Part shown: positions 1 through 52,595 of the stretch, piece after piece | Position numbering within the stretch: the stretch's first letter is position 1 | Layout of the letters: every line of letters begins with the position of its first letter | Source of the DNA: Chloroflexota bacterium | GTDB lineage: Bacteria > Chloroflexota > UBA11872 | Direction: 5' to 3' | Length of the DNA: 52,595 nt | Assembly (NCBI GenBank): GCA_022820025.1 | Contig: JAJEGF010000046.1 | Span: 1 to 52,595 of the forward strand | Notes under the pieces: model-generated | The model's database searches: none | Seen by the model: only the letters and a program-made list of their open reading frames with translations | What the model was told of the DNA's origin: nothing | Program-made: the position numbers and the translations under genes

Positions 1-579
1 GCCCGCAGTGGAACAGGGGAAACCGACGTGCCGGCCAAGGTCGACGAGGCTTCAGAGACCCTGGCCGGCTCGGTTGCTCGCGGCCGGGAGCTAGCCGCCC
101 TGCTCGAAGCCAACACCCCGGTTCCCGGCGTGACCACGGGCCAGCTTCGTGCTGAGATGGCCTCCATTGCCGTGCCCGCCACCAAGCACGGCCACAACAT
201 GTTGGGCGACGACTTTGCTCTCACGGCGGGCTGGGGGCACTTCGGGCCGGGTCAGGCGGTGATGCCGGGCCAGGGTCGTGCGGTGGAGCGGGCTTACACG
301 GGAGCTGAGCGCGCGGCCCTGGCCGCTGCCGTCGACACCCTTGGCGAGACGACCTACGACATTCACTTGAACGACAACGCCTCTTGGCGGAATGTGCCGG
401 CGAACGTCTGGAAATATCGACTGGGTGGATATCAGGTGCTGAAGAAGTGGCTGTCGTATCGGGAGCGGAAGGTGTTGGGACGGGAGCTTGAGGTGGAAGA
501 GGTGGGGTATTTCAGTGAGATCGCAAGGCGTATTGCGGAAATCCTCTTGACAACAAACTACGATCCGGGCGCCGTTTAG
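1..579 (+). CDS. Type ISP restriction-modification enzyme, C-terminal part (5' end outside window)
   Basis: The frame is open from base 1 to the TAG at 577-579, so this is the end of a longer gene; the GTG at 28 is only an internal possible start. The last 90 or so residues carry the hallmark end of single-chain type ISP enzymes: a NDNASWRNVP stretch, then LGGYQVLKKWLSYRE and a final helix around EVGYFSEIARRIAEIL. In that family this region belongs to the C-terminal target-recognition part; the nuclease, helicase and methyltransferase domains would lie upstream, outside the window. A complete enzyme methylates one strand of its target and cleaves unmodified DNA. The next gene starts 10 bases downstream on the same strand, so the two are probably co-transcribed. 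The family assignment is firm; whether the full gene is intact cannot be seen. Confidence 0.8.
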   Translation, partial: ARSGTGETDVPAKVDEASETLAGSVARGRELAALLEANTPVPGVTTGQLRAEMASIAVPATKHGHNMLGDDFALTAGWGHFGPGQAVMPGQGRAVERAYTGAERAALAAAVDTLGETTYDIHLNDNASWRNVPANVWKYRLGGYQVLKKWLSYRERKVLGRELEVEEVGYFSEIARRIAEILLTTNYDPGAV

Positions 580-589
580 TAGCGTACCA

Positions 590-2851
590 GTGACCAATTT
601 CAAGCTGCACGAACTTGGGTGGAATGACTTTCAAAATCTATGCCTCACAGTCACAAGCGAGGTATTTGGACAGACTGTCAGAGACTTCCTTCCCAACAAT
701 GATGCTGGACGTGATGGAGCATTCTACGGGACTTGGATTTCCACTGAGAGCGAGCCATATCAAGGAGACTTTGTCATCCAAGCGAAGCATACATCAAATC
801 TGAGCGCGTTCCTGACTCCCTCCCTCATATCCGATGAGCTCGGCAAAGCAGAGCGACTTGTGGCTAGCGGTCGATGCGACGTTTACGTGCTGATGAGTAA
901 CGCAAGGCTCACGGGTGAATCTGAACTGGAAATCACACGGCAATTGAGGACTCGGGGCGTTTCTCAGCCAATAATTCTTGGTGCGGAATGGTTCAATAGG
1001 ACGATAAGCGAAAACAGCCGCCTGCGCATGCTCGTGCCGCGTCTGTATGGTCTCGGCGATTTGACGCAGATACTTGACCAGCGAGCGTATCGTCAAGCGG
1101 AGGAAGTGCTGAACAGTATGCGGACAGACCTCGCAAAGCTTGTTCGAACCACAACCTACGAAGCAGCCGCCAAAGCACTTGACGACCATGGGTTCGTCCT
1201 TCTGACGGGCGACCCAATGACCGGAAAGACCACGCTCGCCGCGGAGTTGGCTCTTGCCTCGGCCGATGCGTTCGATACCAGCGTTGTCGCAATACAGGAC
1301 GCAGCTGAAATTCGTGAGCGATGGAATCCCGACGAGAAGCAGTTTTTCTGGCTCGACGATGCATTCGGGGCTACACAGGTAGACTACTCGTTGGCCTCAT
1401 CATGGCAGCGCGCCACGCGCTGGGTAAAGTCCGCTATCGCAAGCGACAGCAAGTTTGTACTAACGACTCGAGAATATGTGCTTAGGGCAGCATGGCCCCA
1501 TCTCAAACCTAGCTCCTTTCCACTACTTGAAGCATCTCGAGTCATTGTCGATGTATCAGAACTCAACGTTAGAGAGCGTGAGCAAATCCTATATAATCAT
1601 CTCAAGCATGGTCGCCAAGATGAACGTTTTCTGCGTCAACTCGTCCCACATCTCGACGCGCTTGCAGCTCACCCTGGTTACACTCCCGAGCTTGCGCGAC
1701 GACTCGCCGACCCTATCTTCACAGCACATCTCAGACAACCGAGCAGAGAGGCACTGACGAGATTCTTCGACTCTCCGCGCGAATTGCTGGAGTCAATCTT
1801 CGAGGATTTGGACACCGATAGCAAGGCAGCCCTTGGTCTCGTCTTTGTCGGACGTGGCTGGTTGCCAAGTCCAATCGAACCTGACTCGCTCGCATCGGAG
1901 CTATTGGTCAGAATGGATTCCTCCGTTGGCGGCGTCACTCAAGCCCTACATGCACTAGATGGTTCACTGGTCTCCTTGGTATCTCGTGATCAGTCGCAAG
2001 GCTGGGTGTTCACCCATCCGACCATGATCGAAGCCTATGCCAAACTCCTGCAAAGCCCAGAGTTTCTACATCTGCTCATTTCAGGATTTACTATTGAGGC
2101 ACTCCTCAGGCACACAACTTGCGGTGACCTAGGCATCGAGAATGCTCTAGTTATACCATCGCAACTGTGGCATTATGTCATGGATAGATTGCAGGAACCT
2201 CTGCAACCCCCAAACAGATGGCAAGATCGTCGAAGAAGAAAGGCCTACTTTGCACGTCAATGCTCCGAAGCATTCCAGATGGAGTACTTTAGGCGATTTC
2301 CAGACGACCTCGAAGAGCTGGCTGAGCCCGGCCTGGCATTAGAGGACGATTATGACAATGACGTTGTCATAGCACTTGCTCGACGTGGCAAGTTTCCTGA
2401 GCGACTCAGACGGCAATTTGCTCATCATCTCATCGACTTCTGCATCAAAGGCATTGATCCAGCGGTTCTTTGGTCGACTCGGCTGCGCTCAGTTTTGAAT
2501 AGTGACGAATGGGATACGTTGCGAAGACGGTTGGCATCGGAGGTATTCGAAGATCCGTTTGACGTGTACTACGAGATGACGACTCATTTTGAAAGCCATC
2601 ATGATCCCGTGCAATTCAGCGAGCCACTTGAGCAGTTTGCCGACGCAATCGATCAGGAATTTCCAGACGATCCTGCCGCATCACAAGCTGCCGAAAAAAT
2701 GCGAGAAATGCGGTGGCAATGGGTAGCTGATAGAGACGAACACTTAGTCGATGATGACGGTTCGCCCGATGAATACCAGACCTGGACGAGTACGCCTGTG
2801 CACACTGAGAATGATCGCAGCATCTTCGATGATCTTGTTGCGCCGTCTTAG
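590..2851 (+). CDS. Nuclease-STAND NTPase (nSTAND3-like) with N-terminal PD-(D/E)XK domain
   Basis: A 753-residue protein starting at GTG 590, ten bases after the type ISP stop. Residues 1 to about 150 look like a restriction-endonuclease fold: an acidic NNDAGRDG turn near D42 followed by the strand FVIQAKHT (Q64, K66). The NTPase core follows: Walker A GDPMTGKT at 207-214, Walker B FFWLDDAFG at 252-260 and a sensor strand FVLTTRE at 289-295, the signature order of the nSTAND3 group. The remaining 450 residues are probably an alpha-helical sensor region; no clear repeat is visible. Proteins of this layout belong to the antiviral STAND (Avs-like) world, where ligand binding oligomerises the protein and activates the nuclease. 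Base composition is clearly lower in GC than the flanking genes, which fits recent acquisition. Function is inferred from architecture; no trigger can be read from the sequence. Confidence 0.75.
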   Translation: MTNFKLHELGWNDFQNLCLTVTSEVFGQTVRDFLPNNDAGRDGAFYGTWISTESEPYQGDFVIQAKHTSNLSAFLTPSLISDELGKAERLVASGRCDVYVLMSNARLTGESELEITRQLRTRGVSQPIILGAEWFNRTISENSRLRMLVPRLYGLGDLTQILDQRAYRQAEEVLNSMRTDLAKLVRTTTYEAAAKALDDHGFVLLTGDPMTGKTTLAAELALASADAFDTSVVAIQDAAEIRERWNPDEKQFFWLDDAFGATQVDYSLASSWQRATRWVKSAIASDSKFVLTTREYVLRAAWPHLKPSSFPLLEASRVIVDVSELNVREREQILYNHLKHGRQDERFLRQLVPHLDALAAHPGYTPELARRLADPIFTAHLRQPSREALTRFFDSPRELLESIFEDLDTDSKAALGLVFVGRGWLPSPIEPDSLASELLVRMDSSVGGVTQALHALDGSLVSLVSRDQSQGWVFTHPTMIEAYAKLLQSPEFLHLLISGFTIEALLRHTTCGDLGIENALVIPSQLWHYVMDRLQEPLQPPNRWQDRRRRKAYFARQCSEAFQMEYFRRFPDDLEELAEPGLALEDDYDNDVVIALARRGKFPERLRRQFAHHLIDFCIKGIDPAVLWSTRLRSVLNSDEWDTLRRRLASEVFEDPFDVYYEMTTHFESHHDPVQFSEPLEQFADAIDQEFPDDPAASQAAEKMREMRWQWVADRDEHLVDDDGSPDEYQTWTSTPVHTENDRSIFDDLVAPS

Positions 2852-3322
2852 TTCATCGAGCAGGTGCATCATTGCTCGCATGAGAACTCACAAACGAGAC
2901 CTGCCCATAGAGGGGACCGAATAATCTCAGAGAAGGTCGTGCCGGCATCCATTTGCGGAGGAAGAGGTCGGCAGGGCGACGAGGGTTGGTCAAAAAAGCT
3001 GCTAGGGAATGGCACTTGTGTTGGGTACTGGATTCGGGGAGAGATTCGACACGTGTCAACGACGGACTCTGACTCGGCTCATCACGAACAGTTCTACGAG
3101 TGGTCTTGACTGGATGACGGAAGTGTCAAAGGCGCTGCCTGTATAGAAGACGGTCGGAAACCCGCAGAAGGAAGAGGGAAGTGACACGCTACGGATGTGA
3201 GAAGCGCAGGAAAGCAAAGATCTCTAATGACGGAGCTTACAATCTAGCAGTAGCGTTCGGTGAGACACGACACTTGGTTCCATACTCATCTTGAGTGTGA
3301 GCACTGAGTCATCAGCTAGGCA
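2852..3322. other. Intergenic region between convergent genes
   Basis: About 470 bases lie between the stop codons of two converging genes. No open frame here has a convincing protein, and I see no strong hairpin followed by a T-run that would act as a terminator. Confidence 0.5.
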
Positions 3323-4903
3323 TCAATCAGACTCTTTACCGAATTCAACGAGCACATTCGGGACTATCTCAAGCTTGCTGGAATCGAGATCGCTTACAGA
3401 TAATAGATAGTCAATAAAAGGCTCACTACTCCACTGAACTCGGAAAATCTGCTTTTCAATTCCAGATATACTGTCCTCGGAGTAAGTTCCTGCCTGGTAT
3501 TCCGACTCTCGCTTGTCATTTAAATAAATAGCTAACCTCGATCCCCACTCGATCCCTTTTCCTAATTCGAAGTCGTTTCCGGCCATACGCAAAATGCTAT
3601 TGATTGCTTTATGAAACGTCTCTCCTTTGAAACGGACTCTCGATTCCACTTTCAGTGCAAGGTCTTTTGGAGACATTCCGATTGTCTTCTGCAGGTCATC
3701 TGCCCACGTCACTGCCACCTCGACTAGCTCGTCAATGGTAAATAGTCCTCGCTCGATTTCTGGTGCATGTAAAACAAACGGAAGACTGATTAAGCCTTGG
3801 TTTACTAAGTCTTCAATTCTATTGCGAGCACGTGTTGACCAGTCAAAAGTGACAGTGACAAAGCACTGCGATTCTTTAGCAGACTGAAGACTGGCGTTGA
3901 CGGCGGACAGTTTCTTCTGGATAGCACCGTCTCCTCCAAAATTCTGAATAGATACAAAGCTCTCCAAGCCCCATCCACATCGACTCGCATACTCCCTTAT
4001 GAAACCCTCCTCCGTCTGACCCTCAACCAACCACACTACTCTGAAAGCAGGGTCAAGGCCGTGCTGACGAACCACAGCTCGAAGAAACTCGGGATCTCCA
4101 AATCTGGGCTGGCTGCCGTAGCGGTTTTCAACCCACACCGATGCTGGGTGGCCACGGGGATCCCACTCTTTCCTTATGGACGCATTAGAAATGTCTTCAA
4201 TGAATAGACGTATAAGCTCCGCAATCTCGTAGAGATCATAGGCTAGTCGTAGTTTCCCTCTGAATTGGCCTCGCTGATTGAAGGGCATAGATCGGAGGAG
4301 AACGTAAAGGTTTGGATCAGGATCAGTGTCATATGCGTGGAACAGAAGCGCGTCTCTCCACTTCAAAAGTTGCTCCAGCTTAATGTCGTGCTCGTCTAAC
4401 CAAGTCTTGGGATCGTTGGCCATTTTCCATTCGTTCCATTCGGCAAGATGGCAATTCGTGAGTGTGACTTTACCTGGACGTGGACCTCGGACGCTTGGTA
4501 AGTAGTATGATTCAATCCAAAAGAGCAAGGGAAGAAGGTGTGTGTTGAAATTCTTACAAAATTCGCTCGACTTGAAGGCATTCATTCCCTCCATACAATG
4601 CGGCCAGTTCAGTGCGCCTAGTCTCTGGAGCCTCGGCTTGTCATCTCCGACTGAACCGTATGCTGATGTTAGATTGAGAGTTAAGTGGCCTAGGTACTTG
4701 CTTATTGGCCAAATCTGGAATGAGTGGTAGTACTCTGGGTACTGAGTGATTGGCTTGATTACCTCGTCTGCGACCAGATTGCGAACCCCTTTGGGCATAA
4801 TTCGCAGGCCTCGGTCACGAAGAAAGCTGGAAAATGATGTCTCGGTTCGGAGCGTGCGCTGGGGAAACGGACATTGGTCAACGGCGCGCTCAAGAAGGTT
4901 CAT
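3323..4903 (-). CDS. Uncharacterised protein with TOPRIM-like core
   Basis: A 526-residue protein, stop TGA at 3323-3325. The first 290 residues match nothing I recognise. From residue 288 there is a TOPRIM-like pattern: strand VVWLVEGQTEE (catalytic-type Glu at 294 within VEGQTEE 293-299), then a FGGDGAI loop near 322-328, then the hydrophobic strand CFVTVTFDW at 347-355 with Asp354, and an EIERGLFT segment near 382-389 that recalls the ELE/DIE motif after TOPRIM in OLD-type nucleases and DUF4435-like proteins. TOPRIM domains bind Mg2+ and act in DNA nicking, joining or primer synthesis. No ATPase is fused or adjacent on this strand. The gene is lower in GC than its right-hand neighbours, like the STAND gene it faces, and sits in a defence-gene context. 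A defence role is inference; the TOPRIM call is moderate. Confidence 0.55.
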   Translation of the reverse strand: MNLLERAVDQCPFPQRTLRTETSFSSFLRDRGLRIMPKGVRNLVADEVIKPITQYPEYYHSFQIWPISKYLGHLTLNLTSAYGSVGDDKPRLQRLGALNWPHCMEGMNAFKSSEFCKNFNTHLLPLLFWIESYYLPSVRGPRPGKVTLTNCHLAEWNEWKMANDPKTWLDEHDIKLEQLLKWRDALLFHAYDTDPDPNLYVLLRSMPFNQRGQFRGKLRLAYDLYEIAELIRLFIEDISNASIRKEWDPRGHPASVWVENRYGSQPRFGDPEFLRAVVRQHGLDPAFRVVWLVEGQTEEGFIREYASRCGWGLESFVSIQNFGGDGAIQKKLSAVNASLQSAKESQCFVTVTFDWSTRARNRIEDLVNQGLISLPFVLHAPEIERGLFTIDELVEVAVTWADDLQKTIGMSPKDLALKVESRVRFKGETFHKAINSILRMAGNDFELGKGIEWGSRLAIYLNDKRESEYQAGTYSEDSISGIEKQIFRVQWSSEPFIDYLLSVSDLDSSKLEIVPNVLVEFGKESD

Positions 4904-5142
4904 GGCGACGGGTGCTCGCAGACGGTGGAGAGTGAGATTCGCTGTTGCACTGACAATGATTGTAAGACGTCATGTTCAGCGACACCTTCCTTATCAAAGT
5001 CAGCTTGAGGGTTCGTCGATGCGTCGGGCGGTGAGTTTAGGTTGTGGGCCGCCAGGGTGGCTACGAGGTACCGCGGGAAGGGTTGCTGGTGGGTGCCGGT
5101 CGGCGATGCCGGGATGGCGGAGGGGTAAGAGCGGCGGGTGGC

Positions 5143-5412
5143 TTAAGCCACTACTTCGAAGCAGAAGAGGATGGCGCGGTTGAGTTGGAGTCTGAGCACG
5201 AGGGGGCAGGTGGTGGGGATTCTGGTGGTCTGGCCCCAGGTGATGGGGTGTTTGAGATGATTGCCGGTGAGGGGGGATCGGGGGAGGGTGTGGTTGGGGA
5301 GGGGAGTGAAGGATTCGTCTTGGAGTGCGACGCGGATTGAGCCGCCTTCGCCGGTTTTGGCGTTGAGGCGGAGGGTGCTGCCGTGGAGGTGGAGGGGTGG
5401 GGTCCAGAATTC
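5143..5412 (-). pseudogene. C-terminal beta-sandwich fragment of a large extracellular/glycosidase-type protein
   Basis: Read on the minus strand, about 90 codons from 5412 down to the stop at 5143-5145 encode a segment with FWTPPLHLHG, then LRLNAKTGEGGSIRVALQD, PLTGNHLKHPITW and a closing RLQLNRAILFCFE. I recognise this as the end of large hydrolase-like or BNR-repeat proteins of planctomycete and chloroflexi genomes, where a G-GGS-RVE-QD strand, a (P)LTGDH--HPVTW loop and LRF-L--A-L-SF at the C-terminus are conserved. The open frame continues to 5472 without similarity, and the sequence beyond about 5470 belongs to the ImmA gene on the other strand. This is therefore a 5'-truncated relic ending at a recombination junction. 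Confidence 0.5.
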
Positions 5413-5470
5413 GGCGTGCTCGTCAGCGACGAGGCCAGCCCGGACTCGAGATCGCGCCTGTGCCCCGGCC

Positions 5471-5545
5471 ACGTTGGCCGGCCACCTGACCGACTGGCTG
5501 ACCCACGAGTTTGATCTCCCGGAGGTCGATCTACCCGACTGGTAG
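5471..5545 (+). pseudogene. Residual XRE-ImmA linker upstream of an in-frame TAG
   Basis: In the same frame as the following metallopeptidase, 24 codons ending in FDLPEVDLPDW lead into TAG at 5543-5545. A short amphipathic helix plus -LP--DLP- is the usual linker between the N-terminal XRE helix-turn-helix and the ImmA peptidase in two-domain antitoxin/repressor-protease proteins. The helix-turn-helix part itself is absent: sequence upstream of about 5470 no longer fits and overlaps an unrelated minus-strand relic. The two-codon step from this TAG to the GTG at 5549 shows that this was once one continuous protein. Confidence 0.5.
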
Positions 5546-5548
5546 TAC

Positions 5549-6244
5549 GTGAACCCGGAAGCGGTGGCCGAAGGTCTACGGGCTCAGTGGGGTCTTGGCG
5601 TGGAACCGTGTCCGCCACTTGTCCCGCCGCTGGAAGCTCACGGAGTGAGAGTCTTTTCTTTGGCTAGGCTCGCCAACCAGTGGGTCGGGCTGGATGGGCT
5701 GTCGTTCTGGCATGGGATTACGCCCATTGTGTTGGTCGACACGGCCATGCCCACGTCACGGCTCCGCATGTCACTGGCCCATGAACTGGGTCACTTGGTT
5801 CTCCACAAAGCTCACGGATTGGCCGACCGCCGGGTGAGCGAGCACGAGGCTGCAAAGTTCGCGGCGGCTTTCTTGTTACCCAGTGACAGCCTGTCGACCT
5901 GCGGCATCCGCACGTACAACGTAGACGCCCTCGTGCAACTAAGGGCTGTGTGGGGCGCATCCGTGGCGGCCCTGGCCCGGCGGCTGTACGAGGTCAGAAT
6001 GTTGTCCGAGTGGAACTACCGACAGGTCTTTATTCAACTCAGCATTTTGGGCTGGCGAAAGGGCGAGCCGGAGGATACCGAGCGCCCGCTACCCAGTGAG
6101 ATGTCGGTCCTGCTCCGCAAAGTCTTCACGACCTTACGGACTGAAGGTACGACCCACCCGGCCGTGGCCGAAGCTCTCAATCTGAATATCGACGACCTCG
6201 ACGCCCTGCTGGTCGGATTGTTACCCACGGCCGTTTCAGTCTAG
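5549..6244 (+). CDS. ImmA/IrrE family metallo-endopeptidase (truncated, lacks N-terminal XRE domain)
   Basis: A 231-residue protein from GTG 5549. It begins with NPEAVAEGLRAQWGLG and LEAHGVRVFSL, the standard opening of the peptidase part of this family, and carries the zinc motif HELGH at 78-82 followed by EHEAAKFAAAFLLP at 99-111, whose Glu is the probable third ligand. Such proteases cleave a partner repressor or regulator, as ImmA does to ImmR in ICEBs1 and IrrE does to DdrO. Here the usual N-terminal XRE domain is missing and an in-frame TAG separates the protein from its old linker (see 5471-5545). The catalytic core is complete, so the shortened protein may still be made from GTG 5549, although no good ribosome-binding site precedes it. 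No repressor gene lies next to it. Intact function is uncertain. Confidence 0.75.
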   Translation: MNPEAVAEGLRAQWGLGVEPCPPLVPPLEAHGVRVFSLARLANQWVGLDGLSFWHGITPIVLVDTAMPTSRLRMSLAHELGHLVLHKAHGLADRRVSEHEAAKFAAAFLLPSDSLSTCGIRTYNVDALVQLRAVWGASVAALARRLYEVRMLSEWNYRQVFIQLSILGWRKGEPEDTERPLPSEMSVLLRKVFTTLRTEGTTHPAVAEALNLNIDDLDALLVGLLPTAVSV

Positions 6245-6534
6245 GTCGGGGACACATACCAGCCGGACCCAAACGCCAACGCATCGGCCCGCACGATCCG
6301 GGAGTGTCTCGACTCGTCCTGCCCGGTCGTCTGGTTGCGGAGCAAGTAGCTCAGCCACCGCTGGGCGTTACGCAGGGAGCATTCATCCGGCACGTTCCAG
6401 TAGCCAGGTGAATCCGGCAGGGGCGGTTTCCAAGACCCGACACTCGACCCGCACCGCCACGACATTGGCCACCGTAACCAGCAGCCGGGTCCACGATTGT
6501 CAAGCCGACCCGCCGGCTGGTCACGGCGCCCGAC

Positions 6535-6762
6535 ATGTTGGCCGTGCGAGTTGAGTGTCGAGAGTGCAAGAGCACGCTGCTGCTGGACATAGCCAACGTC
6601 TGGGGCCTCCCGGACAAGTGCCACCAATGCATGACTGACCGATGGCTCGTGGGCCCCGGAACCCATATGGCCGCGAAGGCTCTGCGGGAGCTGGCCTGTC
6701 CCGACCCCAAGGCTGGGGCTACCACTTACCTGGAGATCGACGCCGATCAGCCGCTGGCCTAG
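6535..6762 (+). CDS. Small CxxC...CxxC zinc-ribbon-like protein
   Basis: A 75-residue reading frame with two knuckles, CRECK near residues 8-12 and CHQC near 29-32, spaced as in zinc ribbons, followed by a basic and aliphatic tail. The gene lies between the ImmA gene and a minus-strand set of small genes. ATG 6535 is taken as start; a TAA lies in frame about 50 bases upstream. I do not recognise a family. The even spacing of the cysteines supports a real protein, but its small size and the lack of a clear ribosome-binding site keep confidence low. Confidence 0.35.
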   Translation: MLAVRVECRECKSTLLLDIANVWGLPDKCHQCMTDRWLVGPGTHMAAKALRELACPDPKAGATTYLEIDADQPLA

Positions 6763-6808
6763 CAACTATCAGGCTGCGTGCGGCCCCCGTACACCTGGTG
6801 TACAGGGC

Positions 6809-7129
6809 CTATGGCTTGAGCAAGTCCAGTTTGCTCAGGCGATCCAAGGCCTGCCGGTGGCGCTGCTGGGCTTCGAGGTCCTCGACTAGTTCGGCCAGTT
6901 GGGAGTCCAGGTCACCCACAATGCGGCCGCTAGGGGCATTGAGCTTCTGGTGTTTGAGTGCGGCCACGAGTTCGTCCTGGCCGCTGGGTTTGCCCAGCAA
7001 TTTGCGGATTTCGGCCAGCCTGTCGATGGTCCGGCCTATTTCCGCGGTCAAGCGTTTGGCCCGGTCGCGGGCCTCGGCGTGCTCGCGAACGTGGCAGCCA
7101 ATTTGCGCGTCATTGGGCTCTGGGATCAT
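6809..7129 (-). CDS. Small coiled-coil protein, third gene of a minus-strand set
   Basis: A 106-residue protein whose ATG (7129-7127) overlaps the TGA of the preceding gene (7128-7126) in an ATGA arrangement, the usual sign of translational coupling. The sequence is hydrophilic and mostly helical with heptad-like spacing (AKRLTAEIGRTIDRLAEIRKLL, then LDSQLAELVEDLEAQQRHRQALDRL), so a two-segment coiled coil is likely. A longer reading frame extends upstream to 7207, but the coupled ATG fits better. No family is recognised; the association with the two upstream small genes suggests a shared function. Confidence 0.5.
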   Translation of the reverse strand: MIPEPNDAQIGCHVREHAEARDRAKRLTAEIGRTIDRLAEIRKLLGKPSGQDELVAALKHQKLNAPSGRIVGDLDSQLAELVEDLEAQQRHRQALDRLSKLDLLKP

Positions 7130-7344
7130 GCCCCAAAGCCCTTTACCACGACTTCGCGGTCGGGTTGGGACTTCACCTGCTCCCGCAAGCCGTCGAGCTC
7201 CGCCCACATAGCATCGAGCTCGTCACGCAGGGCCGGATCGGGAGCCGGTGGTGCGGGCAACACAACCTCCATGTAAATGGATCTGTGCGCAGCTGCATAC
7301 TGCGCCTCCACGGAGGTCTGGTGCACCCACAGGCGGTCGAGCAC
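7126..7344 (-). CDS. Small protein, second gene of a minus-strand set (or 3' half of a split gene)
   Basis: A 72-residue protein from GTG 7344, ending in the ATGA overlap with the next gene. The middle is proline-rich (LPAPPAPDPALRDELD) and the rest helical. The upstream gene ends with TGA at 7353-7351, only two codons before this GTG and in the same reading frame. The two may therefore be one protein interrupted by a nonsense codon, or two genes with a very short spacer. No family is recognised. Confidence 0.45.
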   Translation of the reverse strand: MLDRLWVHQTSVEAQYAAAHRSIYMEVVLPAPPAPDPALRDELDAMWAELDGLREQVKSQPDREVVVKGFGA

Positions 7345-7350
7345 CCCGAC

Positions 7351-7656
7351 TCAAGCCCCAACGGTTGCCACGGAGCCCTTATTGAGCGCGGCCACGGCCT
7401 GCGTGGCGCCACTCAGGTGGGCCAGCCCGGAAAGGCTGTTGATGCGGTCCGCGGCTGCCGTGACGGCGCCCAGTTGGGAAAATGCGCGGTCCAAGTTGGG
7501 TATCTGCCAGTTCCATTCGGCAGTCAGCCTAATAGGGAGGTCCAAGGCAGGTAAGTTGGCTAGCCTAGGGGCCATGATGCGGGCGTTCAGGTTTTCAAAG
7601 GCGCGGTCGAGGGCGGTGCAGTCGTGCCATATTTCGCGTCTCCTTGTCAACGGCAC
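7351..7656 (-). CDS. Small protein, first gene of a minus-strand set
   Basis: A 101-residue reading frame from GTG 7656. An AAGGAG lies inside its first codons, 9 bases before an out-of-frame ATG at about 7635, so the true start may be different or the 5' end may be frameshifted. The body (LDRAFENLNARIMAPRLANLP, then IPNLDRAFSQLGAVTAAADRI) is helical with two similar LDRAF-L segments, suggesting a small internal duplication. It reads directly into the next gene apart from one TGA. Function unknown. Confidence 0.4.
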   Translation of the reverse strand: MPLTRRREIWHDCTALDRAFENLNARIMAPRLANLPALDLPIRLTAEWNWQIPNLDRAFSQLGAVTAAADRINSLSGLAHLSGATQAVAALNKGSVATVGA

Positions 7657-8063
7657 CCGTGCTTGCGGAAGGATGCATTTATGTCATGTGATTCTATCAG
7701 GCGCGCCGACCCAAGCCCTTGCTGTGTGCCACACCCACTGTGACAGGCTGGCAGCCGTCCCAAGCGACTTCCGGGGGAGTGGTCACGAGTGTGCGCAGCC
7801 CCTGCAGGCTCGGACCGACCGTATGCTGGCAATCCGTAATCTCAGATGGACTCACTACCCTTGACTCTAGCAATCGTGACTCCGCCGTTCACGACTGAAA
7901 AGACTCTTAGATAGTCGACCCGGGCTCGCTGCGTATTCGACCGGTTGCGCGAGCAATCTCCGTCGGCACGAAGATAATTTCAATCTCCCTTCGGTCAGGC
8001 CGGTTGGGAGCAGATCGCCAAGGACTGGCGTGCCACAAGCTATTGGCGGCGCACAGAAGAACT
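7657..8063. other. Intergenic region upstream of the small minus-strand genes
   Basis: About 400 bases separate the end of the methylase-ParB-nuclease operon from the start of the small-gene set, both on the minus strand. It must hold the promoter of the latter if the set has its own. I see no convincing gene in either strand. Confidence 0.4.
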
Positions 8064-8993
8064 TCACGAGAGTTTGGCCGTCGCAGCTGCGGCGGCTGTC
8101 CAACTCCTCACTCGGCACAGTACGCCATCGTCGACATTAGCGCAGTAATCGACGATCCTGCATCTATCGAATAACAGACCTGCATCAATAGAGATTTCTG
8201 TTCTATCCTCTACGGATAGAGTCAGAGACTCGGCAACAAAGAACATTCGTACGGGAAGAACGACTAGAGGACCACTCATCCACTTGTTGCGGAACGAGTC
8301 TGGTTGAAGCTGGGCAACTGAATCCCGATAGCTGGTTCCCGTCTTGCATTGGCCGAATCCGATGAGCTTGCCGGGCAGGCCATCCGAAAAGGGCTTCCAT
8401 ACCACCACGTCCAATTTGCCATCGCCGGCTCTTCTTCCCCTCGAGCCGCCGTTTTGTACAAACCCACCCCCTTCTTGGAGCTGGAGGCAAAGGTGATCGA
8501 CCTTGTCTCGAAAGTTGGTATCGCCTGGCCTTGCGCCAAACACGAGACTCTCAGCGCGCTCACCGAAGTACTCCTTCGCGACCCCAGCGGCCAACTCTTC
8601 GAATAGCTGAGTTCCGTCGATACCCGCATGACAACGTTGACTCTGCATGTTGAGCCTGGTCGCTAGCAGCAGAAACTTGTATACAAGCTGGCTAGCGCTA
8701 AGGTCGTCTTCTACAGCCCGAAGGGTGAGCCCTTCGTCGCCAACCGCAAATGGATAGTGAACGCCGCACGCCTCCTGGCGGCGCCCGATCTCCGAGTAGG
8801 CCTCGTCGATGATCATATCTGTCACGTCTTCTTCCGGCACTCCGTCGGCGTAGTCGTTCTCCTCCAGCCTTCCGAGAATGCGAGAAAGGGCTGTTGCCGA
8901 CGTGAACCTACGCTGCCAGCAGCTAAGTTCGGCAAAATCGGCAAGCTCATGTCTATGGGAATTGAATGAGGGGGTTTCTGGCCACTTGAACAT
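8064..8993 (-). CDS. PD-(D/E)XK nuclease-like protein, last gene of methylase-ParB-nuclease operon
   Basis: A 309-residue protein. A helix with Glu132/Glu133 (LFEELAAGVAKEYFG) is followed by GKLDVVVWKPF (Asp195) and the strand LIGFGQCKTG (Gln215-Cys-Lys217). The order Glu, Asp, Q-x-K is that of restriction-type PD-(D/E)XK nucleases. The first 120 residues are not recognisable and could recognise DNA or a partner. Its ATG (8993-8991) overlaps the TAA of the upstream ParB-like gene by one base (TAATG), so translation is coupled. With the adenine methylase two genes upstream, the natural reading is a restriction enzyme whose host protection comes from that methylase. No assay-based evidence is available; the nuclease call rests on motif spacing. 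Confidence 0.6.
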   Translation of the reverse strand: MFKWPETPSFNSHRHELADFAELSCWQRRFTSATALSRILGRLEENDYADGVPEEDVTDMIIDEAYSEIGRRQEACGVHYPFAVGDEGLTLRAVEDDLSASQLVYKFLLLATRLNMQSQRCHAGIDGTQLFEELAAGVAKEYFGERAESLVFGARPGDTNFRDKVDHLCLQLQEGGGFVQNGGSRGRRAGDGKLDVVVWKPFSDGLPGKLIGFGQCKTGTSYRDSVAQLQPDSFRNKWMSGPLVVLPVRMFFVAESLTLSVEDRTEISIDAGLLFDRCRIVDYCANVDDGVLCRVRSWTAAAAATAKLS

Positions 8994-10096
8994 TAGTTGC
9001 TTCCTGCCGTTCGCCGGCTCCTGCGACGACCGCGCCTTCGAAGCATCTGCTCGTAGAGATCGTCGGCAAGATCCGCCACGTCCTCCGCAACCGTCAGTAG
9101 TGACTCGGAACCGTCGTAGCCGGTGGACGACATGCTGTGAGCCTTCTCCAGATCTCTCTTGGCGGCGTGCAGCGACTCTTCGAACACAGCGGATGACGGC
9201 CGGCTAGTTTCAAATGCTTGGGCAAGTTCAGTTCCTGAACGAAGCGCAGCGACTGCCTCTCTGTTGCCCACAACCGAATCAAGCCGCCTGAGATCCGGGT
9301 TTTGGGAGTGAATGACCGGGGGCTTATCCTGCTTCTTGCTGCCGTACAGCCAGAGACAGAGTTCCTCTAGCTGCTTCTTGTTTTCCGCCGGCACCGGCTT
9401 TGGGTCTTCGTCCCCAGCCGGACTTAGACCGATATACTGGCTAATGCCAGGGTATTCCAGCCCCGTGTAGAGATGAGAAAATGAGAAATGGCGGCGATAG
9501 CGGTCTGCGCGGCTAAACACTTGCATCTCTTCAGCTTGCTCAATGACCATCATGCCGCGGAACAGTCTCTGTACTGTTCTGTGGGTGTCGCCAATCTGAC
9601 GCGCGATCTCATCAAGCGGTACACCGAATTCTCGGTGAACATTAGCAATATACTCAGACTTCGCGTAGCTACTCCACTTCGCTGGGCCATTCACATGCTT
9701 GAAGCCGATGTAACGCCATGCGTCCTTGCGTGTGCCGGCTATGGTTGGCAAGAACTTCAGTTTGTCTCGGGCTCTTTTGTCTATGGAGGGAATTGCATTC
9801 GTATGGGCCTGAACGGTCATTGGGTCCAACAGCGCCTTGACTGCCGCAAGCCTGCGATTTCCTTCGATGACAACGATTTTGCCATTCTCTGACGTAACTA
9901 TAAGGGGCTCATGCTGAAAGAAGCCGCTTGCGTGGATGGACAGCACCAATTCGTGCACGTCCATAGCCTCCCAGAGGATCTCAAGCACGTCCTTATCGGA
10001 CGCGGACTTTGGTAGGTCAAACTCGACGAGTCGCGGATTCTGGAGATCGAATGCCAACTCCGACACACTGATCATCTGTATGTTCCTAGAATCCAT
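8993..10096 (-). CDS. ParB/Srx-fold protein with helix-turn-helix
   Basis: A 367-residue protein between the methylase and the nuclease genes. Residues 10-95 show the ParB N-terminal fold: NPRL near 20-23, HEPLIVTSENGKIVVIEGNRRLAA around 62-85 with the conserved EGNRR at 78-82, which in chromosome-partition ParB proteins forms part of the nucleotide-binding box. A helix-turn-helix is likely at 156-181 (FGVPLDEIARQIGDTHRTV). The C-terminus ends in an arginine-rich tail (MLRRRGRRRSRR). There is no ParA nearby, and the gene is co-directional with a restriction-like pair (13-base gap before, one-base overlap after), so a partition role is unlikely. A DNA-loading, specificity or regulatory role in the restriction system is inferred. 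Similar ParB-domain proteins occur in phage and defence contexts. Confidence 0.7.
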   Translation of the reverse strand: MDSRNIQMISVSELAFDLQNPRLVEFDLPKSASDKDVLEILWEAMDVHELVLSIHASGFFQHEPLIVTSENGKIVVIEGNRRLAAVKALLDPMTVQAHTNAIPSIDKRARDKLKFLPTIAGTRKDAWRYIGFKHVNGPAKWSSYAKSEYIANVHREFGVPLDEIARQIGDTHRTVQRLFRGMMVIEQAEEMQVFSRADRYRRHFSFSHLYTGLEYPGISQYIGLSPAGDEDPKPVPAENKKQLEELCLWLYGSKKQDKPPVIHSQNPDLRRLDSVVGNREAVAALRSGTELAQAFETSRPSSAVFEESLHAAKRDLEKAHSMSSTGYDGSESLLTVAEDVADLADDLYEQMLRRRGRRRSRRTAGSN

Positions 10097-10109
10097 CGCA
10101 CTCTCCTTC

Positions 10110-11030
10110 CTATGCGAGAGCAGCAGCGCCGTCGCCTCGGTGACCGTTCGAGTCAGGAAACCGCACTTGTGATGGTACGATCAAGAGTTCACTGACCTGC
10201 CGCTTTCGATGGAGACTGTATTGGAGGACGTTGTCGGTGATATCACAGAATGTGTATAGGCTCCTAATGAACGGTGTGTCGTCGTAGGATGCTACCCACT
10301 TGAGAGCGCGCTCAGTCCTCAAATACTCGGCAAGTAGCGCATGCTCGTTGTCTCCATAAGAATTCAAGTAGAGGCGACTCCCCTTAGAGCAGTAAGGGGG
10401 GTCGAGATACACAAAGACTTTCTCAATAGAACAGTCTTTAGGAAGACATTCAACCAGAAATACTCTGGCATCCTTTCCGGTGACATGAATCCGATCTCGC
10501 TTCGTTGCGAGCATCTCTATTCGCGCGACGAGCTGCTCTCGGTAGAACCGGGCATCAATCTTCCATTCTCCATCTTGTGCGTATCCACCTATGGGGGCAG
10601 CTCCGGTTATAACTCCAGACCTGTTGCACCTATTCATGTAGAAGGTGGCAAAACCGAGTTCGAACGGTCTAGTATCGTCGGCTCGGCGACAGATTTCGCT
10701 TTGCCTGCGCCACTCCTCAACTGTCACTGGCACATTCATGATCGCTTCGGCAAATCGTTCCGTCTCGTTCAGCACCGCATTCCAGAAGGCGAAGATTCGT
10801 GCATCAAGGTCGTTTAGGTGCACGTCCGAGACGACACCCCTAAGCAAGAGGCGCAGGGCAGCACCAGCCCCGCCGGCAAACGGCTCGAAGTATGAGCAGC
10901 CGGAGAGGTCATTGGTCTCGATTGTACGACCCAGGAAGTCGGCAAGTGAGGCCTTGCCGCCTGGATAGCGGAGTGGGCTGACGTGCCTTGGCCCACGTTG
11001 GCTTTGTTGATTAGGTGAAGTGTCGCTCAC
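10110..11030 (-). CDS. DNA adenine methyltransferase (D12 class, Dam-like)
   Basis: A 306-residue protein with all landmarks of the alpha-group N6-adenine methyltransferases: motif X LRYPGGK at 20-26, motif I YFEPFAGGAGAAL at 47-59 for S-adenosylmethionine binding, NDLD at 73-76, and the catalytic DPPY at 210-213, followed by SRLYLNSY. Length and order match Dam/DpnM enzymes, which methylate adenine in short duplex targets; the target cannot be read from the sequence. It is the first gene of a three-gene minus-strand operon with the ParB-like gene (13 bases downstream) and the nuclease gene. Its role is probably to protect host DNA. Being first in the operon, it would be made before the nuclease. 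Confidence 0.85.
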   Translation of the reverse strand: MSDTSPNQQSQRGPRHVSPLRYPGGKASLADFLGRTIETNDLSGCSYFEPFAGGAGAALRLLLRGVVSDVHLNDLDARIFAFWNAVLNETERFAEAIMNVPVTVEEWRRQSEICRRADDTRPFELGFATFYMNRCNRSGVITGAAPIGGYAQDGEWKIDARFYREQLVARIEMLATKRDRIHVTGKDARVFLVECLPKDCSIEKVFVYLDPPYCSKGSRLYLNSYGDNEHALLAEYLRTERALKWVASYDDTPFIRSLYTFCDITDNVLQYSLHRKRQVSELLIVPSQVRFPDSNGHRGDGAAALA

Positions 11031-11337
11031 AAGGCACTCACGGCGAATACCCAGTGCGCGAGGACAGAGACTTCGTGAAGCTCAATCGTCTCGCTCTTTC
11101 TGCCGATTGGACGAACGTCTGTCCTTGTAATAGCCAACTCGAGGTGAGAAGCACCTCGGTCGGCGTTCCACCGGTTGACGGCCTTGAGGGCGATGGGGCG
11201 AGGCCAGAGCTGATTGGTAACACGTCTGGGAATCTGGCGAGTTGGCTTCGGGCGATCGATGTGCGTGGGAGGGACCGAACGGGCGGAACGGCAGGCGACT
11301 GAACGTCCCGCCCTCTAATCTCCCGTAGGAGATCACC

Positions 11338-11964
11338 GTGCTCGACTTCTATCCCACTCATGCGACACATGACTCAGCGGTGACGATTGGAGCGACATCT
11401 GGCGATGTGGCGCGAATGGTCATCTCGGACAGGCCTTACACGAACATGCGGCCGGGCACAGTCGAATCGCGTTTGCGCGAATTGTCGAAGCCCCCGAACT
11501 CTTCACGGATCGGATTCTCGAATGGGAACGATGAGACCTCGGCCAATTACGCCGACGCAATTGACGCATCGGTTGGGGTCCCTAATGTCCCTTCGGAAGA
11601 GGGAGTCAGACTTGCACTCGATCATGCCGTCCTCTCTGGCCAGCGGAACCAACCTCTCTCTGCTTCAGCGGCCGCCGGATGGACGGACAGCCTCACCGCC
11701 CACAGTACCTTGCACGATATCGTACGGGAGTGTAGGCCAGACAGTGATGCCGCCCGCCCCAGAATCGACTCCTCAACCGGGAATTCGGCCCGAACTGGGC
11801 CAATGGGGTTGCATCCAAGACTCGTGATAGGAATTGCTTTCGAGAGAACCAAGCCAAACGAGTCGGGATTGCGGTCGTCCTCGCAGGAGATTGATTCTGC
11901 AATAGACGACGCGGAGCGCATTGGCGCCCGACCTGGAGTCTGCGCAAGGCACCGCCCGGCGTGA
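11338..11964 (+). CDS. Hypothetical protein, weak candidate
   Basis: A 208-codon frame starting at GTG 11338 with AGGAG six bases upstream (11327-11331), a well-placed ribosome-binding site. The protein is hydrophilic, rich in serine and alanine, without a signal peptide, membrane segment or known motif. It overlaps an open minus-strand frame of similar length, so either or neither may be real. It is listed only because of the start context. Confidence 0.2.
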   Translation: MLDFYPTHATHDSAVTIGATSGDVARMVISDRPYTNMRPGTVESRLRELSKPPNSSRIGFSNGNDETSANYADAIDASVGVPNVPSEEGVRLALDHAVLSGQRNQPLSASAAAGWTDSLTAHSTLHDIVRECRPDSDAARPRIDSSTGNSARTGPMGLHPRLVIGIAFERTKPNESGLRSSSQEIDSAIDDAERIGARPGVCARHRPA

Positions 11965-12433
11965 GGTGGACTCAATGAGGATGAGCGCGACCAGCACTTC
12001 TTCTCTTGAGTCTGGCTGACTAGCGAGAGCGTCGCGATCTGGTGCGTGGACTCGTGAATCCGATGCATAAGGAAGCCGTCGTGGCGCATGACAGACAGCG
12101 ACTGAACGTGAAGAGACGCCACGTGCTTGTGGAACGCGTGCCGAGTCAATGGTGTTTCTTGGCTGCGTCGCCGAGGCCTGGCAAGGGTCGCGCCGAGAGG
12201 TCTACCGGTGATGCACCGCTTCCGGACCAGGGCCTTGCCGGCTTACGCGAACACGTACCGATTGCGCATTACCGGCCTCACCTGCTTCCGTGCAGCGCGC
12301 AGCGGCGCGTCTTGCAGTCGCAGGTTGCGGTCTGCGACGGGTGACCTACCGCGCCAGTACTTCCTGGTCCAGGACTGACGGCGAGCTGCGCCAGCAAAGT
12401 TGCCACGGCTGGCGAAACGATTCATGCCCGTTC

Positions 12434-12465
12434 GCAACTCTTCGGCCCTCGGGCCGAAGAGTTGC
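12434..12465. repeat. Perfect inverted repeat, 15-bp arms with 2-base centre
   Basis: GCAACTCTTCGGCCC (12434-12448) is followed by TC and then by its exact complement GGGCCGAAGAGTTGC (12451-12465). As RNA it would form a very stable hairpin, but no T-run follows on either strand, so it is not a standard terminator. It may be a protein-binding palindrome, a mobile-element end or a cruciform-forming site. Confidence 0.85.
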
Positions 12466-12855
12466 TCAATCGGAATGCAAGCAAGCCGGAGCGCATCCCA
12501 CCAACCGGCCAGGTTCGGGTGTGGAACTGGCGCCATGACCATCATCGCGTCCGGTTGCGACCACATAGTGGCTGCGGCTGACGTTGAAGCACTTGTCCGG
12601 GCCTATTCCTGCAAGAGAGGCACCATCATGCATAGGCTGCGGCGTTCCTACTCAACAGGGGCGTGCGGATCCAAATGGCGCGAATCGCGTCGTGCGGCAA
12701 GGGACTCGGGGACTTGCATATGTGATCGACTCTTCGACACACGAGAGAAAGGTGGATGGCTGACCCGGACTCTTCCCTGTCCTGAGGAATTTGGGCATGT
12801 CCGAGAAAATAGTGACAGGGCGGTACAGCAAGCCGTCAGGCAAGGCAGGACTGCT

Positions 12856-13503
12856 ACGGAATCCTGCATTCCGCGCGGGTGCTCTCGACGGCACCCTGAG
12901 ATCATCACGCCTGCGGACCTGGAGGATGCGGATGTCACAGACTGCTGCCGCGTCGATCTCCGGACGGCCACGGACGCCCCGTACGCCACGCCGTGGCCGC
13001 CGATCGTTCGCCGCCTACTATCGCTGGGTCGACGACGCCCTCCGGCACCGCGCCGACGGTTATCGCTTGCTCGACTCCCCTTTGCTCGGCCTGCCGGGCG
13101 TGCAACGTCTGGCCAGCCGGCGCTTCTTTCGCCGCAGTGCCTTTGGCGACGTGCGCGCCGCACGGGCGCTCCTGCAGCAAGCCACAGAGCGGGCCTCGGA
13201 AATCCTGACCCCGCGGCAGGTTCTGGCCCTGCAGCTGTATTGCGAGGGGCAGCCCATGGCCGCCATTGCGGCGCGACTGGGCCTGCGCAGCCGCCAGCAT
13301 TTGTGGGCGGCCTATCGGCGCCCGGCGGTGGAAGCGGTCACCCGCGAGTTCCTGGCGCTGGCGCAGGCGGAATTCCCCCCGAATTAGGGTAGAATTTCCG
13401 TGCCATTGTTCCTGGAAGGGGGCAACGGCCTGTAGATCGGCCTTGAAGCCGTAACAGGTTCGGGATGGCTCGCGAGGGGTGCGTGTCACCGCGGTTCTTC
13501 TAA
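12856..13503 (+). repeat. Dispersed repeat R1 (most complete copy)
   Basis: From ACGGAATCCTG at 12856 to CTTCTAA at 13503 the sequence recurs, with differences, at 29261-29776 (R3) and 43240-43760 (R4); the last 150 bases recur at 20205-20355 (R2). It holds a small HTH gene (12932-13387) and a 3' element (13400-13503) that is its most conserved part. The 3' element contains two competing stems, ACGGC 13425-13429 with GCCGT 13448-13452 and CCTGT 13429-13433 with ACAGG 13454-13458, and a 12-codon frame MAREGCVSPRFF at 13465-13503. All copies lie in the same orientation. Confidence 0.8.
12932..13387 (+). CDS. Small helix-turn-helix protein within repeat R1
   Basis: A 151-residue protein starting at ATG 12932, preceded by GGAGG at 12921-12925. 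After a basic N-terminus (residues 10-25) comes a helical region, WVDDALRHRADGYRLLDSPLL, and then a clear helix-turn-helix at 92-135: LTPRQVLALQLYCEGQPMAAIAARLGLRS plus YRRPAVEAVT. The pattern is that of sigma-70 region 4 and of the HTH modules that chloroflexi attach to signalling or STAND proteins; no such partner domain is fused here. R3 lacks 141 bases covering the HTH and R4 has a one-base deletion before it, so this is the only intact copy in the window. It ends in TAG where R3 has GAG and reads on. A transcriptional role is inferred. Confidence 0.5.
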   Translation: MSQTAAASISGRPRTPRTPRRGRRSFAAYYRWVDDALRHRADGYRLLDSPLLGLPGVQRLASRRFFRRSAFGDVRAARALLQQATERASEILTPRQVLALQLYCEGQPMAAIAARLGLRSRQHLWAAYRRPAVEAVTREFLALAQAEFPPN

Positions 13504-14075
13504 GCCCGGGCGACCATCGTCGTGGGTGCTCGCGTGGGTGCCGTCGTCCAGCACGGCGGAGTTGGCAGTGCCCGCGAACCGACCCGTGGCACCCGGAAAC
13601 ACGAGCGCCACGATCCCAGGGGCGATGACGCGGCTCGGGGCCGGAGGACGGCGTGGCGGGCACCGCCGCCGGGCAGCCCGAGTTTGTGGTCGGCCGCGTC
13701 CGGACGATCAGCGGTAGAGCACGGCTTGGAGCAGTCCCAAGACGGTGCGTGCCTGCGTACATGTGCGGATGACGGGGGTGGGCCCGAGGCGCATGGCCGC
13801 ACGGGTCGCGATCGCCATCGGCAGGCCAGTCGCCGTCGACGGCGAGCCGGCGGCGGTGGTTCCGCCTGGATCGGCCCACCGGATGTCAGACGGTCCCCAC
13901 TGACCCGACGGTGTTGGGTCTGGGGCGGGCGGCCGGTGCCGGGCGGCTGCGGTGGCGATTCGCCTTGAATGCACGTTCCGAGGGTGGGCGACAGGGTCGT
14001 TCGATGACCGGCTCCCAGGACCGATTGGTACGGTGTGATTGATCCATCATGCGCTAGGTTCAGAGTGTCACGCCT
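13504..14075. other. Intergenic region between R1 and the lipoprotein genes
   Basis: About 570 bases. Overlapping GC-rich frames exist on both strands, but their translations are arginine- and proline-rich shadows without motif. The promoter of the lipoprotein genes should lie in the last 100 or so bases; I cannot define it. Confidence 0.4.
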
Positions 14076-16295
14076 TTGTCACGTGCAGGGCGTACGGTCT
14101 GGATCCTGAGGATGGCTGACGGGGAGCGCTCAGTACCAATCCCGATGAGGTCTGAGGCGATGCGCAGCTTGCTCGTCGGGATAGAGGCGCGACGTACGGC
14201 GGTGCTTGGGTTTGCCTTGCTCGTGGTTCTAGTGGCGTTGATGGGGTGCGAAGCAGATATCTACGGCGGCGACCTGGAGGTTGATGGGTTACCGCCGTCG
14301 CGGTCTGGCTCAATCGACAGTCGTGCGCCATCGAGGCCTCGATCAACCGGCAGTGCTGCCGCGCCTACGTCCTCTGCAGCCAGTGATAGATCGGTGCAGA
14401 CGCCACCATGCCTTTCGGGTGAGCGAGCGCCGGGGGCTCTGCAGTGGACGGCGGGCGGAGGCCGCGATACCGGCGCGGATGGACAGCCAGCCGCGATGCT
14501 GGCCGTCGCCGAGTCCGTGGTCTATCGCGTGGCGGCGGATCGGTCACGGCTGGACGTAATCGCCGAGACGCCCGGCGTGACGACGGTGGCCGGCTCGCCC
14601 GGCGGGACCCGGGTCGCCTTTGCGGTGTGTCTGGGGCGGCCTGACGTGAGACAAGCCGCCGGCCGAGACGCGCCCGCGGTCCGCACCTATGCGGCTGGTC
14701 AGGTACGTATCACCGGGGAGGACGTGTACGAGATTCGGTCGTGGAATTCCCGGACAGGAGCGACGCGACCGCTGGCGGCGGGGCGGGCGCCGGCCTGGTC
14801 GCCCGATGGTGCGCGGCTGGCGTTTCTGTCCGGGTACGACTATGGCCTGGCGATTGCGGAACGCCCTGGGGGACAACGCTTATACGTCATGCCGGCCGAG
14901 GGTGGTCGGCCCCGTGAAGTGGCGCGGTCGGTCGTTGGTGCTGTGACGTGGTCGCCGGACGGCCAGCGCCTCGGATTTCTGGTCGGCCGCTGGTGGGGTC
15001 CCGCTGATGAACCGGGTCCGGCGCTCCATTTCGCGGGTGAGGACGGGACGGTGCAACAGCGGCTGGCAACGGATGTCGTCAGTCCGCCGGCCTGGTCGCC
15101 CGACGGCCGCCGGCTTGCCTATGCCCGCGACGAGGGCGACACCCTCGCGCTGTACACCGTCGGCGTGAATGGCAGCAAAGCGCAGCGGGTGACCACGATT
15201 CAAGGATGGCAACGCAGTCCGACGCGAGGCTGGATTCCGAGCGTGGCATGGTCGCCGGATGGGGCGTATCTGCTCTACAGCTGCGGGGTGCAGGTGTGCG
15301 TGGTCGCCCTCGACGGGACGCCCGTGGGGAGATCGCCCGTGGGTGCGACTCTCGGCGCCTGGTCGCCGGATGGGTCGCGCGTGGCGGTCGCCTCAGCGAG
15401 CAGGGCGATCCCGGCGGGCCGGCATTCGGTCGTCCTCGCCAGCATGACGCCCGACGGGGGCGACGTGCAGCCGCTCGTGCGTCAAGCGTGGAACGCGCCT
15501 GGGCGGGGGGTGGCTCTCTGGCCTGGCGGGATTCCACCAACGCCGGCCCCGGTCTACAACTGTGCGAATGGCCAGGTGGTGCCGGAGCCGGGCAAGAATC
15601 CCGGCCTGGTGCACGACTGCTGGGCGATGGTGGAAGCGCTGGATGCCCTGGGAGCTGACGCCCTGCAAGGGAAGTGGTCCCCGTCGAGCCCGATCGGACA
15701 GTGGGAAGGCGTCGGCGTCAGCGGAACGCCGCCACGTGTCCGGTCGCTAAATCTGAGCGGGCAGAATTTCCGGGGGGAGCGGATTCCGGCCGCGCTTTTC
15801 CGCCTCGACGCCCTGGAGCGGCTGAATCTGAGCCGGACTCACGTGGTTGGCCATTTGCCGGCGGCGCTCGGCGACCTCACCGCGTTGCGCGTGTTGGACC
15901 TAAGCCAGACGGAAATCTCGGGCCCCATTCCCCCAGACCTGGGACGTCTGACGCGGCTCACGCACCTGGTGCTGCGCGATGACAGAGTTGCCACTGCCTT
16001 GCACGGGCCGCTGCCGCGCGAACTGGGCCAGCTGGTCGCTCTGGAGGTGCTGGACATCGCCGGGCATCAGCTGACGGGCGGCATCCCGCCCGAACTCGGC
16101 CAATTGGCCAACCTGCGAGTCCTGGATCTCTCGGGGAACCAGTTGAGCGGCGAGATCCCGGTCGAACTGGCCGAGCTCGACAACCTGCAGGGTTTGTTCC
16201 TGGGATCGAACCCGCAGACCGGCTGCATTCCGGCGGCATTGCGCAATGTCCCGGACAACGATCTGGACGCCCTTCCAACATGTGCAGCCTCCTGA
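14076..16295 (+). CDS. Lipoprotein with TolB-like propeller and leucine-rich repeats
   Basis: A 739-residue frame. The N-terminal hydrophobic segment (LGFALLVVLVALMGC) ends in a lipobox with Cys58; starts at ATG 14145 or 14160 would give a more normal 30-35-residue leader than ATG 14076. A low-complexity Ser/Ala/Pro stretch follows, then five WSPDG motifs at about 241, 292, 340, 392 and 429 that mark the blades of a TolB/WD40-like beta-propeller. From about 557 to 730 there are leucine-rich repeats of the GxIPxxLGxLxxLxxL type, known from plant receptors and from many environmental bacteria. The protein should be anchored on the outer face of the membrane and bind other proteins or ligands. 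Its last codons overlap the next gene by 16 bases. A second, longer paralogue lies downstream. Confidence 0.8.
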   Translation: MSRAGRTVWILRMADGERSVPIPMRSEAMRSLLVGIEARRTAVLGFALLVVLVALMGCEADIYGGDLEVDGLPPSRSGSIDSRAPSRPRSTGSAAAPTSSAASDRSVQTPPCLSGERAPGALQWTAGGGRDTGADGQPAAMLAVAESVVYRVAADRSRLDVIAETPGVTTVAGSPGGTRVAFAVCLGRPDVRQAAGRDAPAVRTYAAGQVRITGEDVYEIRSWNSRTGATRPLAAGRAPAWSPDGARLAFLSGYDYGLAIAERPGGQRLYVMPAEGGRPREVARSVVGAVTWSPDGQRLGFLVGRWWGPADEPGPALHFAGEDGTVQQRLATDVVSPPAWSPDGRRLAYARDEGDTLALYTVGVNGSKAQRVTTIQGWQRSPTRGWIPSVAWSPDGAYLLYSCGVQVCVVALDGTPVGRSPVGATLGAWSPDGSRVAVASASRAIPAGRHSVVLASMTPDGGDVQPLVRQAWNAPGRGVALWPGGIPPTPAPVYNCANGQVVPEPGKNPGLVHDCWAMVEALDALGADALQGKWSPSSPIGQWEGVGVSGTPPRVRSLNLSGQNFRGERIPAALFRLDALERLNLSRTHVVGHLPAALGDLTALRVLDLSQTEISGPIPPDLGRLTRLTHLVLRDDRVATALHGPLPRELGQLVALEVLDIAGHQLTGGIPPELGQLANLRVLDLSGNQLSGEIPVELAELDNLQGLFLGSNPQTGCIPAALRNVPDNDLDALPTCAAS

Positions 16296-16840
16296 CGCGG
16301 TCGGCGGCCAGTCCGCACCAACGCGCGGCCTCGCCTGCGTCGCGGCGACGGCCGGCTGGTGTGAATGGCGCAGCGCGCGGACGGCCTGTGGCCGCGGTAT
16401 TGCTCGCCCTGCTGCTGGTTGCCGGCGCTGGCTGCCTGACCAGCAATCAGTCCGACGCGGAAGTACCGGCACGCCAGACAGCACGCGCGGAGGTTCAGCC
16501 GGAGCTGTCGGCGATGGAGGCCCCGGCCGTTGTGGAGGACCACATCACGACCCGGACGCCTACGGTTGAAGCGCCCGCAGGGCCAGCAGTTTCGGCCCTC
16601 AGTCGCTCGCCCGAGACGGTGGAAGAGTTGCTGAAGAACGGGCTGCACCTTGCCGGCGCGTCGCCGGTGCACCTGGCGAGCCGGACCACGCTGGCGGCCA
16701 GCAGCGTGCGCTGGAATTCGCGAGGCATCGCGCGCCCGGCGGCACGGTCAGGACCCCAGGAGTCGATTCGAGCTTGCTCACGCTTCGTTGGACGTGCTGA
16801 CGGTGAATGCCATGGATGGCGCGAGGTAGGGCCGTCGTGA
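16280..16840 (+). CDS. Truncated lipoprotein, N-terminal leader and linker only
   Basis: A 186-residue frame that overlaps the genes on both sides: its ATG is 16 bases inside the end of the preceding gene, and its TGA (16838-16840) forms a GTGA overlap with the next start. The hydrophobic run AVLLALLLVAGAGC gives a lipobox at Cys52. The rest is a low-complexity Ala/Pro/Ser/Thr stretch like the linkers of its two neighbours, without WSPDG motifs or leucine-rich repeats. It looks like a paralogue of the flanking genes that lost its propeller and repeat domains, but the tight overlaps suggest it is still translated. Alternatively it serves only to couple translation of the two flanking genes. 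Confidence 0.5.
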   Translation: MCSLLTRSAASPHQRAASPASRRRPAGVNGAARGRPVAAVLLALLLVAGAGCLTSNQSDAEVPARQTARAEVQPELSAMEAPAVVEDHITTRTPTVEAPAGPAVSALSRSPETVEELLKNGLHLAGASPVHLASRTTLAASSVRWNSRGIARPAARSGPQESIRACSRFVGRADGECHGWREVGPS

Positions 16841-19287
16841 GGCACGAGTTCACGAGGCGGCAGCGGAACGGCGGTCCCCATCTCCGGGCGTCACTAGGGA
16901 TCTTGCTGCTCGTCTCCGTGCTTGGCGTCGCAGGGTGCGGGCAACCGGAGGCCTCCGGCGTCGCTGACAGCCCGTCGCCCGTGCCGCCGGCAACAGCCCC
17001 GGCTGATCCAAGACTGCAGGCCTCTGCTGCATCCCCCGTTCCACGCCCGTCCACCGAATCGGCGCCAGCGCGGCTCGAACCGCCACCGGCGGGTGGTGGC
17101 GCCGCAGTTCAGGCCCACGGGGCGTGGCCGTCCGCCTGTCTCGCGCCGAACTATCACCTGTACGGATTCCCAGGACTCGACCTTCTCTCCAAGCCGCGCG
17201 GCGTACAAACCGCGCTGCAGTGGAGCCCGGACGGGTCTAAAGTCCTGTTCGCCAGCGGCGCCGAGGTCTACGCCGCGGCGGCGGACGGAACTCGCGTGGA
17301 GCGGCCGATCGATGCGTCTGGCCCAATCTTCCTCCACCAGTCGCGCTATGTGACGCTACCGATCACCGAAATATCCGTGAGTCCCGATGGCGAGCGCATC
17401 GCCTATGCCGTCTGCCATGAGTATGCGCCGAACTGGACCAATCCAAGGGATCCTGACGTGGCGCGCTGCCGGCGTGGGGCGCACTTCGGCGCCGTAAATA
17501 CGGACGATGAACGCTCCTGTCACGAACTCCGCGAGGTGGTCCGTGATTATCCGGCGGGGCCGGTGCAACTGCCGCCTGGGGTGATGTTCCACGAAGTCTT
17601 GCTGTGGGATCGCGCCAGCCAGACGACGCTGCGGCTGGCCGGTGGGTACGCGCCGGCCTGGTCGCCCGACGGCACGCGCCTGGCGTTCCTGTCCCCGTAT
17701 AGCGACGCGTACGACCCGGACCGGAAGGTCGGATATCGCCGGCGGTTGCCAGGGCTGTACGTCATGTCGGCGGACACCTGGCAGCTGCAGTCGCGCGTGC
17801 GCGCGAACGTCGCCCGCCCGCCGCGCTGGTCGCCGGATGGGCGGCTCCTGGCGATCATCGAGGAGACGGGCGCCGAGGCCACGCTCTCCGTGGTGTCGGC
17901 CGACGGCAGGGGCCGGCGGCGGCTGTCGGAGACGCGCAGCGATCCCGCCTGGTCGCCGGACGGGTCGCGGATCGCGTTCGTGCGAGACGCAAGTGAAGAC
18001 TCTCTTGCTCTCTACACCATCTCGCCCGACGGGACGGACGAGCAGCGGATCACGACGATCGAGGGCTTACGACACTTTCGCGGCTGGTGGGACCAGTCCG
18101 TGGCGTGGTCGCCGGACGGCACGATGTTGCTGTACGGGTGTCCGACGATGTGTGTGGTCACGCTGGACGGGCAGCCCGTAGGGGAGCGCTCGCTCGCGGC
18201 CCGCCACGGCTACAGCGCCGCGTGGTCGCCGGACGGCACACGAATCGCGGTGCTCAGCCTTGCGCTGTCCGGGGACACCGGTCCCGGCGTTCTATTCACC
18301 GTGGCACCCGACGGCACCGACCCTCAGGTCCTGGTGGACCATGACGCCAAGCATGGCCTGCTGGGCGTTGGCGTTCAGGTCGAGTCCGCGACGGTGGATG
18401 TCGCCGGGTGCACGGCCGGGTCAGCCGTGCCGTCACCGGCGGCAAACGCGGGGCTGGTACGTGACTGCGAAGTGCTGCTGCGGGCCCGGCCAGTGCTCGC
18501 GGGGAGCGTGCCGGGGGCACTGAACTGGAGTCCCGAACTGCCGATCACGGAGTGGGCCGGCGTGGTGGTGGACGGGGCGCCCCTACGGGTGCTGGGGCTG
18601 TCGATCAATTGGTATGGGCCAAACGGCCGGGTTCCCCCGGAGCTGGGTGGGCTGACGCAGCTGCGCGACCTATGGCTGGGCGGGCTCCTGGGGGGTGAGC
18701 TCCCCCCCGAGTTGGGTGAACTGCGGAACCTCCGCGTGTTGGGACTGAACGCATCCTATTTTCACGGTCCCATCCCTCCCGAATTCGGTCGGCTGGCGCA
18801 ATTGGAAGAACTGTCGCTGTGGTACACGTTCCTGAGCGGGCCGATCCCACCTGAGTTGGGCGGGATGCGGCAGTTGCAATACCTGGGGCTTCGCCGTTCG
18901 TTCGTCTCCGGGCCGATCCCGCCGGAGCTGGGCCAGTTGGCGAGCCTGAAGGGCCTAGAACTCGGGGGCCACTGGTTGACGGGACCTATCCCGCCCGAGC
19001 TCGGGAGGTTGACGAAGCTGCGCACACTGATTCTGTCGCACAACCGGCTTACGGGCGCCATCCCGCCGGAGTTGGGCCAGATGACGCACCTCAACCGGCT
19101 TGATCTGCGGGGCAATCGGCTGACAGGCGCGATCCCAGCCGAGCTCTCCGCGCTGCCGGGCCTGGATGAATTGCACCTCGGGGACAACCAGCTGACTGGC
19201 TGTATCCCGCCAGGGCTGGCCGGCTGGCGACCCGCGCAAACGGACCTGGGTGACCTGAGCCTGCCGAGATGCGAGGCGGCGGCGTGA
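16837..19287 (+). CDS. Lipoprotein with TolB-like propeller and leucine-rich repeats (second copy)
   Basis: GTG 16837 is chosen because it forms a GTGA overlap with the preceding gene; an in-frame ATG lies at 16807. From the GTG the protein has 816 residues with a leader GILLLVSVLGVAGC and lipobox Cys34. A Pro/Ala-rich linker is followed by a propeller with WSPDG (or SPDG) motifs in at least seven places, and then by about eight leucine-rich repeats with the consensus GPIPPELGxLxxLxxLxL, more regular than in the first copy. The same overall plan and shared phrases such as the PAWSPDGTRLAFLS blade show a tandem duplication. Surface-exposed recognition of proteins or glycans is the likely role; no enzyme motif is present. 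Confidence 0.8.
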   Translation: MRHEFTRRQRNGGPHLRASLGILLLVSVLGVAGCGQPEASGVADSPSPVPPATAPADPRLQASAASPVPRPSTESAPARLEPPPAGGGAAVQAHGAWPSACLAPNYHLYGFPGLDLLSKPRGVQTALQWSPDGSKVLFASGAEVYAAAADGTRVERPIDASGPIFLHQSRYVTLPITEISVSPDGERIAYAVCHEYAPNWTNPRDPDVARCRRGAHFGAVNTDDERSCHELREVVRDYPAGPVQLPPGVMFHEVLLWDRASQTTLRLAGGYAPAWSPDGTRLAFLSPYSDAYDPDRKVGYRRRLPGLYVMSADTWQLQSRVRANVARPPRWSPDGRLLAIIEETGAEATLSVVSADGRGRRRLSETRSDPAWSPDGSRIAFVRDASEDSLALYTISPDGTDEQRITTIEGLRHFRGWWDQSVAWSPDGTMLLYGCPTMCVVTLDGQPVGERSLAARHGYSAAWSPDGTRIAVLSLALSGDTGPGVLFTVAPDGTDPQVLVDHDAKHGLLGVGVQVESATVDVAGCTAGSAVPSPAANAGLVRDCEVLLRARPVLAGSVPGALNWSPELPITEWAGVVVDGAPLRVLGLSINWYGPNGRVPPELGGLTQLRDLWLGGLLGGELPPELGELRNLRVLGLNASYFHGPIPPEFGRLAQLEELSLWYTFLSGPIPPELGGMRQLQYLGLRRSFVSGPIPPELGQLASLKGLELGGHWLTGPIPPELGRLTKLRTLILSHNRLTGAIPPELGQMTHLNRLDLRGNRLTGAIPAELSALPGLDELHLGDNQLTGCIPPGLAGWRPAQTDLGDLSLPRCEAAA

Positions 19288-19310
19288 AGCAGGCCCTGCG
19301 GTCACGGTGA

Positions 19311-20090
19311 GGACGAGGCAGTCGCGGCCCACGACGCCTCGCGGCCTTGGCCGCCCTTGGCCTGCTCGTGGTTGCGGCCGGCATGGGTTGCATCGGTAAC
19401 GGGACGCCAGATCGGCGAGCGGCAATGTCCGCCTCCGACACTTCCTCAGTCTCAGCCGCGCCGACAACGACAGAGGCACCACCGACGGCGCCCTCCACAA
19501 TCGAACTGGACGTTCACACGCATCCCGTGCCGCCCTGTATCTTTCCAGGCTACGAGTTGCATCAGAAGGGTCACGTCAGTTAGAGCGCGGATGGGACGGC
19601 GCGGTATTGGCGGCACTTGCGCGATGTCTACGCCCTGTGGGTCGACGGCTCCGGCCTGCGTCAGGTCATCGACAGCATGCTGACGGGCGCGGTCGAGCCT
19701 TTGGCTGGACTCAGCGAGCTTGTCGAGGTCCCGACGTCGTTTGGCCTGTCGCCCGACGGCACACGGGTTGTGTATTTCAGCTGAGAATTCCCGGATCTAA
19801 GACTTGCGCCGCAGGTCGTCTATGTGCTGGATGGAGTTGACTAGCAGTTCGAGATCGTGCGCCCGCAGCGTCGGACGACGCAGCAGGGTTTCGACAGTTT
19901 CCCATCTTGGTCGCCCGACGGGGCGCGGATCGCGTTTCGATCCGGACGTCACTTGGGAGCCGCGCGGTTCCACGGGTGCCTCAACACGATGGCGTTAGAT
20001 GGCACCGACAAACGCGACCTCACGCCCGATCTCGTGGGAATAGTTGAGCATTCGCCGCAGTGGGTGCCCGAGCCGGTGTTTCGTCGCGCG
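19311..20090 (+). pseudogene. Third TolB-type lipoprotein copy, inactivated by in-frame stops
   Basis: The same reading frame carries a leader LGLLVVAAGMGC with a lipobox, a Thr/Pro-rich linker, and propeller motifs (SADGTARYW, LSPDGTRVVYFS, PSWSPDGARIAFRSG), but is cut by TAG 19581, TGA 19782 and TAG 19839. The first stop replaces the Trp of a WSADG motif (TGG to TAG). No frameshift is needed to read through, so decay is recent. The frame is closed upstream by TGA at 19308. The leucine-rich part is missing; instead repeat R2 follows. This is a dead paralogue of the two intact genes immediately upstream. Confidence 0.75.
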
Positions 20091-20204
20091 TGGGCCATGC
20101 GCAGTCGGCCCCGTGCATCCGATCGGCGGCCGACCGTGCGGAGCGACGACGGTCGTGGCCGGCGAAGCGCCGCCCGTGGAGGCGCACTTGCAGCACGGCT
20201 TGTA

Positions 20205-20355
20205 GGCGAAGTCCGCCTCGAATTCCCCGAGAATTAACGTAGAATTTCCCTGCTACTGTTCCTCGAAGGGGGCAACGGCCTGTAACTCGGCCTCGAAGCC
20301 GTAACAGGTTCGGGATGGCTCGCGAGGGGTGGGTGTCACCGCGGTACTTCTAAGA
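20205..20355 (+). repeat. Dispersed repeat R2 (3' element only)
   Basis: Matches the last 150 bases of R1. Both stems are kept (ACGGC 20275-20279 with GCCGT 20298-20302; CCTGT 20279-20283 with ACAGG 20304-20308), as is the 12-codon frame (20315-20353, MAREGWVSPRYF). The HTH gene part is missing. It directly follows the dead lipoprotein copy. Confidence 0.75.
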
Positions 20356-21042
20356 CTTCAGTTCGCTAGTTCGAGTTCCGCCGGCTCCTCCAACGCGTCC
20401 CGTACACAAGAATTCACCCTTCAGAGAGCACTCGACTGGGCTCCTTGTGCCTATGCGACTGTCATCCGCCGAGGATCACCGCGGCGAAGCCATTGATACA
20501 CATCGCCGCAGCCAACTGCCTCTATAGTGACGCGTGCGGCACGACAAGGTGACGATGCTGAAGAGAGGACCCGATATCGACCGCAAGTTCTCGGCCAGGT
20601 GACTCCCTGTGTGCCCCCGGGTCGCACCCTTCCGAGACGCGGCGGTAAAATCAGGTAGTAAAGATTCGGCGAACCGTTCGAGTGTTCGCATGACACAGAG
20701 ATGCGCCCATTCACTGGCCAGACACGGCCGCGTCTAGAGGCTGATATTTTGGCCGAACCACACAATCACAACCTACCGACCGCAAGACGTTTCCAACTCC
20801 GACTCCTTGCCAGCTGGATCGATATCCTCTATACCTGTGGACCACTTCGACGCTCCACACGTCGACATCAGACGGCTTTAATTGTTCAAGACAGCAACGA
20901 TTCTATTGAGCTCGGCTGTGGACAGATTAGCTAATCCTGATTGATGACTGCGGCTTGCAATTGTCACAGTGTATTTCTAACTTCGCTTGAGGAGTTGGAC
21001 AAAATCGAAGCGATAAAATAGAGATCATGTGGTACGGTCATT
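20356..21042. other. Intergenic region, falling GC content
   Basis: About 690 bases without a credible gene. A GTTCGAGTTC segment at 20369-20378 resembles a tRNA T-loop 3' of repeat R2. Towards the KAP gene the GC content drops and A/T-rich stretches appear, so an island boundary probably lies here. Confidence 0.4.
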
Positions 21043-23199
21043 ATGACTATGAACGACCGTCTTGAAAGCGATAGAAGGATTTTAACGGAAATCGTGGAAC
21101 CTAGTCTCGTCCCACACCAACCTATATTAGCGCTTGACCAAGATTATCTTGATCGCGGAGAGTTCGCATCAGAGTTAGCAAGACAGCTGAAGGGCTATCG
21201 AGACGACAATTGCCTGGTCGTAGCGTTCTACGCTCCTTGGGGAGCCGGGAAGTCCTCATTACTCAACCTGCTCGCCAACGAACTTACCAGAGATACTGAG
21301 TCTTTGGATACGTCGCCAGTCGTAATTAGGTTCAATCCCTGGAATTTCTCAAACTTGGACTCACTTCTCTCGATGTTATTTCGCGAGCTCCAAGCGGCTA
21401 TTGGACGCTCGGATCCTAAGTTGGCAAAGAATGTTCAAACGTCGCTTCAGCTATTATCTGTCCTATTGGCCGTAGGAGAGCTCTCCCCCGTGGCAGGCAC
21501 GCTTTTCGCACGCCTTTCACGACTGATTCGGCGAAGCGCTAAGATACTGGACGAGAAAGCGGAGTCCCTCATTGCGGTGAAGGAGCGTACCAATGAGGAG
21601 CTTCGAAAACTGGAACGTCGAATCTTCGTACTCATCGATGACATTGATAGGCTTGACCAAGAGTCCATGCGCTTTATGTTCCGGCTTATCCGACTGAACG
21701 CTGACTTTGACCGAATAACATATGTGCTTGCTTTCGATAGGGACATTGTCTCGAAAGTTCTTACTCAGGAACAGGGGATATCGGGCAGCGAGTACTTAGA
21801 GAAGATTGTCCAAGTCGGATTCGACATCCCGCCGGCTGAGATGCATAAACTTCAACGGCTCTTCGCACAATCAGTAGACAGGCTAGGACTTCTGACAGAC
21901 ACTGGTGAAGAGAACCTGATCCGCTGGGTCGATTTGAAAGCCGGAGGCATCGACAAGTTGATCAGTACACCGCGAGATATGGTCCGCTACGTTAACGGTC
22001 TTGCGGTCAACAATAGTATTGTGGCAGACGAAGTGAACCCCGTAGATCTTGCTGGAATTGAGGTCATTAGGACATTCGCACCAAAGCTCTACTCATTTAT
22101 CAGGGATAATCGAAGCATCATGATTGGACAAGCTGGAGGTTCTTGGCACAACGACAATCAGGCTACGAGAGAGCAGCATAGAAGCAGACTGGACGAAGCT
22201 TACTTGCTATGCAAGTCAGAGTTGCAGCCAGCCATCAAAGAAATATGCTCGCAGCTCTTCCCGGAGACCGTGACCCTATACGATGGCTCAACCTTTGGCA
22301 GTGGATACTACGACGCTTGGCGAAAGTCACGGAGAATCTGTACGACACACTATTTCACACGATACTTTTACCTTCGTCCGTCGGACAACGAAGTAAGTCA
22401 GGCCGAGTTTGACATGATTCTCGGCGATGCAGGTGACCATAGGAAGCTCGAATCTCGACTCAGAGAACTTATAGATACCGACAAGATGGACAACTTCGTT
22501 GGTCGTCTTTACGACTCTGCAGATGAGCTGCCCGACGAGCATATTGAGCCGACAGTCTTGGCTTTATTTGATGTAGGCGATAATCTAAAGGCTGGGCTGT
22601 GGCTCGAGAACCAGCTGTTGCAGGTTGCGAGTGTCGTTCATAGACTATTGGTTCGCCTACCGAAGCCAGCCCGTCGGCGTGTCCTCTCAGCTGTGGCAGA
22701 CGGAGCAGCCTCGTTAGGAGCAGTGGTCTATTTCGCTAGTTTGTATAGTGAGCACTCCGAAGAGAATAGACGACTCATGGAGCGTAAAGAATGGAACGAG
22801 ATTCGGGATAAGTTAGTCATCAGAGTTAGCGCTGCTGGCGAGGATATGACGCTTGCCCGATCGCCCCACTTGGGAATCCTACTTTATAGATGGAAGGATT
22901 GGGCACCAACGGAGGATAGTTCGAGATTCGTAAGGCGCCTAACAGAGGCAGATGATGGTGTCTTAGCGTTCTTGGAAGGCATGATCGCCCAGCAATCCAG
23001 TTCAGTTGGTAGATATGCTTCGCGACGAGGCTGGCATTTACCGATCGACAATGTTAAGGAGTTCATTGACCCGAAAATCTTGGAAAAATCTATTCAACGA
23101 ATCAAAAAGGAGCGCTGGGATGACTTAACTGATCTCCAACGTGAGGCGATAGATGCCTTTTTTGTTGCGCGAGAACCAAGGCGTGGAATGCCGAGCTAG
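21043..23199 (+). CDS. KAP family P-loop NTPase
   Basis: A 718-residue protein with Walker A APWGAGKSS at 64-72, the family-typical FNPWNF near 97-102, and a Walker B block FVLIDDIDRLD at 195-205, followed by YVLAFDRDIV. These are the defining features of KAP NTPases, named after Kidins220/ARMS and PifA. The usual transmembrane insertion between Walker A and B is represented only by a mildly hydrophobic stretch (LLSVLLAVGELSPVAGTLFARL, about 137-158). The C-terminal 400 residues are helical and unrecognised. KAP proteins such as PifA take part in phage exclusion. The gene is much lower in GC than its neighbours, stands alone between repeat R2 and the RecQ fusion, and is probably a recent arrival. 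ATG 21043 or 21049 could be the start; neither has a strong ribosome-binding site. Confidence 0.8.
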   Translation: MTMNDRLESDRRILTEIVEPSLVPHQPILALDQDYLDRGEFASELARQLKGYRDDNCLVVAFYAPWGAGKSSLLNLLANELTRDTESLDTSPVVIRFNPWNFSNLDSLLSMLFRELQAAIGRSDPKLAKNVQTSLQLLSVLLAVGELSPVAGTLFARLSRLIRRSAKILDEKAESLIAVKERTNEELRKLERRIFVLIDDIDRLDQESMRFMFRLIRLNADFDRITYVLAFDRDIVSKVLTQEQGISGSEYLEKIVQVGFDIPPAEMHKLQRLFAQSVDRLGLLTDTGEENLIRWVDLKAGGIDKLISTPRDMVRYVNGLAVNNSIVADEVNPVDLAGIEVIRTFAPKLYSFIRDNRSIMIGQAGGSWHNDNQATREQHRSRLDEAYLLCKSELQPAIKEICSQLFPETVTLYDGSTFGSGYYDAWRKSRRICTTHYFTRYFYLRPSDNEVSQAEFDMILGDAGDHRKLESRLRELIDTDKMDNFVGRLYDSADELPDEHIEPTVLALFDVGDNLKAGLWLENQLLQVASVVHRLLVRLPKPARRRVLSAVADGAASLGAVVYFASLYSEHSEENRRLMERKEWNEIRDKLVIRVSAAGEDMTLARSPHLGILLYRWKDWAPTEDSSRFVRRLTEADDGVLAFLEGMIAQQSSSVGRYASRRGWHLPIDNVKEFIDPKILEKSIQRIKKERWDDLTDLQREAIDAFFVAREPRRGMPS

Positions 23200-23598
23200 C
23201 AGTTGCTTAGTTAGGCAATCTCTGTATTCTTGAATCGCTCTCGGTAGATTGTCAGCAGCAGCCTAGAAATGAGGCAAGGTACCGCATATTGGACCGACTG
23301 CCTAAAACCCTAAGTGGAGTGACCGGCGACATGGGAAATCATTCCGCGCCGAGGGGATCAGTGCTTGAGCATTAAAATGATAATGGTGGCTTGTCCCGGG
23401 ACTGTTGAGCGACTCCTTGCATCGAGATCGGCCGCGAAAGAGTTCGCAATTCAATATGCCTCGGTTCGCTGGACTTGCCTGAATCATAGACCGTCACGCT
23501 GCGGTCTTCTGCTCAGTGCCGGGGGCGAGCCTGATCCCGTCCAGCATTACGAGCGCCCGTAACGGGCGGAAAAAGCATCGCCGGCTCGGCGTCGCTGC
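23200..23598. other. Intergenic region with a small GC-rich hairpin
   Basis: About 400 bases between convergent genes. CGCCCGT (23554-23560), A, ACGGGCG (23562-23568) forms a 7-bp hairpin about 30 bases beyond the stop of the RecQ fusion. The T-run lies on the wrong side for a classic terminator of that gene, so its role is unclear. No gene seen. Confidence 0.4.
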
Positions 23599-26500
23599 CT
23601 ATTGATGCGTCTTGGTCGGCTCTGGCCCAAACACCAGCTCCGGCACCACCACCTCCCAAGAATCACTGCGAAGCCGCTCGCGATACCTGGGGTCAGAACT
23701 CTCACGGTCCCATGTAGCAATGGCCAAGACGGAAGCAACCGCGCAGCGCATGTCCGCTGGGGGCTCGAAGCTATTCGCAAGCCGTCCGACGACAGTGCCG
23801 TGGCTGTCCAGGAGTTCCCAGCGATTCGACCCTTTCCGCACGTTGAGACGGTCGCCGGGCGAAAGCGCGGCGATGGCTGGATGCACGGGGTCATCAGGGG
23901 GTCGGTATCCGGCAAAGCTGAGGAATACGTCGCCAAGGCTGAGTCGCCGATAGCAGCGGCTGAGTTCGGGCGTCAGCGCCGGGCGAGCTGCGGAGACCTC
24001 GCGGCGCAGCACCGAGGGGCTTCGCTGCAGGGCATCCTGGAATGGATGTCGCCCGGGGAAACGCATGAGGGTGAGCGTCTGCCGTGCTCGAGTCATTGCC
24101 ACGTAGTACAGCCGCCGGGGGGCGTCCCGATCCTCCCCGCGCCCGAGGCGGTCCCACGCGCCGTCCAGCACGATCACATGGTCAAATTCCAGGCCCTTAG
24201 CGCGGTGGGCGGTGGTCAATAGCAAGCCGCCCTGTCGCCGACGGAACTCCTGGCCCCACTCGGCCAGCCATTCAAGGAAGTGGGCAAGCGCCGTTTCTGT
24301 TCCACCAGTTTCCAGCGCGTACTCGGCGACGGCTTCCTCCAGGAGCGTGACCCACGGCCCTTGCGGTTGCATCCGCAGCCAGTCGGCCAGATCCCCGCTC
24401 CGCACCAATTGGGAATCTTTCTGATTGAGCCAATCTCGGAGCGCCCTAGTCTCCCGAAGGTGCCAGAACCCTGAGAAGTCCTCGTTCGCCATCTCGACCG
24501 AGATGTCGTGAAGCTCGCAGACACTGCGGACGGGCTCCAAGTAGATCCAATCCCGAGCCACGACCGCACACGCGGACCACTCCCAGTTGGGATCGAGCCC
24601 AGACAACCGCTGGAGCTCGGCAACCGCGACCTGCGCCTGCGCGATGGGATTGTCGCCGCCCGGTAGCAGCTGGACCTTCCCACGGGCCACTGGGTCGAGC
24701 GCGGTCCACCGACCGCCCGGCGACTCTTTGGCGCGGATCCTGTCGATGGCGATGGGATACCCGATCTTCATCCGTTCCCGGGCCGGCTCGATCACCGCGT
24801 TGGCGGCCGCGACGATATGGCTCGTCGAGCGATAGTTGCCGGTCAGGAAGGCGGGCTTTGCCCCGTAGTCAGCTTCGAAGCGCCGAATGAACTCGACCGA
24901 CGAGCCGTTGAAGGCGTAGATGTTCTGGTCGTCGTCGCCCACGGCGAAGAGGCTAAGCTTGTCGTCCGCCTCGGCGAGCGTCCGGCCCGCGAGGGCGGAG
25001 ATCAGTTCGTACTGATCCGAGCCAATGTCCTGATACTCGTCGACCAGGATCCAGCGGAAGCCAGCCAGCAGACGCGCCCGATGCTCGTCCGACTCGTCTG
25101 GTGGCAGACCTTCCCCGCGCAGCAGGGCCGTCGCCTGTCGCAGGACATCCTGGAAGTCTCGCTCGGTCAGTCGGTTCGCACGTCCCGAGAAGCTGGCGCC
25201 GATCAGCCGCATGGCCAGGGCGTGGCAGGTGAACACCGTCACACCGCGAGCGTCGTCACCGATCAGGTCCGCCAAGCGTTGGCGAATCTCGACCGCGGCG
25301 TGCCGGTTATAGGCGAGGGCCAGGATGCCGCGAGGGTTTGCTCGCCGCACGCGCACCAGGTAGGCGATGCGGTGCACCAGGACCCGGGTCTTGCCCGAGC
25401 CGGGACCGGCAAGTACCAGGACATTGGTCTGCTCGCGATCGTCGGCCACGATGCCGCGCTGAATGGGGTTGTTCAGGCTCTCCACGACAGTCCGCCACGA
25501 ATCCGGCGTGGTCTGCCGGGATGTCTCCCTGGCTCGATCTGGCAGCCAGCGCTGCAGGAACGCCTCGTCGTGAAGGGCAAAGTAGTCCATCGCTAGGCGC
25601 AGGGCCTCAGCCATCGAGGCCAGACCCTGCTGTGCGTATTCCGCCATCACGTGGATCTGCACCACCTGCGCGTCGTAATGGAGCTTGAGGGATGCGAAGT
25701 CGGTCGGTGTGAAGCCGCGTGACTCAGGGTTTAGGTGGATGGTCATGGCCGGGCGGAAGACTGCCAGGCCCTTGTTCAGGCGAATGACCTCCTGCTCGTG
25801 CAACCACAAGAGCGCGCGCTCCATCAGCCTGGCGGGGTCCCTTACCCGGCTTCGCAGGATGAGGTCGGACCGGACCGCGGCCAGCAGCTTGCCGAGGGTC
25901 GTCTCGGCCAGCAGGTCGATGCCCCGGCTTCGTGGCGGTAGGGTGTCGAGGAGATGGTCGAGCAGGCACCGGGCCGCGGCGCGACGAAGCTCCGCCGTCT
26001 GGTTCAATGCCTCCCACGTGCGTTGCAGCGTGACCTGCACGGTCTCGGTGTCCCATCGGCGCACGCCGAGACTGCCGCCCCTGCCGCCTTCGCCACGCCC
26101 GTCGGCGGCGATGCTCCGCACCAGGCGCCACAGGTGCTCGGGAAGCGCGTGCGGGTGCCCCTCCGCCTTGAGCCGTTGGGTGGCGAGGCGCAGATGGAGC
26201 ATGGACGTCTCGCCGGTGCTCATATCCGGCGCGGACTCTCGCAGGTGGGCGATCAGGTCGGTCTCCAGGGTTGCCGCCTGCTCGAGGCGTCGCAGGGACG
26301 CACGCACCACGCCCGTATGGACAAAGGCCGTCACCACCGTGTCGTTGCTGGCGATCCCTAGTCGTTCCAGGTCGTACAGCGCGCGTCGCACTCCCTCGGA
26401 GGTCAATCCCGTGGCTGCCATCAGCTCGTCGGTGGAGATCCCCTCGTCCGCATCCGCCTCGACCAACGTCTCCGTGATCATCAGCAGTTGGCGGCGATAC

Positions 26501-28758
26501 GCACCCGTGATGTCGGACTTTGCGAGCCTGGTGCGCGCTTCACCCACCGAGCTCACTCGCAGCGAGGACGGGAACACCTGCACCCGATTCTCCTCACGAG
26601 TGAGCAGCACGGCCTCCTCCAACCAGGCCACGGCCGTCCGAACCCGGGTGTCATCGGTGTTCGAGTCGCGTTCGAAGGCGTTCGCCTCATCCGCGCCCAG
26701 AATCTCGCCGGCGGTGGCCTCTAGTGGTCCGTCCAAACGCTTTTTGCGGTCCAGGTTCCGCAGCGCTCGCAGGACGCCGTGAATCTCCCGCCTCGTGAGC
26801 CGTGAGCGGGCCGACATGCCGAACTGACGCTCCACGTCGTCCTGGGTGTAGAGCAAGACACAGCGCGCCCGCTGCTGGTCCCGTCCAGCGCGGCCCGCCT
26901 CTTGCAGGTAGTTCTCCAGCGAGCCGGGGATATCGGCGTGAATGACCAGACGAACGTCCGGCTTGTCGATGCCCATGCCGAACGCGTTGGTGGCGACGAT
27001 GACCTTAAGGTCGCCACGTATGAAGGTCGCCTGGACGTTTTTCTTCCTCTCGGGGGGAAGGCCCGCATGGAAGTGATCGGCTCGTACGCCCTTCGCCTGC
27101 AGGAACGAAGCCAATGCTTCCGATTGGCGTCTGGTTGCGCAGTAGACGATGGCCCCGCCAGGCTCATCCAACTGCAGATCGGCAGCCACGATCTGGTGGA
27201 CATCGGCAAACTTCTCCCCGCTGGTCGTCGGCACCACGACGAACTCCAGGTTGGTGCGCTGCGCGCCGCCGTCAAACACCTTGAGGTCGATGCCGAGTTC
27301 CTCGTGGAAGTACTCGACAATGTCCGACTTCACATCGGGCTTCGCGGTCGCGGTGAGGCACAGGACTGGCGGAACCGGGTCCTCCCCCGCCTTCTCTCGG
27401 ATGAAGCGTCCGACGTACCGGTAGTCGGGCCGGAAGTCGTGTCCCCACTTCGAGAGGCAGTGCGCCTCGTCCAACACCCACCCCCCAATCGCCCTTTGGT
27501 CAAGAGCGCGGCGGAACGAGACGCTGCGAAGCTGCTCCGGCGCTGCAAGGACGATGCCGGCATCCCCAAGCCGCACGCGGTCCAGCGCATCGGCGCGCTC
27601 CGGCATGGAGAGGAGTCCGTTGATCGTGACGCAGGAGCCGATGCCCTTAGCCTCCAGACCCGCCACCTGATCGGCCATGAGGGCGACCAACGGCGAGATC
27701 ACCACCGTCAGCGCACCGGTCTTGTCGTAGCGGGAGAGCGCCGGCACCTGGTAGCAGAGCGACTTGCCCGCGCCGGTTGGCAGGATGCCCAGCACATGCC
27801 GCCCGGCCATGACCGCCTCGACGATGGACCGCTGCATCGGCTGGCCATGTTCGTCCGAAGGCTCGGGGCGGAAGTCGGGGAAGCCGAACCAGCGGGCGAG
27901 TTCGTTGCGGGAATCGTGTCGCTCGCGGCACCAACCGCACTCGGGATCGGTGCAGGCGGTGTTCCGTAACCGCGTGACCAGCCGACCCGCCTCGGGGAAC
28001 TGGTGTCGCACCCACGGCGGCATCACCGAGCTGCCCCCGGCCACCGACAGCCATACCAGGGCATAGGCCAGCGCCCAGCCGTGCCGCGCTATGTTCCCGA
28101 CGACCTCTCGCGCGCATGTCTGGCAGGCGTTGTCGGCTAAACATGCTTGGATTGCATCGGAGGTCTCAGCCTCTAACGGCCTCGGCATGTTCCGTAACGC
28201 TGCGAAAACCCGGTCGAAGCCCTGGCTCCCATCCGTCGTGGTCAGCCAGTGCCAGGCTGTCAGCAGGTTGGGCGGTGACTCCCGCAGAGTCTTTAGCTGA
28301 TCGCCAAAGACTTCCAGGGCGAGTCTGGCATCCAGATCCGGATCGTTGATGTGCCCGCGCTTGAGCCCGCCGTCCTGGTAGTGCTTGACTAAGTGGTGGT
28401 AGGGGTTGCGGGGAAAGGCCAGGGGATTGAGCCTGAGCGTGTCCACCGCCGGGAGCCGCAACAGCCGGAGACCGGGATTCGCAGCGTGCAGGTGGGGCAG
28501 GTCGAAGGCGATCAGGTTATGGCCGAGCAGGAAGTCAGCGCCGTCGGCAAGGCGGTCCAGCTCGATGAGGGCTCGGGCCAAGCCGGCGCCATGTGGGCCG
28601 GTGAGGGACTGCCCGGTGTCGGACCGTAGCCCGGCGAAGGCGTGGATGCGGGAGTCTCGGACGCCGACCTCGAGGTCAAGGGAGAGGCATCGGAACACGG
28701 GGCGTCCGTCGCTGTTCAACACAAGAAGGAATACTCCTTGATGTCGCGGACATCCCAT
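23599..28758 (-). CDS. Three-part fusion: DnaQ-like exonuclease, RecQ helicase, UvrD/PcrA-type helicase
   Basis: A 1719-residue protein. Residues 20-150 form a DEDD exonuclease-like domain: LDLE (D28, E30), GHNLIAFDLPHL (D86) and HINDPDLDA near 136-144. A cysteine group (C212, C215, C269, C274, C277) may bind zinc. The RecQ part follows: Walker A TGAGKS 328-333, DEAHC 430-434, CLTATA 467-472, and GMGIDKP through QEAGRAGRD at 594-627. After a 480-residue linker with winged-helix-like segments comes an SF1A helicase: AGPGSGKT 1117-1124, VDEYQD 1239-1244, GDDDQNIYAF near 1274-1283, and TAHRAKGLEFD in the last third. Both motors look complete. GTG 28722, with AAGGAG 10 bases upstream, is an alternative start. 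High GC suggests long residence. A role in repair or in destroying foreign DNA is possible; neither is proven. Confidence 0.85.
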   Translation of the reverse strand: MGCPRHQGVFLLVLNSDGRPVFRCLSLDLEVGVRDSRIHAFAGLRSDTGQSLTGPHGAGLARALIELDRLADGADFLLGHNLIAFDLPHLHAANPGLRLLRLPAVDTLRLNPLAFPRNPYHHLVKHYQDGGLKRGHINDPDLDARLALEVFGDQLKTLRESPPNLLTAWHWLTTTDGSQGFDRVFAALRNMPRPLEAETSDAIQACLADNACQTCAREVVGNIARHGWALAYALVWLSVAGGSSVMPPWVRHQFPEAGRLVTRLRNTACTDPECGWCRERHDSRNELARWFGFPDFRPEPSDEHGQPMQRSIVEAVMAGRHVLGILPTGAGKSLCYQVPALSRYDKTGALTVVISPLVALMADQVAGLEAKGIGSCVTINGLLSMPERADALDRVRLGDAGIVLAAPEQLRSVSFRRALDQRAIGGWVLDEAHCLSKWGHDFRPDYRYVGRFIREKAGEDPVPPVLCLTATAKPDVKSDIVEYFHEELGIDLKVFDGGAQRTNLEFVVVPTTSGEKFADVHQIVAADLQLDEPGGAIVYCATRRQSEALASFLQAKGVRADHFHAGLPPERKKNVQATFIRGDLKVIVATNAFGMGIDKPDVRLVIHADIPGSLENYLQEAGRAGRDQQRARCVLLYTQDDVERQFGMSARSRLTRREIHGVLRALRNLDRKKRLDGPLEATAGEILGADEANAFERDSNTDDTRVRTAVAWLEEAVLLTREENRVQVFPSSLRVSSVGEARTRLAKSDITGAYRRQLLMITETLVEADADEGISTDELMAATGLTSEGVRRALYDLERLGIASNDTVVTAFVHTGVVRASLRRLEQAATLETDLIAHLRESAPDMSTGETSMLHLRLATQRLKAEGHPHALPEHLWRLVRSIAADGRGEGGRGGSLGVRRWDTETVQVTLQRTWEALNQTAELRRAAARCLLDHLLDTLPPRSRGIDLLAETTLGKLLAAVRSDLILRSRVRDPARLMERALLWLHEQEVIRLNKGLAVFRPAMTIHLNPESRGFTPTDFASLKLHYDAQVVQIHVMAEYAQQGLASMAEALRLAMDYFALHDEAFLQRWLPDRARETSRQTTPDSWRTVVESLNNPIQRGIVADDREQTNVLVLAGPGSGKTRVLVHRIAYLVRVRRANPRGILALAYNRHAAVEIRQRLADLIGDDARGVTVFTCHALAMRLIGASFSGRANRLTERDFQDVLRQATALLRGEGLPPDESDEHRARLLAGFRWILVDEYQDIGSDQYELISALAGRTLAEADDKLSLFAVGDDDQNIYAFNGSSVEFIRRFEADYGAKPAFLTGNYRSTSHIVAAANAVIEPARERMKIGYPIAIDRIRAKESPGGRWTALDPVARGKVQLLPGGDNPIAQAQVAVAELQRLSGLDPNWEWSACAVVARDWIYLEPVRSVCELHDISVEMANEDFSGFWHLRETRALRDWLNQKDSQLVRSGDLADWLRMQPQGPWVTLLEEAVAEYALETGGTETALAHFLEWLAEWGQEFRRRQGGLLLTTAHRAKGLEFDHVIVLDGAWDRLGRGEDRDAPRRLYYVAMTRARQTLTLMRFPGRHPFQDALQRSPSVLRREVSAARPALTPELSRCYRRLSLGDVFLSFAGYRPPDDPVHPAIAALSPGDRLNVRKGSNRWELLDSHGTVVGRLANSFEPPADMRCAVASVLAIATWDRESSDPRYRERLRSDSWEVVVPELVFGPEPTKTHQ

Positions 28759-29260
28759 GACTCGCGAGAATCTTCACGGAGACAGCGTCGGCCACGCCAG
28801 TGTTCAAGGCGTGCATGGTATCCGGCGCCTGCACCGACATTTCCTCCGCTGGCAAAGGCGAAGCAGCACCGACTGTAGGTCACAGCGTCGACTTTCGACG
28901 CCACGATCTACGGTGACGGCAGGACGTGATCCTGTCCGTGTCGGCCCAACTGGGGACGCGCAAGTACGATCCCTGGCCAGCCGCCGGTCCGCGGTCCACG
29001 TGCATGGAGACGATGTCGAGTGCGGGCGAGTCGCTGACGGGCGCAGGTTGCCGGGAGATGATCGAGGAGAGAATCAAGCCCAACGCTCCTATCGACGGCA
29101 CCATCGTATGGAAATCCAGCCAGTTCCATCAGCAAGCGCGCGTGCGCCCGAGCCACTGAGCCAAGCGCATCGACGAAGCGGTAGAAGGAACAGCAGGTGT
29201 GAAGCTGCAGCGCCTGACATCGTCCTGCCGACCCGGCAGCGCCGACGACTCACCGCGCGT
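28759..29260. other. Intergenic region between RecQ fusion and R3
   Basis: About 500 bases containing the presumed promoter of the minus-strand RecQ fusion gene. No convincing open frame on either strand; overlapping GC-rich frames look like chance. Confidence 0.4.
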
Positions 29261-29776
29261 ACGGAATCCTGCCTGGCTCCTGGATTATTGACTCGGCACC
29301 CTGAGGTCGGATTGCCCTGGCACCAAGAGGAGTCGGATGCCCCCGGCTGCGGCCTCACCGATCTCCGCACGGCCACGGGCGCACCACCCGTCGCACCGCG
29401 GCCGTCGGTCCTTCGCCGCCTAGTATCGGTGGGTCGACGACGCCCTGCGCCATCGCGCCGACGGCTATCGGCTGTTCGACTCGCCGCTGGTCGGACTGCC
29501 GGGCGTGCATCGGCTGGCCCGCCGGCGCTTTCGCGGCAGTGCCATTGGCGACGTGCGCGCCGCACGCGCGCTTCTGCAGCAAGCCACGGAGCAGGCCTCG
29601 GAAATCCTGACGCCGCGGCAGGTTCTGCTGCGGGCGCAGGCGGAATTCCCCCCGAATGAGGGTGGAATCTCCGTGCCATTGTTCCTGGAAGGGGGCAACG
29701 GCCTGTACATCGGTCTTGATGCCGTAACAGGTGTGGGATGGCTCGCGAGGGGTGCGTGTCACCGCGGTTCTTCTAA
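29261..29776 (+). repeat. Dispersed repeat R3, HTH part internally deleted
   Basis: Aligns with R1 from ACGGAATCCTG to CTTCTAA, but about 141 bases that encode the helix-turn-helix in R1 (after CAGGTTCTG, R1 13226-13367) are missing. The upstream part has an in-frame TAG (CGCCTAGTATCGGTGG near 29420) where R1 reads CGCCTACTATCGCTGG. The 3' element is intact, with both stems and the 12-codon frame MAREGCVSPRFF at 29738-29776. The remaining frame from GTG 29505 can be read to 29783 because the R1 stop is replaced by GAG. Confidence 0.8.
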
Positions 29777-30152
29777 GTCCTGAACAGCGAGTTCGAGTCT
29801 CACCGGACGGTCGTGCCGGGACTCCGCCCGCGCGTACGGCGATGATCGCGTCGAAGTGGCAAACCTAAGGTCGCTCCATGCGCGGTCCGAGCACGATCCA
29901 ACCATGCGCTCGTGAAACCCACATGCCGGAAACCATTGGCGCGCCGCCTCGCCAATTGGGTGCAACTCGCTGGTGAGGACAGAAAGCCGAGGCTGATCTG
30001 CGATATGGCTAGAGACCGTGGCTTGGAGCCGTAAGTGGACCAAAGTGGGGATGCCGAAGCCGAGGCTAGTCCCTAGCAGTCTATGGAGACCTTGCTGACG
30101 TGCTCGCCGTCGCACGGTCCGTCGAGCGCATCCGCGTCCGACTCCGGCATCC
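29777..30152. other. Intergenic region after R3
   Basis: About 375 bases without a supported gene. A GTTCGAGTCT segment at 29791-29800 resembles a tRNA T-loop and lies 15 bases after a CTTCTAA that resembles an anticodon loop (see findings). Confidence 0.4.
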
Positions 30153-32528
30153 CTATCGGGGGCCTTGGGTCTCGCTCTTCGGCATTCGATAGCCGACGCG
30201 CGGCTCCGTAAAGATGTATCTGGGACTGTTGGCCTCATCCCCGAGCTTGTGGCGCAGCCTCGTCACGATGGTCCGCACCAGCCCCGAGTCGCCGGAGTGG
30301 CCCAGGCCCCAGACCCGCAGCAGCAGCTGGTCGTAGGTCAAGACAATCCCGGCATGGACGGAAAGCTCGTAGAGCACCCCATACTCCGTCGGGGTGAGCG
30401 CCACCGGACTATCGTCCAGGGTCACCCTCCGCTCGGCGTAGTGAATGACTAGGTCCCCCCGCCGGTAGGGCTGGGGTTGCGCCGCCCGGCCCAGTCCGGC
30501 CTGCTGCCGGAGGGCAGCCCGAATTCTGGCCGCTAGTTCCGAGGGCGAGAAGGGCTTGACCACGTAATCGGCGGCGCCCATGTCCAGGGCCCGCGTGACA
30601 TTCTCCTCTCGGCCGTAGGCGGACACGAAGATCACCGGCACCTCGGTGGTTGCCAGGATGGCCTGCATCAGGTCCACGCCGTCGCTCCCCGGCAGCACCA
30701 GGTCCATCAGCACGAGGTGGGGATGCTCCTCTGCCATCAGGCGGGGCACGTCATCCGGATCGGCCGTCACGATGGGGACGTAACCCGCCTCGGACAGGGC
30801 GTTCCGGATGTAGCGCAGGGCCCGGGGGTCGTCGTCCACCGCCAGGACCCGGGTCCGACCCCGTCCCGATCGGCGGGAGCGGGACGGGGTTCCGGGGTCG
30901 GGGCTGACCCCCTCCTCAACCACCGGAATAGTAAAGGTGAAACGGGCGCCGAGGTCCGGCCCGTCGCTCTCGGCCCGGATGCGGCCCCCGTGGGCCTCCA
31001 CGATCCCTCGGCAGATGGCCAAGCCCAGCCCCGATCCTGCCGGGCCGGTGCCCCGGCTTTCAGCGTCAGCACGGCTGTACTTGCGGAACAGGCGCGGCAA
31101 CTCCTCGGCAGAGATGCCCCGTCCCCGGTCCGACACCGAGACGACGACGTGGAGACCCTGCCTGCGGGCGCTCACCCTGATGGGCGACGACGCGCTGGAG
31201 TGCCGGGCCGCGTTGGCGAGCAGGTTGTTCAGCACCTGGAGCATGCGCCGCCGGTCCGCCATCACGAGGGGCAAATCCGACGCAAGGTCGAGCTCCAGGG
31301 TGTTCCCGCTCCCGGTTCTCCGGAAGGCGTTGCGGGCCTCGTCCACCAGCGCGGTCACATCGGAGGGTTCCGGAGAGACCGACAGCGTGCCCGTCTCGAT
31401 GCGGGCCACGTCCAGCAGGTTGTTGATCAGGCCTCGCATGTGCTCGGACTGCTCGATGATGATGCGGTGGAACTGGCGCATCTCCGCCGGGTCCAGGGAC
31501 GACGCCTCGTCCAGCAGCGTGGTGGCCGAGCCCCGGATGGAGGTCAGCGGGGTGCGCAGCTCGTGGCTTACCATCCCCAGGAACTCGGCCCGAAGACGCT
31601 CCGTCTCCTCGAGGGGCGCTAGGTCCTGGAGGGTGACCACGAAGGACTCGATCTCCCCCTCCTCCGAGCGGATGGGGGTGGCGTTGACCAGAGCGGTGAC
31701 GCTCCGCCCGTCGGGCAGCTCGATGGCGATCTCCTCGGCCCGCACCGTCTCCCCGGCTCCCAGGGCCTCGTAGATGGTCAGGTCCTCCAGCGAGAGCTCC
31801 CGGCCGTCGGCCCGCCGGAAGGTGAGGGTGCTGAGCGCCCGCTCCCAGGAGCCGTCCGCCTCCAGGAGGCTCCCGACGATCCGCCGCGCCTCCCGGTTCA
31901 TCGACGCCACCCGGCGGTTCCGCACGTCGAAGACCATCACGCCCGTGGGCGAGGTCTCCACCAGGGTCTCCAGGTCGGCCCTGGCCCGCCGCTCCTCCCG
32001 GTGCCGCCTGGCGTTGGCGATGACCAGCGCCGCCTGCGAGGCGAACATCACCAGGGTCTCCTCGTCCTCGCGGCTGAACTCCCTGCCTTCCTCCTCCCGG
32101 CCCAGGTAGATGTTGCCCACACCCTCGCTCCCGTGGCGGATGGGCACCGCCAGGAAGGGGCCGATGGGAGTGGGGTGAGCGCCGGGAAGGCCCAGCGACC
32201 CCATGTGGGTCGCGTAGTCGCGGACGCGCAGCGGACTGTCCAGGGCGCTGAGATACTGGTAGACCAGCAGGCCATCTGGCAGGAGGTTCTCCATGGCCCC
32301 CTGCTCGTCGGCCGTCATGCCCGAGGTGACGAAGTCCTGGGGGTAGCCTGACCCGTCCAGGGTCGTGATGACCCCGTAGCGGGAGTCCGTCAGGGCGCGG
32401 GCGCTGTCCACCACCTCCTGGAGTACGGTGTCGACGTCCAGGCTCCCGCTGATGCGCAGGCTGGCCTGGCTGAGCCGGGACAGCCGGTCCCGTGCCTTCC
32501 GGTCCGCGGCCGGGTCCCCGGAGTCCAT
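30153..32528 (-). CDS. Hybrid sensor histidine kinase with GAF and PAS domains, receiver and winged-helix DNA-binding domain
   Basis: ATG 32528 is preferred over an in-frame ATG at 32606 because GGAGGGGAGAAG lies just upstream; this gives 791 residues. Order: GAF-like domain about 30-175, PAS about 185-304, dimerisation helix with phospho-acceptor His322 in VSHELRTP, HATPase domain with N-box NNLLANAARH near 434-443 and G-boxes DRGRGIS and GSGLGLA, receiver from about 560 with LAVDDDP and acceptor Asp609 in LVLMDLVLPGSDG, and an OmpR-type winged helix in the last 100 residues (LTPTEYGVLYEL, RLRHKLGD). All steps of a two-component system therefore sit on one soluble chain with no membrane segment. 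The signal should be cytoplasmic, perhaps redox or a small molecule bound by GAF/PAS. The target genes are unknown; the exported-protein genes divergent from it are candidates. Confidence 0.9.
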   Translation of the reverse strand: MDSGDPAADRKARDRLSRLSQASLRISGSLDVDTVLQEVVDSARALTDSRYGVITTLDGSGYPQDFVTSGMTADEQGAMENLLPDGLLVYQYLSALDSPLRVRDYATHMGSLGLPGAHPTPIGPFLAVPIRHGSEGVGNIYLGREEEGREFSREDEETLVMFASQAALVIANARRHREERRARADLETLVETSPTGVMVFDVRNRRVASMNREARRIVGSLLEADGSWERALSTLTFRRADGRELSLEDLTIYEALGAGETVRAEEIAIELPDGRSVTALVNATPIRSEEGEIESFVVTLQDLAPLEETERLRAEFLGMVSHELRTPLTSIRGSATTLLDEASSLDPAEMRQFHRIIIEQSEHMRGLINNLLDVARIETGTLSVSPEPSDVTALVDEARNAFRRTGSGNTLELDLASDLPLVMADRRRMLQVLNNLLANAARHSSASSPIRVSARRQGLHVVVSVSDRGRGISAEELPRLFRKYSRADAESRGTGPAGSGLGLAICRGIVEAHGGRIRAESDGPDLGARFTFTIPVVEEGVSPDPGTPSRSRRSGRGRTRVLAVDDDPRALRYIRNALSEAGYVPIVTADPDDVPRLMAEEHPHLVLMDLVLPGSDGVDLMQAILATTEVPVIFVSAYGREENVTRALDMGAADYVVKPFSPSELAARIRAALRQQAGLGRAAQPQPYRRGDLVIHYAERRVTLDDSPVALTPTEYGVLYELSVHAGIVLTYDQLLLRVWGLGHSGDSGLVRTIVTRLRHKLGDEANSPRYIFTEPRVGYRMPKSETQGPR

Positions 32529-33128
32529 CAGCTTCTCCCCTCCAACGAGGCGGCGACCGCACCGCTGGAGCTCAGGCTTCCCTGCGGCATGCCGTTGAAA
32601 CAACAATTACATGCATAATACGCCCAATTAAACGGATCTGCTATAGACACTCCTCAGGCGCTGTGCGAGTTTTGCGGTAGTTGGTTGGTGCCACGGGGGG
32701 GCGGATGTCTTGCCGGCGACTACAGGACATAGCCTGGAACCTGGTGCTCCGGCGGACAGCGGCCGGTTTCTCGTTCCGCAGCCTCGCCCCGATTGTCCCC
32801 GCGCGTAGTCCCGGGGGGTAAGCACGCTGCGTGGCCGCCTCGCTCCGATCCCGTCGGCTCCGATCGAAGCTGACCTCCCTTCCGCGATTCCCCGGGCATT
32901 CTCCGCCCGGTGCAAACCCACCCCACCAGCGGACGTGAGCGCGCCGTCAGTTGACCGCGCCAGCCTTCTCTTCCTGCCTGCTCCCTTTGACGATACCCGT
33001 TGCGGGACGCTCGGCCGCCGCTCCCTCGGGGGCGGCGACCTTCCCATGATCCCTGCCAGCGCCAACCCCGTCTGTAACGCCCTCCGGCGCGTTCATCGCG
33101 TCAATACCCAGAGACGAGAGGCGGTGCC
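32529..33128. other. Intergenic region between divergent genes
   Basis: Six hundred bases between the kinase gene and the first large exported-protein gene, which diverge. Both promoters should lie here, which makes it the natural place for a binding site of the kinase-linked winged-helix domain. An A/T-rich patch at about 32600-32650 stands out. No operator can be defined by eye. Confidence 0.4.
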
Positions 33129-36100
33129 ATGACCGGTCTGCTTACGTCGCGCTTCATCCCGCGCCGGGGAGTCCTCGTCGCCGTAGCCATCCTAGTCGCC
33201 CTGCTGGCCGTGGGCTCGCCGGACCGGGCCTTCGCCCAGGGCCAAACCTTCACGCCCAACCCCGGCCAGGAGTTCAACACCCTCAGTGCAGCCGGGAACA
33301 CCCTTGCCGGCGGCATCTGGTCCAACGGAACGACCATGTGGATCGCAGACTCCGGCGATGACAAGATCTACGCCTACAACCTGGCGACCAAGCAGCGCGA
33401 CAGCGCCAAGGACATCACCACCCTGTCCGCCGCCGGGAACACCGATCCCACCGGCATCTGGTCCGACGGCACCACCATGTGGGTTGCCGACTACAACGAC
33501 CGCAAGCTCTACGCCTACGCCCTGGCCGACGGGACGCGCCAGGACGGGACCGGGGGCACCACCGACAGGGAAATCACGCTCCACACCGCCAACGGCCAGC
33601 CCCGGGGCATCTCCTCCGACGGCACGACCCTCTGGGCCGTCGGATTCCGTTCTACTGAAGCCAAGATCTATGCCTACAACCTGTCCACCAAGGCGCGCGA
33701 CGGCGCCAAGGACGTCACGCTGGACGGCAAAAACCTGGACGTACTTGGAGTCTGGCATGACGGCGCCACGCTGTGGACGGTGCAAACGTCGCAAACGGGG
33801 GCCGGGTTTCTGCACGCCTACAACACGACGACCTCGCAGGCCACCAGGCACCACCTGCCCACTCCAGAGAACAGCAACTCGGGCTACATGTGGTCCAACA
33901 GTTCCCACATATGGGTGACGGATGCCAATGACGACAAGCTCTACGCCTACAACATCGTCCAGACCCAGGCCCTGGTCTCCAACATCACCGAGACGACCGG
34001 TGTCGCCAACATCTTAGGGAATGACTACGCCCAGCAGTTCACGACGGGCTTAAACCAGAACGGCTACACCCTGACCAGCGTCGAGCTGGACATGTCGGTA
34101 TCAACCGTTGGCACCACCGCGGGGACCTGGACCGTCTCCGTCCATGCCAGCAGCAACGGCCAGCCGGGCAGCAGGCTGGCCACGCTGAACGCGCCCGGGA
34201 CCATCACCACCGGCGCCAACACCTTCACCCACACAGGCCTTGACTTGGCGGCCGCCACCAGCTATTTCGTGGTCCTCGACGTCAGCGGCGCCAGTAACAA
34301 GTTCTCGGTTCGGGACACCGCCTCCGACAACGAGAGTGGCGAGGCGGGTTGGAGCCTCAACAACGTCGGCCATCGCCGGGGCTACACCTCCACGGGCGCG
34401 TACACCACCAACGCTAATGCCCTGAAGATGCGCGTCAACGGCCTGGTCACGCCGGTGCCCGACCCGGACCCGGCCCTGGTTTCCAACTTCGGCAAGGGGA
34501 GTTTGACGTGGAGGAGCCTCCAAAGCGACTATGCCCAGCAGTTCAGGACGGGCCCAACCGGCTACACCCTGACCAGCGTCGAGCTGGACCTGGCGTTTCC
34601 AACGGGCCGGGAAAAACGAACGTTCACCGTCGCCATCCACGCCAGCTCGGGCGGCTTGCCGGGCAGCAGCCTGGCCACGCTGACGCCGCCGGCAACCTTC
34701 GGGACTAGTCAGCAGGAGAATATAACCAGGTTCATCCACGCGGGCCTGGACCTGAGCGCCTCTACCGACTACTTCGTGGTCATCGACGTCACTTCGACCA
34801 CCGGTTTCGGCTCTTTCAGGAACACCGACTCTGACGACGAGGACAGCGCGGCGGGCTGGACCATCAGCAACATAGGCCATCAGCGTCTCAGCACCGCCAC
34901 CACCTGGAATACCAACGCCGATTCCAGGAAGATCCGCATAAGCGGCACCGCCAACCCGATTCCCAAGCCCCCGGTGCCGGAACGGTGGACCCTGGCGGGC
35001 AACCTTGGGGAGGCCACCGCCTCCACCGTCGCCCTGGGCACCTATGACGTGGCGCAGCGGTTCACTACGGGCAGCAACCCCGACGGCTACACCGTGACCA
35101 GCGTGGAGCTGGGTCTGTCCTTCGCGACGGCGTCGCGGGCGTCGTTCAGGGTGGCGGTGCACGAGGACGACAACGGCCAGCCGGGCGACAGGCTGGGCAT
35201 CCTGGGCATTCAGTGGCAGCGCTACTGGGCCGATCAGTACAAGTGGCGCCATCACGGGATCGCGCTTGAGCCTTCCACGAGCTATTTCCTGGTGCTGGAC
35301 TCGTTCTCTGCCGGCTCGGGCACCATCGGCACCACCACCGCCGGCAACACGGAGGGCGAAGGGCGGCAGACGCTCGCCAACGAGTACCTCCGGCGGGCCC
35401 GGGCGGCGACCGGCGCCTACTCGAAAATCGCGGACAGCCGCCTCAAGCTGCGGATCAACGGCGACGTCAACCACGGCCCCGAGGACCTGATCCTGACGGT
35501 CTCGCCCACCCGCATCACGGAAGGCGACGAGCCGACCACGCTGACCTTCACCGTCACCATCGGCGAGGCGCGTGACAAGGACTACTCCTTCAGCGTCAAT
35601 CACGGCAAGGGCTACGGGGAGGTGTACTCCTGTCCGGGCCGGCGCGGCAACACCAACTATCGCTACTACCGCAGCGACTGTCCGCCGCTGGCCCACGGGC
35701 CGAATGACTGGCTCCATTGGACCATTCCGTCACAACCCCGGGACTACTCGATCCAGGGGCACGCCATCGGCTTCACGATCCCGGCCGGCCAGACCAGCGT
35801 CACCGACACCTACATCATCACGCCCTACGACGACGAGAAGGAAGAAGGGGAAGAGTACATCTTCTTCATCCCCGAGTCGGGCAAATACCCGACGGCGCAG
35901 CTGATCCTCGCCAATCGCGAACCGGCCTTCGAGCCGACGGAGCTGACCGGCCTGGCCCTGGCCCCCGTCCCGGGCGAGCCCACCCAGCTGGCCGTGTCCT
36001 GGAACACGGTGGCGGACGCGGCCAGGTACGACGTGCGCTGGAAGACCGTCTCCGGGGAGTACGGCGACGCCGTGGAGACGACCGGCACCAGCTACACCAT

Positions 36101-38231
36101 CACGGGCCTGACGGCGGATACGAACTACACCGTCACCGTCGCCGCCGTCAGCGAGGACGACGTCGTGCTGGCGCACGGGACGGCAACCGGCCCGTTCTGG
36201 CCCGTCACCGTCACGGCGGTGGAGGGCCGCACGGACGCGGTCGACGTGTCCTGGGAGGCCGTCGAGGGCGCCTTCCACTACTTCATCCGGGTGAACGGCG
36301 GACAGAAGATTGAGGCGCGCGACGGCAGGACCAGCCGCCGCATCGCCGGGCTGGAAGCGGACACCGAGTACACCTTCGCGCTGGAGGCGGTGTCCGCCAT
36401 GCGGGACGGGTTCGAGACCCTGGCGGAGCGGGCGGTGACGGGCAGCACCAACGCCCTGCAACCGCTAGAGCCCGGGGCTCTGGAGGGCTTGACCGTCCAT
36501 CCCGTCGGCGGGGAGACGACGAAGCTCGCCGTCGCCTGGCACGCGGTGTCCGACGCCGACAAATACCTGGTCAAGTGGAAGGCCGGCTCGGCCGACTACA
36601 CCAGCGGGGAGACGGCGGAGAGCGCCCGCCACACGATCAGCGGTCTGACGGCCGGGACCGCCTACACGGTCCAGGTGACGGCCATCGATACGGGCGCCGA
36701 GCCCGAGGCGGAGCTGGCGGCGGGCGAGGCCTCCGGCGCCACCCTGGCCGCGATGGGCGCGGTCAGCGTCGCGGCGGTCGCGGGCAACAGCGACAGCCTC
36801 GACGTGTCGTGGCCGGCGGTGCCCGGCGCGACGCGCTACGTGGTGGCCTGGAAGACGGGGAACGAGGTCTACCGGGCCTTCGCCAGCTCCGAAACGGAGG
36901 CCACGCGGGGGCGGATCACCGGACTGGAGGCGGAGACGGCCTACACCGTGCGGGTGACGGCCCGCCACACCATCGGCGGAGTGGCAGCCGACGGAGACTC
37001 GGCCGAGGGCAGCGGGACCACCAACGCGCCGTCGGCCAACAGCCCGGCCGCTGGCGCGCCCAGCATCAGCGGCACGGCCCAGGTGGGGCGGGAACTCAAC
37101 GCCGACACCTCGGGCATCAGCGACGCCGACGGGCTGACCAACGCCGGCTTCAGCTACCAGTGGCTGGCCGGCGGGTCGGACATATCGGGAGCGACAAGCA
37201 ACACCTACACCCTGGTGGACGGGGACGTGGGCAAGGCCATCACGGTAACGGTGTCCTTCACCGACGACGCCGGGAACGACGAGGAGTTGACCAGCGCGGC
37301 CACGGCGGCGGTGATCGCCGCCAACACTCCGGCTTCCGGAGCGCCCACCATCAGCGGCACGGCCCAGGTGGGAGAGACGCTGACGGCGGCCACCTCGGGC
37401 ATCAGCGATGCCGACGGACTGACCAACGCCAGCTTCAGCTACCGATGGCTGGCCGGCGGGTCGGACATTTCGGGAGCGACGAGCAACACCTACACGCCGG
37501 TGGACGGGGACGTGGGCAAGGCCGTCAAAGTAACGGTCGCCTTCACCGACGACGCTGGGCACGCCGAGGAGTTGACCAGCGCGGCCACGGCGGCGGTGAT
37601 CGCCGCCAACAGCCCGGCCGCTGGAGCGCCCAGCATCAGCGGCACGGCCCAGGTGGGGCAGGAACTCAGCGCCGACACCTCGGGCATCAGCGACGCCGAC
37701 GGACTGACCAACGCCAGCTTCAGCTATCAGTGGTCGGCCGACGGGTCGAACATATCGGGAGCGACGGGTTCAAGCTACACGCCGGTGGCTGGCGACGTGG
37801 GCAAGGCCATCAAGGTAACGGTCGCCTTCACCGACGACGCCGGGCACGCCGAGGAGCTGACCAGCGCCGCCACGGCGGCGGTGGTGGCGGAGGACCCGCA
37901 GTCGGATGAGGCTGCCGATTCGGACGAGCAGCAGTCGGATACGACGCCCGCCGTCTCCTTCGTCCTCTACTACGACCCCAACGCCGGCGACGCTGCGGTG
38001 GACCGCTACACCCAGGCGGTCGCCCTGCTGCAAGACGCCGGCATCGCGTACAGCGAGGTCATCGGCGACGTGCAGGATGACGTTGACCGGCTGGCCGGAG
38101 TGACCAACTCGGTCATACCCCGGTTCTTCCTGGGCGACCCCACGGAGGAAGGCTGGGTGTCCGAGACGAAGGTGAACAACGGCGGGCTGCGGTGGCTGAA
38201 GGGGAAGGTCGCGGAACTGAGTGGGGAGTAA
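33129..38231 (+). CDS. Very large exported multidomain protein (propeller-like, anchor-R-like, Fn3 and Ig-like repeats)
   Basis: A 1700-residue protein with a signal peptide (LVAVAILVALLAVGS, then AFAQ; cleavage near residue 36). Residues 40-280 hold about five repeats with IWSDGTTMWVADxxDxKxYAYN, a propeller-like unit. Three repeats with TSVELDLxF...VAIHASSxGxPGSxLATL follow to about 790; they resemble the choice-of-anchor R domain. Then come a Calx-beta-like segment (ITEGDEPTTLTFTV), about four Fn3 domains to 1300, three near-identical 95-residue Ig-like units (37041-37895), an acidic linker and a C-terminal 95-residue domain with YYDPNAGDAAVDRY and IPRFFLGDP that recalls a thioredoxin/glutaredoxin fold without the CxxC. 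The protein is probably a surface adhesin or matrix component. Its C-terminal domain is shared almost exactly with the next gene, 18 bases downstream. Confidence 0.75.
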   Translation: MTGLLTSRFIPRRGVLVAVAILVALLAVGSPDRAFAQGQTFTPNPGQEFNTLSAAGNTLAGGIWSNGTTMWIADSGDDKIYAYNLATKQRDSAKDITTLSAAGNTDPTGIWSDGTTMWVADYNDRKLYAYALADGTRQDGTGGTTDREITLHTANGQPRGISSDGTTLWAVGFRSTEAKIYAYNLSTKARDGAKDVTLDGKNLDVLGVWHDGATLWTVQTSQTGAGFLHAYNTTTSQATRHHLPTPENSNSGYMWSNSSHIWVTDANDDKLYAYNIVQTQALVSNITETTGVANILGNDYAQQFTTGLNQNGYTLTSVELDMSVSTVGTTAGTWTVSVHASSNGQPGSRLATLNAPGTITTGANTFTHTGLDLAAATSYFVVLDVSGASNKFSVRDTASDNESGEAGWSLNNVGHRRGYTSTGAYTTNANALKMRVNGLVTPVPDPDPALVSNFGKGSLTWRSLQSDYAQQFRTGPTGYTLTSVELDLAFPTGREKRTFTVAIHASSGGLPGSSLATLTPPATFGTSQQENITRFIHAGLDLSASTDYFVVIDVTSTTGFGSFRNTDSDDEDSAAGWTISNIGHQRLSTATTWNTNADSRKIRISGTANPIPKPPVPERWTLAGNLGEATASTVALGTYDVAQRFTTGSNPDGYTVTSVELGLSFATASRASFRVAVHEDDNGQPGDRLGILGIQWQRYWADQYKWRHHGIALEPSTSYFLVLDSFSAGSGTIGTTTAGNTEGEGRQTLANEYLRRARAATGAYSKIADSRLKLRINGDVNHGPEDLILTVSPTRITEGDEPTTLTFTVTIGEARDKDYSFSVNHGKGYGEVYSCPGRRGNTNYRYYRSDCPPLAHGPNDWLHWTIPSQPRDYSIQGHAIGFTIPAGQTSVTDTYIITPYDDEKEEGEEYIFFIPESGKYPTAQLILANREPAFEPTELTGLALAPVPGEPTQLAVSWNTVADAARYDVRWKTVSGEYGDAVETTGTSYTITGLTADTNYTVTVAAVSEDDVVLAHGTATGPFWPVTVTAVEGRTDAVDVSWEAVEGAFHYFIRVNGGQKIEARDGRTSRRIAGLEADTEYTFALEAVSAMRDGFETLAERAVTGSTNALQPLEPGALEGLTVHPVGGETTKLAVAWHAVSDADKYLVKWKAGSADYTSGETAESARHTISGLTAGTAYTVQVTAIDTGAEPEAELAAGEASGATLAAMGAVSVAAVAGNSDSLDVSWPAVPGATRYVVAWKTGNEVYRAFASSETEATRGRITGLEAETAYTVRVTARHTIGGVAADGDSAEGSGTTNAPSANSPAAGAPSISGTAQVGRELNADTSGISDADGLTNAGFSYQWLAGGSDISGATSNTYTLVDGDVGKAITVTVSFTDDAGNDEELTSAATAAVIAANTPASGAPTISGTAQVGETLTAATSGISDADGLTNASFSYRWLAGGSDISGATSNTYTPVDGDVGKAVKVTVAFTDDAGHAEELTSAATAAVIAANSPAAGAPSISGTAQVGQELSADTSGISDADGLTNASFSYQWSADGSNISGATGSSYTPVAGDVGKAIKVTVAFTDDAGHAEELTSAATAAVVAEDPQSDEAADSDEQQSDTTPAVSFVLYYDPNAGDAAVDRYTQAVALLQDAGIAYSEVIGDVQDDVDRLAGVTNSVIPRFFLGDPTEEGWVSETKVNNGGLRWLKGKVAELSGE
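37041..37895 (+). repeat. Three tandem 285-bp direct repeats inside a coding region
   Basis: Units start at about 37041, 37326 and 37611, each encoding 95 residues with GAP-ISGTAQVG at the front, DTSGISDADGLTNA in the middle and TSAATAAV at the end. Whole sentences of DNA are identical between units, so they were copied recently or are homogenised by recombination. The number of units can be expected to vary between strains. Confidence 0.9.
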
Positions 38232-38249
38232 TGGCAGTCGCGAAGAATC

Positions 38250-40745
38250 ATGAGTAAACCACGCCAATTGCGCATCACCATGCCACGGACGGTCCTCATG
38301 GCCCTGGGCCTCCTGGTCGTTCTGCTGGCCGTCGGCTCGCTTGACCACGCCTCCGCCCAGGCGGACACCAGGCCCAAGTGGGTGGCTGACGGCACGTTCA
38401 CCCACACCGATCTGATCCAGGAGTACACGATCGGCGTTGCGGTCGACGTCACCCTCCCCGCTGCCACCGGCGACGCGCCGCTGACCTACAGCCTGACGCC
38501 GGAGGAAGGAGCGCGCCTGCCCGACGGCGTGACCTTCAACGCCTCGACGCGCAAGCTGACCGGCGTCCCGACGGCGACGCAGGAGCTGACCGGGTACAAC
38601 TACAAGGTGACGGACGCCGACGGCGACACGGCCGACATCGACCTCGCCATCGCGGTGGTCCTCCCCCCCGATCCCCCCGAGGTGCCGCAGGTCCTGGTCT
38701 CCAACATCGACGAGACGAGCACTCAATACGTGGGCCTGGACTGGGACCGGGCCCAGGGCTTCCGGACGGGCGGCAACAAGGACGGCTACGTTGTGACCAG
38801 CGTCGAGCTGGACCTGGAAATTGCGACGAACTGGGTCGCCGACTTCACCGTCGCCATCCACACCCCTGACAGCCAGGGCAATCCGGGCGCCAGAGTGGCC
38901 TTGTTGACTGGGCCGCGGGAGCTCGCCAACGGCGCGAACGCGTTCACGCCCACGGGCGCCCTGATACTGAAGCCCACCACCCGGTATTTCGTGGTCGTCG
39001 ACTCCCTGAGAAGCAATACAACGGTCAAGATCGGGGAAACCGACTCGGACGATGAGGTCGGCGCGGATGGCTGGATCATGAACAACGGGAGCCGCAACCG
39101 GTCCTGGAGCCACACCGCATGGGCGAAGCATTCCGGCGTGGCCTATCAGATACGCGTCAACGGCGTCATCAATACCAAGCCCAAGTGGGTGCATGACGGC
39201 ACGTTCACGGTGCATGACCTCATCCAGGAGTACGCCGTCGGCGCGACGGTCGTCCTGACCCTCCCCAGCGCCACGGGCGACGGGAGGCTGACCTACAGCC
39301 TGACGCCTGAGAAAGGAGCGACGCTGCCGGACGGCCTGACCTTCGACGCGGAGATGCGCAAGGTTATTGGCGTCCCGACGGCGGCGCAGGAGCTGACCGG
39401 CTACACCTACGCCGTGACCGACCGCCATGGCGACAAGACCAAATTCAACCTCGCCATCGCCGTCATCGTCGGCGCCAGGCAGCACCCGCTCATCGACGAC
39501 ATCATGTCCGTGAGCTGGAACCGCTCAGGGGACAGCGGGGTCACCGGCTACCTGGTCCAGTGGAAGAGCGGCAACCAGCAGTACAGCACCACGGAGCGCA
39601 GCCACACGGCGGGGCCTGATGAGGTCTCGCATGAGATCAGCGACCTCCCCCTGGGCGTGTACACCGTCAGGGTGACGCAGCAGGGCGGCGCGGGCGATGG
39701 GAACTTCGTCGAGTACACGGTGACGATGCACGGCTGGCCCGGCGTCGTGTACGTGGACCCGGTGGCGGGCGACGCCCGGGCCCTCGACGTGGAGTGGGAG
39801 ACGGTGAGCACGGCGGCGGGCTACGTGATCGAGTGGAAGCTCGCGTCCGCGGAGGGCGCCTATCCCGCCGCCAACCGGGCCTCGGTGGCCGTCGCCGACC
39901 TGGAGTACCGGACCTTCACCCACCCGACCACGGGGGAGACGCTGAGCTTCCCGACCCACCGGGTGAGCGGCCTGGAGCCCAACACCGAGTACGAAGCCCG
40001 GGTCACGGTCTACACCGACGGCGGCTCGGCGGACGACCCCAACGGCCTCTCCGACAGGAGCTCCGGCGCGACCCATGCGGAGATCACCGGACTGACGGCG
40101 GTCGCCGGCGACGAGAACACCCGCCTGGACGTGTCGTGGAACGCGCCGCCGGACTCCAGCGTGTTCGGCTTCAAGGCCACCGGCTACCTGCTCCAGTGGA
40201 AGACCGGCGCCAACGACTACAACGCCGGCTCCGAGTTGTTCCTGGACGTCACCAGCGCCACCATCGTCAGCCTGACGGCGAACACGGCGTACACCGTCAG
40301 GCTCACCGTGAAGGGCACGTTGTTCGGCGGAACCGCAGACGGCGACTCGGCCGAGGCCAGCGGCACGACCGGCGCGCCGGTCGGCGGCACATCCCAGGAC
40401 CAGGCAACCGGCGCGGCCGATGGGCCTGCCGATTCAGACGAGCAGCCGTCGAACACGACCCCCGCCGTCTCCTTCGTCATCTACTACGACCCCGACGCCG
40501 GCGACGCTGCGGCGAACCGCTACAACCAGGCGGTCGCGCTGCTGAGAGACGCCGGCATCGCGTACAGCGAGGTCAGGGGCGACGTCCGGGACGAGGTTGA
40601 CCGGCTTGCCGGGGTGACCAACTCGGTTATACCCCGGTTCTTCCTGGGAGACCCCACGGAGGAAGGCTGGGTGTCCGAGACGAAGGTGAACAACGGCGGC
40701 CTGCGCTGGCTCAAGCAGAAGGTCGCGGAACTGAGGGAGGACTAG
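38250..40745 (+). CDS. Large exported protein with putative Ig, anchor-R-like and Fn3 domains
   Basis: An 831-residue protein with a signal peptide (LMALGLLVVLLAVGS, then ASAQA; cleavage near 37). Residues 45-135 and 308-400 are two copies of a putative Ig (He_PIG-like) domain, each with LTYSLTPExGAxLPDG and TGVPTA. Between them lies one anchor-R-like domain (TSVELDLEI...). Three Fn3-like domains follow to about 700. A short acidic linker leads to the same C-terminal domain as in the preceding protein, with YYDPDAGDAA and SVIPRFFLGDPTEEGW. The gene starts 18 bases after the end of its neighbour, so both are probably one operon. Shared C-terminus and different front parts suggest a common secretion or anchoring signal with different binding regions. 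Confidence 0.75.
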   Translation: MSKPRQLRITMPRTVLMALGLLVVLLAVGSLDHASAQADTRPKWVADGTFTHTDLIQEYTIGVAVDVTLPAATGDAPLTYSLTPEEGARLPDGVTFNASTRKLTGVPTATQELTGYNYKVTDADGDTADIDLAIAVVLPPDPPEVPQVLVSNIDETSTQYVGLDWDRAQGFRTGGNKDGYVVTSVELDLEIATNWVADFTVAIHTPDSQGNPGARVALLTGPRELANGANAFTPTGALILKPTTRYFVVVDSLRSNTTVKIGETDSDDEVGADGWIMNNGSRNRSWSHTAWAKHSGVAYQIRVNGVINTKPKWVHDGTFTVHDLIQEYAVGATVVLTLPSATGDGRLTYSLTPEKGATLPDGLTFDAEMRKVIGVPTAAQELTGYTYAVTDRHGDKTKFNLAIAVIVGARQHPLIDDIMSVSWNRSGDSGVTGYLVQWKSGNQQYSTTERSHTAGPDEVSHEISDLPLGVYTVRVTQQGGAGDGNFVEYTVTMHGWPGVVYVDPVAGDARALDVEWETVSTAAGYVIEWKLASAEGAYPAANRASVAVADLEYRTFTHPTTGETLSFPTHRVSGLEPNTEYEARVTVYTDGGSADDPNGLSDRSSGATHAEITGLTAVAGDENTRLDVSWNAPPDSSVFGFKATGYLLQWKTGANDYNAGSELFLDVTSATIVSLTANTAYTVRLTVKGTLFGGTADGDSAEASGTTGAPVGGTSQDQATGAADGPADSDEQPSNTTPAVSFVIYYDPDAGDAAANRYNQAVALLRDAGIAYSEVRGDVRDEVDRLAGVTNSVIPRFFLGDPTEEGWVSETKVNNGGLRWLKQKVAELRED

Positions 40746-41060
40746 CGGAGTTTCAGGAGCAACGACGACGATGCGGGCGGCCACTTTAGTCAGCGGCCGC
40801 CCGGTCAGGACGCGATGAGCGACACGAAGGAATCTCTCACGTGGCCCGTCGAGCTTCCCCCGCGCCGGAAATGCAATAGGAGTTGTTTATGGACTTGAAG
40901 AAGGAGATTGAGGAAGTGCTAGCGGAGTCCTCCAGGTGGGCGGCTGCCGGAGCATCGAGAAAGCCGCGTGGGAGCACGGGAGATGAAACGCGGGCAGCCT
41001 TCATCGCCTGTCATGCTGAATCCCGTGTTGGTGTGACGGCTGCAGGACCAGCGCGACACC

Positions 41061-41249
41061 TTGGAGGACGAACTGGCGCGCCTGTGCGGATTCGCTGCGC
41101 CGTACATGTCGCAGTCGATAGACGGGCAGCAGTCCCTCGCCCGCGCGCGAAGTCGGATTCAGCAGGTCTTGGGCGTGACCGATTACGACGACCTGTTCAT
41201 CGTGAAGTGCGTCGACGACGACGAAGACGCGGGGGCTGAAGCGCAGTAG
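41061..41249 (+). CDS. Small acidic-tailed protein, weak candidate
   Basis: A 62-residue frame from TTG 41061 reading LEDELARLCGFAAPYMSQ and ending in a DDDEDAGAE tail; composition is protein-like and helical. The frame is open back to TGA 41034. A start at ATG 40889 with AGGAG upstream opens another frame (MDLKKEIEEVLAESSRW) that becomes arginine-rich after the overlap, so the two may be halves of one gene broken by a frameshift near 41000. No family is recognised. Confidence 0.3.
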   Translation: MEDELARLCGFAAPYMSQSIDGQQSLARARSRIQQVLGVTDYDDLFIVKCVDDDEDAGAEAQ

Positions 41250-42229
41250 GGCCCGCATACAAGGCCGGTGGGGAAAGGATGCTCAGGTCAGCGGCGGGGC
41301 CGTGAGGTTCCGGGTGGACCGACGCCCTGGCCGACGGCTGGCGGGCTCGTTGCGCCTCGGCTGCCCGTTCGCGCGGAAAGGCGTCGTCGAGACTGGTGAG
41401 GATGATGCGTAATGAAATCTTCATCAGACGGCCGACTGAAGGGGGTCCTGAAGTTGGTTAGGCAGCTGGGCGAAGACTCCGCCAATGGTGACGATCTCTG
41501 TCGTGGCGAACGCGAGTGCTGCAAGAAGGCTTCCACTCCTTCGACAATAGGAAACCAAGAAAGCTCACCTACACGGCCCGCCGGGCGGGTGCTTGTCGGT
41601 AAAGCGGCAGCTTTCTCCACCGCCCTTCCATCGGCTACTCGGAAACGGAGTTCCACTGTCCCTCGTGTCGGGGAGTGAGTTGCCTAAAGCCATCCTCGCC
41701 GCTACTTGTGGCCTTCAGCGCATCGGCCACCCTGGTTCAGTTCCCGCGAATGAAGGCGTCTCCCTTCTTTGCTCCATGCTCTGCACTCCAAGCTACCAAT
41801 GGCAGTCTCGCCGTCGGACACGTCCTGTCCCCCATCCCGATAGAGGAGAAGGGTGTCCCCTCCGTGCATCCAGTCGGCGATGAGACCTGTCGGATGCGAC
41901 TTCTCGAATTCCTGATATACCTTCAAGTCGTCTCCCTTTGCGTCCGTGCCAGCTCTCGGCGGCAATGACACGTCAACGAGACCGAGAGACGACGGGACCA
42001 GTCCCCAATGACCGTGACTGTCATGGCCTGAATCGCGGACGCCCTCCAAGAGGTCTGTTCCCAGCCGTCTGAGCCGATCCGCCCTCGAGTAGCACCAGTA
42101 CGTGTCCGTCACGGCTGCACGACGTCAGGCAGAAAGATGGGTAAGAAGTGTGGCCCTTGTCCAGTTTGGATCCGCGATGAAGCTTGGTGGTCGGATCCGC
42201 GAAGTAACGGACGTCCATGTCGACGCTGA

Positions 42230-42520
42230 TCACCTGCCGTAAGTTTGGGAGTACAGTCGCAGGATGTCCGCTATCTTGGGGGAGTCAACTTCCAGCGCCA
42301 ACGGCGTCGCCTCGATCGCTGACGTGGCGAATCGCCGCTCGAATTCTTGGCAGTGGACGTAGTCAAGGATCCCATAGAGATCCACCAAAGAACGATCATA
42401 TTCAGGGGAATTCTCTGGACGTATCAGGTACGCATTCAATGCCAACTCTGCCACAGTAACCAGGAGAATCAACTCGAGCATGACATCCATTAGGCGGACA
42501 GGCAATCGACCGGTTGGCAT
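42230..42520 (-). CDS. Hypothetical protein fragment, weak candidate
   Basis: Ninety-six codons with balanced composition: a hydrophobic start (LMDVMLELILLVTVAELAL) and a polar helical remainder (LYGILDYVHCQEFERRFATSAIEATPLALEV). Upstream in the same frame, after a TAG, MADVAAEYRR can be read, so the 5' end may be lost to a nonsense mutation. It resembles helical parts of STAND-type proteins only in general character; no motif supports a name. Confidence 0.25.
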   Translation of the reverse strand: MPTGRLPVRLMDVMLELILLVTVAELALNAYLIRPENSPEYDRSLVDLYGILDYVHCQEFERRFATSAIEATPLALEVDSPKIADILRLYSQTYGR

Positions 42521-43023
42521 GAGGGTCCAGAACTACCTGCGATACTCTGCCGCGACGTCCGCCATCACATCGGGACGCCCATTCGGTCCATCACAGGAGC
42601 ATCTTGGATACTTCCCTCTGAAGTGGGGATTGGCACGTTGTCACCATCGCGTAAGACCGCAGGGTATCCACGAATACTAGGTATATGTCCGAGGAAGGCC
42701 CAGCGATCGGGGCTCGCTTGCAGTCGACTACGTCATCGCTTGTGCGAGAGCGTAACGAGATGGGCGGCAGAGGGTTGCAGGGGCTAGGGAGCCTAGCATT
42801 CAACTGCCTCGCGTCTCCGCAGGCCGTTCCAACGAACTCGATTTCTCTTTGCAATAGCGAGCTCAAGCAAGATGCGCCGTGGCGAAAGACCTTATCGGAC
42901 TCCACGTTGAGCTCCTCGTCTCCCCACTTGTGACATTCGCTTTGTATGGCCGCACTTACCGTCTGGTCTGACATTCGTTGGTCTGGAGCCTCGTTCTCGT
43001 GCCCCCGGAGCACGCAGCCGACA

Positions 43024-43203
43024 CTAGTCGGTATGCAGTTCGGGATGCGACAGGGCCAGCGCAACGTCAGTGACCAGCAGGTTCTTACCGCTCGATCCAG
43101 GCGAGCCGAGCAGCACACAGGTATTCGTCGTCGATTCTGGACATGCGGGAGCCGCGGAAACAAACCGAGCAAGGAATGTGGACCTACAACTTCTGGCGTC
43201 ATC
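43024..43203 (-). pseudogene. Walker-A fragment of a P-loop NTPase
   Basis: Fifty-nine codons closed by stops on both sides. They read FLARFVSAAP, then TTNTCVLLGSPGSSGKNLLV and ALALSHPELHTD. The GSPGSSGK loop after a hydrophobic strand is a Walker A motif, and the spacing resembles the front of STAND/AAA NTPases. Nothing downstream continues the domain in frame. It ends next to repeat R4 and is a relic. Confidence 0.4.
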
Positions 43204-43239
43204 CTACGGATCCGGAAACTCGAGCGACGGTTTGCGCGT

Positions 43240-43760
43240 ACGGAATCCTGCCGTCCTCCCGGAACCTTGGCTCGGCACCTTGACGTGAGACCGCCCGTGC
43301 ACCAAGCGGGAGGCGGGTGTTCCAGGCCGCGGCCTCGTCGATCTCCGGGCGTCCAACGGCTGCCGCGCCGGCGCGTTCGCCGCAGCGTCTTCGCCGCCGT
43401 GCATGGGACGCGGGCGCTCTTGGAGCAGGCGATCGAGCGGGCCTCGGCGATCCTGGCCCCACGTCAGGCCCTGATGCTGCAGCTGTATTGCGAGGACACC
43501 CCATGACCGCCATTGCTGTCCGACTGGGCCTGCGCAGCCGCCAGCATCGGTGGGCCGCCGACCGCCGGCCTCCGGTTGAGGCGGTGACAAACAAGCTCCT
43601 GCTGCTGGCGAAGGCCGGATGTCCTTCGAATTGACCGCGAATCAACGTAGGACTTGCCTGCCATCGCTCCTCGAAGGGGGCTACGGCCTGCAAGTCGGCC
43701 TCGCGGCCGTAACAGGTGTGGCGTGGCACTCGGGCGGCACTTCTGACCGTGGTTCTTCTA
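43240..43760 (+). repeat. Dispersed repeat R4 (most diverged copy)
   Basis: Starts with the same ACGGAATCCTG as R1 and R3 and ends at TTCTTCTA. The HTH gene part is recognisable (ASAILAPRQALMLQLYCED, then in another frame AIAVRLGLRSRQH) but carries a one-base deletion near 43495 (GAGGACACCCC for GAGGGGCAGCCC in R1), plus a deletion of the part before it. The ACGGC/GCCGT stem is kept; the second stem has one mismatch, and the 12-codon frame is destroyed. Confidence 0.7.
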
Positions 43761-45159
43761 CGTGCTTGGCTGCGAAGTTCGATTCTCGATAGGCCTGCCA
43801 GGAGCGGTGGCGCTGACCACGGGCTGCTGCGGCAGACGACGTTCGTTGTGTCACTCGCGTCAGGACATGGGCATGTCGAAGGACGCTTTGGCCTGGCGAC
43901 GCCAGGCCGACTTGCGGGCTTATTGGGTAAGGCCGAGGCCCCCGGCGAGTGGCGGCGGCAGATGCGTGGACGCTTGGCGACGCGTTACGGCGGTAGGACG
44001 TTCGCCATTCGTCCGCACTCGGGTATCGATGTCGCCGGCGCGCTGGGCACCGCCGTCGCGATCCATTTCGTGGTCTGGGAACGTCTGGCGCATTGACGTG
44101 CCCGCAACTCTTCTTAGAGATGTGGCGCGATGCCAGCCGTGTGAATCTCACTCGGGTGCTTCGGAGCTACGTCGAACTATCCGGAATCCGGTCTAGGCGC
44201 CGTGATCAACGGCATCGATGTAAATCCATGTCCACACGAATGATTCTGAACTGACTCACGGTCATCCCGGCTGAACGGCCAGGACTCGTGCGCCGGGGCG
44301 ATCGCGCGTGGATGTCGTAAGCCTTCCTAATGGTGGGTGGGGGGTGTCAGGTTTCCCTGGCGGGCATCCCGTCGATCGACGTGGGCACGGCATGCGCCGT
44401 GCCCGTTGCTAGGCGCCGGGACGTCGAGCGCGAGATCATCGGTGACCGGCAACCAGGATCGGTTCAACCCGACGAACCATTTGCGGAGTTCCAGTCCGGC
44501 GTGCCTCCGCGTCTCCGATTGGTGGCACGCGTTCCCAGACGGGGTGATGCGAGCTCCCAGATTTGAGGCCGCACCCTTCGAGAGGCCTTGGCTCCGAACG
44601 GGGTTAGCAAGTGCCTTCTCGGCTCTTCACCGAATGTAACGGAACCCCGGGCAAATCGTAACGCTTTGGTTATGCCCGGGTGGTAATCATGCTGAGCAGT
44701 AGCCCTTCTGGGGGATAGCAATTGGTGGCTCGTGACCGACTTTGACCGGCGCGCGCACGACGAGCTCGGGCGGCACGAAGCGCTGCAATGGCTGTCGGTA
44801 GGCGTTGCCATGCCGCAAATTCACGGTGGACCACGTGATCCCACAGTCCAACGACGGCACCGTCCGACTAGACAGCGTGCAGCCACTATGCGGCACCCGC
44901 AACGGCGTCAAGGGGATCGGACGCAGGCATACCAGTTGACACGGCTTCGGGAGCAGGTGCCGTCAGAAAACCCTCGGGAATCAGTTCGGCGGAGCGCAGC
45001 GGTGATGGATACGGAGACACTTTTGCTGCGGATTTCCAACGTCCTTGGCCGTGAAGTGCAAACGCATGCGCTCCGGGCCATGCGGAGACTTCCAGCGGCG
45101 TTTCCAGCCCAGCGGTCTAAACACCCTGACCAGGGTCTTCGGCAGCCCTGCGGACGCCA
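43761..45159. other. Gene-poor region, 1.4 kb
   Basis: Frames up to 160 codons overlap on both strands without motifs. A strong hairpin lies at 44646-44680 (listed separately). The right part leads into the packed small-gene operon and may include its promoter. Confidence 0.4.
44646..44680. repeat. Structured inverted repeat
   Basis: CCCGGGCA (44646-44653) pairs with TGCCCGGG (44673-44680), and inside it TAAC (44659-44662) pairs with GTTA (44669-44672) around a GCTTTG loop. The result is a 12-bp stem with a five-base bulge. No T-run follows. It stands alone in a gene-free stretch. Confidence 0.7.
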
Positions 45160-45555
45160 TTGTCGGCGAGGTCGGCTACGGGCGACGACCCTGCGACGTG
45201 CGGCCCCATGACGACCGCCACAACCACGTTCCTCGAAGGGGCGAGGCGGACTCGGCTCTGCGTGGACTCCCAGGGCCGAATTGCCGGTCTGAAGGCCGAG
45301 ATTGCCGAATTCCGGGCGTCTCTCGATGGGTTTGAGGCGAGCATCGACGCCACGACGGGGTCCAAGGGAACAAAGGACATGCCAGGCGAGTACGTGGCAA
45401 CGTCGGTAACCCGCCTGGGTGAACCCCATCTGGACCTTCAGACGCAGGCCAACGCCCGCACGACCCTGGGAGTCTCGTTGACCGACCAGGGGTACGGTCA
45501 CGTTGTCTCAGATGTCGTCCCACCGCCTAGCACGCGGGGATCGGCCGAATCCTGA
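45160..45555 (+). CDS. Hypothetical protein, first gene of the packed small-gene run
   Basis: A 131-codon frame; ATG 45208 is an alternative start giving 115 residues. The protein is hydrophilic with a helical centre (RIAGLKAEIAEFRASLDGFEASI) and a flexible end. Its TGA overlaps the ATG of the next gene by one base (TGATG at 45553-45557), which is the best sign that it is translated. No family is recognised. A coiled-coil role is possible. Confidence 0.4.
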   Translation: MSARSATGDDPATCGPMTTATTTFLEGARRTRLCVDSQGRIAGLKAEIAEFRASLDGFEASIDATTGSKGTKDMPGEYVATSVTRLGEPHLDLQTQANARTTLGVSLTDQGYGHVVSDVVPPPSTRGSAES

Positions 45556-45938
45556 TGGCGATGACGGGAATCGCCCGACTCGCCGGGATCCTGCTCCTGG
45601 GCTACGCGGGGCTCTACACCGCGTACTACATCTTTGACACGCTGCACGACCCCGGGTCGTTCTGGCCGGTCTTCAACGTCCTGTCCGCCATCGGGATCGT
45701 CGTCGCTCTGGGGGGCAATATCGACCACGCTCGGACCCGGCGGGACGCCCCCACCATCGCGCTGCTGTACGCCACTGTCGTACTGGCGATCTGGTTCTTT
45801 CGCAATTGGGTGCACCTGCTGGCCCTGGAACCCGGTGAAGCCGTGAACGCGCACACGAACGTCATCTGGATGTTGATTGCCGTGCTCATCCCCCTGGTCC
45901 TGGGCACGACTGGCTGGCGGCTCTGGCGGACCCCGTAA
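45555..45938 (+). CDS. Small integral membrane protein with four predicted helices
   Basis: A 127-residue protein starting in a TGATG overlap with the gene before. Hydrophobic stretches at about 7-27, 39-54, 67-83 and 103-121 suggest four transmembrane helices, with the sequence FFRNWVHLLALEPGE between the third and fourth. I recognise no transporter motif. The next gene follows after nine bases. It belongs to a run of small membrane proteins around a Cache sensor and a binding lipoprotein, and may be a partner of those. Confidence 0.6.
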   Translation: MAMTGIARLAGILLLGYAGLYTAYYIFDTLHDPGSFWPVFNVLSAIGIVVALGGNIDHARTRRDAPTIALLYATVVLAIWFFRNWVHLLALEPGEAVNAHTNVIWMLIAVLIPLVLGTTGWRLWRTP

Positions 45939-45947
45939 CTCAGACGT

Positions 45948-46121
45948 ATGCCGCCCACGAAACGACCGACGTTCCGTCGCCGAGTCGATGGCCGGTTGTG
46001 GCACTGTCAGCCCACCTGTCCGTTCTGGCCCCGGTGGGCCTACGTCGTTCGGTCAGGCTTGGGGCCAAAGGAACTCCGCTGTCCACGGTGTGCTTCGGTT
46101 CGTTTCGAGGTTGAGGGTTAA
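45948..46121 (+). CDS. 57-residue zinc-ribbon protein
   Basis: ATG 45948, nine bases after the previous stop. The protein has a basic start, then LWHCQPTCPFWP with Cys20 and Cys24, and CPRC with Cys45 and Cys48. Four cysteines in two pairs fit a small zinc ribbon, although the first pair has a CxxxC spacing. A paralogue lies at 48198-48380 with RLWHC-P-CPFW conserved. Two copies within one operon, and tight spacing, make it a real gene despite its size. It could be a regulator or a metal-binding accessory protein; nothing more can be said. Confidence 0.55.
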   Translation: MPPTKRPTFRRRVDGRLWHCQPTCPFWPRWAYVVRSGLGPKELRCPRCASVRFEVEG

Positions 46122-46126
46122 CTCCA

Positions 46127-46288
46127 GTGGGCGATGGCTACGGCCTGCTGGCCGTCTTCGTGGTCATTGGGATCGTGAGTTTGGTGGGCGTCGCCCTGAG
46201 CTCCTTCCTGCTCGCCGGGGTCGTGGGCACCTGGGGGAAAGTCTCTCCGGCGCAATCTCTGTCTAGGAGGCTGAGACCATGCGAATGA
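46127..46288 (+). CDS. 53-residue single-span membrane protein
   Basis: GTG 46127, five bases after the previous stop. One long hydrophobic run (LLAVFVVIGIVSLVGVALSSFLL) near the N-terminus and a short basic tail (SLSRRLRPCE). The end overlaps the next gene by 10 bases. Its small size and simple make-up leave function open. Spacing on both sides argues that it is translated. Confidence 0.5.
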   Translation: MGDGYGLLAVFVVIGIVSLVGVALSSFLLAGVVGTWGKVSPAQSLSRRLRPCE

Positions 46289-46917
46289 TTCGTCCCCTCC
46301 TGGTCGCCCTGCTGGTGACCCTTCTGGCAACTCCGGTAACGCTGGCGCAATGGCCGGCCACCTGCGTAGACCTCAACGACCTGATCGAGGCCCACCGGGG
46401 CAATCCCGGTAACGTTGGTATCTACCAGCGGGTCCATGGCGACCAGGCGGAAACCGCCTGCCGACAGGACCATGCCGCCACCTTCGTGGTGGTTCGTGGG
46501 CGGCCTTACCAGGTCCCGCCCCGCACCAACCCGGCGGCCTACACGCAGGCGTTCGTGGAGCAGGCCATCGCCCGGCTCACGACCCAGGGGGGCGCCGCCA
46601 CGCTCGCGTACTACAACACCTCGACCAGCATGGACGGGTCGTGGTACGTGTTCATCCTGGACCGCACCGGGGCCATCGTGGCCCACGCCGCCCGCCCGGA
46701 GCGGCTAGGGCTGACGCTCGACGACCTGACGGACGTTCGGGGGTACCACTACGGGGCCGCGTTCGCGGCCATCCCCGAAGGGGAGGGCCGGTGGGTGTCC
46801 TACGGGTTCGTCAACCCGGCCACCGGCCAGCAGGCCCAGAAACACTCGTGGGTCGTGCGGGTCGATGGCCTGTTGGTGGGGTCCGGCTGGTACGAGACCG
46901 GGGTGTCGGCGGCATGA
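46279..46917 (+). CDS. Exported single-Cache-domain protein
   Basis: ATG 46279 has AGGAGG just upstream at 46265-46270. The 212-residue protein has a signal peptide (IRPLLVALLVTLLATPVTLAQ) and then one Cache-type domain: GSWYVFILDRTGAIVAHAARPERLG, DLTDVRGYHYGAAF and VSYGFVNPATGQQAQKHSWV, ending in GLLVGSGWYE. This pattern is the extracytoplasmic ligand-binding domain of many chemoreceptors and kinases (sCache). Here it is free: no membrane helix after the domain, and no signalling domain. Its ATGA overlap with the next gene, a binding lipoprotein, suggests that the two work together in sensing or delivering a small ligand such as an organic or amino acid. A partner kinase would have to be elsewhere. 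Confidence 0.75.
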   Translation: MRMIRPLLVALLVTLLATPVTLAQWPATCVDLNDLIEAHRGNPGNVGIYQRVHGDQAETACRQDHAATFVVVRGRPYQVPPRTNPAAYTQAFVEQAIARLTTQGGAATLAYYNTSTSMDGSWYVFILDRTGAIVAHAARPERLGLTLDDLTDVRGYHYGAAFAAIPEGEGRWVSYGFVNPATGQQAQKHSWVVRVDGLLVGSGWYETGVSAA

Positions 46918-48011
46918 ATGGGCGGCATTCCATTCCCCGGTTCGCCTTGGGGGTGGCGTCGCTCGTGGTGGCCCTGGCCGTCGCCGTAGCCTGCGACTCG
47001 CCCACGGCCACCGGCGACGAACCCCACCGCATCTTTATCGTCCACTCGTACAGTACCGAGTTCTCATGGACCCGGGACCTCCACGAGGGCATCCTCCAAG
47101 GCTTGGCCCACGAAGGTCTCACCGAGGACCGCGATTACCGGGTCCAGACCTTCGAGATGGGCACGCGCCTAACCTTTACCAGCCCCCAGCATATCGAGCA
47201 GCGGGCCGCCGAGGCCCTTGAGGCGCTGCGGGCCTTCGGGCCTGACCTCCTGTTTGTCACGGACGATGTCGCGCTGGAGCACGTGGCCGTCCGGTATAGC
47301 CAGGAAAGCCCCGACGCCCCGCTCCCCACGGTGTTCGCCGGCGTCAACATCGACCCAACGGTCTACGCCCCCATTGCCAGTCTGGACGCGCCCGGCGGCA
47401 CCATTACGGGGGCCTTGGAGCGCATCCCCCACGCCGAGGCGTTCACCACCGCGCGGCGGCTCTTTCCCGAGGTGACCAGGGTGGTCATCCTTGCCGATGC
47501 CGCCCCAAGCTCCGCAGCCATCCGGACCGCCTTCCTGCGCGACACCCAGGCCGCCGACGCCCGGCCGTTCGAGGTCCTTGACTTTTTTCTGGCGGAGACC
47601 TTGGAGGAGTGGCAGCGGGCCGTGGTCGCCGCTCAGGCCACGGCCGACCTCATCGCCGTGCTGAACTACCACCAACTCCGGGACGCCAGCGGGGCCATTG
47701 TCCCGCCCGCCGACGTTATCGACTGGATGGTGGCCGAGAACCACCTGCCCGAGCTTGGGTTGGTGGCCGCCTGGGCACGGGACGGCCTGCTGGTCGCGGT
47801 GGGGAACTCAGGGCTCAAGACCGGGGCCTACGTCGGCGCGCTGGGCGCGGACATCCTCAATGGAGCCGACCCCGCCACCATCCCCATCGTGGACCCCCAA
47901 CAGACCGACACGCACATCAACGCGGCGCGGGCCTACACCCTTGGGGTTGAGGTGCCGCCGCGCGAACTGGCCGAGGCCGACGAGGTGTACGACACCATCG
48001 GCGGTTCCTAG
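46914..48011 (+). CDS. ABC_sub_bind family substrate-binding lipoprotein
   Basis: ATG 46914 overlaps the preceding stop (ATGA). The 365-residue protein has a leader ending in LAVAVAC, a lipobox, so it is anchored to the membrane. The mature part starts RIFIVHSYSTEFSWTRDLHEGILQGL and has DLLFVTDDVALEHVAVRYSQ, PTVFAGVNIDP, a TGALERIPH segment and VVILAD, the typical layout of the ABC_sub_bind (TrpX-like) periplasmic-binding family with two Rossmann-like lobes. Members bind small ligands for ABC import or serve as the sensor part of a signalling system. No permease or ATPase gene is present in the window, so a sensing role together with the Cache protein upstream is the more likely reading. Confidence 0.75.
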   Translation: MNGRHSIPRFALGVASLVVALAVAVACDSPTATGDEPHRIFIVHSYSTEFSWTRDLHEGILQGLAHEGLTEDRDYRVQTFEMGTRLTFTSPQHIEQRAAEALEALRAFGPDLLFVTDDVALEHVAVRYSQESPDAPLPTVFAGVNIDPTVYAPIASLDAPGGTITGALERIPHAEAFTTARRLFPEVTRVVILADAAPSSAAIRTAFLRDTQAADARPFEVLDFFLAETLEEWQRAVVAAQATADLIAVLNYHQLRDASGAIVPPADVIDWMVAENHLPELGLVAAWARDGLLVAVGNSGLKTGAYVGALGADILNGADPATIPIVDPQQTDTHINAARAYTLGVEVPPRELAEADEVYDTIGGS

Positions 48012-48018
48012 GCGTCTG

Positions 48019-48201
48019 GTGGTGACAGCGACGGGCATCGCCAGCCTCGCATTCACGGTCGCTTTTGTAGCCGTGGTCAGCCTGATGGCCTGGCGCAGTT
48101 ACCGACGGTCAGCTAGGGGCACCGGCGAACGTGTCACGCTGAATGTCGGCTTTGGCCTGTTGCTCGCTGGGGCGCTGTGGATGATTCGGGATTCGCTGTG
48201 A
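48019..48201 (+). CDS. 60-residue membrane protein
   Basis: Two GTG codons at 48019 and 48022 can start it, 7-10 bases after the previous stop. Two hydrophobic stretches (IASLAFTVAFVAVVSLMAW and VGFGLLLAGALWM) enclose a basic loop (RSYRRSARGTGER). Its TGA overlaps the next start (GTGA at 48198-48201). No family recognised. Confidence 0.5.
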   Translation: MVTATGIASLAFTVAFVAVVSLMAWRSYRRSARGTGERVTLNVGFGLLLAGALWMIRDSL

Positions 48202-48380
48202 AGCTGCCAGTCGGTAACGGCGCCCCCCGGTACCGGCGTGACCTGGACAGTCGCCTGTGGCACTGTCGACCCGAGTGCCCGTTCTGGCAGGTGGGTCGCT
48301 ACGCAGTGCGGTCAGTCCTGGGGTCGTCAAACCTGCGATACCCCGCGTGCCGGGCGGCGCAGCGCAAGGCTACCGCCTAA
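48198..48380 (+). CDS. Zinc-ribbon paralogue that has lost one cysteine
   Basis: GTG 48198 in a GTGA overlap with the preceding gene. The 60-residue protein aligns with the one at 45948-46121: RLWHC-P-CPFW is kept (Cys23, Cys27), but the second pair reads YPAC instead of CPRC, so only Cys51 remains. If the first copy binds zinc, this one probably does so poorly or not at all, or uses another ligand. It is followed directly by the next start codon. Confidence 0.5.
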   Translation: MKLPVGNGAPRYRRDLDSRLWHCRPECPFWQVGRYAVRSVLGSSNLRYPACRAAQRKATA

Positions 48381-48893
48381 GTGGTGGTGTTAGAGATGTG
48401 GGATGCAGTATGGGATGCGGTCGGGTCGTTACTCGGTCAAGCAGTCAACAGGGTCACCGTGGCCCACGCCATTGGCCTGTTTATCTTGGCGCGGGCTGGG
48501 TGGGGGGTGTTGCGTTGGGGCTGTCGGCTCGTCGTCTACGTGGTGGGCACCGCCTTGCTGCGACACCGGCGGGTCGTGCGGATCTGCGCCTTCGTGTTGG
48601 TGCACTGGCAGGTAGACCTGGGATACGCCATCCTGGACCTTCACCCCGACCATCTCACCGTTCGGCCAAGCGTTGGGGGTGTCCAGGGAACCAACGACGC
48701 CAGCGCGAACCTCACGGTCGAAAGTTCGGCCCGCCAATTCCGGCCACAGTGGAGCACGGGTCTGCGGCCTGACCGGATGGACGAAGACACCAAGTGGTCT
48801 GCATGGGCCAAGCGCCAGGACCGGCGCGCCGACTACCGCGACCTCCTCGAAAAGGAACTCCGCCGGGCGTATCGGTTTCCGCCGGACGAGTAG
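48381..48893 (+). CDS. Hypothetical membrane protein with cytoplasmic tail
   Basis: GTG 48381 follows the TAA of the previous gene without a gap. The 170-residue protein has two hydrophobic stretches (VTVAHAIGLFILARAGWGVLRW and RLVVYVVGTALLRHRRVVRICAFVLVHW) and a polar C-terminal 90 residues with the charged end RQDRRADYRDLLEKELRRAYRFPPDE. No motif is recognised. It is the last gene of the run before the IS relic at 48999. Confidence 0.5.
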   Translation: MVVLEMWDAVWDAVGSLLGQAVNRVTVAHAIGLFILARAGWGVLRWGCRLVVYVVGTALLRHRRVVRICAFVLVHWQVDLGYAILDLHPDHLTVRPSVGGVQGTNDASANLTVESSARQFRPQWSTGLRPDRMDEDTKWSAWAKRQDRRADYRDLLEKELRRAYRFPPDE

Positions 48894-49043
48894 TGCCCTA
48901 GGGGCGTTTCACTTCGGTGGGCAAAAAAAGGTGAACCCCGCAGCGGGCGCGTTGCGTCTCACTACGGGGCGTAGCCTCTGCGGTACCACACCCGGCCCGT
49001 GTCCAGACCGGACACATGGTTTACAGGCGTTCGGACACATGGT

Positions 49044-49257
49044 TTACACATTTAGGCGGGGTGTCGGATATCGATGGTGGCCCAGCTGGTCGGTCATAAC
49101 GTGCACGGTCCAGCAGCCGTCGGTGGTCGTCGGACGGATCGCGACCGTTTCGCCGCGCAGGCCCTTCGGGACCCGCAGCCGGCGGCCCTGGAAGGACACC
49201 CGGCCGCCCAGCCCCACGCGCCGGCGCTGATCGTCGGGCCCGTAGGGCTGCACCACC
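49044..49257 (-). pseudogene. IS481-family transposase, C-terminal fragment
   Basis: On the minus strand about 70 codons read YGPDDQRRRVGLGGRVSFQG, then LRVPKGLRGETVAIRPTTTDG and end at TAA 49046-49044. The sequence corresponds to the C-terminal beta-rich region after the DDE integrase core of IS481-group transposases. The catalytic part is missing; the sequence switches to the opposite-strand copy at about 49258. Confidence 0.6.
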
Positions 49258-49264
49258 CCCCAGA

Positions 49265-49670
49265 CGCTCGGCAAGGACGAGCGTTTCCACGGCACCCTCG
49301 AGCGCGATCTCGGGCGGCAGCCGCCGCGCCCCGATCTGGCCAGTTGGCAGACCGCGTTCGATGCGTGGCGGCAGGAGTACAACCAGATGCGGCCCCACGA
49401 GGCGCTGGCCTTGGCGGTGCCCGCCAGTCGCTACCACGTCATCCCCCGGCCCTATCCGGCCCAGCTGCCGCCGCTGCCCTATGGCCCCGCCGATCAGGTC
49501 CGCAAGGTCCAGGCCGGCGGCTGGTGTCCTGCCAGGGGCGCCACCTGCGGTTGCCCAAGGCGTCGCGCGGCCAGGCCGTCGCCTTTCGTCCGACCTCCAC
49601 CGACGGCTCCTGGACGATCCGCTTTCTGACCGACGACCTGGGCACCCTCGACCTGCGAGAGCCCGCTTAA
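49265..49670 (+). pseudogene. IS481-family transposase, C-terminal fragment with frameshift
   Basis: GKDERFHGTLERDL (the family's GK-ERFH motif around the last catalytic Glu), then FDAWRQEYNQMRPHEALAL and LPYGPADQVRKVQAGGW are read in one frame; near 49525 the sequence moves to another frame and continues with SCQGRHLRLPKASRGQAVAFRPT to TAA 49668-49670. The N-terminal HTH and most of the DDE core are absent. Both the truncation and the frameshift mark it as dead. Confidence 0.7.
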
Positions 49671-49898
49671 AGGTGTCCACCATGCCTCCGAACACCTGTC
49701 CACCATGTGTCCGGTCTGGACACGAGCATGGTGGGTACCGTGCACCGAAGACCTGAGGCGGAACGCCTAGTCCCCGCCGACGGGCTTTCTCGCGGTCAGG
49801 AACCGATGGTGACCCGCCGGCTCGCGACCGCTCGTTCCACCGCGTTGTGCCCAAGTTGTACACGTAAAGCTCGTACGTATTGGAGATAGGATCCCGGC

Positions 49899-50110
49899 AT
49901 GGACCGCCACACCCGCGCCGTCCTGGCTATCGGGGTCCTGTTGATTGTGGCGTGGTCGTCGTCTGGTTGCTCAGTCGACAGACCGTGCCGATCGCCCCCC
50001 TAGGACGGCCACGAAGCGGCGATCTTGCCGGTCTGCACCGTGCCTGGGGATCGTATCGAGGCTGTACGTGGCGTCGGGGCGGCCCCTGGGTCCACCGGGT
50101 AGACGGCTAG
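49899..50110 (+). pseudogene. Small membrane protein gene broken by a frameshift
   Basis: From ATG 49899 the frame reads MDRHTRAVLAIGVLLIVAW and closes at a TAG near 50002. A one-base shift near 49950 continues the hydrophobic helix as GVVVVWLLSRQ and then a protein-like tail (GDLAGLHRAWGSYRGC) to TAG 50108-50110. Joined, they would give a 70-residue single-span protein similar in style to the other small genes of this region. It could be a real frameshift or a sequencing error. Confidence 0.35.
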
Positions 50111-50439
50111 GGACTCAGCTCGAGTTGGAGCCGGCCGTCGATCCGGTCGAGCCGCTGCCACACCCGCTGCAGTTCAACTTCGACCTCGGTGATGGCGTTC
50201 CATTGGTCGGCCTGGGTGTCGAGCCCCTGGCGGAGCAGATCCTGGACGGTCGCAAGGTCGTGGCGCAGGGCCTCGAGGATGCCGTCGGCGTCGACGAATT
50301 CCGTCACCGTGCGGATGGTCGGTGGCTCCGGGTCTGGTGGAGGCTCGCGCCCGACCACATCGACCGCCAACAACACGACTAGGGCGATTAGGGCAAGCGC
50401 GATAATGCCGAGCAGCACCTGCGTCATTCGTGCGTCCAT
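50107..50439 (-). CDS. Single-span membrane protein with coiled-coil tail
   Basis: ATG 50439 is preceded by AAAGGAC. The 110-residue protein has an N-terminal helix (VLLGIIALALIALVVLLAVDVV), a proline-rich hinge (REPPPDPEPPTIR) and a helical C-terminal half with regular leucines (LEALRHDLATVQDLLRQGL, VELQRVWQRLDRIDGRL) that should form a coiled coil outside or inside the membrane. It is the last of three minus-strand genes, 26 bases after its neighbour. No family recognised. Confidence 0.55.
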   Translation of the reverse strand: MDARMTQVLLGIIALALIALVVLLAVDVVGREPPPDPEPPTIRTVTEFVDADGILEALRHDLATVQDLLRQGLDTQADQWNAITEVEVELQRVWQRLDRIDGRLQLELSP

Positions 50440-50465
50440 GAGCTGTCCTTTGCTGGAGGGCGCAT

Positions 50466-51002
50466 CTACGGTTCGCCGGGTGGATTGGCGAGTACCCGTA
50501 CCGCCAGGGCCTCGACGTACGGATCGAGCCAGAATGAACCCTCGGGGGTTTTGGTCGGTTGGGGAACGCGCCGGGCCACGGCGACCGCCGCCACTCGGTC
50601 GCCTTCGGGTGGGGCGTCGGTCCACGTGACCGTCCAGCAGTCTCGAAAGGCGTAGGGGGTGTAGGGATCGGCTGGGGTGCACAGGTCGAATTCGATACCC
50701 CCGACGCGGCGGTAGACCCGTGCGACGGCACCTCCCAAGCACAGCACAAATCGATCATCCGGCTGGGACCCCAATTCGTACGCCGTTTCCCATGTCAGGT
50801 CGTACGCCTCAGCCGCGATACACCGGTCGAGCGCCGCGCGCGCCCGGAGGTGTTCGGGCGAAGGGGACGGGGCGGGGCGTGTACAGGTCCACGCAACCCA
50901 GCCCGTCAGGCCAGCGACGAGGACCAGCGTGACAGCCACGGCCAGCGGTGGAATCTTCCACTGTTGGCCAAGTGGTCCACTGGGTGGACGGGACCTATCC
51001 AC
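50466..51002 (-). CDS. Membrane-anchored hypothetical protein
   Basis: GTG 51002 is chosen because it overlaps the end of the upstream gene by eight bases; the open frame extends further up to 51125 without protein-like sequence. The 178-residue protein has one N-terminal helix (LAVAVTLVLVAGLTGWVAW) and an extracytoplasmic part with five cysteines (for example CIAAEAYD, FVLCLGG, FDLCTP, RDCW), which may form disulphides. The C-terminal part reads PEGSFWLDPYVEALAVRVLA. No family recognised. Confidence 0.5.
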   Translation of the reverse strand: MDRSRPPSGPLGQQWKIPPLAVAVTLVLVAGLTGWVAWTCTRPAPSPSPEHLRARAALDRCIAAEAYDLTWETAYELGSQPDDRFVLCLGGAVARVYRRVGGIEFDLCTPADPYTPYAFRDCWTVTWTDAPPEGDRVAAVAVARRVPQPTKTPEGSFWLDPYVEALAVRVLANPPGEP

Positions 51003-51171
51003 CGCAGACCGCCATGATGGCGCCGACGCCGTAGAGCCCCACAACCACGACGATAGTGGCGAGGCACCCCACGTACCCGGCCAGGAGCCGACACCCGGTG
51101 GCGTCGTCGAGCTCGTCGGGGTCATGTGGGGGATGGGGTGACCTATCTGGAAGGCGTCGACCGTTGCCTAC
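50995..51171 (-). CDS. 58-residue membrane protein, first of the minus-strand trio
   Basis: GTG 51171 is a possible start. The protein has a proline-rich front (PHPPHDPDELDDATGC) and a C-terminal hydrophobic half (LLAGYVGCLATIVVVVGLYGVGAIMAVC) that spans the membrane once or as a hairpin. Its stop TAG (50997-50995) lies inside the next gene, so translation of the two is probably coupled. Start choice is uncertain. Confidence 0.4.
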   Translation of the reverse strand, partial: VGNGRRLPDRSPHPPHDPDELDDATGCRLLAGYVGCLATIVVVVGLYGVGAIMAVCGG

Positions 51172-52595
51172 CCATCGGCGGCTCGCGGAGAACCGGATGG
51201 ACTGAGACTGGCTGTGCCGCCGACCGGCGCAATTCGCGGCGCATCTCAATCCTTCACGCTAGGTGTCAAGTCGACCCACGATCCGAAGCGGAGAAGCGAT
51301 TCACCGTTCGCCTGCACGCGCGCTCAATCAAGATTTCGACCGATCTGTCGGGCGGTCGCTTCCACGGACCAGGCAGGGCATGTCGCCTCGTATATCTGGT
51401 GCGTGCCCTGGGCGGCGCGTGGGCGTCCGCGCCCGGTCGATACCGCCGGCGGGGTCGTTGCCGCCGCATCAACGTTGCGTCACTCGAATGAGGACGCTCC
51501 GTTCGCAGAGTCCCGGCGTTAGCCCTGGATGCACCTGAGCGGACGGAATCCGTGTCCAAGGATTGTTGCCCCACGCTCCGACGTGTTGGACTCGGCGGGA
51601 CATCCGACCCTTCCGTTCGGGAGGTGAGGGCTCAACGGCAACTGGACTTGCACTCAGGTGCGCGGTTGCCCAAGCCCCGAAGCGTTGGCGCGTGGACGCG
51701 ACAGGGCCCGTGGTCGATCACCCCGGCTGCGAGGATGCGGAAGACCGAATGCCGCATCCGGACCGGCCAAGATCCGCAAGACTCGGCAGTCAGTCACTCT
51801 GACTCTGCGCGGCGCGGGCAACTGAGGGATTGAGCTGTGGCTTCATTCCGGGCGCCGCGTACGCTCCGCGCAAAGGCACAACGGGCAACTGTCGTCCGAA
51901 TCCTACGGACCTTTCGGTAACAGATCGATTACACTTTGAGAAGTTCAAATTACGATCCGATTAATGTTGGAGCAGGCGTGAAGCGGACATCGTCCGTTTG
52001 AGTCACCTCATGTTCCGAGCAAGTCCTCACGTGAACTGAGACCGAGCGGCCGTAGCCTGAACTTCAAGGCATTCTCACCAAGCGCAGCTCCATCGCAACC
52101 GGATCGTCGCGACCACCTGCTGGCAGCCCGGAAACCGGCGGTCACCGTCGATTCGGGCCCGTCCACGCGTGAGCGCGAGACGCATCATGGGACTGGCGTC
52201 GTCCCGGGGGCTGATCCCGCCCCTGGCGCCTGCTGGGCAGCTCGGTCGCGACCTGCACGGTAACGTGCCCGGCACGCATTGAAGGGGCCGTGGGCGCCGA
52301 CCTGGTCATCGACCAAGCGGCGAGTCGCCGGCCGATGCCGACTGACTGGTGACGCGTTGCCAACGTCCGGACGAGTCGCGTCGGCGCATTCGGGTACCCA
52401 ACGTGGCGTCAATGCGCACACGCACCATCCGAACGGCGATCGGCCGTCGCATTTGAGCGAGCCACACGGACATGCGTTTCACGCGCACAGTTCCCTCGCA
52501 GCGATGTTCACGCGTCACGTGTGGGTTGCCAAGAGCGAGTTGAGCATTCGAGCCACCCAAGTCGACGATCGCACGGCAACCCACCACGGAACTGT
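51172..52595. other. No recognisable gene, 1.4 kb
   Basis: Frames of up to about 120 codons occur on both strands, but their translations are rich in Arg, Ser and Pro and carry no motif. A less GC-rich patch at about 51915-51975 (ATCGATTACACTTTGAGAAG and around) could hold a promoter. The window ends inside this stretch. Confidence 0.4.

Follow-up and report, generated by a model that had tools for sequence, protein, structure and literature searches.

The locus described here raises the question of what a gene for a ParB-fold protein is doing between the genes for an adenine methylase and a nuclease-like protein, and whether the three act together in defence. It lies in a contig of a Chloroflexota bacterium, of which 52,595 nucleotides (hereafter the window, meaning the whole stretch) were analysed.

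Layout and setting of the operon

All three genes are encoded on the minus strand, and their open reading frames were confirmed at exactly the following coordinates, given together with neighbouring genes of the window:

28-579: type ISP C-terminus, neighbour
590-2851: nSTAND3, neighbour
3323-4903: OLD-like TOPRIM, a weak match below cut-off
5549-6244: M78/ImmA, neighbour
8064..8993, minus strand: PD-(D/E)XK nuclease-like protein, 309 aa
8993..10096, minus strand: ParB-fold protein, 367 aa, with ParB/Srx N-domain, HTH and long helical C-terminal part
10110..11030, minus strand: D12-class N6-adenine DNA methyltransferase, 306 aa, GTG start, motifs YPGGK, FAGG and DPPY
21043-23199: KAP (PifA-like), neighbour

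The first-pass annotation had described a co-directional three-gene unit in a defence setting, and both descriptions held. Direct reading of the junctions gave a 13-base gap between methylase and ParB genes, with GGAAGGAGAG ahead of the ParB ATG, and a one-base overlap in TAATG between the ParB gene and the 309-aa gene, with AGGAAG ahead; the surroundings are rich in defence genes according to Pfam and PADLOC. The methylase was likewise rightly named a D12 adenine methyltransferase (Pfam PF02086, E 2.2e-17) and matches the PADLOC profile PD-Lambda-5_B, PDLC04018, over residues 16-296 of 306 (E 4.3e-101). The same three genes stand in identical order in the relative G160, at identities of 54% (nuclease), 65% (ParB) and 59% (methylase); since the trio recurs there and the ParB-nuclease pair recurs in 163 loci, the operon is more than a chance arrangement.

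The ParB-fold protein and its 309-aa partner

Sequence profiles recognise the ParB protein faintly, Pfam ParB_N at E 0.02 and TIGR00180 at E 2e-6, each below its cut-off, and the PADLOC profile PD-Lambda-5_A, PDLC04017, at E 5.6e-21 over residues 9-168 only. Its predicted model (pLDDT 93.3; input, the window protein and 50 of 89 representatives) has Noc 7nfu as Foldseek top match (E 8.5e-6, prob 1.00), and all 24 PDB chains found at E <=1e-3 and prob 1.00 are Noc, KorB or ParB/Spo0J, whose chains it aligns with across N-domain and HTH. Helices at 161-168 and 172-190 are HTH-like; the first-pass annotation had named a ParB/Srx domain plus HTH. Three segments of the gene are of note:

9527..9616, minus strand: helix-turn-helix region, ParB residues about 161-190
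9686..9706, minus strand: GFKHVNG, ParB residues 131-137
9851..9865, minus strand: EGNRR, counterpart of the ParB G-E-R-R box, ParB residues 78-82

EGNRR is present in 163/164 ParB proteins, a conservation that is partly by construction because the scan patterns included this motif. The form G[FYLIVM][KR]H..G, which the viral scan likewise used as a pattern, occurs in 159/164, in the region where we take the EN-L-Q-R motif of canonical ParB to sit; that motif, in the form EN[LIVM][QAN]R, was found in none of the 164. The family shares N-domain, HTH fold and GxRR box with the ParB/Noc/KorB CTPase clamps, but differs from them in carrying G(F/Y)(K/R)H..G without EN-L-Q-R and in the large helical C-terminal part of the model. 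The first-pass annotation had thought a loading or spreading step with CTP conceivable; such a step would have to do without the canonical motif.

Scans of the 309-aa protein drew a blank against Pfam at E up to 1 and against NCBIfam and PADLOC at E up to 0.1. It does match two families of unknown function, phrog_14650 at E 1.3e-18 and phrog_3984 at E 1e-10. A search with its sequence alone recovered one of 24 genomes of the order, namely its own, and no plasmid, phage or genome contig; the family was opened by the ParB route only. The residues that the first-pass annotation had pointed out are both there, within a conserved PD-(D/E)XK-like motif:

8343..8351, minus strand: codons of Q215-C216-K217, by alignment
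8409..8411, minus strand: codon of D195, candidate catalytic aspartate, by alignment

In the family alignment of 159 rows, from which five nuclease ORFs of <200 aa were left out (L048, L067, L079, L121, L122), D195 is D in all 158 rows having the column, and Q215 is kept in 156/158. Exactly one of K217 and K225 is present in 154/158 (97/101 at <60% identity, 42/45 at <40%), most relatives carrying the lysine at 225 in place of the K217 of the window protein. The position of the lysine requires two changes on the ParB tree and one on the nuclease tree, or five on the latter if four unassigned rows are taken as a class. A Fisher p of 1e-37 for the exclusive lysines was rejected as a sign of many events, as the state needs only one or two tree changes.

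The predicted model of the nuclease (pLDDT 92.9; input, the window protein and 61 of 92 representatives, 145 usable) lies nearest to chains of MspJI, at E 2e-3 to 3.6e-2 and prob 0.87-1.00. These matches are weak, none reaching E <1e-3 and the TM being about 0.3, and the second match is VC1899 (prob 0.41). Profile searches of solved structures gave chance-like matches only, and no sequence profile ties the family to a known nuclease; the weak Foldseek matches and the missing profile link count against the main restriction reading given below. Pfam scans of 62 members returned no SRA-like domain and four unrelated families, each in 1/62 at E >=0.038. From motif and model the protein is read as an active PD-(D/E)XK nuclease, and the fold on which the first-pass proposal depended fits both, though it is less firmly established than the ParB fold. 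MspJI is a methyl-dependent restriction enzyme; although its family offers the closest solved fold, the 309-aa protein differs from it in lacking a sequence match and an SRA-like domain and in being partnered with a methylase.

Linkage of the pair and exchange of the methylase

The loci compared were the best 80 of 480 genome relatives, the best 80 of 147 viral relatives and 15 others, and because the scans kept the best-scoring 80 each, they are the nearest relatives of the window's ParB. Of these 175 loci, 163 have a nuclease gene 3' of the ParB gene and in its orientation (76/80 genome, 78/80 viral, 9/15 other), at <=150 bases in 158; the 163 pairs represent 156 distinct nuclease proteins, and L046 and L059 are one contig. 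Linked genome and viral loci span 18 named phyla as well as P2-like phages. With a nuclease profile built from ParB-linked members, six of 301 genomes carried the nuclease, all six with an adjacent ParB, and ParB was present in 11. The two genes stay together across distant genomes, a point on which the first-pass annotation had asked for a check. Neither of the two outcomes that it named as fatal to its proposal, rare co-occurrence of the pair and lack of a PD-(D/E)XK fold in the 309-aa protein, came about.

In P2-like phages the cassette occupies a hotspot between portal and replication genes. Phage WPhi, for instance, and similar P2-type cassettes have the same ParB and nuclease families in gp98-gp96-mth, but a convergent C5 methylase in place of D12; gp96 has QCG and then a later W..K, that is, a lysine at the 225-type place. 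The WPhi genes are annotated merely as gp98, gp96 and DNA cytosine methylase, and the cassette was found at >=80% cover in 103/5,426 complete E. coli genomes. The P2-like phage hotspot, the defence neighbours in the window and the kinship with PD-lambda-5 were counted in favour of the main restriction reading. The ParB fold and the occurrence of the family in phages, viral contigs and plasmids might also suggest a maintenance or partition module of a mobile element with no part in defence. We regard this as hardly probable: a Pfam scan of 25 window ORFs found no gene for a ParA-type ATPase, in contrast to ParABS partition, several loci are on chromosome-titled records (L058, L064, L065 and others), and a nuclease and a methylase are carried alongside.

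A methylase stands <=400 bases from 147/163 pairs, and its class varies, with 85 D12, 43 C5 and 19 N4/N6, as assigned by profiles grown from few seeds, nine of the assignments being checked with Pfam. Four further pairs have a methylase within 3 kb, and on uncut stretch six of the 163 have none at <=3 kb (L044, L045, L050, L062, L080, L085). With MspJI as the closest structure, the nuclease could also be modification-dependent, in the manner of type IV, cutting foreign-marked DNA with the methylase a mere neighbour; the proximity of methylases of three classes and the absence of an SRA-like reader of modified bases from the 62 members scanned make this very unlikely.

The ParB and nuclease proteins diverge together. 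Their distance correlation is r 0.967 beside D12 (n=81) and 0.974 beside C5 methylases (n=43), whereas the methylase correlates with ParB and nuclease at 0.742 and 0.742 (D12) and at 0.524 and 0.538 (C5); in the N4/N6 group (n=17) ParB-methylase stands at 0.904 vs 0.886 for ParB-nuclease. The pairs are non-independent, and the trees are of a quick kind with long branches. L126 is 64-66% alike in ParB and 51-58% in nuclease to L112, L116 and L123, but only 22-23% in methylase. The methylase class has been exchanged repeatedly beside the ParB-nuclease pair, and where the class switches with the pair nearly unchanged, a sequence-reading partner of the methylase is not easily accommodated, except if the exchanged methylases share their sites. 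No specificity segment tracking the swap was found in L061 (14/206 conserved ParB and 17/144 nuclease positions changed, scattered) or in L126 (31/229 and 32/172, scattered). The N4/N6 correlations, the class switch in L126 and the six methylase-less pairs count against the main restriction reading.

In viral contigs the methylase is convergent to the pair (39 C5 and 22 D12 among 78 pairs), and the two are therefore probably transcribed apart. Separate transcription, the HTH-like helices and the repressor KorB among the closest solved structures would suit an ordinary two-gene type II system in which the ParB-fold protein is solely a transcriptional control protein, similar to KorB or Noc. However, a regulator need not follow its enzyme as closely as the r of 0.967 indicates, the nuclease never occurred without ParB in the 301 genomes (by the ParB-linked profile), and in the kindred PD-lambda-5 the ParB domain resides inside the only non-methylase protein, so that this explanation appears improbable.

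Kinship with PD-lambda-5 and the preferred reading

PADLOC catches two of the three genes as kin of PD-Lambda-5, and the trio is consequently related to an anti-phage system already known and not wholly undescribed. No paper describing the trio was found among the literature listings and text passages searched. In both systems the methylase and ParB genes are adjacent, the D12 methylases are homologous, and hhalign relates the ParB N-domains over residues 5-151 (prob 99.1, E 8.2e-19). Yet PD-lambda-5 consists of two genes without a nuclease gene, whereas in the window the start of the 309-aa gene shares a base with the stop codon of ParB. The A subunit of PD-lambda-5 is one longer protein, of 437-494 aa in L053-L055. 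PD-lambda-5_A proteins match the PADLOC profile over both halves (G257 to PDLC03999 at 7-474 of 493; G076 and G292 to both halves of PDLC04017), the ParB proteins of the window, G160 and G224 only at about 14-176 of the 473 positions of PDLC04017, with a different C-terminus in the window protein. PD-lambda-5_A was also considered as a possible fusion of ParB with a nuclease of the 309-aa type, but this was rejected, as the nuclease profile does not match it (hhalign prob 0.2).

According to Vassallo et al. (2022; PMC9519451), PD-lambda-5 in E. coli altered plating or plaque size for all but one of ten phages and was characterised as an apparently highly compacted RM+Abi system. By analogy with this label, the pair could be a second-line abortive sensor, silent while a resident methylase works and attacking DNA, that of the host included, once a phage inhibits modification or restriction. 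Exchangeable methylase classes would agree with such a sensor, as would the pairs L044 and L050 without a methylase of their own within 3 kb, as expected of an add-on module: in L044, a Neorhizobium plasmid, the pair lies 3' of a Z1 / DUF4420 / GmrSD_N set whose 5' end carries a C5 methylase, and in L050 it lies on the 3' side of a C5 methylase, at a distance of 5.5 kb. The C-terminal half of PD-lambda-5_A, however, is missing in the window ParB, and the closest solved fold of the nuclease is that of a restriction enzyme; we consider the sensor unlikely.

The reading we prefer, and hold to be probable with some reserve, is a ParB-type restriction-modification system gated by modification, with a ParB-fold subunit for DNA recognition or loading and a separate nuclease. 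The methylase would mark the DNA of its own host at the methylase sites; the ParB-fold protein, by its N-domain, HTH and helical arm, would recognise or load onto DNA and form a restriction complex with the 309-aa PD-(D/E)XK nuclease, which may then cleave unmarked DNA, e.g., incoming phage DNA. Such complex formation and cleavage, like protection by methylation and anti-phage action, is what we infer. Type II restriction-modification resembles this arrangement in joining a methylase to a PD-(D/E)XK-like nuclease (D..(E/Q)xK by alignment and model), but here a third, ParB-fold gene accompanies the nuclease and the methylase class is exchangeable. More tentatively, the trio might be a type of restriction-modification in its own right. 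A clamp of ParB fold would then stand in for the specificity or translocating subunit, load onto DNA that bears no mark, perhaps with the help of a nucleotide, and pass this DNA to the dedicated nuclease. A clamp reading the absence of a mark and not the site of one enzyme could be combined with three methylase chemistries.

Judged from its genes, the trio looks like a widespread anti-virus restriction system only partly recognised by current catalogues. A family without assigned function in the searched libraries, placed 3' of ParB in 76 of the best 80 of 480 genome places, thereby gains a testable role, and the trio is linked to PD-lambda-5, a system validated yet unexplained. As gp98-gp96-mth of WPhi is a native E. 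coli version, the system should be easy to test, and restriction biology is faced with the question of how one ParB-nuclease pair may serve methylases of three chemistries.

A three-gene unit and its distribution

The window corresponds to one entire contig of its assembly. The operon lies on the minus strand and comprises three genes arranged head to tail:

10110-11030, minus strand, D12 adenine methylase (306 aa; Pfam D12 match)
8993-10096, minus strand, ParB-fold protein (367 aa)
8064-8993, minus strand, nuclease-like protein (309 aa)

Methylase and ParB genes are separated by 13 bases, ParB and nuclease genes overlap by one base (TAATG), and purine-rich stretches resembling ribosome-binding sites precede the second and third genes. 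Coordinates and motifs in the first-pass annotation were correct, as open reading frames and junctions read directly demonstrated. The methylase matches the PADLOC model PD-Lambda-5_B (E 4.3e-101) of the known anti-phage system PD-lambda-5, and the ParB-fold protein matches PD-Lambda-5_A at residues 9-168 only. Elsewhere in the window, an M78/ImmA-like gene (5549-6244) matches RmrA models, though just the C-terminal portion of those models (profile 122-341 of 363, E 2e-65), leucine-rich repeats occur together with a TolB-like beta-propeller in each of two genes (14076-16295 and 16807-19287), and a 1719-aa protein with DEAD/Helicase_C and UvrD-type helicase (23599-28758) adjoins a PifA-like KAP gene (21043-23199).

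Of the 301 genomes of the phylum, 10 (the window's own included) gave matches to the ParB protein, as did four plasmid records and 12 phage records. The best 80 of 480 places on genome contigs and the best 80 of 147 on viral contigs were kept, which together with 15 others gave 175 loci, 174 of them with a ParB ORF. In 163 of the 175 a relative of the 309-aa protein was the next gene 3' of ParB on the same strand (at most 150 bases away in 158), and these pairs held 156 distinct nuclease proteins. The pair was missing from L051-L056, four of the 80 genome loci (L069, L089, L105, L119) and two viral loci (L162, L203); among these, L053-L055 are PD-lambda-5 types, L056 is without ParB, and L162 and L203 end at the contig edge. 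Kept genome loci cover 19 named phyla, 18 of them with the pair; six of the 80 are without phylum, and many are metagenome bins, the labels of which may err. In the reverse search the nuclease profile, built from ParB-linked members so that a ParB-free branch could escape it, found six of the 301 genomes, all with an adjoining ParB gene (the match in genome G021 being a fragment at a contig end); the ParB profile found 11. The trio is a real, widespread and mostly unannotated gene unit.

Portal and replication genes flank the pair and its convergent C5 methylase in phage 12474III as well as in a prophage of E. coli; in the P2-like phage WPhi the pair and methylase lie on the same side of the replication gene, where the record ends. 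This site is the P2 hotspot at which defence genes are known to occur (PMC9519451); the main text of the P2/P4 hotspot paper does not contain 'ParB', 'methyltransferase', 'methylase' or 'WPhi' (PMC9122126). The WPhi cassette was matched in 139 of 5,426 complete E. coli genomes, with a cover of at least 80% in 103, and among the matches listed its genes were labelled ParB N-terminal domain protein, hypothetical protein and DNA cytosine methyltransferase.

Further arrangements were encountered. Two pairs that have no own methylase within 3 kb resemble additions to a different restriction system: at L044 (110-8024) the pair lies 3' of GmrSD_N, Z1 and DUF4420 genes (Pfam), the 5' end carrying an annotated C5 methylase, and at L050 (1117-10030) it lies 5.5 kb 3' of a C5 methylase. 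L051 (1230-8388) is possibly a third ParB-based variant: in the neighbourhood of a ParB relative for which no nuclease gene was detected, a C5 methylase occurs together with a Z1 protein and an ATPase of the GHKL type. At L052 (4574-9100) a 311-aa ParB-like protein is flanked by genes for an SMC-like ATPase and a 304-aa Mrr_cat nuclease.

The ParB-fold and nuclease-like proteins

The ParB model (pLDDT 93.3) matches Noc, KorB and ParB/Spo0J chains (24 at E <=1e-3, prob 1.00). EGNRR, itself a scan criterion, occurs in 163 of 164 ParB proteins and G[FYLIVM][KR]H..G in 159, and a pattern scan found the canonical ParB motif EN-L-Q-R in none of the 164.

The 309-aa protein had no match in Pfam, NCBIfam or PADLOC, and 62 family members gave no PADLOC match and only single, chance-like Pfam matches; in PHROGs it falls in two families of unknown function. 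Its model (pLDDT 92.9, pTM 0.92) contains helix 127-143, strand 148-151, helix 161-172, strands 196-200 and 210-217, helix 231-238 and strand 248-253, with D195 immediately preceding strand 196-200 and Q215 and K217 closing strand 210-217. The top PDB matches were MspJI chains (E 2.0e-3 to 3.6e-2, prob 0.87-1.00, TM ~0.3), followed by VC1899 (prob 0.41), and in a viral library the top match was labelled 'restriction endonuclease' (E 1.0e-3), as were two more named matches (E 1.0e-2 and 1.8e-2). Since no PDB match fell below 1e-3, the fold call rests jointly on motif, element order and the MspJI and viral-library matches.

In an alignment of 159 members (window included; five ORFs <200 aa excluded) D19, E22, R72, P81, D195 and R277 are near-invariant. 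Of 158 rows, 156 retain Q215; position 217 is K (63), A (62) or G (29) and position 225 mostly K (95). A single lysine at one of the two positions was found in 154 of 158 (61 at 217, 93 at 225), both in two and neither in two, one of the 159 rows being without this region. The lysine position changes twice on the ParB tree and once on the nuclease tree, hence the shift happened once or twice, not many times. In PD-(D/E)XK enzymes the lysine can migrate with D and Q fixed, and a migrated lysine with D and Q retained argues for catalytic constraint on the candidate site.

Exchange of the methylase

A methylase lies within 400 bases of the pair in 147 of 163 cases (D12 85, C5 43, N4/N6 19); beyond this, four further D12 methylases were found within 3 kb, and 12 pairs had none, six of these being cut off by the end of the fetched stretch. 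Among 96 representatives (window included; D12 54, C5 22, N4/N6 15, no class 5) the methylase class changes at least eight times on the ParB tree and 11 times on the nuclease tree. L126, with a D12 methylase, shares 64-66% identity in ParB and 51-58% in the nuclease with L112, L116 and L123, which carry N4/N6 methylases, versus 22-23% in the methylase, at identical position and strand; Pfam confirms the class for L126 and L123. ParB-nuclease distances correlate at r 0.967 (D12-linked) and 0.974 (C5-linked), above ParB-methylase and nuclease-methylase distances (D12 0.742 and 0.742; C5 0.524 and 0.538), an order not seen in the small N4/N6 set (ParB-nuclease 0.886, ParB-methylase 0.904, nuclease-methylase 0.851). 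The methylase is an exchangeable partner of the ParB-nuclease pair; as identity between the C5-linked ParB proteins and the others does not exceed 32%, the recent swaps observed are those between D12 and N4/N6. Class exchange would be less remarkable if the swapped methylases mark identical sites. Parts, folds, linkage, constraint and exchange are all computational observations.

At L061 (6782-7675) a D12 methylase divergent to the pair is 27-30% like that of its nearest kin (ParB 63-71%, nuclease 47-59%), possibly a swap inside the D12 class.

Kinship to PD-lambda-5 and proposed function

The ParB profile matched the N-domain of the PD-Lambda-5_A alignment (prob 99.1), and the nuclease profile did not match that alignment (0.2). 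Next to the six best foreign PD-Lambda-5_B matches (E <1e-70) lay a protein matched over both halves by PD-Lambda-5_A models in three (G257, G076, G292), a ParB-nuclease pair matched at the ParB N-terminus only in two (G160, G224), and a HerA-like protein that PD-Lambda-5_A models did not match in one (G131). At L053 (75-9510) a PD-lambda-5 pair lies 3' of Z1, DUF4420 and AIPR genes and a gene resembling, by eye, a C5 methylase; from this arrangement PD-lambda-5 may also attach to Z1-type systems.

PD-lambda-5, a system recovered by selection from E. coli strains, altered plating or plaque size for 9 of 10 phages and was tested in an mrr-less host; its authors describe it as apparently a highly compacted RM+Abi system (PMC9519451). 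A rival reading makes the trio an abortive back-up sensor. Restriction-modification with a ParB-fold protein and a separate nuclease is most likely, and for it we infer a complex, cutting, protection and defence: the methylase would protect host DNA; the ParB-fold protein, which might alternatively be a mere control protein, would locate or load onto DNA and form the restriction complex with the nuclease; and phage DNA without the mark would be cleaved, the rival here being a modification-dependent nuclease.

The trio is kin of PD-lambda-5, not a member: methylase and ParB N-domain are common to both and the effector differs, so that with its unmatched nuclease the operon consists of two modules of a validated system and a different effector.
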